A DNA stretch of 33,561 bases from NCBI GenBank assembly GCA_022767445.1, contig JALENJ010000046.1, forward strand, positions 1-33,561, written 5' to 3'. Below are positions 1 to 33,561 of the stretch, piece after piece. The notes under the pieces were generated by a model. The model saw nothing but the letters and a program-made list of their open reading frames with translations, was not told the DNA's origin and did no database searches. The stretch is from Erysipelotrichaceae bacterium (lineage in GTDB: Bacteria > Bacillota_I > Bacilli_A > Erysipelotrichales > Erysipelotrichaceae). The translations under genes and the position numbers were made by a program. The stretch's first letter is position 1. The number at the start of each line of letters is the position of its first letter.

Positions 1-79
1 GGTTGTTTTTAGTGTGTCCAAAATAGATATAAAACATCTATTTTTATGATGTTATATACCAACAGATGAAAACAGCACA

Positions 80-100
80 AGAAAAGAGGCTGTACGCCTC
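80..100 (-). terminator. Terminator of the VanZ-like gene
   Basis: On the minus strand a 5-bp GC-rich stem (GAGGC/GCCTC, plus positions 86-90 and 96-100) with a 5-nt loop is followed by TTTTC. It lies about 20 bp after the stop of the leftward gene. The stem is short, so strength is uncertain. Confidence 0.55.
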
Positions 101-121
101 AAGTAAATCTATAAAATTCAC

Positions 122-586
122 TTAATCGTTACAGCCCCTTTTTTGTCGTTGTATGAAATGATGTATGGTGGATTGTAGGAACCAACCAAAGGCGTATCCA
201 CTCATATCGATGAAACAATCACGTAACTCACAGGATCTACCTGGCGTAAAGTATTGAATGCCTTCATCCATGAATGGAATGAGGATCATCCAAACAAGAA
301 TGATGATGTGTTGATATCTTGTTGGTAGTGTTTGTTTGGACACAAGTGATACTAGGATTCCAAGTAATGCGTACTCAGAGAAGTGTGCGAGTTTGCGGAT
401 GAATGTGTGGAATGTTTGGAATGGTAATCCATGTAGGAAGGTCAGCTTGGTATAGATTTGATAGCTGATGCCTTGGCTTAGGTGTGCAGATGTATTTCCT
501 GTCTGCATTGAGTTGTGAAATATCCATAATGTATATAAGATGACGATCAGCCAAAGTAGTATGTGTTTTCTGTATTTCTTCAACAT
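122..586 (-). CDS. VanZ family membrane protein
   Basis: This is a 154-residue protein with about four hydrophobic segments (near residues 8-24, 66-84, 90-108 and 128-144). A conserved polar stretch follows the third segment, around DEGIQYFTPGRSCELRDCFID. The pattern 'hPDExxQxFxPxRxxxxxDxxxxxxG' is characteristic of the VanZ family, where the acidic and arginine residues face the membrane surface. The family is named after the teicoplanin-resistance protein VanZ, but most members stand alone and have no known function; nothing here indicates a van cluster. The start ATG at 586 is preceded by a GGAG ribosome site. The gene is divergent from the YitT gene and probably monocistronic. Confidence 0.8.
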   Translation of the reverse strand: MLKKYRKHILLWLIVILYTLWIFHNSMQTGNTSAHLSQGISYQIYTKLTFLHGLPFQTFHTFIRKLAHFSEYALLGILVSLVSKQTLPTRYQHIIILVWMILIPFMDEGIQYFTPGRSCELRDCFIDMSGYAFGWFLQSTIHHFIQRQKRGCND

Positions 587-629
587 GAGTATTCTCCATA
601 GTGATATCTCTTATGATATAATGATTTCC
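587..629 (+). promoter_or_regulatory. Divergent promoter region, VanZ / YitT
   Basis: A perfect TATAAT lies at 617-622 on the plus strand, and the surrounding AT-rich stretch can also supply -10-like hexamers (TATATC, TATCAT) on the minus strand. No convincing -35 is visible. A start 7 nt after this -10 would fall at about 629, next to the YitT ATG at 630. Confidence 0.35.
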
Positions 630-1484
630 ATGAAAAAGAATAAATTAATAATGGTTTTACAGATATTAGCTGGAACTTTTTTGTTATCGATGTCGGTGGA
701 GTTTTTTATTATCCCCAACAATATATTATCAGGTGGTGTGGCTGGTATAGCGGTAGCTTTTGAGCCGTTTTTCCATATTGATAAGACGCTATTTGCCAAT
801 TGTGCGGCGATTGGTTTATTGATTGTTGGGGCGATTGTTTTAGGAAAACAATTCGCATTAAACACTGTTATCTCTTCGCTTGCCTATCCGGTGTTTAATA
901 ACTTATTGGCATCTGTACCAAATCCAGTTCAAGTTGACCCGATACTTGCGGCTTTATATGCTGGTGCACTAGGTGGCCTTGGCATTGGTATTGTAATGAG
1001 AGCGGGAGCTAGTACTGGTGGTATGGATATCCCTGTGTTAATTACACATAAGATTACGGGTATTAAGATTTCTGTGTTGGTTATCATTGTGGATGCCCTA
1101 ACGGTAACGTTAGGTATTATTGCCTATGATATCAGTGCAGCACTGTTGGGTCTTGTGTCGGTATTTGCGTCTGGTTATGCGATTGATCGCGTGTTGAGTG
1201 CTGGACAGGGTTCTAATGCGAAGTCGGTACATATCATCTCTGATCAATGGGAACAGATTCGTGATAGTATCTATCAGAATTTAAATCGTGGTGTTACGAT
1301 TTTGAAAGGTTGTGGTGGTTTTATCAGCGAACCTAAGAATATTGTTTTGGTTGTTGTATCGACTAGACAGTATGCGGATTTAATTGCTTTAATTAAGGAT
1401 ATTGATGAGAAAGCGTTTGTGATTACCAACGATGCGTCGGATATGCATGGTGAAGGTTTCACATATGCTTCATCTAACTTATAA
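630..1484 (+). CDS. YitT family (DUF161/DUF2179) membrane protein
   Basis: The protein is 284 residues from ATG 630 (MKKNKLIMVLQ). Five or so hydrophobic helices occupy about residues 1-180, with the family pattern 'NNILSGGVAGIA' near residue 30 and 'RAGASTGGMDIPVLI' near residue 135. A soluble C-terminal DUF2179 domain (about residues 195-284) carries 'GVTILKGCGGF' and a final 'DASDMHGEGFT'. This is the YitT/YvjA architecture; its transport or sensing role is unknown. In Bacillus subtilis the homologue YvjA lies beside ftsEX and ctpB, so the position here is conserved synteny. The frame is open upstream to 540, but the added residues overlap the divergent VanZ gene and have no family resemblance, so 630 (or 621) is preferred. 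No clear ribosome site precedes it. Confidence 0.85.
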   Translation: MKKNKLIMVLQILAGTFLLSMSVEFFIIPNNILSGGVAGIAVAFEPFFHIDKTLFANCAAIGLLIVGAIVLGKQFALNTVISSLAYPVFNNLLASVPNPVQVDPILAALYAGALGGLGIGIVMRAGASTGGMDIPVLITHKITGIKISVLVIIVDALTVTLGIIAYDISAALLGLVSVFASGYAIDRVLSAGQGSNAKSVHIISDQWEQIRDSIYQNLNRGVTILKGCGGFISEPKNIVLVVVSTRQYADLIALIKDIDEKAFVITNDASDMHGEGFTYASSNL

Positions 1485-1490
1485 TAATAG

Positions 1491-1508
1491 TGTGCTAAAA
1501 TAAGCACA
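1491..1508 (+). promoter_or_regulatory. Possible ftsE promoter within a small hairpin
   Basis: A 6-bp inverted repeat (TGTGCT/AGCACA) overlaps an extended -10-like string TGCTAAAAT (TAAAAT at 1496-1501). A very similar string, TGTGCTAAAAT, precedes the gene at 22073. No good -35 is visible; the hairpin has only a weak T-run after it. Confidence 0.3.
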
Positions 1509-1534
1509 TAAAGTTTTTGATAGGAGGACTCCCT

Positions 1535-2224
1535 ATGATTCAATGCACCCATGTATACAAACGTTACAAAAACGGCACGAATGCGCTATATGATATTAAC
1601 CTTTCTGTAGACCAAGGTGAATTTGTGTATGTTATTGGTCCAACAGGTTCTGGTAAATCTACATTGATTAAATTGATGGATGCCGAGGAGGTAGCGACCA
1701 AGGGTGATGTCAAGGTGGTTGGTATTAACGTTGGTGAATTAAGCAAGCGTCAGATTCCTATCTATCGCCGTAATATTGGCGTTGTCTTCCAAGACTATAA
1801 GTTATTACCGCATAAGACGGTATTTGAAAATATTGCGTATGCCCTTGAAGTCATCGGTATGAAGAAGGAACAGATACGCAAGCGTACTTTAGAAATTATG
1901 AAGGTGGTTGGCCTTGGAGATAAGGGCAATTCTTTTCCAAAGGAGTTATCTGGTGGTCAACAACAACGTGTAGCGATTGCACGTGCGATTGCCAATCGTC
2001 CTAAGGTTTTAATTGCGGATGAGCCTACCGGTAATCTTGATCCTGCTAAGTCTGATGAGATTATGGATTTACTACAACAGATTAATGAGCGTTATGGTAC
2101 AACCGTTGTGATGGTTACCCATGATATTACGCTTGTAAATAGATATCGTAAGCGTACAATCGTTCTAGAACAAGGACATATTGTCGCTGATCGTAGCGAA
2201 GGAGGTTATGTGCGTCATGATTAG
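1535..2224 (+). CDS. ftsE: Cell division ATP-binding protein FtsE
   Basis: A 229-residue ABC ATPase with Walker A GPTGSGKST (near residue 35), Q-loop 'VFQDYKLLPHKTVFENIAY' typical of FtsE, signature LSGGQQQR, Walker B VLIADEPTGNLDP and H-loop VTHD. FtsE partners FtsX; ATP hydrolysis on the inner membrane face is transmitted to activate an extracellular peptidoglycan hydrolase during division. The start at 1535 has an AGGAGG site about 8 bp upstream; the in-frame 1517 codon lies before that site and is rejected. The ftsX start lies inside this gene (8-bp overlap), so the two are translationally coupled. Confidence 0.96.
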   Translation: MIQCTHVYKRYKNGTNALYDINLSVDQGEFVYVIGPTGSGKSTLIKLMDAEEVATKGDVKVVGINVGELSKRQIPIYRRNIGVVFQDYKLLPHKTVFENIAYALEVIGMKKEQIRKRTLEIMKVVGLGDKGNSFPKELSGGQQQRVAIARAIANRPKVLIADEPTGNLDPAKSDEIMDLLQQINERYGTTVVMVTHDITLVNRYRKRTIVLEQGHIVADRSEGGYVRHD

Positions 2225-3110
2225 ACCGATTCGTGAAGGAATTCGTGGTGTAGGCAGACACTGGGCAATGTCAATTTCCAGTGCAATCGCTGTTACGGTT
2301 ACACTGATTATCATCAGTTTATTCTTGGTGTTGAGTTATCATTTGGAGCGTTTTACACGTACTGTTGAATCTTCTGTAGAGATTTCTGTCATGGTTTCTT
2401 ATGATGCGGAATCTTCCAGTGATCTTAGAAGAATTGAACAGGAAATTTCTAAGATTGGTGGTGTTGAGGATGTGACTTACTCTGATAAGGATCAAGAGTT
2501 AGACTACTATATCAACAGTTTTGAGGATGAGCGTACAAAGGAAGTATTTGAACCTTTTAAGGCAGATAACCCTATGCATGATGCCTATTATGTCGAAACA
2601 AAGAATGGCGCAGATCTATCTGCGATCGCTGATAAGATTAAGACAATTGATGGTGTAGATACTGTCAATTATGGTGGTCAAAGTACACTGAACATGGTGG
2701 AAGCGATGTCTTCGATTCGCCGTTTTGGTGGTATTCTTGTGGCGGCGTTAACATTACTTGCGATATTCTTGATTCAAAATACGATCAAGTTGACAATCTA
2801 TGCACGTCAAGATGAGATTACCATCATGAAAAATGTTGGTGCGACAAATGGTTTTATCCGTTCTCCATTCTTGTGGGAGGGTATTATCACAGGTATGCTT
2901 GGTGCGATTATTCCAATCGCATTGACTGTGTGGAGTTATTTTGTGATATTTGAACGCACTTCTGGTGTGTTGATTTCGAATATGTTCCAGTTAGAGAAGC
3001 CTTTACCATTCTTATACTATGTATCTGGTATCCTGTTGGGTGTTGGTATCTTAGTTGGTCTATTTGGTAGTTGGCTATCTGTATCTAGATATTTGAGGGA
3101 CAGACGATGA
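2217..3110 (+). CDS. ftsX: Cell division protein FtsX
   Basis: A 297-residue membrane protein of the FtsX/MacB permease type. It has an N-terminal TM (about residues 20-42), a large extracellular loop (about 45-165) that in Gram-positive bacteria contacts PcsB/CwlO-type hydrolases, and three C-terminal TMs (about 170-190, 215-240, 260-285). The motif 'LTIYARQDEITIMKNVGATNGFIRSPFLWEG' near residues 195-225 is diagnostic of FtsX. ATG 2217 is chosen because GGAGG at 2201-2205 is 11 bp upstream and MIRPIREG is the usual N-terminus. It overlaps ftsE by 8 bp and the next gene by 4 bp (ATGA), so the three form one operon. Confidence 0.95.
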   Translation: MIRPIREGIRGVGRHWAMSISSAIAVTVTLIIISLFLVLSYHLERFTRTVESSVEISVMVSYDAESSSDLRRIEQEISKIGGVEDVTYSDKDQELDYYINSFEDERTKEVFEPFKADNPMHDAYYVETKNGADLSAIADKIKTIDGVDTVNYGGQSTLNMVEAMSSIRRFGGILVAALTLLAIFLIQNTIKLTIYARQDEITIMKNVGATNGFIRSPFLWEGIITGMLGAIIPIALTVWSYFVIFERTSGVLISNMFQLEKPLPFLYYVSGILLGVGILVGLFGSWLSVSRYLRDRR

Positions 3111-4543
3111 AGAATATAAACAAGATTGTGGTAAGTCTATTCATGGCTGTAGTTCTATTGGGTAATGGTAACTATGGTGTATACGCTGATGAGGATTATT
3201 CCAATACGGAGTATTGGTTGAATCAATGTACAAATAATGGAAATGTTGATAGGGATGCCTGTCAGGGTTTCGTGGATTATATATCTGCACAGAATACTGA
3301 GATTAATCAACAGATTGCGAATATGCGTGCTCAACAGGCGGATATGGAAGCCAATATCAGTAAATATGCGGCCCAGGTTACGGAGTATCAACAACAGATC
3401 GATGCCAAGCAAGCTGAGATTGCACAAAAAGATGTTGAGATTGAACAGACACAAAAGCAGATTGATCAAAAACAAATTGAAATTGATGATAAGCAGAAAG
3501 AGATTGATACCAATCAAGAAACTGCGGATACATTGCAAGAGAAGGTTAAGACGCGTATGGTCTTACGTCAACCTACAATGCGTACAAATCAATATATTGA
3601 TATCTTGATGGGTGCCAATACGTTTACGGATTTCATCCGCATCGCCAATGGCTTAAGTACCATCTCTCAATATGATAAAAAGACTTTGAATGAGTTAGTT
3701 CAGATTATCGCTAAACTTAACAAACAAAAGGAAGAGTTGGTGACTGCTAAAACGGAACTGGAGACTGCCAAAGCGGATCTTGAAACACAGAAGAAGGAAA
3801 AGCAGGATCAACAAACAGAGTTATTAACGCTGCAATCCTTTGTACAGATTGCCCAAGAGGCAGCGCAGAAGACTTCTGAAGCTTTACGTGGTTCGATTGA
3901 ATCTCGTACTTCGGATATTGCGGAAAACAATGCGTTGATGTCTAGAATCAGTTCACAGATTGGCGCAATCGCCACATCAAATGGTTGGACTTATCCGGTT
4001 GATGGAGCGTGGCGTAGTGCTGGAACGTGGGCTTATCCTGGTGGAAGTATTCACTTGGGATATGACTTTGCGGCTGGATATGGCACAAACATTCGTGCTG
4101 TAGCCAATGGTGTTGTCCTACGTGGTGTCAATGGTTGTCCAACGGTTGGTTATCTAGGTGACTCCTGTGGTGCACAGTTTGGTGGTGCTGGTTATTCTGG
4201 TAATCAGGTGATTATGTTAGTAACGGTGAATGGTAGTTTGTATGGTGTTGATTACTTCCATATGACAATCAATACACCAGCTGCGACTGGTACAATCGTA
4301 AATGCAGGTGATATCATCGGTAAGGTTGGATCATCTGGTAATACAACTGGTCCCCATTGCCACGTTGAGATCTTCTATCTTGGAGATGCGTCTCAATTTG
4401 CGTCTTATGCGGCTTCATGGAATGGTGATGTCAGCTTTGGCGCTGGTTGGACAAGTGGTAGATATGGTCTATATGGTCGTCGTTGTAGTGATGGTGTTGG
4501 TGCACCATGTCGTATACGACCAGAGGATGTATTTGGATATTAA
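3107..4543 (+). CDS. PcsB/CwlO-like peptidoglycan hydrolase with M23 domain
   Basis: A 478-residue secreted protein. A signal peptide (residues 1-27, ending near VYA) precedes two long coiled-coil stretches (about 45-145 and 205-265) rich in Q, K, E and I. A C-terminal M23/LytM metallopeptidase domain (about 290-450) follows. The zinc ligands are present: H316 and D320 (HLGYD) and H417-x-H419 (GPHCHVE), so it should be catalytically active or at least metal-binding. By family, FtsEX opens such coiled-coil proteins to allow peptide cross-link cleavage at the septum. Streptococcal PcsB itself carries a CHAP domain, so this protein is closer to EnvC or CwlO-like variants with M23. Several paired cysteines (CTNNGNVDRDAC, CPTVGYLGDSC, CSDGVGAPC) suggest disulfides. 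It is the third gene of the ftsEX operon and is followed by a terminator. Confidence 0.9.
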   Translation: MKNINKIVVSLFMAVVLLGNGNYGVYADEDYSNTEYWLNQCTNNGNVDRDACQGFVDYISAQNTEINQQIANMRAQQADMEANISKYAAQVTEYQQQIDAKQAEIAQKDVEIEQTQKQIDQKQIEIDDKQKEIDTNQETADTLQEKVKTRMVLRQPTMRTNQYIDILMGANTFTDFIRIANGLSTISQYDKKTLNELVQIIAKLNKQKEELVTAKTELETAKADLETQKKEKQDQQTELLTLQSFVQIAQEAAQKTSEALRGSIESRTSDIAENNALMSRISSQIGAIATSNGWTYPVDGAWRSAGTWAYPGGSIHLGYDFAAGYGTNIRAVANGVVLRGVNGCPTVGYLGDSCGAQFGGAGYSGNQVIMLVTVNGSLYGVDYFHMTINTPAATGTIVNAGDIIGKVGSSGNTTGPHCHVEIFYLGDASQFASYAASWNGDVSFGAGWTSGRYGLYGRRCSDGVGAPCRIRPEDVFGY

Positions 4544-4553
4544 ATCATCATGT

Positions 4554-4579
4554 AAGAGTCTCGTATAGGGACTCTTTTT
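4554..4579 (+). terminator. Terminator after the ftsEX-M23 operon
   Basis: AAGAGTC (4554-4560) pairs with GACTCTT (4570-4576), extendable by a T-G and a C-G pair, and is followed by TTTTTA. It sits 10 bp after the stop codon. Confidence 0.8.
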
Positions 4580-4596
4580 AGAAAAATGGAGTAGTT

Positions 4597-6138
4597 ATGG
4601 AAGAGAATAAACAACAAGAAGAAAAAGATGAAAAAGTGTACAGTATCCCTTTTAAGCGTCATCTTTGGCCAGAAGAGGTCGCTTTAAAAAGGGAGAAACA
4701 TAGAGTCAAGGTTCTACATATTGCCTTGGTCATTCTAACGGTAGTAGGACTAGGTATGGGCTGGGTATTAGGTTCTGTATTACCTATCTCATCACTGACA
4801 ATTGCCCGTAAGAATGTTGCCAACAATCTACCGTTAGATTCAAACGATAAGATACAAAGTGTATTGAAGGTGATGGAGGATGAGTGGTTCTTCCGTGATC
4901 AGATTGAAAATATCGATACGACACTGACGGATCAGGGTCTAAAGGGTATCACAAGCAATGATGTGGATAAGCATACAGAGTACATGACAGCGGATGAGAT
5001 GAAGCAGTTTACAGATTCGATCAACCGTAATTATGTGGGTATTGGTGTACAGTTTATTCAATCCAATGGAGTGAATATCATTGAGCGTGTATTCCGTAAT
5101 TCTCCTGCGGATAAAGCTGGTGTCAAGTCGGGTGATATTATGCATGCGGTCAATGGCGAATCTCTTGATGGTAAGACAACGGAGGAGATTCGTAACCTAG
5201 TACAAGGTGATGGTGGCACAGAGGTTACGATAGAATTCATTCGTCAAGAAGAAGCTGTTACCTTTACAATTACGCGTGCAGCTGTTAGTGCGACTGCCTT
5301 TGGGGAAGTACTAGATGATGGTACAGGTTACTTACAGATTTATCAGTTTGGTGAAAATACAACACAAGAAGTACAGACATACTTAGATGATTTTGTCGGT
5401 GCGAATGTATCCAATATCGTCATTGATTTACGTGATAATGGTGGTGGATACTTAACAGTACTACAGGGAATCGCTTCATGTTTCTTGCCAAAGGATACCG
5501 TAGCGATGAAGCAGGTGTATTCAGATGGTACAGTTGAGGAAATCCATACTGTGGATGGTATGTATGACAATATCCAAAAGATAGCGATTCTCGTCAATGG
5601 CAATACTGCAAGTGCTTCCGAGGTATTGACGATGGCATTGAAGGAACAACATAAAGATGTCACGATTATCGGTACTAAGACCTATGGTAAGGGTACCGTA
5701 CAGGTATCACGTATGTTTAATGATGGTTCAGCCCTCAAGTACACTACATCGAAGTGGACATCCCCTAATGATGTATGGGTCAATGGTGTGGGTATACAAC
5801 CGGATGTAGAATTAAAACTACATGATGTGATGTATACAACAATGCCAGTGATGAATGATGAGGATTCTTATACCATTGATACTGTAGGTGAACCAGTGAA
5901 GTTTGCACAATTATGTCTAGATTATCTGGGATATCCTATCGATCGTAAGGATGGTTATTTCTCCACCTCTACAGCCAGTGCACTACGTCAGTTTGAAAGT
6001 GATAAGGGCAAGGTGCAAAGTGATGTGATGAGCAAGGATGTTTATACAGCACTTTACAGTGCTGTTGTGTTGGATTGGAATACAACCAAGACGCATGATG
6101 TACAGCTACAGAAAGCGCAGGAAGTATTGCATGGATGA
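4597..6138 (+). CDS. S41 family C-terminal processing peptidase (CtpA/CtpB-like)
   Basis: A 513-residue membrane-anchored serine protease. An N-terminal cytoplasmic charged segment is followed by one TM (about residues 38-62), a PDZ domain (about 140-230, with [22 protein letters not shown]), and the S41 catalytic domain (about 240-410). The Ser-Lys dyad is intact: S339 in TASASE and K365 in TYGKGTVQ, with Q369 four residues later. A C-terminal peptidoglycan-binding repeat (about 430-495, [24 protein letters not shown]) gives the CtpB-type architecture. In Bacillus subtilis ctpB lies beside ftsEX; family members cleave regulators or hydrolases outside the membrane, making the upstream M23 protein a plausible substrate (inference). 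The start codon follows a GGAG site. It overlaps uvrB by 8 bp. Confidence 0.92.
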
Positions 6139-8107
6139 TAGGAAGTTTGAACTAGTATCTCCCTTTCAACCAACAGGAGACCAACCAAAGGCGATTGCGG
6201 AATTGGTAAAGGGTATCCAAGAAGGTAAAAAGGAACAGGTGCTAGAGGGTGCCACTGGTACAGGTAAGACATTTACGATGGCGAATATCATTGCCCAGGT
6301 AAATCGTCCAACTTTGATTTTCTCTCACAACAAAACACTTGCAGGCCAGCTATATTCAGAGTTCAAGGAGTTATTCCCACACAATCGTGTGGAGTTCTTC
6401 GTTTCTAACTTTGACTATTATCAACCAGAGGCCTATAAGCCTAAGAGTGATATGTATATTGAAAAGACCGCAGCCATCAATGAAGAGTTGGATATGTTCC
6501 GTGAGTCTACTTTGAATTCGCTGTTGGAAAGAAGAGATACGATTGTCGTAGCTTCGGTTGCCTGCATCTATGCGGCCAGTGATCCTGTTGAGTATCAAAA
6601 CATGTTTTATACGATACGTACAGGTGAGGCGATTGATCGTAACGACTTGATGCGTAAGCTAATAGAACTTCAGTATACACGTAATGATGTGGATCAAACT
6701 CGTGGTACGATTCGTGTACGTGGGGATATTATCGACTTAACGCCTTCCTATACAAATGAGTTTAATATCCGTATTGAGATGTTTGGTGATGAGATTGACC
6801 GTATCACGGAGATTGATCCATTAACAGGTAAGACGTTACAGGGTTATCAGTTCTATAATATCTATCCGGCAAGTGGCTATGCTCGTTCTAAGTCGACAAT
6901 GATGAGAGCTTGCGATGAGATTGAAGCTGAACTTGAGGAGCGTTTGGAGTATTTCCGTAAGAATAATAAGCCGCTTGAGGCGGAACGCCTTGAACAACGT
7001 ACACGCTTTGACTTAGAGGCGTTACGTGAAAATGGGTATTGTTCAGGTATTGAAAACTATTCGATGCATATTGATGGTAGAAAAGTAGGACAACGTCCTT
7101 GGAATCTGTTTGATTATTTCCCTAAGGACTTCTTGTTGTTTGTGGATGAGTCACACGCATCCTTACCGCAGATTCGCGGTATGTATAACGGTGATCGTCA
7201 ACGTAAAGAAGTACTTGTAGAGTATGGTTTCCGTTTACCATCCGCTTTAGAGAATCGTCCAATGAAGTTTGATGAATTCCAGTCTATGCAAAATCAGACA
7301 ATCTACTGTTCTGCAACACCTGGTGATTATGAATTGGATGAGGTTGACCATCATGTTACAGAACAGATTATCCGCCCTACAGGTCTTTTAGATCCAAAGA
7401 TTACTGTAAAACCAACCAAGGGACAGATTGATGATATCTGTGAGGCGTTGGATGATAGAATCTCTCGTAATGAACGCTTGTTAATTACAACATTGACAGT
7501 ACGCATGGCCGAGGATTTAACTGCGTATCTAAAGGAACGTGGTTATAAGATTGCCCATCTGCATCATGAAACCAAGACACTTGAGCGTACGCAAATCATT
7601 CGTGATTTACGTTTAGGTAAAGTGGATGCGATTGTAGGTATCAACTTGTTACGTGAAGGTTTGGATATTCCAGAGGTTTCTTTGGTATGTATTCTGGATG
7701 CGGATAAAGAAGGTTTCTTGCGTAGTCATCGATCATTGATTCAGACGATTGGTCGTGCTGCACGTAATGCCCATGGTGAGGTATATATGTATGCGGATAC
7801 GATGACGGATTCAATGAACTATGCGATATCAGAAACAGAGCGTCGTCGTACCATCCAAGAGGCCTATAACAAAGAACATGGTATCATCCCAACAACGGTT
7901 AAACGTAATGTTGAGGAAGCCATCCGTGGTAAGGAAACCAAGGAAATGGCTGCTAAGTATATGCAAAAGAAAGCGAAGCTATCCAAGAGTGATAAGGCGA
8001 AGTTAATTGCGGATATGGAAGTTGAAATGAGAGAGGCAGCCGCATCCCTCAACTTCGAAAGAGCAGCTGAATTAAGAGATATTTTATTTGAATTAAAATC
8101 TGAGTAA
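6131..8107 (+). CDS. uvrB: Excinuclease ABC subunit UvrB
   Basis: A 658-residue DNA-damage helicase-like subunit of nucleotide excision repair. It starts [19 protein letters not shown] and has Walker A GATGTGKT near residue 40, the beta-hairpin region 'YYQPEAYKP' near residue 95 that clamps DNA, helicase motifs including VDESH near 338 and 'TIGRAARN' near 540, and a C-terminal UVR motif (about 620-655, [26 protein letters not shown]) for UvrC contact. Length is normal. The start at 6131 lies inside the end of the protease gene (8-bp overlap); the longer upstream frame is only the protease gene read in another frame. uvrA, often next to uvrB, is not here. Confidence 0.97.
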
Positions 8108-8110
8108 ACG

Positions 8111-8133
8111 ATACCCCTGAAAAAGGGGTATTC
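8111..8133 (+). terminator. Hairpin after uvrB, probable terminator
   Basis: A perfect 8-bp stem ATACCCCT/AGGGGTAT (8111-8118 and 8124-8131) with loop GAAAA starts just after the uvrB stop. The following T-run is poor (TTCCTAT), so termination may be incomplete. Confidence 0.6.
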
Positions 8134-8198
8134 CTATAGGTAAACTATGGTATGCTTAGTGTATTGAATAGAATGAATTTACATGAAAGGTGTTGTGT

Positions 8199-9371
8199 AT
8201 GGATTATGACAAATTGCTAGCAAAACGTGCTGTGGATATGAAGCCATCAGGTATTCGTAGGTTCTTTGATTTGGTTTCTGAGATTCCAGATTGTATTTCT
8301 TTGGGTGTCGGTGAACCTGATTTTAAGACGCCTTGGGATATTCGTGATAGTGCAATTCATGCCTTAGAGCTTGGTAAAACGCAGTATACTACCAATCCTG
8401 GTTTGCTTGAGTTACGCCAAGAATTGCATAAGTACTTATTGCGCAAATACAATCTAGATTACGATGTCGAGCAAATGATCGTAACGGTAGGTGCCAGTGA
8501 GGGTATTGATATGTTCTTCCGTACGGTCGTTGAACCTGGGGATGAGATTATCATTCCTGATCCTGGTTATGTTACCTATGCGCCTACTGCAGCCTTTTCG
8601 GGTGCGAAGGTAGTCACTGTACAGGCAAAGGAAGAAAATGACTTCCGCCTAAAGGCAGAAGATATCAAGGCGGCCATCACAGATAAAACCAAGGCAATCC
8701 TGTTGTCATATCCAAACAATCCAACCGGTGCAGTGTTATCACATGAGGATATGGTAGCCATTGCGGACGTATTACGTGATACAAATATCTTGGTCATCTC
8801 CGATGAAATCTATGCGGAGCTCGTCTATGGGGATCATCAGTTTGAATCCTTTGCGTCGCTTCCTGGTATGAAGGAAAGAACAATCGTATTAAATGGATTC
8901 TCAAAGGCATTCTCCATGACAGGTTGGCGTTTGGGGTATGTACTTGGTCCTTCTAGGTTGATTGAAGTGATGTTAAAGGTACATCAAAACTGTGTTATGG
9001 CAGCACCTACAATCAGTCAATACGCTGCGATCACAGCACTTCGTGATTGTGATGATGATGTTGAAGAGATGCGTAAACAGTATGACTTACGCAGACAATA
9101 CTGCGTTAGAAAGCTCAATGAAATGGGCCTGAATACATTTGAACCAAAGGGAGCTTTCTACGTATTCCCAAATATATCGAGCTTAGGTATGAGCAGTGAT
9201 GAGTTCTGTGAGAAGTTATTAACAGAACAGAAAGTAGCGATTATACCAGGTACAGCATTTGGTGAAAGTGGAGAAGGTTTTGCCAGAATCAGTTATGCAT
9301 ACAGTATTGAACACTTGCGTGAGGCAATGAAACGCATTGCACAATTTATAGAGGATCATAAGGGAGAATAA
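8199..9371 (+). CDS. PLP-dependent aminotransferase class I/II (AlaT/PatA-like)
   Basis: A 390-residue fold-type I aminotransferase. Visible family features are the N-terminal 'ISLGVGEPDFKTPWDI', the 'YPNNPTGA' loop (about residue 170) with the conserved Asn, the 'ISDEIYAEL' Asp/Tyr that hold the pyridine ring, the PLP lysine in 'SKAFSMTGWRLGY' (about residue 235), and the substrate-carboxylate Arg near 'GFARISYA' (about residue 365). It transfers amino groups between an amino acid and 2-oxoglutarate or pyruvate. The start at 8199 has GAAAGG 8 bp upstream. The Lrp-type gene begins 1 bp after its stop, the arrangement of B. subtilis yugH-yugG (now described as alanine transaminase alaT and regulator alaR), so alanine metabolism is the favoured role. 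Aspartate or aromatic specificity is not excluded. Confidence 0.88.
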   Translation: MDYDKLLAKRAVDMKPSGIRRFFDLVSEIPDCISLGVGEPDFKTPWDIRDSAIHALELGKTQYTTNPGLLELRQELHKYLLRKYNLDYDVEQMIVTVGASEGIDMFFRTVVEPGDEIIIPDPGYVTYAPTAAFSGAKVVTVQAKEENDFRLKAEDIKAAITDKTKAILLSYPNNPTGAVLSHEDMVAIADVLRDTNILVISDEIYAELVYGDHQFESFASLPGMKERTIVLNGFSKAFSMTGWRLGYVLGPSRLIEVMLKVHQNCVMAAPTISQYAAITALRDCDDDVEEMRKQYDLRRQYCVRKLNEMGLNTFEPKGAFYVFPNISSLGMSSDEFCEKLLTEQKVAIIPGTAFGESGEGFARISYAYSIEHLREAMKRIAQFIEDHKGE

Positions 9372-9372
9372 T

Positions 9373-9864
9373 ATGGATGAGATGAAATTGTTGGATTTGC
9401 TGGTACAAAATCCAAGAGAGAGTATTACAGACTTAGCAGAAATCCTAGGTGAAAGCCAAGAGAGCGTACAACAAGCAAAGAAGAGCCTAGAAGACAAAAA
9501 GATTATCTGTGGATATCACACCATGGTCAATTGGGATAAGACGAATATCGATCACGTAGATGCGATTATCGGTGTCAGCGCAAAACCAGAACGTGGTAGT
9601 GGTTATGATAAGATTGCGACACGCATTGCGAAATTCCCTGAGGTTAGCAGCTTGTTCTTGATGAGCGGTAACTCTGAATTTCTAGTTAATGTGAACGGAA
9701 AGACCATGCGTGAGGTAGCCGACTTTGTCGGAGAGAAACTAGCTCCAATTGAAGGTGTAGCAGCGACAGTTACAATGTTTGTATTAAAGAAGTACAAAGT
9801 AAATGGCGTTACCATGGATATGGCATCTGATGGTGAAGACGAGAGAATGCCAGTGTCAGCGTGA
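9373..9864 (+). CDS. Lrp/AsnC family transcriptional regulator
   Basis: A 163-residue protein with an N-terminal winged helix-turn-helix (about residues 1-50, 'ESITDLAEILGESQESVQQAKKSL') and a RAM/ACT-like ligand domain (about 60-140, 'VDAIIGVSAKPERGSGYDKIATRIAKFPEVSSLFLMSGNSEFLVNV'). The family binds amino acids at the RAM dimer interface and regulates nearby metabolic genes. The start codon lies 1 bp after the aminotransferase stop with its ribosome site (AGGGAG) inside that gene. It probably controls the aminotransferase gene as AlaR-type regulators do; this is inferred from adjacency. Confidence 0.9.
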   Translation: MDEMKLLDLLVQNPRESITDLAEILGESQESVQQAKKSLEDKKIICGYHTMVNWDKTNIDHVDAIIGVSAKPERGSGYDKIATRIAKFPEVSSLFLMSGNSEFLVNVNGKTMREVADFVGEKLAPIEGVAATVTMFVLKKYKVNGVTMDMASDGEDERMPVSA

Positions 9865-9870
9865 TTTCGC

Positions 9871-9899
9871 TTTACTTTCATAGTTGAAACTGGTAAAAT
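9871..9899 (+). promoter_or_regulatory. Promoter of the rpsF-ssb-rpsR operon
   Basis: -35 TTTACT (9871-9876), a 17-bp spacer, and an extended -10 TGGTAAAAT (hexamer 9894-9899). The start of transcription would be at about 9905-9907. Confidence 0.7.
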
Positions 9900-9904
9900 T
9901 TTAT

Positions 9905-9966
9905 GGCGAGTGGGTACTCCCGCTCCTTGGCAGAAATGCCCGATAGACCAGAAGGAGGTGTACAGA
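9905..9966 (+). promoter_or_regulatory. rpsF leader RNA, candidate S6:S18 autoregulatory site
   Basis: Two adjacent hairpins occupy almost the whole predicted leader. The first is GAGTGGG/CCCGCTC (9908-9914 with 9919-9925). The second is GGCA/TGCC with a GAAA tetraloop (9929-9932 with 9937-9940), immediately followed by CCGA-type sequence (CCCGA, ending 9943). Bacterial rpsF leaders carry a structure with an exposed CCG that mimics the 16S site of the S6:S18 complex. The location, size and CCG are as expected, but I could not align it to a covariance model. Confidence 0.55.
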
Positions 9967-10272
9967 ATGAAGAAGTATGAAGTCATGTACATCATCAATG
10001 AATCTGTTGAAACAGAAAAGAGAGCTGAATTAATCGCTACTCTAAGCAAGATTATCACTGATAACGGTGGTAAGATTACCAAGACAGATGAATGGGGAAT
10101 GCGCGATTTTGCATACCAAATTGATGACATGAAGAAGGGTTACTATGTAGTAACAGCATTTGAAGCAGACAATGCTTGTGTTAAGGAATTCGATCGTTTG
10201 ATGCGAATCAATGCGAATGTTGTTCGTTTCATGATTACCCGTGACGAAGCTCCGGCTAAGGGAGCTAAGTAA
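9967..10272 (+). CDS. rpsF: Ribosomal protein bS6
   Basis: A 101-residue protein starting MKKYEVMYIINESVETEKR, with the S6 patterns 'KTDEWGMRDFAYQIDDMKKGYYVV' and 'EFDRLMRINANVVRFMITR'. It sits in the 30S platform and binds bS18. The start at 9967 follows AAGGAGGTG by 6 bp; the frame extending to 9910 runs through the leader hairpins and is rejected. It is the first gene of the classical rpsF-ssb-rpsR operon, and its stop overlaps the ssb start by one base. Confidence 0.97.
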   Translation: MKKYEVMYIINESVETEKRAELIATLSKIITDNGGKITKTDEWGMRDFAYQIDDMKKGYYVVTAFEADNACVKEFDRLMRINANVVRFMITRDEAPAKGAK

Positions 10273-10748
10273 TGATTAACCGCGTTGTTTTGGTTGGCAG
10301 ATTAACACGTGATGTGGAAGTTCGTAAGACCGCAACAGGATTATCAGTCGCAACATTTACTGTTGCGTGTGATCGTCGTGGTGCACGTGGTCAAGATGGA
10401 CAACAATCTGCAGACTTTATCAGTTGTACTGCATGGAGACAGAGTGCTGATTTCTTAGGCTCTTATGCACGTAAGGGTGCGATGGTTGGAGTTGAAGGTA
10501 GAATTCAAACTCGTAACTATGAACGTGATGGACAAAAGGTTTATGTGACTGAAGTTGTTTGTGACAATGTAAGTTTGCTGGAATCTAAGAGTACTTCACA
10601 AAGTAGAGCTCAGAACAGTGGTTATCAAGACAACAGTTACCAACAGCCGACGTATGAACAACCTAAATCATCAAATGATGATTTTAACAGCGATGACTTC
10701 GGTGCAGGGATCGGAATGGATATTTCCAGCGATGACCTGCCATTCTAA
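10272..10748 (+). CDS. ssb: Single-stranded DNA-binding protein
   Basis: A 158-residue protein with an N-terminal OB fold (about residues 1-105, 'MINRVVLVGRLTRDVEVRKT...VEGRIQTRNYERDGQKVYVTEVV'), a Q/N/S-rich flexible linker (about 110-145), and the acidic C-terminal tip DDLPF that recruits replication and repair proteins. It is placed between rpsF and rpsR as in most Bacillota. The stop TAA of rpsF shares its last base with this ATG, so the genes are likely translationally coupled. Confidence 0.97.
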   Translation: MINRVVLVGRLTRDVEVRKTATGLSVATFTVACDRRGARGQDGQQSADFISCTAWRQSADFLGSYARKGAMVGVEGRIQTRNYERDGQKVYVTEVVCDNVSLLESKSTSQSRAQNSGYQDNSYQQPTYEQPKSSNDDFNSDDFGAGIGMDISSDDLPF

Positions 10749-10764
10749 ATAAAGGAGAACAGAC

Positions 10765-10995
10765 ATGGCATTCAGAAAACAAAGAATGGGCCGCAGAAAG
10801 GTCTGCTACTTTACAAAAAACAACATCACTTATATCGATTATAAGGATGTAGAGCTCTTGAAGAAATTCGTTAGCGCAAATGGAAAGATTACTCCACGTC
10901 GCGTTACAGGAACTCGTGCGAAGTACCAGAGAATGTTAGCAGTTGCTATCAAGCGTGCTCGTCAGATGGCTTTACTACCATACGTAGAAGACTAA
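10765..10995 (+). CDS. rpsR: Ribosomal protein bS18
   Basis: A 76-residue basic protein with the S18 core '[50 protein letters not shown]'. One cysteine (Cys15) lies in the N-terminal 'RRKVCYFTK', so the zinc-type Cys set is incomplete. It follows an AAAGGAGA ribosome site and is the last gene of the operon before a clear terminator. Confidence 0.97.
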
Positions 10996-11005
10996 TCTAA
11001 CTTAG

Positions 11006-11033
11006 GACTATCACAATTGTGATGGTCTTTTTT
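11006..11033 (+). terminator. Terminator of the rpsF-ssb-rpsR operon
   Basis: A 9-bp stem GACTATCAC/GTGATGGTC (one T-G wobble) with loop AATT is followed by six T. Confidence 0.9.
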
Positions 11034-11105
11034 CATATATTATGCGTGTTTTTATGTCAGTTTTATAAGAATGTCGCAAGTGATGAAAATTTTGTAATTA
11101 TTCCT

Positions 11106-11134
11106 TTGTAATCGGGAATATTTTCCCCTATAAT
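11106..11134 (+). promoter_or_regulatory. Promoter of the riboswitch-permease transcript
   Basis: -35 TTGTAA (11106-11111), a 17-bp spacer, and a perfect -10 TATAAT (11129-11134). The predicted start is at about 11141, just before the riboswitch. Confidence 0.8.
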
Positions 11135-11145
11135 ACCTATGTGCC

Positions 11146-11217
11146 ACATATCGTATATGCTTCCGAATTGGCGGAAGTGTCTCTACCCTGCTACCTTAAT
11201 AGCGGGACTACGGTTGT
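11146..11217 (+). promoter_or_regulatory. Purine riboswitch, guanine/hypoxanthine type
   Basis: The three-way junction can be drawn completely. P1 is ATCGTA/TACGGT (11150-11155 with 11209-11214). P2 is GCTTCCG/CGGAAGT with loop AATTGG. The core strand J2/3 is GTCTCTAC (11179-11186), against GUUUCUAC in the B. subtilis xpt aptamer. P3 is CCTGCTA/TAGCGGG with loop CCTTAA. The GG and CC of the loops can form the conserved kissing contact. The ligand-pairing position equivalent to xpt C74 is C11208 (in GACTA), which predicts guanine or hypoxanthine rather than adenine. Both loops look one base shorter than in xpt. It controls the purine permease gene just downstream. Confidence 0.92.
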
Positions 11218-11237
11218 CTCTATTCTTTTTAGTGACT

Positions 11238-11273
11238 TCCTGTTGAGAAGATACTCGGCAGGATTTTTATTTT
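11238..11273 (+). terminator. Riboswitch expression platform terminator
   Basis: TCCTGTTGAG (11238-11247) pairs with CTCGGCAGGA (11254-11263), ten pairs including two T-G wobbles, with a 6-nt loop and then TTTTTATTTT. It lies between the aptamer and the permease start, as expected for a ligand-induced transcriptional OFF switch. I could not draw a convincing antiterminator by eye. Confidence 0.85.
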
Positions 11274-11310
11274 GAAGAGTACGATGTGTGAATGAAAATA
11301 AGGGGGATAT

Positions 11311-12678
11311 ATGTTAGAGAAGTTGTTTCATTTAAAGGAAAAAGGCACAACAGTAAGAACGGAATTAGTTGCCGGTATTACTACATTCATCACAATGGTT
11401 TACATTCTTGCGCTGAATCCATCAATTCTAAGTGCTTCAGGTATGGATGCTGGTGCAATTTTGACAGCGACAGCTGTTGCGTCCGCAATCGCTTGTTTCT
11501 GTATGGCTGCTTTTGCGAATATGCCATTTGCTTTATCCGCAGGTCTTGGCTTAAATGCATATTTTGCTTACACAGTTTGTGGCGTTATGGGTTATCCTTG
11601 GCAGGTTGCTTTAACAGCAGTACTTGTTGAAGGTATTATCTTTATTATCATGTCACTCACAAATATTCGTGAGGCAATCTTCAACGCAATTCCATCTCAA
11701 TTAAAAGTGGCTGTATCTGTTGGTATTGGTTTCTTTATTGCCTTCATTGGTGTTCAGAATGCTGGTATCATCGTAGATGGCTCTACTTTAGTAAGTCTAT
11801 ATTCATTTACATCTGGATTTACGAATGGAACATTCTCATCTCAGGGTGTTGGTGTGATTCTTTGCTTGGTTGGTGTTATCGTAATTGCAGTGATGTTGAT
11901 CAAGGGTGTGAAGGGATACATGTTATGGGGTATCTTACTCACTTGGGTATTAGGTATCATCGCTCAGTTAGCAGGTATCTATGTACCAAATCCTGAACTT
12001 GGTTATTACTCTGTGATTCCTTCCGCAATTTTCTCAATGCCAAATTCTTTGGCACCTACATTCTTCCAGTTTGACTTCGAGTTTGTAGTTTCACACTTAG
12101 TAAACTTTATCATCGTTGTATTTGCGTTCTTGTTTGTAGATATCTTCGATACTTTAGGAACGGTTATTGGTTGTGCATCCAAGGCAAATATGTTGGATGA
12201 AGAAGGTAAGCTTCCTGGTATCAAGGGTGTACTATTAGCTGACGCTGTTGGTACGACAATTGGTGCTATACTTGGTACATCCACAATCACAACATTCGTT
12301 GAGTCTTCTTCTGGTATTACAGAAGGTGGTAGAACTGGTTTAACAAGTGTTACAACAGGTATTTTATTCTTGTTGGCTCTATTCTTATCACCATTGTTCT
12401 TAACAATTCCATCTTTCGCCACTGCTCCTGCATTAATCGTTGTTGGTTTCTTAATGATGCAACAGGTAACTAATATTCAATGGAATGATCTAACAAAGGC
12501 AATTCCTTGCTTCATCTGCATTACAATGATGGGCTTTGCATATTCTATCTCTGAGGGTATCTCATTTGGCTTCATCTCTTATACATTACTTCATGTAATC
12601 ACTGGTAAGTCTAAGGATATCTCTTGGTTGATGTATGTACTAACCTTCTTGTTTATTATTAAGTACTTCATTATCTAG
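11311..12678 (+). CDS. NCS2 family guanine/hypoxanthine permease (PbuG/PbuO-like)
   Basis: A 455-residue polytopic protein with 12 or more hydrophobic segments. It begins with 'KGTTVRTELVAGITTFITMVYILALNPSIL', typical of the AzgA-like branch of NCS2 (COG2252), and contains 'NMPFALSAGLGLNAYFAY', 'LFVDIFDTLGTVIGCASKA' and 'GTSTITTFVESSSGITEGGRTGL', which form the substrate-binding region. It imports purine bases by proton symport. The guanine-type riboswitch and terminator upstream support guanine/hypoxanthine rather than adenine as substrate. The start at 11311 follows AGGGGG. It is a single-gene transcript ending in its own terminator. Confidence 0.94.
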   Translation: MLEKLFHLKEKGTTVRTELVAGITTFITMVYILALNPSILSASGMDAGAILTATAVASAIACFCMAAFANMPFALSAGLGLNAYFAYTVCGVMGYPWQVALTAVLVEGIIFIIMSLTNIREAIFNAIPSQLKVAVSVGIGFFIAFIGVQNAGIIVDGSTLVSLYSFTSGFTNGTFSSQGVGVILCLVGVIVIAVMLIKGVKGYMLWGILLTWVLGIIAQLAGIYVPNPELGYYSVIPSAIFSMPNSLAPTFFQFDFEFVVSHLVNFIIVVFAFLFVDIFDTLGTVIGCASKANMLDEEGKLPGIKGVLLADAVGTTIGAILGTSTITTFVESSSGITEGGRTGLTSVTTGILFLLALFLSPLFLTIPSFATAPALIVVGFLMMQQVTNIQWNDLTKAIPCFICITMMGFAYSISEGISFGFISYTLLHVITGKSKDISWLMYVLTFLFIIKYFII

Positions 12679-12686
12679 AATGTTTC

Positions 12687-12710
12687 GGTGCGCTAGTCGC
12701 ACCTTTTTTT
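12687..12710 (+). terminator. Terminator of the purine permease gene
   Basis: A perfect 6-bp stem GGTGCG/CGCACC with loop CTAGT is followed by seven T. Confidence 0.92.
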
Positions 12711-12739
12711 AGTTTATAATAGTGAGGTGAGGTAAACGT

Positions 12740-13642
12740 ATGATTTATACTTTAACACTAAATCCTTCATTGGATTATATCGTACAGTTGGATGAATTAA
12801 AGCTTGGTGATTTGAATCGTTCCATCTTTGAAAGAATTGAAGTAGGTGGAAAAGGTATCAATGTGTCCATTGCTTTGAAGCATCTAGGTAGAATCAGTAC
12901 ACCTTTGGGATTTGTGGAAGGTTTTACTGGTGATGAGATTGAAAAAAGAGTAAGAGCAGAGGGTCTGATTCCTGATTTTGTGAAATTAGAGAATGGAGAT
13001 TCACGCATCAACATCAAACTTAAAAGTAGTGAAGAAACAGAGATTAATGCATGTGGACCTTCCATTGAAGAAGATGACTTTAACAAGCTATATGTAAAGT
13101 TAGAACATCTTGTAAAAGGGGATATCCTGATCATGTCTGGTAGTCTATACAATGGCGCAAGTGAAACAGTATATGCGGATATCATGAAGTATTTAGAAGG
13201 CCGTGGGATACGTATGATTGTGGATGCCAAGGGTACTGTCTTAAAGTATGTGCTTACGTATAAACCATATTTAATCAAGCCAAACCTACAGGAGTTATCT
13301 GCTTTATTTGATACAGAAATCAACACAGATGAAGTGATTGATTATGCAAGAAAGCTAGTGGATATGGGTGTTGAAAATGTTCTTGTATCAATGGGCAGTG
13401 ATGGTGCAGCACTTGTTAACCAAAGTAGTAATGTATGTAAGGCGACAAGTGGACAAGTATTAAATTCTGCAGGTGCAGGTGATGCGATGTTGGCTGCCTT
13501 TATCGCTAGTAAGTTAGATGGTGAATCTGATGGTATTGCCCTTAAGAGAGCAGTCGCTATGGGGAGCGCGACAGCTTTCTCCTATGGAATCGCTAGTAAA
13601 GAAGCTGCAGATTTAATCTATGCAAGCATGGAAGGGAAGTAA
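12740..13642 (+). CDS. fruK: 1-phosphofructokinase (PfkB family)
   Basis: A 300-residue ribokinase-fold sugar-phosphate kinase. It starts MIYTLTLNPSLDYIVQLDEL, has the N-terminal PfkB signature 'GGKGINVSIALKHLG' (about residues 36-50), the family stretch 'LIMSGSLYNGA', and the C-terminal signature 'LNSAGAGDAMLAAFIAS' (about 242-258) with the catalytic Asp. FruK phosphorylates fructose-1-phosphate to fructose-1,6-bisphosphate; tagatose-6-phosphate kinase (LacC) is the close alternative. No fructose PTS or FruR gene is next to it, which is unusual for fruK. A GAGGTGAGG ribosome site precedes the ATG, and TATAAT at 12715-12720 may be its -10. Its stop is 1 bp before the next gene. Confidence 0.85.
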   Translation: MIYTLTLNPSLDYIVQLDELKLGDLNRSIFERIEVGGKGINVSIALKHLGRISTPLGFVEGFTGDEIEKRVRAEGLIPDFVKLENGDSRINIKLKSSEETEINACGPSIEEDDFNKLYVKLEHLVKGDILIMSGSLYNGASETVYADIMKYLEGRGIRMIVDAKGTVLKYVLTYKPYLIKPNLQELSALFDTEINTDEVIDYARKLVDMGVENVLVSMGSDGAALVNQSSNVCKATSGQVLNSAGAGDAMLAAFIASKLDGESDGIALKRAVAMGSATAFSYGIASKEAADLIYASMEGK

Positions 13643-13643
13643 G

Positions 13644-14816
13644 ATGGATTTTCAAGATTATTTTTATAAACATCCTTATACAAAGGAATTAGATACAGAA
13701 GTTATCAGTTGTATTCAAAATGGTGATCACTATGATGTTGTCTTAAAGAATACAATCTTTTATCCAGAAGGTGGTGGACAACCGAGTGATCAAGGTTTCA
13801 TCCAAGAGTTAGAAGTATTCGATGTACAACGCAAAGAGGATGTAGTCGTTCATACAGTTGCACAACCCCTACAACCAGGTAGCGTTGTACATATCAAGAT
13901 TGATTGGGAGTATCGCTTTGATATGATGCAAAATCATACTGCTGAACATATCTTTTCTGGTGTTGTTCATCAGCGATATCATTTGGATAATGTAGGTTTT
14001 CATATGAGTGAGTATGCTTGTTGCGACTTTAATGGAGAGCTATCACCACAACAAATCCGAACTGTAGAAAAGAGTGTTAACCAAGCAATCTGGCAGAATC
14101 TACCAGTCAAAGAGATGGAATGTAATCAAGATGAGGTTGGCCAATATACCTATCGTTCTAAGAAGGAAATTGAAGGCATGACAAGAATCGTATCGGTTGA
14201 TGGATATGATAGTTGTGCATGTTGTGGTATGCATGTTTTATCGACTGGTGAGATAGGTATATGTAAAGTAGTCGATTATGAAGTATCCAACAATCATACA
14301 CGTGTATGGTTAGTGAGTGGTCGTAAAGCTTTCGTCTATCTTTCCAACCTCCAACAACAAAATCAAGCTTTATCACATTTATTATCCGCACCTCCACTAC
14401 AGATTGAAAGTGCGGTAGAACAATTAATCCAAAAGCGAGATCACTGGAAACAGGAATATGAGATGCTTGCTAAGTCAACGACGATGGCTCAAATTGAACA
14501 GATTGAGATGACGGATGGCATCTTATTCTTATCCATCCTTGAACAACCCGATATATTACGTGCCATCTGTAATGCATGTATCAGAAAGGGTGCTAAGATT
14601 GTGATTGCCATCGGCGTAAATGATACTGCTTACAACTACGTCATGATGAGCAAAGAAATCAACTTGAAAGAGATTGCCAATTCATTTAATGAACTTGTTT
14701 ATGGCAAAGGTGGCGGTAATGAACAGATGATTCAGGGTAGTTGTCAGGGTATGCCAGAAGAGATTGTTGATGCGATTGAGCAATTAACCCAAATTACAAT
14801 GACAATCCAACCGTAG
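13644..14816 (+). CDS. Alanyl-tRNA editing protein (AlaX, long form)
   Basis: A 390-residue protein related to the editing half of alanyl-tRNA synthetase. It has the N-terminal 'YPEGGGQPSDQG' motif (about residues 35-46), the zinc motif HTAEH (H98, H102), the second metal motif 'SCACCGMH' (about 190-197), and a C-terminal DHHA1-like segment with 'GKGGGNEQMIQGSCQG' near residues 353-368. This is the AlaX-L type, which hydrolyses Ser- or Gly-mischarged tRNA-Ala. The start at 13644 follows the fruK stop by 1 bp with GGAAGGGAAG as ribosome site; the upstream in-frame ATG at 13620 lies inside fruK. Its pairing with a fructose kinase has no obvious functional logic. Confidence 0.88.
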   Translation: MDFQDYFYKHPYTKELDTEVISCIQNGDHYDVVLKNTIFYPEGGGQPSDQGFIQELEVFDVQRKEDVVVHTVAQPLQPGSVVHIKIDWEYRFDMMQNHTAEHIFSGVVHQRYHLDNVGFHMSEYACCDFNGELSPQQIRTVEKSVNQAIWQNLPVKEMECNQDEVGQYTYRSKKEIEGMTRIVSVDGYDSCACCGMHVLSTGEIGICKVVDYEVSNNHTRVWLVSGRKAFVYLSNLQQQNQALSHLLSAPPLQIESAVEQLIQKRDHWKQEYEMLAKSTTMAQIEQIEMTDGILFLSILEQPDILRAICNACIRKGAKIVIAIGVNDTAYNYVMMSKEINLKEIANSFNELVYGKGGGNEQMIQGSCQGMPEEIVDAIEQLTQITMTIQP

Positions 14817-14830
14817 GTGAATATTTTCGT

Positions 14831-14858
14831 TTGACATCAAGGAGCCTTGTGGTACGAT
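14831..14858 (+). promoter_or_regulatory. Promoter of gpmA
   Basis: A perfect -35 TTGACA (14831-14836), a 16-bp spacer, and an extended -10 TGGTACGAT (hexamer 14853-14858). The predicted start is at about 14865. Confidence 0.75.
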
Positions 14859-14887
14859 TGTTTTGTTAAAAGCGAAGGAGACTAAAA

Positions 14888-15634
14888 ATGAAACTTGTTT
14901 TAATTAGACATGGTGAAAGTGAATGGAACAAACTCAACTTATTTACAGGTTGGACAGACGTTGAACTTTCCGAAAAAGGTGTTGAGGAAGCGAAGGCTGG
15001 CGGACGTGCTTTAAAGGAAGCTGGTTATGATTTCGATCTTTGCTACACATCTTATCTAAAGCGTGCAATTCATACATTGAACTTTGTATTAGCTGAAATG
15101 GATCGTGAATGGTTGCCAGTCACAAAGACTTGGAAGCTCAATGAAAGACACTACGGTGCTTTACAGGGCTTAAATAAAGCTGAAACAGCTGAGAAGTATG
15201 GTGAAGAGAAGGTTAAGATCTGGAGAAGATCATTTGATGTACAACCTCCAGCATTAGACCCATCTGATGATAGAAATCCAGCTCTACAGGAAGCTTACCG
15301 CAACGAAAACAAGGATGAACTTCCTTTGGCTGAGTCATTAAAGGATACAATTGCTCGTGCAGTTCCTTACTATGAACAAGAAATCTTACCTAAGATGAAG
15401 GAAGGCAAGCGCGTTATCATCGCTGCTCATGGTAACAGCTTACGTGCTCTTGTTAAGTACTTTGAGAACTTAACAGATGAAGAGATCATCGGCGTAAATA
15501 TTCCTACAGGTGTTCCACTCGTTTATACATTTGACGACAATGGAAAGTTCATCTCTAAGGAATACTTAGGCGACCAAGCTGCGATTGAAGCTAAGATGGC
15601 TGCAGTTGCGAAACAAGGTAGCGTTAAGAAATAA
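14888..15634 (+). CDS. gpmA: 2,3-bisphosphoglycerate-dependent phosphoglycerate mutase
   Basis: A 248-residue histidine phosphatase-fold enzyme of glycolysis that interconverts 3- and 2-phosphoglycerate. It shows the phospho-histidine motif [10 protein letters not shown] (His at residue 8 or 9), '[13 protein letters not shown]', '[15 protein letters not shown]' with the catalytic Glu, and the second His in '[12 protein letters not shown]' (about residue 181). Length matches the family. It has its own strong promoter, a GGAG site, and a terminator 3 bp after the stop, so it is monocistronic. Confidence 0.97.
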
Positions 15635-15637
15635 GTT

Positions 15638-15661
15638 AAAAGAGTCCGCGTGACTCTTTTT
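15638..15661 (+). terminator. Terminator of gpmA
   Basis: AAAAGAGTC pairs with GACTCTTTT around the loop CGCGT and runs into a T-tract. It sits directly after the gpmA stop and may also serve the convergent operon. Confidence 0.9.
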
Positions 15662-15667
15662 GTTATG

Positions 15668-15695
15668 AAAAATACTATCGCTTAAGCGATAGTAT
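15668..15695 (-). terminator. Terminator of the thrC-thrB-ACT operon
   Basis: A perfect 10-bp palindrome (ATACTATCGC/GCGATAGTAT, arms 15672-15681 and 15686-15695, loop TTAA) is followed on the minus strand by TTTTC. The stop codon of the leftward gene is the loop itself, so the terminator overlaps the gene end. Confidence 0.85.
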
Positions 15696-16122
15696 CAATC
15701 TGAACTTTACGTACACAATCATGGTTACTCAATAACTGAACTAGTGTATCAACCGTCACATTCATATCAGAGATATCCAAACTGATTAATACGGATGCGT
15801 ATCCATCTACTGGGATGGATTGAGAAATGGTTAAGATACTAGAGTGGTATTCACTCAGTGTCTTAAGTACAGTTGTTAGTGCTCCACTTTTATCTTTTAA
15901 AATAATCGAAAGTGTTAGAGTACGTGTTGTTGTGTCGTTGCTGATTTCAAATACATAATCCTTGTAACGATAGTAGGTATTTCTTGAGATACCTGCTTTT
16001 TTGACTGCTTCTGTAACTGTTTCTACTTCATGGTTATCTAGTAGCTTGCGAGCTTGAATCACCTGATAGAAGTAAGTAGGTAATATCTTCTTATGGACAA
16101 TTAAATAATCGGAGTCTTTCAT
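15682..16122 (-). CDS. ACT/HTH protein, UPF0735 (PheB/ThrR family)
   Basis: A 146-residue protein starting MKDSDYLIVHKKILPTYF, the standard beginning of UPF0735. A helix-turn-helix-like stretch 'TVTEAVKKAGISRNTYYRYKDYVF' (about residues 33-56) precedes a C-terminal ACT domain (about 67-140, 'TLSIILKDKSGALTTVLKTL'), the fold that usually binds an amino acid. The start at 16122 has GAGG upstream and is 1 bp past the thrB stop; the upstream frame overlaps thrB and is rejected. B. subtilis PheB belongs here, and from memory the threonine repressor ThrR is this family. Position as third gene of thrC-thrB makes a threonine-responsive regulator of the divergon the best guess. Confidence 0.82.
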   Translation of the reverse strand: MKDSDYLIVHKKILPTYFYQVIQARKLLDNHEVETVTEAVKKAGISRNTYYRYKDYVFEISNDTTTRTLTLSIILKDKSGALTTVLKTLSEYHSSILTISQSIPVDGYASVLISLDISDMNVTVDTLVQLLSNHDCVRKVQIDTIA

Positions 16123-16123
16123 A

Positions 16124-16996
16124 TTAACCTCGTATTTCACTACCTGCATTTGCGACTTGAAGTGGTAGCACGTTCCACTTATGTGGTAATCTGGCAATTT
16201 GTTGAATCGCTGCAGGACTTAACTCATTTTTAGCGATGCATAAGCAAGTTGGTCCTGATCCACTGATGAGAAGTACACCAGATGTATCATTCGTGACGAT
16301 ATTCTTTAACGTATCAAAATCATGAATCAAAGTCTTACGATATGGTTCGTGGATGCGATCGTTACTAGAGACTTTTAAGAGTCGTAGGTTACCTTCTTGC
16401 AGTGCCTGTGATGTAAGGATGGCACTAGCGATATTGTGTGCAACATCACTTCTTTGATATGTATTTGGTAGGATATTTCTTGCTTGGTTGGTATTGACTG
16501 TAAATTCTGGTATGAGTGCAGTAAACTTCCAGGATGAATCTAATGTTAGTGACTTTATGATACTGGTTGTATCATCTAGTTTCATACTAGAGCAGTATCC
16601 TCCATGCAAGCATGGAGCAACATTATCTGGATGTCCTTCGATGGAAGCTGCGATTTGAAATATCTGTTCTTCGCTAAGCGCTTCATCATGAAGGATGCTA
16701 GCCGCAATGACACCAGCTGTGATGAATGATGCACTACTGCCAAGTCCACGTGATATTGGAATTTGTGTATCAAAGATCACGTGGATAGGAGTATATGTAC
16801 CTATCTTTTGACAAGCAATTTTATATGCTTGTAAGAATAAGTTATCTTCGTTGTTGTAAGCTTCATCAATATTTTCTAGTTTTATTTCTGTACTTTTTTC
16901 AACTTGGAAGCTATTGTATAGGTTGAAGGCAATGCCTAATGTATCAAAACCTGCTCCTAGGTTTGCGGATGTGGCTGGGGTTTTAATTGTGTACAT
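16124..16996 (-). CDS. thrB: Homoserine kinase
   Basis: A 290-residue GHMP kinase that phosphorylates homoserine with ATP, the penultimate step to threonine. It begins 'MYTIKTPATSANLGAGFDTLGIAFNLYN' and has the GHMP phosphate-binding loop 'PISRGLGSSASFITAGV' (about residues 85-101), 'GHPDNVAPCLHGGYC' near residue 133, and the C-terminal 'GVLLISGSGPTCLCIA' near residue 240. Its start overlaps the end of thrC by 14 bp, and the ACT/HTH gene follows after 1 bp, so all three are one transcript. Confidence 0.96.
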   Translation of the reverse strand: MYTIKTPATSANLGAGFDTLGIAFNLYNSFQVEKSTEIKLENIDEAYNNEDNLFLQAYKIACQKIGTYTPIHVIFDTQIPISRGLGSSASFITAGVIAASILHDEALSEEQIFQIAASIEGHPDNVAPCLHGGYCSSMKLDDTTSIIKSLTLDSSWKFTALIPEFTVNTNQARNILPNTYQRSDVAHNIASAILTSQALQEGNLRLLKVSSNDRIHEPYRKTLIHDFDTLKNIVTNDTSGVLLISGSGPTCLCIAKNELSPAAIQQIARLPHKWNVLPLQVANAGSEIRG

Positions 16997-18470
16997 GATT
17001 TAATTCCTTCATGTGTTGTTGGATGGTTTGTATCGCATCTTGTTTGTCGATTACTTTGTTGAATCGATTTGGTAGGCTTTCTAATACACTTAGGTTATGT
17101 GGAATTGGTGTATTGGTGTATGTATGCAGTGCTTGCATAGCCTGAAAGCCTGTTTCAATCGATTCGTTTGTAATCGATTGATAGACATCCTGTGGGAATT
17201 TATATGCACTGGCAGTGGATAAGATAATACATGGGATATCTTTTTCTATCTGCTGATGTTGTCTGCATGCACCTAATGCGACTGCAGTATGTGGATCAAT
17301 TAAGATGTTTTGATTGTGATAGGTATCATGTATGACTTGTTTACATGTATCTTCATCACAATCATATGCAGTGAATGTCTGTTGGAGTTTGTCTAAAATA
17401 GAGGATGGAATTGTGTATTCACCTTTCTTTTTTAGATCCGTCATACAGGAGTTGATGAGTTTATCGTTGTGATCACTTAACATAAATAGCAGTCTTTCAA
17501 GATTGCTGGAGACTAGGATATCCATGGAAGGTGAAATCGTAGGGATAAACTTACGATTGGCATTATATACTCCTGTACGTATGAATTCTGTAAGTACATT
17601 GTTGGAATTGGATGCACAGATTAGTTTATTAATTGGTAGGCCTATTTGTTTGGCAATATACCCTGCAAGTATATTGCCGAAGTTACCACTTGGCACAACA
17701 AAGTTAACTGGGTCATATATTGTTATTTCTTTGCGAATGACTAGTTTTTGATAAGCAAAGAAATAATAGACTACCTGTGGTAAGAGTCTGCCAATGTTAA
17801 TAGAGTTGGCAGATGAGAGTTTGATATTTTTGCATGCATGTAGGATGTCTTGGTTTGTGATTGCCTGTTTAACGATGCGTTGGCAATCATCGAAGTTGCC
17901 TTTGATGGCGATAACTTCGACATTATATCCTATGGATGTTTGCATTTGTTTCTTTTGGATATCAGATACACCAACTTCTGGATATAGCACTGTGATAGCG
18001 GTATTTGCGACATTGCTAAAACCGTTGATGGCTGCCTTTCCTGTATCGCCACTGGTAGCGGTGAGGATGGAGATGAGTTTGTCTTCGTTTTGTTTGCTGT
18101 AGGCAGCTTTCATCAGATGTGGTAGTAGTGTGAGTGCCATGTCCTTGAATGCACTGGTTGGCCCATGCCATAGCTCTAATAGCCAGCCTTCATCACACTT
18201 TGTTAAAGGTGTGATGTCCTCATTGTCAAATGAGGATTGATAGGCGTTGGTAATGCACTCATGTATTTCATCCTGACTGAAATCATCGATCAAAGTTGAG
18301 AGAATATACGTAGCTAGGCTGATATAGTCCATGTTGATAATCTTATTTAGATCAATTGTTTGATAGTTTGTTTCGGGAGTATAGAGTCCACCATCATTTG
18401 CCAGTCCATCGATGACTGCTTGAGTAAAGGTGGTGGTGTTTTTCTGATTTCGTGTGCTGATATATTTCAT
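16983..18470 (-). CDS. thrC: Threonine synthase
   Basis: A 495-residue PLP enzyme converting O-phosphohomoserine to threonine. It is the long form (E. coli and yeast type), starting 'MKYISTRNQKNTTTFTQAVIDGLANDGGLYTPE'. The PLP lysine is in 'GPTSAFKDMALTLLPHLM' (about residue 106), followed by 'ILTATSGDTGKAAINGFS' and 'NFVVPSGNFGNILAGYIAKQIGLPI' (about 255-280). This differs from the roughly 350-residue ThrC of Bacillus. GAAGGAG precedes the start. It is the first gene of the leftward threonine operon and faces hom across a 90-bp divergent promoter. Confidence 0.96.
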   Translation of the reverse strand: MKYISTRNQKNTTTFTQAVIDGLANDGGLYTPETNYQTIDLNKIINMDYISLATYILSTLIDDFSQDEIHECITNAYQSSFDNEDITPLTKCDEGWLLELWHGPTSAFKDMALTLLPHLMKAAYSKQNEDKLISILTATSGDTGKAAINGFSNVANTAITVLYPEVGVSDIQKKQMQTSIGYNVEVIAIKGNFDDCQRIVKQAITNQDILHACKNIKLSSANSINIGRLLPQVVYYFFAYQKLVIRKEITIYDPVNFVVPSGNFGNILAGYIAKQIGLPINKLICASNSNNVLTEFIRTGVYNANRKFIPTISPSMDILVSSNLERLLFMLSDHNDKLINSCMTDLKKKGEYTIPSSILDKLQQTFTAYDCDEDTCKQVIHDTYHNQNILIDPHTAVALGACRQHQQIEKDIPCIILSTASAYKFPQDVYQSITNESIETGFQAMQALHTYTNTPIPHNLSVLESLPNRFNKVIDKQDAIQTIQQHMKELNHVHN

Positions 18471-18501
18471 AGGAGCTCCTTCTTGTATGAATCACAGGAA
18501 A

Positions 18502-18530
18502 ATGATACACTGTTTGTGTTTTGAAGACAA
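18502..18530 (-). promoter_or_regulatory. Promoter of the thrC operon
   Basis: On the minus strand, -35 TTGTCT (plus 18525-18530), a 17-bp spacer and -10 TATCAT (plus 18502-18507). The start would be at about 18495. Confidence 0.6.
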
Positions 18531-18537
18531 GTGTATC
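18504..18537. promoter_or_regulatory. Inverted repeat in the thrC/hom divergent promoter, candidate operator
   Basis: GATACACT (18504-18511) and AGTGTATC (18530-18537) form a perfect 8-bp inverted repeat with 18 bp between arms. It spans the thrC promoter from the -10 to the -35 and abuts the probable hom -10 (18538-18543). A regulator bound here would cover both promoters. Confidence 0.5.
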
Positions 18538-18543
18538 TATATT
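18514..18543 (+). promoter_or_regulatory. Possible promoter of hom
   Basis: -35-like TTGTGT (18514-18519), an 18-bp spacer, and -10 TATATT (18538-18543). The 5' leader would be only about 11 nt, just enough for the AGAGG ribosome site, so the call is weak. Confidence 0.4.
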
Positions 18544-18560
18544 AGAAACAAGAGGTTTGT

Positions 18561-19718
18561 ATGAAAATAGGATTATTAGGTTATGGAACGGTCGGTAAAG
18601 GTGTCGCAAAGATTATCGATCAGAAGAATACAGAAGATGTCGCAAAGCTAGAGATTGCCAAGATTTTAGCGCATACGGAAGCTGGTTTGACAGATGGCCG
18701 TATGACGTTGGATATCAACAATATCCTAAATGATGAATCAATCAATGTGATTGTTGAGTGCATCGGTGGTGATGAGCCTGCCTTTACGTATGTAAAGAAG
18801 GCTTTGGAAAAGGGTAAGCATGTGGTTACCAGCAATAAGAAAATGTTGGCCATCCATGGACAGGAGTTATTTGCGCTTGCCCATAAAACGAATTTAGCTT
18901 TGAAATATGAAGCGAGCGTTGGTGGTGGCATCCCTTGGCTGGATAGTTTAGATCGTACACGTAGAGTGGATCATATCCATCATTTCCGTGGTATTTTCAA
19001 TGGAACAACAAACTACATCTTATCGAAGATGTCAGATGAAGATAAGGATTTTGATGAAGCTTTAAAAGAGGCGCAGATGTATGGCTATGCGGAAAGTGAT
19101 CCAAGTGACGATGTGGATGGATATGATACAGCCTATAAGGTTGCCTTATCCATGGTGAAGGGATTTGATGTAATCCCTGATATCTCCTCGATTATTACAT
19201 ATGGAATTGGGAATATCTCTGCCAAGGACATTGCTTACGCAAAGGTACATGATAGAGAGTGTAAGCTAATTGGTACAGGTATTCGTCAAAGTCAGTTTGT
19301 CAGTGGATATGTCATTCCGACTTTTGTTCGTAAGTGTTCGTTGTTTGCGACGATTCCTGCTAACTTTAATGCGATTGAAAGTAATTCTGAGAATCTTGGC
19401 AGTATGACTTTTGTTGGTCAAGGTGCGGGTTCTTTGCCTACGGCACACGCTGTGGTTCAGAATGTAATTGACATTTATCGTCAACAGGATTTGGAGATTT
19501 TTGAGAAGTCGAATGTTCCTGTTGCTAATCAGGAGTCTTTTGCGCAGTTTTATATTCGTTCCAAGAATATCAAGCTCTTGATGGATAATGTGGATGAAGT
19601 GATTGATGATCATGCATGCATTAGTAAGAAGATGAGTTATGCGGAGTTGGATATTCTTGTAAAGATGTTGGCGGATGATCAACTGTTTGTGGCGGAGATG
19701 GCAGATGATTGTCAGTAA
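18561..19718 (+). CDS. hom: Homoserine dehydrogenase
   Basis: A 385-residue NAD(P)H enzyme reducing aspartate semialdehyde to homoserine. It has the Rossmann motif GLLGYGTVGKGVA (residues 4-16), 'TSNKKMLAIHG' near residue 92, and the catalytic block 'EASVGGGIPWLDSL...FRGIFNGTTNYILSKM' (about 115-155) with 'YAESDPSDDVDGYDTAYK' (about 175-192) providing the catalytic Asp and Lys. B. subtilis Hom is longer, with a C-terminal ACT domain; here the part after about residue 320 is short and only loosely ACT-like, so feedback control may be reduced or altered. AGAGG precedes the ATG. lysC starts 14 bp before its end. Confidence 0.95.
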   Translation: MKIGLLGYGTVGKGVAKIIDQKNTEDVAKLEIAKILAHTEAGLTDGRMTLDINNILNDESINVIVECIGGDEPAFTYVKKALEKGKHVVTSNKKMLAIHGQELFALAHKTNLALKYEASVGGGIPWLDSLDRTRRVDHIHHFRGIFNGTTNYILSKMSDEDKDFDEALKEAQMYGYAESDPSDDVDGYDTAYKVALSMVKGFDVIPDISSIITYGIGNISAKDIAYAKVHDRECKLIGTGIRQSQFVSGYVIPTFVRKCSLFATIPANFNAIESNSENLGSMTFVGQGAGSLPTAHAVVQNVIDIYRQQDLEIFEKSNVPVANQESFAQFYIRSKNIKLLMDNVDEVIDDHACISKKMSYAELDILVKMLADDQLFVAEMADDCQ

Positions 19719-21042
19719 GTTTGGAGGATCATCCGTAGCGAGTGCTACGCAGTTTGCCAAGGTAAAGAAGATTGTTGAAAGTGATGAGAGTCGTCAGTTT
19801 ATCGTTGTTAGTGCATGTGGAAAAGAGAGTCGTGAAGATCATAAGGTAACGGATTTGTTGTACCTGTTACATGCACATGTCAGTTATGGTGTTTCTTATG
19901 AGTCTATCTTTGGACTAGTTGTTGATAAATACAAGCGTATTTGTGAGGCGTTGTCTTTACAGATTGATTTGGATCGTGAGTTTGATGCGATACGCTTGAT
20001 GATTGAGACGAACGCTCTGATTGATTACATCGTATCCAGAGGTGAGTATTTAACAGCTAGATGTATGGCTGAATACCTGCATGCAAAGTTTTTGGATGCC
20101 AAGGATTGTATTGCATTTCAATATGATGGTCAAATTGATTTGGAAAAGACAAAGAACAATTTGATGAGTCAGATTGAAATGGGAGAACGTTATGTCATTC
20201 CTGGCTTCTATGGGGCTTTGCCAAATGGCCAGGTAAAAGTCATGAGTCGTGGTGGTAGTGATATTACCGGTGCGATTATCGCAAATGTTGTGGATGCTAA
20301 GATCTATGAAAACTGGACAGATGTATCTGGTATCTTGGTAGCTGATCCACGTATCATTAATCATCCTCGCCAGATTCCGGTGATCACGTATAGTGAGCTT
20401 CGTGGTATGAGTTACATGGGTGCTAATGTATTACATGATGATGCGATTTTCCCTGTGAAGGAGAAGCATATTCCAATTCATATTTTGAATACGAATGAAC
20501 CGGATAATTGTGGTACTTATATCTTGGATGATTGTCGTGAGTATGATAAGAAGTATCCAATCTCTACGGTAACGGGTATTACGGGTCGTAGGAATTACGC
20601 ATCCTTTACTGTGGTAAAGAGTCATAGTTCTACGGAGATTGGTTTTTTAAGAAAGTTGTTGTTGATATTTGAGGATTATCACATCTCTGTTGAAAGTGTA
20701 CCAATCACCGTAGATACATTTACTGTGATTGTACAAAAGGATGCGATAGAACAGTGCAAGTATGAAATACTAGCAAAGATACAAAAACAATTACAACCAG
20801 ATGAAGTATCTTATGAAGAAGACTTGGCATTGGTTGCTGTAGTTGGCAGAGGCATGAAGCAAGTACCTGGTGCTTCTGGTCAATTTTTAAGTGAGTTTGG
20901 TAGTCATAAGATTAACATCAAAGTCATCAACCAAAGTGCAGATGAGTTATCGGTAGTGGTTGGTGTATCGAATGAGGACTTCAATCGTGCAATTCATTGT
21001 ATCTATCAACGTTTCATCAAAGAAGAAGGAGAACATGCATGA
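19705..21042 (+). CDS. lysC: Aspartokinase (AKIII type)
   Basis: A 445-residue monofunctional aspartate kinase. It begins MIVSKFGGSSVAS with the nucleotide-binding K-F-G-G, has 'SRGEYLTARCMAEYL' near residue 112, 'YVIPGFYGALPNGQVKVMSRGGSDITGAIIANVV' (about 163-196), and 'WTDVSGILVADPRII' (about 205-220). Two C-terminal ACT domains (about 300-370 and 375-440) bind the feedback amino acid. The size matches AKIII enzymes such as B. subtilis ThrD (YclM). Placed between hom and asd and facing the thr operon, it is likely the threonine-branch isozyme. The start at 19705 has GGAG 7 bp upstream inside hom. Confidence 0.93.
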   Translation: MIVSKFGGSSVASATQFAKVKKIVESDESRQFIVVSACGKESREDHKVTDLLYLLHAHVSYGVSYESIFGLVVDKYKRICEALSLQIDLDREFDAIRLMIETNALIDYIVSRGEYLTARCMAEYLHAKFLDAKDCIAFQYDGQIDLEKTKNNLMSQIEMGERYVIPGFYGALPNGQVKVMSRGGSDITGAIIANVVDAKIYENWTDVSGILVADPRIINHPRQIPVITYSELRGMSYMGANVLHDDAIFPVKEKHIPIHILNTNEPDNCGTYILDDCREYDKKYPISTVTGITGRRNYASFTVVKSHSSTEIGFLRKLLLIFEDYHISVESVPITVDTFTVIVQKDAIEQCKYEILAKIQKQLQPDEVSYEEDLALVAVVGRGMKQVPGASGQFLSEFGSHKINIKVINQSADELSVVVGVSNEDFNRAIHCIYQRFIKEEGEHA

Positions 21043-22025
21043 ATGTAGGTATATTAGGTGCAACTGGTGTAGTAGGTAGACAGATGCTTGAATGTATCAA
21101 AGAGCAGGGCATCCAAGTGGATGAACTTCGTTTGTTTGCAAGTCATAGATCTGCTGGTCGTATTGTGCATTTCCAAGGCAAAGAAATTCGCCTGGAAAGT
21201 GTAAATGAAGATTCGTTTGTGGGTTTGGATTATGTGTTGGGTGCGGTTGGTAATGATGTGATTCGTCAGTATTTGCCTTGGATTCAAAAATCACAAGCTG
21301 TGTTAATCGATAATTCCAGTGCGTTTCGTTTGATGGATGAGATTCCTCTTGTAGTACCTGAGATTAATGGGGATGACATTGATAAACATCATGGAATTAT
21401 CGCAAACCCTAACTGTTCTACCATCATCTCGATGCTGGCAGTAGCTCCAATTGAGAAGTTGAGTCCGATTGTATCGATTACTGCAACGACTTTCCAGGCA
21501 GTAAGTGGTGCTGGTATTGGTGGTATGCAGGAATTGAGTCAACAGATTCAACAGCTTCAACAAGGTGAAGCTGTACAACCTTCTGTATTCCCTGTACAGA
21601 TTGCATATAACTGTATTCCGATGATTGGTAGTCTTTTAGAGAATGGTTTTACATCGGAAGAGATGAAGATGCAAAATGAAGGTAGAAAGATTTTGCATTC
21701 ACCTGAATTAAAGGTGAACTGTACCTGTGTAAGAGTTCCTGTATACCGTAGTCATTCAATTTCACTGACGATACAAACGAAAAAGGAGTTATCCTTGGAT
21801 CAGATTCGTGAATCGATAAAGTCTTTCTCTGGTGTGAAATTGATCGAAGATATGGTGCCTACACCATTAGATACTTCGAATCAAGACTTGGTGTATATCG
21901 GTAGATTACGTAAGGATGAAAATCAGAAAAATACCTATACTTTATGGTGTTGTGGGGATCAGATTCGCAAGGGTGCTGCTACGAATACAGTGCAAATCAT
22001 GAAGAGTCTTATGCATAGTCATTAA
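21039..22025 (+). CDS. asd: Aspartate-semialdehyde dehydrogenase
   Basis: A 328-residue NADPH enzyme that reduces aspartyl phosphate to aspartate semialdehyde. It has GILGATGVVGRQML at the N-terminus (NADP binding), 'IDNSSAFRLMDEIPLVVPEIN' near residue 95, and the active-site cysteine in 'ANPNCSTIISMLAVAP' (about residue 127). 'TTFQAVSGAGIGGMQEL' (about 150-167) follows, and a conserved 'VRVPVYRSHSISLTI' with the catalytic His sits near residue 235. The ATGA overlap with lysC (4 bp) marks translational coupling. It supplies the substrate for Hom and completes the pathway encoded by the divergon. Confidence 0.96.
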   Translation: MNVGILGATGVVGRQMLECIKEQGIQVDELRLFASHRSAGRIVHFQGKEIRLESVNEDSFVGLDYVLGAVGNDVIRQYLPWIQKSQAVLIDNSSAFRLMDEIPLVVPEINGDDIDKHHGIIANPNCSTIISMLAVAPIEKLSPIVSITATTFQAVSGAGIGGMQELSQQIQQLQQGEAVQPSVFPVQIAYNCIPMIGSLLENGFTSEEMKMQNEGRKILHSPELKVNCTCVRVPVYRSHSISLTIQTKKELSLDQIRESIKSFSGVKLIEDMVPTPLDTSNQDLVYIGRLRKDENQKNTYTLWCCGDQIRKGAATNTVQIMKSLMHSH

Positions 22026-22072
22026 ATATTTTGTGTGCTAAAATATGGCATATACAAGAGAGGTATACGAGT

Positions 22073-22588
22073 ATGTTAAAGAGATTGTTAGGTGCAGCGA
22101 TTGTAGTTGCCGGTGTCGGTGCAGCTGTTGCGGCAAAGTTATTAAATGATCAAAAGAAGAATACAGAAGAACCAGAAGAAGATAATGATGTGCATTTCAT
22201 TACACTTGCGGATGGTGATGGTATCAATGAGCCAAGTTTTGACGCTAGTGATAAATCTGAGGAAGTACAGGAGATTTGTGGTGTTTACCCATATCTAAAT
22301 CCAGATTTCGTAGAGAATCTTTTAGATAATAGTGAAGAGTTTAATCAGATGTTTGAAAAGGATACACTGATTACAATTCATCATCATGTGGTATTCGATA
22401 ATCAACATAAGCTGACTGCTTTTGGTGATATCATGAGCGCTGCTGGTTATGAGGTATCTGAAGAGGGCGTATCCAAGAGAATCTTTACAGAAGATGGCGC
22501 AATCATCAGCGATATCTTGAATGTGGCCAATCAAGCAGCTGTCTTGGATGGTGTATACGATACATTCTCGATTGACGCTGAAAAATAA
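22073..22588 (+). CDS. Unknown membrane-anchored acidic protein
   Basis: I do not recognise a family. The 171-residue product has one N-terminal hydrophobic segment (about residues 4-22, Ala/Val-rich with a positive MLKR before it, so probably an N-in anchor or uncleaved signal). A short KK...EE-rich linker (24-40) and an acidic globular part (about 45-171) follow. 'NPDFVENLLDNSEEFNQMFEKDTLITIHHHVVFD' and 'VANQAAVLDGVYDTFSID' look structured. The start at 22073 is preceded by GAGAGG; an extended -10-like TGCTAAAAT (TAAAAT at about 22039-22044) lies between asd and this gene. It may read through from asd. A terminator follows. Confidence 0.7.
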   Translation: MLKRLLGAAIVVAGVGAAVAAKLLNDQKKNTEEPEEDNDVHFITLADGDGINEPSFDASDKSEEVQEICGVYPYLNPDFVENLLDNSEEFNQMFEKDTLITIHHHVVFDNQHKLTAFGDIMSAAGYEVSEEGVSKRIFTEDGAIISDILNVANQAAVLDGVYDTFSIDAEK

Positions 22589-22602
22589 TTGTTAAATTCA
22601 TG

Positions 22603-22628
22603 AGGTCGGAGTCATCTTCGGCCTTTTA
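22603..22628 (+). terminator. Terminator after the unknown gene at 22073
   Basis: AGGTCGGA (22603-22610) pairs with TTCGGCCT (22617-22624), with two wobble pairs and loop GTCATC. TTT and an AT-rich stretch follow. Confidence 0.65.
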
Positions 22629-22636
22629 TATGCGTG

Positions 22637-22660
22637 TATAATAGAAAACAATGGTATAAT
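22637..22660 (+). promoter_or_regulatory. Two TATAAT boxes before the ecf operon
   Basis: TATAAT occurs at 22637-22642 and again at 22655-22660, the second with an extended TGG. Neither has a good -35 at 17 bp. One of them probably starts the ecfA1-ecfA2-ecfT-truA transcript. Confidence 0.5.
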
Positions 22661-22701
22661 AACCAAGCTTTAGGAAGTGAAAGTACAGGAGAAGATGATA
22701 C

Positions 22702-23529
22702 ATGGGGATGATTGACGTAAAAAATCTTGGTTTCGCATATGAGGAAGGAAGTAAGACGATAGACGAAGTCTCTTTTTCAATTGAAGAGGGCACCTATACA
22801 ACGATCATTGGTCATAATGGTAGTGGTAAATCTACAATTGCTAAGTTGATTGCAGGTCTTTTAGAGAAGGCTTCTGGGTCTATTGTGATTGATGGTCTTG
22901 AGCTGAATGTGGAAAACCTTAGTCAGATACGTCGTAATATTGGTATCGTCTTTCAAAATCCTGATAATCAGTTCATCGGTTCGACTGTACGTGATGATAT
23001 TGCCTTTGGCTTAGAGAATCATTGTGTTCCACAAGAGGATATGGATCGTATCATTGAGGAAAATGCAGCACTTGTTAAGATGACAAAGTATCTTGATCAT
23101 GAACCAACGCGTTTAAGTGGAGGCCAAAAGCAGAGAGTTGCGATTGCGGGTGTTCTTGCGATGAAACCAAAAATCTTACTTTTTGATGAGGCAACTTCTA
23201 TGTTGGACCCGCAGGGTAAAGATGAGATTAAGCGTGTGATTACACAGCTACATCAAGATAGTAAGCTAACGATTGTGTCGATTACGCATGATATTGATGA
23301 GGTGGCTAAGAGTGACTATGTCATCGCATTAGATAGCGGTCATGTGGTGATGAGTGGAACACCAAAACAAATATTCCAAGAAACAGATAAGTTGAATAAG
23401 ATGAAGCTGGATATTCCATTTAGTTTGAAGTTGAGTGAGGCTCTACAGGAAAATGGAATCGATGTTTCTATGCATATTACAAAGGAAGGGCTGGTGGAAG
23501 AGTTATGCCAATTACGTTCGAGCATGTAG
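22702..23529 (+). CDS. ecfA1: ECF transporter ATPase EcfA1
   Basis: A 275-residue ABC ATPase of the energy-coupling factor vitamin and metal importers. It has Walker A GHNGSGKST, 'VFQNPDNQFIGSTVRDDIAFGLEN' (the ECF-type Q loop), signature LSGGQKQR, Walker B 'ILLFDEATSMLDP' and H-loop ITHD. The DEAT variant is typical of EcfA1. The start at 22702 has AGGAGA 7-9 bp upstream. It overlaps ecfA2 by 25 bp. No substrate-specific S component is adjacent, so this is a shared (group II) module serving S proteins encoded elsewhere. Confidence 0.95.
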   Translation: MGMIDVKNLGFAYEEGSKTIDEVSFSIEEGTYTTIIGHNGSGKSTIAKLIAGLLEKASGSIVIDGLELNVENLSQIRRNIGIVFQNPDNQFIGSTVRDDIAFGLENHCVPQEDMDRIIEENAALVKMTKYLDHEPTRLSGGQKQRVAIAGVLAMKPKILLFDEATSMLDPQGKDEIKRVITQLHQDSKLTIVSITHDIDEVAKSDYVIALDSGHVVMSGTPKQIFQETDKLNKMKLDIPFSLKLSEALQENGIDVSMHITKEGLVEELCQLRSSM

Positions 23530-24365
23530 GACACGTATATAGTACTGGTTCTCCTTTTGAATATGATGCCCTTCGTGATATCAATCTTGATATCAGTGAG
23601 CATAAGATTACTGCAATTATTGGTCAAACTGGTTCTGGTAAAAGTACTTTGATTCAGCATTTGAATGCATTGTTACTACCGACATCGGGGAAGATTCATA
23701 TCTTGGATCGTACGATTTCTGCGGATGAAACGCCTAAGAAATTAAAGTCTTTGCGTGGGGATGTAGGTCTTGTTTTTCAGTTTCCCGAATATCAGTTGTT
23801 TGAGGAAACTGTACTAAAAGATGTAGCTTTTGGACCTAAGAATTTTGGCTGTAGTGAGCAAGAGGCCACCCAAAAGGCAAAAGAGGCTTTAAAGATGGTT
23901 GGTCTTGGGGTAGAAAACTATGAGAAGAGTCCTTTGGAATTATCTGGAGGACAGAAGCGTAGGACTGCGATTGCTGGTATTTTGGCAATGGATCCGAAAG
24001 TGATTGTGTTGGATGAGCCGACTGCAGGTCTTGATCCGATGGGTACAGTGCAGATGATGGAGTTGTTCTATAAGTTAAATCATGATTACAACAAGACAGT
24101 ATTGATTGTTTCTCATGATATGGAACAGGTTTATAAGTATTGTGATGAGGTTGTTGTAGTTGAGGATGGTAATATTCGCTTCCATGATACAGTGAAGAAT
24201 TTCTTTGCGGATTCTTCAATCTGTCGAAGTATGAATATCTTACCACCTGCTATCATACAGATGAAAGATATGTTACGTGAAAAGGGTTTTGAGATTCCAA
24301 ATGAGATTGAGGATATCGAAACACTGGCAAAGGCAATAGCAAGGCAGGTGAAACAGCATGGGTAA
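23505..24365 (+). CDS. ecfA2: ECF transporter ATPase EcfA2
   Basis: A 286-residue partner of EcfA1, starting MPITFEHVGHVYSTGSPFEYDALRDINL as EcfA2 proteins do. Walker A is GQTGSGKST, the Q loop 'VFQFPEYQLFEETVLKDVAFGPKN', the signature LSGGQKRR, and Walker B 'VIVLDEPTAGLDP'. The H-loop is SHD. The heterodimer EcfA1-EcfA2 drives the EcfT scaffold. A 25-bp overlap with ecfA1 and an 8-bp overlap with ecfT indicate tight co-translation. Confidence 0.95.
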   Translation: MPITFEHVGHVYSTGSPFEYDALRDINLDISEHKITAIIGQTGSGKSTLIQHLNALLLPTSGKIHILDRTISADETPKKLKSLRGDVGLVFQFPEYQLFEETVLKDVAFGPKNFGCSEQEATQKAKEALKMVGLGVENYEKSPLELSGGQKRRTAIAGILAMDPKVIVLDEPTAGLDPMGTVQMMELFYKLNHDYNKTVLIVSHDMEQVYKYCDEVVVVEDGNIRFHDTVKNFFADSSICRSMNILPPAIIQMKDMLREKGFEIPNEIEDIETLAKAIARQVKQHG

Positions 24366-25158
24366 TTTTACACTTGGACGATATTTACCATTGGATTCAC
24401 CTGTACATAAGATGGACCCAAGAGCCAAGATAGTGGCGATGTTGGTGATGTTAATTGCGGTGTTTATTCCTGCTGGATGGTTTGGGTATCTGTTGTTATT
24501 CTTAGTCGCTGCATCTATCATCTTATTGTCGAAGTTGAGCTTTCGTTTTATTTGGAAGTCGATGAAGCCGATGTTGTTGATGTTGGTATTTCTTTTGGTA
24601 ATCAATGCATTTGTGATGAAGGATGGTGTGGCTCTATTCCATATCGGTTCCTTTGTTGTCTATAGTGGGGCGGTGTTTCAAACGCTATATATCGCAGTGA
24701 GATTGATGTTGATGATTATGATTACAACGTGTCTAACAGCAACTACCAAGCCTTTGGATATGACTTTGGGAATTGAAGATCTTCTTACTCCACTAAAGAG
24801 ATTCCATGTTCCTGCACATGAGATTGCGATGTTAATCAGTATTGCGTTGCGTTTCATTCCTGATTTAATTGAGGAAACACAACGTATCATGAAGGCACAA
24901 CAATCCCGTGGTGTAGATATGAAGGAAGGTAAGCTCATGGAAAGAGTCATGGCAATTCTTTCTTTGATTGTGCCATTATTCGTATCTGCTCTACAAAGAG
25001 CAGAGGACTTAGCTAATGCCATGGAAGCTAGAGGTTATGCTCCTGGTGAGCCTAGAACTCGATATAAAGTACTGAAGATGGAAGCGCGTGATTATCGTTT
25101 GGTAATCGGGAGTATTTTCGTCGTACTAGCAATGATAGGACTAGCGATTTTCTTATGA
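24358..25158 (+). CDS. ecfT: ECF transporter transmembrane protein EcfT
   Basis: A 266-residue membrane scaffold with about 5-6 hydrophobic segments. It starts 'MGNFTLGRYLPLDSPVHKMDPRAKIV', the EcfT N-terminus. The two coupling motifs that touch the ATPases are visible: 'AQQSRGVDM' (a variant of Ala-Arg-Gly) near residue 180 and 'MEARGYAPGEPRTRY' near residue 222. It completes the ECF module. It ends with an ATGA-type 4-bp overlap with truA. Confidence 0.95.
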   Translation: MGNFTLGRYLPLDSPVHKMDPRAKIVAMLVMLIAVFIPAGWFGYLLLFLVAASIILLSKLSFRFIWKSMKPMLLMLVFLLVINAFVMKDGVALFHIGSFVVYSGAVFQTLYIAVRLMLMIMITTCLTATTKPLDMTLGIEDLLTPLKRFHVPAHEIAMLISIALRFIPDLIEETQRIMKAQQSRGVDMKEGKLMERVMAILSLIVPLFVSALQRAEDLANAMEARGYAPGEPRTRYKVLKMEARDYRLVIGSIFVVLAMIGLAIFL

Positions 25159-26204
25159 TGCGATATAAGTGTGTGGTTGCCTACGTTGGTAGAAATTACA
25201 GTGGTTGGCAATCACAGAAAAGAAACGATTCGATACAGGAGATTCTTGAAGAGGTCATTGCACGTATTGCCCAGGAAAAGGTAAACGTGATAGGCTCTGG
25301 TCGAACAGATGCTGGTGTTAATGCACGTGGACAGGTATTCATGTTTGATACAAACCGTATCATGTCTGCTAGAAAGTGGATGGGTGCCATCAATGCTTTC
25401 TTACCAGCAGATATTCATATCAGTAGTGTTGAAGAGAGTGATGAATGTTTTCACGCACGTTATAACGTGCGCTATAAGCAGTATACCTATCGTATCAATC
25501 ATGGACAGTATGATGTCTTTACCAAAGATACAGCATATCAGTGCCCGATTCATCTTGATGTAGAAAAGATGAAAGAGGGACTGCAGTATCTGATTGGTAC
25601 ACATGACTTTACATCATTAAACTCCAGTTCCCTACAGGAATATCCTGATCAAGTACGTACCATTCGCTCGATTACCCTAGAGGAAGTGGATGATATGATT
25701 ACCATCTCTTTTGTAGGAAAGGGTTTCTTACGCTATATGGTACGCATGATGGCATCAGCGTTAATTGAAGTTGGGAAACATAAGTATGAACCAATTCACA
25801 TCAAAGAGATTCTCGATGCGAAAAGTAAAAGCACACCACATAAAAATAGTCCGGCAGAAGGATTGACACTGGAATATGTGGATTACTTTAAGACACTAGC
25901 CCTGGATGAAAGGGGCATGGTCAGAGAATTTTTAATGGGAGATACAATTCCTGTGGAGGGAATATCTTTAAAAGAGATTGAACTAGCAGTCAAAGAAAAT
26001 CATCCGATGCAATACTACGCAATAACTACACGACACTCACAAGAGTTGTTGGGATATTATCAAATCAATCAGGATCATGCGACAATCTATGTCCTAGAAG
26101 AGGATAGGGGATTACCGCTGGTGAATATTCTGATGGAACAATTACAAAACCGCTTATATCAGCGGGGAATACAGGAAAAAATTGCGGTTGAAGTGGTGAA
26201 ATAA
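25155..26204 (+). CDS. truA: tRNA pseudouridine synthase TruA with C-terminal extension
   Basis: Residues 1 to about 248 are a complete TruA, which makes pseudouridine at tRNA positions 38-40. The catalytic Asp is in 'GSGRTDAGVNARGQV' (about residue 55), with 'HARYNVRYKQYTYRI' near 98, 'DFTSLNSSS' near 152, 'RYMVRMMASALIEVG' near 195 and the usual end 'SPAEGLTLEYVDYF' near 233-245. TruA normally stops there at about 245-270 residues; this protein continues to 349. The extra roughly 100 residues (from about 25,900) are continuous in frame without an internal ribosome site. They have an alternating strand/helix pattern ending 'EEDRGLPLVNILMEQLQNRL...IAVEV', loosely like an acetyltransferase (GNAT) second half. 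ATG 25158 is an alternative start. Confidence 0.93.
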   Translation: MMRYKCVVAYVGRNYSGWQSQKRNDSIQEILEEVIARIAQEKVNVIGSGRTDAGVNARGQVFMFDTNRIMSARKWMGAINAFLPADIHISSVEESDECFHARYNVRYKQYTYRINHGQYDVFTKDTAYQCPIHLDVEKMKEGLQYLIGTHDFTSLNSSSLQEYPDQVRTIRSITLEEVDDMITISFVGKGFLRYMVRMMASALIEVGKHKYEPIHIKEILDAKSKSTPHKNSPAEGLTLEYVDYFKTLALDERGMVREFLMGDTIPVEGISLKEIELAVKENHPMQYYAITTRHSQELLGYYQINQDHATIYVLEEDRGLPLVNILMEQLQNRLYQRGIQEKIAVEVVK

Positions 26205-26208
26205 CAGA

Positions 26209-26237
26209 TTGACTTACCTGCAATCTACGGCTACAAT
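26209..26237 (+). promoter_or_regulatory. Promoter of rplM-rpsI
   Basis: -35 TTGACT (26209-26214), a 17-bp spacer, and -10 TACAAT (26232-26237). It starts only 4 bp after the truA stop. The predicted transcript start is at about 26243. Confidence 0.85.
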
Positions 26238-26242
26238 GGTTA

Positions 26243-26295
26243 ATGGCACTTCATGCCAATGTAGCCCCGGAAACTACATATGGAGGAAAGTAAAA
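26243..26295 (+). promoter_or_regulatory. L13-type ribosomal leader RNA
   Basis: Two adjacent hairpins begin at the predicted transcript start: TGGCA/TGCCA (26244-26248 with 26254-26258), then ATGTAG/CTACAT (26259-26264 with 26274-26279) with a 9-nt loop. The ribosome site GGAGG at 26282-26286 follows immediately. This size, place and two-hairpin layout fit the L13 leader described in Bacillota, which is thought to mediate autoregulation by L13. Family assignment needs a covariance search. Confidence 0.65.
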
Positions 26296-26730
26296 ATGCG
26301 TCAAACAACTATGTTGAAGCCAAGTGAAGTTGTTCGTCAATGGTATGTCGTTGATGGTACAGACTGCACATTAGGACGTCTCGCTACGAAAGTAGCTACA
26401 GTATTAAGAGGTAAGCATAAGCCTGCCTACACACCAAATGTTGATTGTGGAGATTATGTAATTGTAATCAACGCTGACAAGATCAAGATTACTGGTGACC
26501 AGGATGCAAAGAAGTTCTACTATAGTCATTCTATGTATCCAGGAGGACTTCGTACAAGAAGTACAAAAGTTATGCGTGAGAACTATACTGTTGAATGGGT
26601 TGAAAAAGCTATCAAGGGTATGTTACCACATAACAAATTGGGTGATGTAATGCGTGGACATGTATTTGTTTACACAGGACCAGAACACCCACACGCAGCT
26701 CAAAAACCTGTTGAGCTAAAGGTTAAATAA
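26296..26730 (+). CDS. rplM: Ribosomal protein uL13
   Basis: A 144-residue 50S protein with the L13 core 'WYVVDGTDCTLGRLATKVATVLRGKHKPAYTPNVDCGDYVIVINADKI', 'YYSHSMYPGGLRT' and 'KGMLPHNKLGDVM...VYTGPEHPHAAQKP'. The start at 26296 follows GGAGGAAAG; the frame upstream to 26209 is the leader and is rejected. It is followed by rpsI after 15 bp, the standard L13-S9 pair. Confidence 0.97.
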   Translation: MRQTTMLKPSEVVRQWYVVDGTDCTLGRLATKVATVLRGKHKPAYTPNVDCGDYVIVINADKIKITGDQDAKKFYYSHSMYPGGLRTRSTKVMRENYTVEWVEKAIKGMLPHNKLGDVMRGHVFVYTGPEHPHAAQKPVELKVK

Positions 26731-26745
26731 GGAGGAAAAGACAAG

Positions 26746-27147
26746 ATGGCAACTAAGAAGAAAGTAACTTATGTTGGAACAGGACGCCGTAAGCAGTCTG
26801 TTGCTCGTGTCTTCATGACTCCGGGTACAGGTGTTGTAACAGTTAATGGTCGTTCTTTAGAAGAATACCTACCACAAGCTACATTGCGCATGGTAGTTAA
26901 CTCACCATTAGTGCTTACAGAAACAAAAGAGCAGTTTGATATTAAGATCAACGTAGCAGGTGGCGGATACACAGGACAAGCTGGTGCAATGCGTCATGGT
27001 ATTGCTAGAGCTCTTCTAGAAGCTTCTGCTGACTACAGACCAGCATTAAAGAAGGCTGGTTTCCTAACACGTGATTCCCGTGAGAAGGAAAGAAAGAAGT
27101 ACGGTCTCAAAGCAGCTCGTCGCGCACCGCAGTTCAGCAAGCGTTAA
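26746..27147 (+). CDS. rpsI: Ribosomal protein uS9
   Basis: A 133-residue 30S protein with '[35 protein letters not shown]', '[26 protein letters not shown]' in its family form, and the basic tail '[24 protein letters not shown]' that ends in the SKR touching P-site tRNA. The sequence and its 3' end are intact. The conjugative element begins a few hundred bases downstream; 3' ends of rpsI are known integration sites for some ICEs. Confidence 0.97.
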
Positions 27148-27169
27148 TCGAGACTTGGAAGACTCAAAA

Positions 27170-27203
27170 AACCTCGGAAAATCAATGGTTTCCGGGGTTT
27201 TTT
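27170..27203 (+). terminator. Terminator of rplM-rpsI
   Basis: An 11-bp stem AACCTCGGAAA/TTTCCGGGGTT (one T-G wobble) with loop ATCAATGG, followed by six T. Confidence 0.93.
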
Positions 27204-27462
27204 CATGCTCAAAAGTTCTGGTATCGTTTATCCCAATTTGGCATTTTTTGATGTAAAAAATGGCGTGAGCAAGTGGTCCAACAGCTATTTTTGACCCCAA
27301 AATGTGAGCAGAGTGGTCCAAATCGTAGGTGATCCAGAGTTAAAATTCAATAGGATTTCAAACTTCAGAGTTTGATTTTGGGGAAAACTTTTACATCCGA
27401 TTTAACTTTGTCACAGTTTGTTCTAATACGATATCTGTTTGAAATAAATATGAACTTACATA
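27204..27462. other. Noncoding junction between rpsI and the ICE
   Basis: AT-rich noncoding sequence with no convincing ORF on either strand. It contains a pair of direct repeats at 27265-27321 and a possible promoter (TTTAAC 27401-27406, 17 bp, TAATAC 27424-27429) ahead of the ICE leader. The left attachment site of the element should lie here or at the rpsI 3' end, but it cannot be located without the other end. Confidence 0.6.
27265..27321 (+). repeat. Direct repeat pair GTGAGCA(G)AGTGGTCCAA
   Basis: Copy 1 at 27265-27281 and copy 2 at 27304-27321 are identical except for one extra G, with starts 39 bp apart. Each is followed by A/T-rich sequence. Tandem, direct terminal repeats of this sort occur at ends of IS21-type elements, but no transposase gene is nearby, so the identity is open. 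Confidence 0.6.
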
Positions 27463-27512
27463 GAGCGTCAGCTCATTCTTTAAAGTTGAAGAATGAGTTG
27501 GCGCTCTTTTTT
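27463..27512 (+). terminator. Strong terminator/attenuator before the first ICE gene
   Basis: An 18-bp stem (27463-27480 with 27489-27506, two wobble pairs) with an 8-nt loop TAAAGTTG is followed by six T. It stands between the probable promoter and the first ICE gene with no gene upstream to end, so it probably attenuates ICE transcription. It may alternatively just insulate the ICE from host readthrough. Confidence 0.75.
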
Positions 27513-27538
27513 GTTTCCGGAAAAGGAACGGAAACAAA
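27510..27538 (+). repeat. Perfect 10-bp hairpin in the ICE leader
   Basis: TTTGTTTCCG (27510-27519) and CGGAAACAAA (27529-27538) form a perfect inverted repeat with loop GAAAAGGAA. It begins within the terminator's T-run and ends 14 bp before the AGGAGGT ribosome site. It could be an operator or an RNA element that competes with the terminator. Confidence 0.65.
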
Positions 27539-27566
27539 TGAAATTCAAAAACAGGAGGTTAATTAA

Positions 27567-28610
27567 ATGATGGATTTCAATGAGTTCACAGAAAAGTTGG
27601 AGTATAACTTGAAGGTTGCACTGGAGGACGGTCCGCCGGGTGCTCATGTGCAGAAGCAGGAAGTGGAAAAGATGCAGGGGCAGTCCTATACGGCACTGAC
27701 TGTGACGCCGGCAGACAGAAATGTTGGAATGAACATCAATGCAAATGCCCTGTATGAACAGATGCAGTACGGAGCCAGTTACCAGAACGTACTCTCCCAT
27801 GCATTGAATCAAGCCACGGCATTTGTACAGGATTCTCCTCAGTTTGATGTGCATACCATCACAAATTATGAGCAGACAAAAACGAAGCTGTTTGTAGAGG
27901 TGGTGGGGGCGGAGAGAAATGCAGCCATGCTGAAAAAACTTCCTCATGTACAAATGGAAGACATGGCAATGGTGTATCGCATTCAGGTTGCAGAGAAAGA
28001 TGGAGCGATTGCCAGCACACTGATTTCCAATCAGCTGATGGATGCCATGGGAGTTACGGCAGAGAAGCTGTATCAGGATGCGATTGCTAATTCTGTTAAT
28101 ATGCGACCGGCAAAGGTACAGAAGCTTTCAGAAGTCCTTGCTGAAATGATGGATGTACCTGTAGAAACGGTGGAAAAGTCTGCGCCGCCATTATTGGTTG
28201 TAACAACGGAAGATAAAATCAAAGGGGCTTGTGCAATGTTTTATCCGGAAATGATGGATCAGCTTGCTAAAGAAACCGGTGGCGATTTCTTTATTCTTCC
28301 TTCATCCGTTCACGAAGTTTTAGTGATGCCGGATAAGGGAGAGATGAGTGCCGAGGAACTTAAGGATATGGTCACAGCCATCAATGGCGATGTAGTCGAT
28401 CCTGCGGATGTGCTTACCGATCAGGTCTATCACTATGATGCGAAGGAACGAATCTTTGAGCGTGGGGATAAGTTTGAAGCAAGACAGGCAGATAAAGAGA
28501 GAGAAGGAGATAGATCTTCTGTACTCCAAGATTTAAAGAATAAGCAGAAAGATATTCCGTTTGTTACAAGGGGATCTGATTTAAAGAGTAAAGCTGATAT
28601 GGAGCTGTAA
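27567..28610 (+). CDS. DUF5688 family protein
   Basis: A 347-residue cytoplasmic protein without signal or membrane segments. It starts 'MMDFNEFTEKLEYNLKVAL', contains 'YTALTVTPADRNVGMNINANALYEQMQYG' (about residues 39-68), 'LPHVQMEDMAMVYRI' (about 124-139) and 'DFFILPSSVHEVLVMPD' (about 240-256), all in the style of DUF5688 proteins of Lachnospiraceae and Ruminococcaceae mobile elements. Their function is unknown. The C-terminus (about 305-347) is charged and likely disordered. The AGGAGGT site is 7 bp before the ATG. It is the first ICE gene, behind the attenuator-like hairpin, so it may be the most tightly regulated one. Confidence 0.72.
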   Translation: MMDFNEFTEKLEYNLKVALEDGPPGAHVQKQEVEKMQGQSYTALTVTPADRNVGMNINANALYEQMQYGASYQNVLSHALNQATAFVQDSPQFDVHTITNYEQTKTKLFVEVVGAERNAAMLKKLPHVQMEDMAMVYRIQVAEKDGAIASTLISNQLMDAMGVTAEKLYQDAIANSVNMRPAKVQKLSEVLAEMMDVPVETVEKSAPPLLVVTTEDKIKGACAMFYPEMMDQLAKETGGDFFILPSSVHEVLVMPDKGEMSAEELKDMVTAINGDVVDPADVLTDQVYHYDAKERIFERGDKFEARQADKEREGDRSSVLQDLKNKQKDIPFVTRGSDLKSKADMEL

Positions 28611-28629
28611 GAAAGTTGAGGTGAGGAGA

Positions 28630-28815
28630 ATGAAATATTTTATGACAGGTCGTTTGGCAGCCTATGAACGTATGATGCAGGATAACGGTGAGAGGTATGG
28701 CGGCGGAAATGCAGATGGTGCAAAGACAGGAAAAGATCAAGCTGTCCAGAAAGACAGGGCTGCTCATCGCGATGCAGTAAAGGCCGGTGACATCTATGCC
28801 CGTCATCAGAGTTGA
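28630..28815 (+). CDS. Small conserved-type ICE protein
   Basis: A 61-residue hydrophilic protein, 'MKYFMTGRLAAYERMMQD...' then charged K/D/A sequence. Small proteins beginning with a similar M-TGRLA-YERMM pattern are, as I recall, common at this place in clostridial ICEs; function unknown. GAGGTGAGGAGA precedes the ATG at 28630; a GTG at 28621 in the same frame is an alternative. It overlaps the next gene by 20 bp. Confidence 0.6.
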   Translation: MKYFMTGRLAAYERMMQDNGERYGGGNADGAKTGKDQAVQKDRAAHRDAVKAGDIYARHQS

Positions 28816-29470
28816 AAAGAATAAGGGTTTCACCACCATCTGCAACATTCCATTGAAAGATAGCACATTGAGCCTTCGGGCTAAGGGACTTCTTGCCATG
28901 TGTATCAGTTTTCCGGACAGCTGGAATTACAGCGTGAATGGTCTTGCAGCCATTTGTGTAGAGGGTCGAGATGCCATTATGACGATACTTCGTGAACTGG
29001 AAGAACATGGGTATCTTACTCGAACCAGAGAGAGGCTTCCGTCAGGGCAGCTGGGTACAGTGGAATATGTGATCCATGAAGTCCCGCCTAAGTCGGATTC
29101 TCCTACTGTGGTAAAGCCAACACAGGAAGCTCCAATATTGGCTGAGCCTGCGTTGGAGGAGGCGACACAATTAAGTACTAATGAATTAAAGAAAGAAGAG
29201 ATAAAAGAAACAAAGAATAAAGAGATACGCCACAAACATGGTGTGTATGGAAATGTGCTGCTATCGGAGGAAGAGCTTGGCAGGCTTCAATCGGAATTTC
29301 CCTATGACTATGAAGAACGTATCGAGCGTCTTTCGGAATATATGGCTTCTACAGGTAAATCTTATAAAAATCATCTGGCCACTATTCGTAACTGGGCAAG
29401 AAGAGAGAAACCGCAAAAGCAGACATATAGTCCCTCAATGTATGAATTTAAGGAGGGTGAAAGCCTATGA
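28796..29470 (+). CDS. Winged-helix replication protein (phage-replisome-organiser-like)
   Basis: A 224-residue protein. The N-terminal half (about residues 1-95) is a winged helix: 'FTTICNIPLKDSTLSLRAKGLLAMCISFPDSWNYSVNGLAAICVEGRDAIMTILRELEEHGYL'. This matches the replication-initiator/DnaD-like HTH proteins of Bacillota ICEs and phages. A linker rich in P, E, K and T (about 100-150) leads to a C-terminal part, 'LSEEELGRLQSEFPYDYEERIERLSEYMASTGKSYKNHLATIRNWARRE', resembling DUF6017/DnaB-2-like tails. The DnaC-like loader directly follows with a 4-bp overlap, so the two probably form the ICE's autonomous replication module. ATG 28796 is preferred over GTG 28787, though no ribosome site is strong. 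Confidence 0.78.
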   Translation: MPVIRVEKNKGFTTICNIPLKDSTLSLRAKGLLAMCISFPDSWNYSVNGLAAICVEGRDAIMTILRELEEHGYLTRTRERLPSGQLGTVEYVIHEVPPKSDSPTVVKPTQEAPILAEPALEEATQLSTNELKKEEIKETKNKEIRHKHGVYGNVLLSEEELGRLQSEFPYDYEERIERLSEYMASTGKSYKNHLATIRNWARREKPQKQTYSPSMYEFKEGESL

Positions 29471-30312
29471 GTGAAAAAGTAGGAGATTTCATTGATTCAT
29501 TTATATCCAAGATGAATGACCGGAGAGAGGTTAAAGAGAACGAGTATCTTGGAGAAAATGGATTGATTCATTGCAGCAAGTGTCATACACCTTTGCAGTG
29601 CCGTATCAGTCTTAATGGAAAAGATACGGTTGTCAGTTGTATCTGTAAATGTAGGCAGGAGGAAATGGAAAGGGAGAAGAAAGGGCAGGAAGAGGAGGAG
29701 CGCCTTCGCAGAATCCAGAAACTTAAAGCGAATGGTATTCAAGAAAAGCATCTTTTAGAATGGCGATTTGATGTTGCAGAGAATAGCAAGGATATCCAGA
29801 TAGGAAAACGCTATGTGAAAAATTGGAAGAAGGTCAGGGGAGACAACCTTGGCCTTTTGTTATGGGGAGAAGTAGGAAGCGGGAAGTCATTTCTTGCTGC
29901 CTGTATCGCCAATGCACTATTGGAACAGGGGATCCCCGTACTGATGACTAATTTTTCAAAAATATTGAATCAGATGGGAGCAATGTATTCGGAGGAAAGA
30001 TACCAGTATATTGCTTCCTTTTCTAATTTTCCGCTTCTTATCATTGATGACTTGGGGATTGAACGCAGTACGGAATATGCACTGGAGCAAGTATATGCAG
30101 TGATTGATGAGCGTTATAAATCAGGACTTCCTCTTATTATCACAACGAATCTAACGATTGCAGAGATGAGAAACCCATCTGATGTTCCTCATGCTCGTAT
30201 TTACAGTCGCATTTTAGAGATGTGTACGCCATTGAATATCAGTGGAGGAGACCGCAGAAAGGGAATCAGCCGTTCAAAGACAGACACGATAAAGGAGGTA
30301 CTGGAGCTGTGA
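29467..30312 (+). CDS. DnaC/IstB-like helicase loader ATPase
   Basis: A 281-residue AAA+ protein. The N-terminal region (about residues 35-62) has a cysteine cluster, 'CSKCHTPLQC...CICKC', probably zinc-binding, then a charged coiled stretch (about 62-85). The ATPase core has Walker A 'GEVGSGKSF' (about residue 138), Walker B 'LLIIDDLG' (about 190-197), sensor 'LPLIITTNLT' (about 220-229) and an Arg finger region 'RIYSRILEMC' (about 244-253). DnaC-type proteins load the replicative helicase. IstB proteins share the fold, but no IstA is beside it and the replication-protein neighbour favours a loader. The ATG overlaps the previous stop by 4 bp and has an AAGGAGG site. Confidence 0.88.
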   Translation: MSEKVGDFIDSFISKMNDRREVKENEYLGENGLIHCSKCHTPLQCRISLNGKDTVVSCICKCRQEEMEREKKGQEEEERLRRIQKLKANGIQEKHLLEWRFDVAENSKDIQIGKRYVKNWKKVRGDNLGLLLWGEVGSGKSFLAACIANALLEQGIPVLMTNFSKILNQMGAMYSEERYQYIASFSNFPLLIIDDLGIERSTEYALEQVYAVIDERYKSGLPLIITTNLTIAEMRNPSDVPHARIYSRILEMCTPLNISGGDRRKGISRSKTDTIKEVLEL

Positions 30313-30455
30313 AGCGTAAACATAAGCATACTTGCAGGTTTTGGGAAGATGAAAACGACATTTATAGACATAGGGAGGAGGTGAAGAAGAGGTATGGCAA
30401 AAACAAAAGCTACAGAAAGTCAAAAAAATGGATCAGTCGAAGACGCTGCGGTTAA
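30309..30455 (+). CDS. Possible small basic protein overlapping ParB
   Basis: A GTG-start ORF of 48 codons, product 'VKRKHKHTCRFWEDENDIY...', strongly basic with two cysteines. The GTG overlaps the loader stop by 4 bp (GTGA) and has AAAGGAGG about 10 bp upstream, and the last 62 bp overlap parB in another frame. The strong ribosome site and coupling suggest it is translated, but overlap and length keep confidence moderate. It may only serve to carry ribosomes into parB. Confidence 0.45.
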   Translation: MKRKHKHTCRFWEDENDIYRHREEVKKRYGKNKSYRKSKKWISRRRCG

Positions 30456-31308
30456 TATTGAACACCTGGACTTAAAGCTGTCAGAATTACATCCCTTTGA
30501 AGGGCACCCGTTTAAGGTATTGGATGACGAGTTGATGGAACAGACAGTGGAGAGTATCAAGCAAATCGGGATACTTGAACCGCTGGTTGTAAGACCTGAT
30601 ACGGATGGCGGATATGAAGTGATTTCCGGTCACAGACGACTTCGGGCTGCGTACCTTGCAGGACTTGAGACTGTGCCGGTGCAAGTAAGGAATCTGGACG
30701 ATGATCAAGCTGTGATATTCATGGTGGATTCCAACATCCAGAGAGAGACAATTCTTCCCAGTGAAAGGGCATATGCTTACAAGATGAAGCTGGAGGCGAT
30801 GAATCATCAAGGGGAGAGGCGAGACTTAACTTATTCCCAACTTGGGAACAAGTTAGATGGGAAAAAATCTAGTGAAATTATGGCAGAGGAAATAGGGACA
30901 AGTAAGAACCAGATTTTTCGATATATCCGTCTTACCAATTTGATTCCAGAAATCTTAGACCAGGTGGATGAGGGGAAAATCAAGTTCAATCCGGCTGTGG
31001 AATTGTCTTATCTGAAACCGGATGAACAGAAAGTATTTCTGGAAGCGATGGATTATGCCCAGACAACGCCATCGCTGTCACAGGCTCAGCGCATAAAGAA
31101 TATGAGCCGGGAAGGTATCTGCAATTTGGAGGCCATGTGCGATGTAATGAATGAAATCAAGAAGGATGATATGACAAAGGTTACTTTGGATCATGCGACG
31201 ATCCGAAAATATTTTCCGAAGTCCTATACACCGAAGCAGATGCAGGACACAATCATTCGTCTGCTTGATCAGTGGCAGAAGAAGCGGCAACGAGATATAG
31301 AACGATAA
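30394..31308 (+). CDS. ParB/RepB/Spo0J family partition protein
   Basis: A 304-residue ParB-type protein. After a short variable N-terminus, the ParB N domain (about residues 27-125) shows 'LSELHPFEGHPFKVLDDELMEQTVESIKQIGILEPLVVRPDTDGGYEVISGHRRLRAAYLAG', and then 'MVDSNIQRETILPSERAYAYKMKLEAM' (about 110-136). The HTH region follows: 'SSEIMAEEIGTSKNQIFRYIRLTNLIPEILDQV' (about 162-195). The CTP-binding box reads GHRRLRA where chromosomal ParB has GERRxRA. No ParA gene is adjacent. It probably stabilises the excised circle or regulates ICE genes. A GGAGGTG site lies before the ATG. Confidence 0.9.
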   Translation: MAKTKATESQKNGSVEDAAVNIEHLDLKLSELHPFEGHPFKVLDDELMEQTVESIKQIGILEPLVVRPDTDGGYEVISGHRRLRAAYLAGLETVPVQVRNLDDDQAVIFMVDSNIQRETILPSERAYAYKMKLEAMNHQGERRDLTYSQLGNKLDGKKSSEIMAEEIGTSKNQIFRYIRLTNLIPEILDQVDEGKIKFNPAVELSYLKPDEQKVFLEAMDYAQTTPSLSQAQRIKNMSREGICNLEAMCDVMNEIKKDDMTKVTLDHATIRKYFPKSYTPKQMQDTIIRLLDQWQKKRQRDIER

Positions 31309-31325
31309 AAATGGAGGAACTGAGA

Positions 31326-31859
31326 ATGCAGAAAAAGATGAATATGGGTAACACTTTTGAGAAATGTAGAATATGTGATTGTGAGAAAAATACTCTTACT
31401 GCTGCGGATAATGCGATGAAAGTGATTGAGATAAGTGAAGACCTTATCAGAAGTGTTTTGGTGGATCTGCTTGACGCTTCTCGCTTGCTTGTACTTGAAA
31501 AAATTGAGAAAACAGCGTTTGAAGAAAAAATCGCAGTCATGATCGTCATGGATAGGGAGGGTGATTTCTTGGTTATTACAGAAGATGAAGTGGAAGAAAA
31601 ATATCCGGATAAGGAGTTTTCTGAAGTTGCAGTAATTTCTGACGGACAGCTGATTGCAGCCTTTGATCCGGATGATGTAGTCACTCTTGGGGATGCAGAT
31701 TATTTGATCGGACCGATGCTGATTTATGAAATTGATGAGAATGGAAACGACGTGGATATTGATAAAGACACCATTGGCTGTGCAGTTGATTATGCGTTTT
31801 GTAATGAGGTGGAGATTTGCGTGGATGATCAAAATATCCCGGCATTTCGTCTGATATAA
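31326..31859 (+). CDS. Highly acidic ICE protein of unknown function
   Basis: I do not recognise a family. The 177-residue product has about 42 Asp/Glu against 16 Lys/Arg, a strong negative charge. A short N-terminal Cys cluster 'KCRICDCEK' (about residues 13-21) may bind metal; the rest is alternating hydrophobic and acidic segments such as 'EEKIAVMIVMDREGDFLVITEDEVEEKYPDK'. There are no membrane segments. The start at 31326 follows GGAGG by 8 bp; earlier in-frame starts precede that site. Its place next to the DpnD/DUF3846 fusion, and its charge, raise the idea of a DNA mimic or antirestriction protein, which is speculation. Confidence 0.7.
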   Translation: MQKKMNMGNTFEKCRICDCEKNTLTAADNAMKVIEISEDLIRSVLVDLLDASRLLVLEKIEKTAFEEKIAVMIVMDREGDFLVITEDEVEEKYPDKEFSEVAVISDGQLIAAFDPDDVVTLGDADYLIGPMLIYEIDENGNDVDIDKDTIGCAVDYAFCNEVEICVDDQNIPAFRLI

Positions 31860-31868
31860 GGAGGAGCC

Positions 31869-32882
31869 ATGAAGGAATATGATGTGATGATTAAAGAAAC
31901 ACTTCAGAGAAAAGTAACTGTGGAGGCGAAGTTGCGGTATGAAGCAGAACAGATGGTGACGGATGCCTGGAATCATCAGGATTATGTTCTTGGGGCAGAG
32001 GATTTTACCGAAGTTTCTTTTGATACGGTGGAGGAACGGGAGTGTTCTATGCCAAAAGAGAAAATCAAGGTGCTGCTTGTACGACCGAATGCATATCCGG
32101 AAAAGGTTTCGATTGGTACAGAGCTGGAAGATTTGCAGAAGGCAGTAGGCGGATATATTGAGGTCACTTATCCATTTTCGGAAGAGGTTGGACTTGTTAT
32201 GAATGAGGAAGGAAAGCTAAATGGATTGTCACTTAACCGTGCGCTCCGCAGCGAAGATGGGGATGTGTACGATGTAATTGCAGGAGACTTTCTTGTTGTG
32301 GGTCTGACGGACGAAAACTTTGGTTCTTTGACACCAGAGCAGATGGATAAATTTGAGGCTATGTTTCATCAACCGGAGATGTTTGCAAAAATGGGGCGTA
32401 GCGTGATGGCCATTCCACTTACGGATGATCAGGTGGAACAGCCATCTGATTCATCGGTACAGGAAGAAGTGAAGACAGTCCCATTGAATTGGGAGTTTGG
32501 GGAAGAAACGGTATCTCTAAATGTGGCAGATTATGCCTACGGCGGTGGACTCTATATTGGCATCACCAGCTATGGAGAAGACGGTCCTGAGCCGTTTGCA
32601 GATATGACGGTGAATCTTCCGGCTTATACGCTTAAACCCAATGAAGCTTTTATTTCCGATGATATGAGCAGAGATCTTCTGAACTTCATCCAGGAAAATA
32701 AGCTGGGTGAAATCCTTTCATTTGAAGGAAAGTCAGGCTATGGCAGTTATAAGGCAGTGGCTTTTGATATGGAGAAGCTTAAAGAATTTGATCCAAAAGG
32801 AGTATCCAAATTCATGAAGGATCATGGAATGCCTGAAAAGACCGAACCGGCAAAGAAGAAAAACAAAGATATGGAGAGATAA
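31869..32882 (+). CDS. Fusion protein: DpnD/PcfM + DUF3846 + DUF4313
   Basis: A 337-residue protein in three parts. Residues 1-50 ('MKEYDVMIKETLQRKVTVEA...AEQMVTDAW') match the DpnD/PcfM small-protein type. About 63-180 ('KIKVLLVRPNAYPEKVSIGTELEDLQKAVGGYIEVTYPF') match DUF3846. About 205-315 ('VPLNWEFGEETVSLNVADYAYGGGLYIGITSYGEDGPEPFADMTVNLP') match DUF4313. A charged Lys-rich tail ends it. Each part is common, usually as separate proteins, in Bacillota phages and conjugative elements; none has a firm function, and the assignment rests on remembered family patterns. The ATG follows AAGGAGGAG. It leads into PcfB. Confidence 0.75.
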   Translation: MKEYDVMIKETLQRKVTVEAKLRYEAEQMVTDAWNHQDYVLGAEDFTEVSFDTVEERECSMPKEKIKVLLVRPNAYPEKVSIGTELEDLQKAVGGYIEVTYPFSEEVGLVMNEEGKLNGLSLNRALRSEDGDVYDVIAGDFLVVGLTDENFGSLTPEQMDKFEAMFHQPEMFAKMGRSVMAIPLTDDQVEQPSDSSVQEEVKTVPLNWEFGEETVSLNVADYAYGGGLYIGITSYGEDGPEPFADMTVNLPAYTLKPNEAFISDDMSRDLLNFIQENKLGEILSFEGKSGYGSYKAVAFDMEKLKEFDPKGVSKFMKDHGMPEKTEPAKKKNKDMER

Positions 32883-32915
32883 GCGCCACTAATTGAATAC
32901 GGAAGGAGGGTACAG

Positions 32916-33407
32916 ATGCAGGAAGAAATTGAAAACAGAACCGTCCATTTGGTAGTCAGTACAACAAAGCTATCTGCGAGAACGATCATTCGTGGCTTCC
33001 AGCTGTGGAAGGCTCACCATGAAAAGGCAAAAGCAAAGAACGCTGCTGTCAAAAATCTGCCAGCACATGGCAAACAGAGCATTAAGGAACTGATCGGTCA
33101 GAACCAGGGAGTGACTAATATTGACATCTCCAAGACGGATTTAAAAGGCTTTGAACAGGTGGCTCGTAAATATGGTGTGGACTATGCCATTACGAAAGAT
33201 AAGGGAGTGATTCCGCCAAAGTATATGGTGTTTTTTAAAGCTAGAGATGCAGATGCTCTTACCGCCGCATTTACAGAGTTTAGTAATCAGAAAATGAAAA
33301 GGCTGGAGAAACCGAGCGTACTCAAGCAGCTTGCGAAGCTGAAAGAAATGGTGGCAGCCATTATGCCGGATAAGATTCGTTATAAGAGTCAGGAGCGTGA
33401 TCTATGA
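32916..33407 (+). CDS. PcfB family protein (DUF3801)
   Basis: A 163-residue conjugation accessory protein. It begins 'MQEEIENRTVHLVVSTTKLSARTIIRGFQLW', the PcfB start, and has 'GKQSIKELIGQNQGVTNIDISKTDLKGFEQVARKYGVDYAITKDK' (about residues 50-95) and 'YMVFFKARDADALTAAFTEF'. PcfB is named from the pCF10 transfer region, where it precedes the coupling protein PcfC. Here too a VirD4-type gene follows with a 4-bp overlap. A GGAGGG ribosome site precedes the ATG. Confidence 0.9.
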   Translation: MQEEIENRTVHLVVSTTKLSARTIIRGFQLWKAHHEKAKAKNAAVKNLPAHGKQSIKELIGQNQGVTNIDISKTDLKGFEQVARKYGVDYAITKDKGVIPPKYMVFFKARDADALTAAFTEFSNQKMKRLEKPSVLKQLAKLKEMVAAIMPDKIRYKSQERDL

Positions 33408-33561
33408 GAAATAAGACGAGAAAGCTTTTGATTCTGAGTCTGCCATATATCTTGTTAAGCCTATTTGCTACGAATTTGGCAGAAGCGTGGAGAATTGCTG
33501 AGGGGATGAATATGTCAGCCAGGATACTTTCTTTTATGACAATGATTGGCATAGCATTCCA
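33404..33561 (+). CDS. VirD4/TraG-type coupling protein, N-terminus (cut by window)
   Basis: The first 52 codons are visible: 'MRNKTRKLLILSLPYILLS' then a hydrophobic segment, a short polar loop 'NLAEAWRIAEGMN' and the start of a second hydrophobic segment. This is the N-terminal membrane region of VirD4/TraG-family coupling proteins, which carry the relaxosome to the mating pore. Its ATPase motifs lie beyond the window. The 4-bp overlap with PcfB and the family context are the evidence; the fragment alone would not be enough. Confidence 0.8.
   Translation, partial: MRNKTRKLLILSLPYILLSLFATNLAEAWRIAEGMNMSARILSFMTMIGIAF

Follow-up and report, generated by a model that had tools for sequence, protein, structure and literature searches.

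A terminator hairpin conserved before DUF5688 genes as a possible transcription gate of Tn1549-type conjugation operons

The DNA analyzed here, referred to as the window, is a 33,561-nt stretch of a contig from an Erysipelotrichaceae bacterium (JALENJ010000046.1, assembly GCA_022767445.1), the last part of which is occupied by a conjugative element situated directly behind the host gene rpsI (Table 1). From its domain content, the run of genes from DUF5688 to DUF3801 appears to be the front of a conjugation operon. The product of the first gene yields a good AlphaFold model (pLDDT 88), for which Foldseek returned no significant relative among solved folds; on the same result, the idea that DUF5688 could be recognized from its fold as binding RNA was dropped. 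Elsewhere in the window, the sole match at an Rfam gathering score is a purine riboswitch (RF00167, 63 bits) at 11131-11230, upstream of a permease-like gene (11311-12678).

Table 1. Features around the left end of the element in the window
Feature	Position	Strand	Evidence
rpsI (ribosomal protein S9), host gene, co-directional, directly upstream of element	26746-27147	+	ORF; same gene upstream of Oribacterium copy
rpsI intrinsic terminator, retained after insertion	27166-27203	+	fold, -18.4 kcal/mol
T2, predicted intrinsic terminator	stem 27462-27507, U-run 27507-27512	+	folds, terminator scan, covariation in relatives
10-bp hairpin in the place of P3 of related leaders, GACG loop absent	27510-27538	+	folds, inverted repeats, match to covariance model R1
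Ribosome binding site, AGGAGGT	27553-27559	+	sequence; predicted mostly unpaired
First gene, DUF5688 family	27567-28610	+	PF18941, E 6.5e-84
HTH_36 protein, probable replication initiator	28787-29470	+	domain match
DnaC/IstB-like ATPase	29467-30312	+	domain match
ParB-like protein	30394-31308	+	domain match
DpnD-PcfM/DUF3846/DUF4313 protein	31869-32882	+	domain match
DUF3801 (PcfB-type) conjugation protein	32916-33407	+	domain match

An earlier, sequence-only reading of this region had stated that no gene of the element lies upstream for a terminator to act upon; the host gene rpsI is in fact directly upstream on the same strand, though it has a terminator of its own, as does rpsI of uninserted relatives. 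Operons with rpsI are, in general, strongly expressed. Positions 27200-33561 share 98% identity with an element of Oribacterium sp. oral taxon 078 (L036), which likewise lies directly behind rpsI, and the start of this near-identity places the junction in or just after the rpsI terminator, at about 27174-27209. The rpsI genes of the two hosts are clearly different, unlike the near-identical elements, and since the near-identity starts in or just after the rpsI terminator, the end of rpsI serves as the insertion site. The presence of elements of 98% identity behind the same gene in distantly related hosts implies that transfer between them was recent. Between the element end and the leader hairpins, AGTGGTCCAA occurs twice in the window (27272-27281 and 27312-27321, 40 bp apart). 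The Oribacterium element additionally carries two large serine recombinase genes (7239-9077 and 15091-17010), one of which adjoins a split VirD4 gene, and genes for an XhoI-type restriction endonuclease and a DNA methylase near the recombinases.

Two hairpins precede the first gene of the element. The upstream structure, T2, has a stem of 21 pairs including G-U pairs closed by a 4-nt loop, a predicted energy of -32.8 kcal/mol and a z-score of -7.9, with 0 of 200 shuffled sequences folding equally well, and it is followed by the run TTTTTT. The sequence-only reading had described this as an 18-bp terminator stem with a T-run at 27463-27512; the terminator itself was borne out (27462-27512), the stem length having been undercounted. 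The perfect 10-bp hairpin that it reported next is present as described, with arms at 27510-27519 and 27529-27538, a 9-nt loop and a weaker fold (-12.4 kcal/mol, z -3.0), and so is the ribosome binding site following the two hairpins. T2 ends 54 nt before the start codon. The minus strand of the hairpin region also folds stably.

The same reading had proposed that the two hairpins could exclude each other and that the first transcript is controlled by antitermination or by sensing of translation or a ligand. However, the T2 stem ends at 27507 and the second hairpin begins at 27510, so that no base is common to both stems, and the energy of the joint fold (-45.2 kcal/mol) is the sum of the two separate values; T2 and the second hairpin are not ALTERNATIVES and fold side by side. 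Furthermore, the second hairpin is transcribed after the release point and therefore cannot serve as an antiterminator of T2. Pairing of the region 27301-27461 to the 5′ arm of T2 was no better than that of shuffled sequences (35% of shuffles were as strong), and in the relatives upstream pairing to this arm was likewise at chance level. An open frame at 27451-27566 that ends at the gene start was considered as a leader peptide and rejected, as both the frames and the stops differ in relatives. Sensing of a ligand or of translation is not supported, because mutual exclusion, an antiterminator pairing, a conserved leader peptide and, in the window hairpin, the GACG loop described below were all absent.

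DUF5688 genes are common, being found in 45 of 100 genomes of the host genus and order and in 186 of 200 from the Oribacterium family. Most of them lack the leader described here, and a subset shares one upstream plan, located at the head of Tn1549-type conjugation operons and mostly before the DUF5688 gene. In these relatives the leader, usually ∼190 nt long, consists of an extended -10 promoter, a hairpin (H1) with a U-run, a small A-U hairpin (P2; UUCUUUUGCARAAGAA), T2 and a further hairpin (P3), in that order, and is followed by a ribosome binding site and DUF5688. The extended -10 elements are TGTGATATATT, TGTTATATT, TGTGATAATATTAT and similar sequences. H1 starts at about the expected transcript start and runs directly into UUUUCUUUUGC; in each of the 18 distinct relatives that were examined it forms beside a U-run (z -1.4 to -7.7). 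The T2 consensus is AGCGUC...GGCGCU-UUUUU, and P3, in many relatives, is a short hairpin with the loop GACG, which is missing in several others. A pseudoknot between CGUC in the 5′ arm of T2 and the GACG loop was rejected, since GACG is present but CGUC missing in L151 and L152, and the converse holds for many relatives. In six elements (L034, L043, L045, L047, L044, and L040) the leader promoter is preceded by short direct repeats, three to five per element and spaced about 11 bp apart. Their sequence differs by element (e.g., ACTAACGA, AATTACCTAT, CGATACCAAA, and TGTAGAGG), and they probably form an array to which a regulator specific to each element binds. In two members an XRE-type gene separates the leader from DUF5688, and in another (L175, G681:C7) the leader is followed by a serine recombinase gene instead of DUF5688. 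At one locus (L205, G063:C4 74500-91000) three leader copies lie in a stretch of 11 kb, some of them followed by broken DUF5688 genes; these are remnants of nested elements.

Conservation of the leader was assessed with a covariance model (R1) built from the leaders of eight relatives, the window being excluded. R1 matched the window at 27432-27552 on the plus strand (37.2 bits, E 1.2e-4 in 120 kb), and a scan of the whole Oribacterium genome recovered the copy there (E 0.0028). In the eight leaders, standard pairs fill 95% of the cells versus 40-51% when the partners are slid, and two-sided changes occur in 15 pairs, against 8.2 ± 1.8 in shuffles, none of 500 of which reached this count; such changes affect 11 of the 18 pairs in T2 and three of four in P3. 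An alignment of 27 distinct rows gave 94% paired, with two-sided changes at 13/18 pairs of T2 and 4/4 of P3, and with U-G as the commonest pair type at several T2 columns; this alignment was fitted to the structure, and more weight is therefore given to the eight-leader test and the blind matches. Members were detected by R1 in 24 of 397 genomes from the Oribacterium family, the weakest (G673) being probably due to chance, and a search of 245 genomes from the whole class found no member beyond one already known. In the host order, model R2 detected, besides the window, G063 (with three copies) and G065, together with a marginal match in G138 that is probably due to chance. All leader-bearing genes fall into one clade of the DUF5688 protein tree (support 0.994). 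By comparison, one clade of elements is shown to retain a predicted terminator hairpin ahead of DUF5688.

The alternative raised at the outset, that the hairpin is a simple boundary terminator whose stem is not kept in related elements, was countered by T2, which is retained at the same place and covaries. Covariation had been looked for in both stems: it is evident for T2, and for the second hairpin it is seen in the P3 of relatives, but the window hairpin at that place is without the GACG loop. The covariation of T2 at the same place in relatives makes control of the first transcript at the RNA level likely for the family, as the sequence-only reading had suggested, although not through attenuation by exclusive hairpins. 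Covariation of a terminator arises for its own sake, however, and that of T2 alone is therefore no proof of regulation.

The window and Oribacterium pair form the deepest branch of the leader-bearing clade in the protein tree. The window copy shares with the family T2, which immediately precedes the first gene and has the AGCGUC sequence in its 5′ arm, and the DUF5688 gene context. It has no recognizable H1, the best terminator-like hairpin in 27301-27462 reaching only -1.2 kcal/mol; no -10 element of the TGTGNTATATT type was seen by eye, and none was detected by a promoter scan. The hairpin at P3's place has a different loop, and no repeat array was found upstream of the leader in this copy. 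Two further members of the clade, L048 and L053, have a strong but diverged terminator directly before DUF5688. As the window copy, L048 and L053 all keep a terminator at this position, the terminator is the part that persists. The window copy is thus an early-branching member of the leader family that has retained T2, and any regulated readthrough there is putative.

T2 is not the only terminator of these operons. A second strong terminator was detected within about 50 nt after DUF5688 in nine of 10 intact leader-bearing genes versus four of 30 genes without the leader (Fisher p 2e-5; 7/8 after deduplication, p 2e-4), often with the AGCGUCAG...CUGGCGCU consensus of T2. In L180, whose co-directional run is DUF5688, RepA_N/DUF6017, DUF3801, VirD4, TrbL_2, PrgI, a TraG-like ATPase, NlpC/P60, a CD1107-like protein and the relaxase, a further terminator lies between VirD4 (CD1115 family) and TrbL. 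Counts of sense and antisense terminators across elements were 6/7, 7/0, 7/4, 8/8, 6/3, and 7/2; the sense orientation is not always in excess (6/7 in L177, 8/8 in L182). In the window copy gene 1 is not followed by a terminator, and the 6 kb of operon on the contig (27.6-33.6 kb) contain none that is strong. In L177, VirD4 is interrupted by a reverse transcriptase gene of group II intron-like type (6481-8385), and a gene at 11733-13649, with a leader hairpin of its own at 11661-11693, encodes an EF-G-like protein of the type that gives tetracycline resistance by ribosomal protection.

Terminators located behind the promoter and between essential genes mean that such an operon could not be expressed unless termination were overcome, and internal terminators together with a conserved RNA at the operon start constitute the anatomy of processive antitermination. 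The explanation favored here, with a probability of about 60%, is that T2 is a transcription gate heading a Tn1549-type conjugation operon, which combines an insulator with processive antitermination. Polymerases entering from host genes, in this case the rplM-rpsI operon, or from spurious starts would stop at T2, which would keep the replication and transfer genes of the integrated element silent. Polymerases from the element's own promoter would become terminator-resistant and pass T2 as well as the terminators beyond it, including the one that follows gene 1, the resistance being conferred by the leader RNA itself and/or by an element factor, for which DUF5688 would be a candidate solely by position. 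We infer the stopping of transcription at T2 in the cell, the threat from rpsI read-through and the resistance of polymerase via leader or factor. For the window copy the insulator role is the better grounded half; antitermination is extrapolated from the relatives, and this copy may have lost or replaced it. Insulation with processive antitermination fits the data better than sensing of a ligand or of translation. A reading that goes further, possible but less likely than not, is a new system of processive antitermination, made up of the leader RNA (H1-P2-T2-P3) by itself or acting together with DUF5688, which would license the conjugation operons of a widespread clade of Tn1549-type ICEs, the window copy being an early-branching form.

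The most serious competitor, rather unlikely overall, is that T2 is only an insulator that blocks rpsI read-through and transcriptional noise, the element's promoter for gene 1 lying elsewhere (for example, on the circular form or downstream of T2) and regulated antitermination playing no part. The window suits this explanation, having T2 but no recognizable H1, promoter or GACG loop, and terminators are found at the left end of Tn916-like elements (PMC11658703). In the relatives, however, the terminator sits downstream of a conserved promoter of the element, and P3 covaries though it is no terminator; neither would be needed for a boundary signal. The position behind rpsI, a strong co-directional operon, is in keeping with an insulator. 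An activity of the Q/AlpA type, in which an element protein bound to the ∼11-bp-spaced repeats would load onto polymerase and take it through T1 and T2, with the RNA structure serving as no more than a terminator, is improbable. It would account for the element-specific repeats that most relatives have just ahead of the extended -10 promoter and for their two terminators within about 120 nt, and AlpA acts in this manner at a promoter-linked site (PMC9371919), but it leaves the covarying P3 hairpin with its GACG loop unexplained and the array is absent from the window.

Slightly less probable again is a classical attenuator, in which the leader would switch between terminator and antiterminator folds in response to a ligand, uncharged tRNA, ribosome stalling or a bound protein. 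In its favor, a leader with conserved structure separates the promoter from the first gene, and the small invariant-loop hairpin near the ribosome site in many relatives resembles a protein site. The compatibility of the second hairpin with T2, after which it is made, argues against it, as do the failure to find an upstream segment competing for the 5′ arm of T2 or a conserved leader peptide, and the leader matches no Rfam riboswitch, T-box or leader. There is very little reason to expect that the hairpins function at the DNA level, for example in a single-strand origin or a nick-site region close to the end of the element: ICEs need such origins, large hairpins form on single strands and the minus strand is also able to fold, but the polarity of the U-run, the G-U pairs throughout, the constant placement of the hairpins between promoter and ribosome site and the repetition of the terminator after gene 1 all point to RNA.

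Gating of conjugation genes by terminators has precedents, with which the proposed gate can be compared. In Tn916, a strong terminator, T1, lies between the left end and the first gene, overlapping the orf24 start codon, and a cis-acting RNA, canT, overcomes T1-T3, Porf7 and canT being brought round from the other end after excision (PMC11658703). The window terminator similarly lies between the element end and the first gene, co-directional with an active host gene, and the window's relatives have more terminators inside the operon. In contrast to Tn916, however, the element belongs to a different family, with a DUF5688/RepA_N/CD1115-type operon; the terminators of the relatives are directly behind the element's own promoter; and T2 ends well before the start codon that T1 overlaps. 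The conAn system of pLS20-type conjugation operons comprises the ConAn1 protein and the conAn2 RNA (PMC8955417). It shares with the relatives described here the anatomy of a long conjugation operon that begins with an RNA element and has multiple intrinsic terminators, and differs in that the leader here precedes gene 1. R1 gave nothing significant in the 15-30 kb stretch of pLS20 that was searched (best E 1.1), and to our knowledge DUF5688 is not a recognized relative of ConAn1.

A leader hairpin and leader terminator before a long operon in Bacillota are also features of LoaP regulation, the RNA hairpin of which has a UNCG loop (PMC12691694). The loop of the small hairpin is GACG in the relatives or GAAAAGGAA in the window, UNCG was found in none of the window hairpins, and no NusG-like domain was detected among the element proteins scanned. 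The EAR (eps) and HK022 put RNAs are said to make polymerase terminator-resistant (PMC11658703, PMC8955417) and are alike in linking RNA structures to terminator resistance; unlike these, the leader has no Rfam match and heads another type of operon. Searches of Rfam 15 gave no match to the leader at the gathering score and none beyond chance at a relaxed E-value. Exact leader patterns were not found in IMG/VR, where a 16-mer from the promoter/H1 region of relatives gave 78 matches to AT-rich viral contigs that were taken as chance, and blastn of the leader against plasmids and phages returned weak, chance-like matches only. The open-access literature searched contained no mention of DUF5688 and no paper on the leader family. 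The leader of DUF5688 operons therefore appears to be a previously undescribed RNA family, outside Rfam. A terminator-gated ICE operon is a known principle, within which the leader family is new.

Tn1549-type conjugative elements are known for carrying resistance genes. If the proposed explanation is true, these elements would control their transfer by a terminator that acts as a gate and by an RNA able to open it. Control by terminator and antiterminator is known from Tn916 (2024) and from plasmids, as in conAn, and the elements described here would represent a third family. The covarying, alignable leader may provide a concrete RNA candidate for the switching on of these elements, as well as a marker for finding them.
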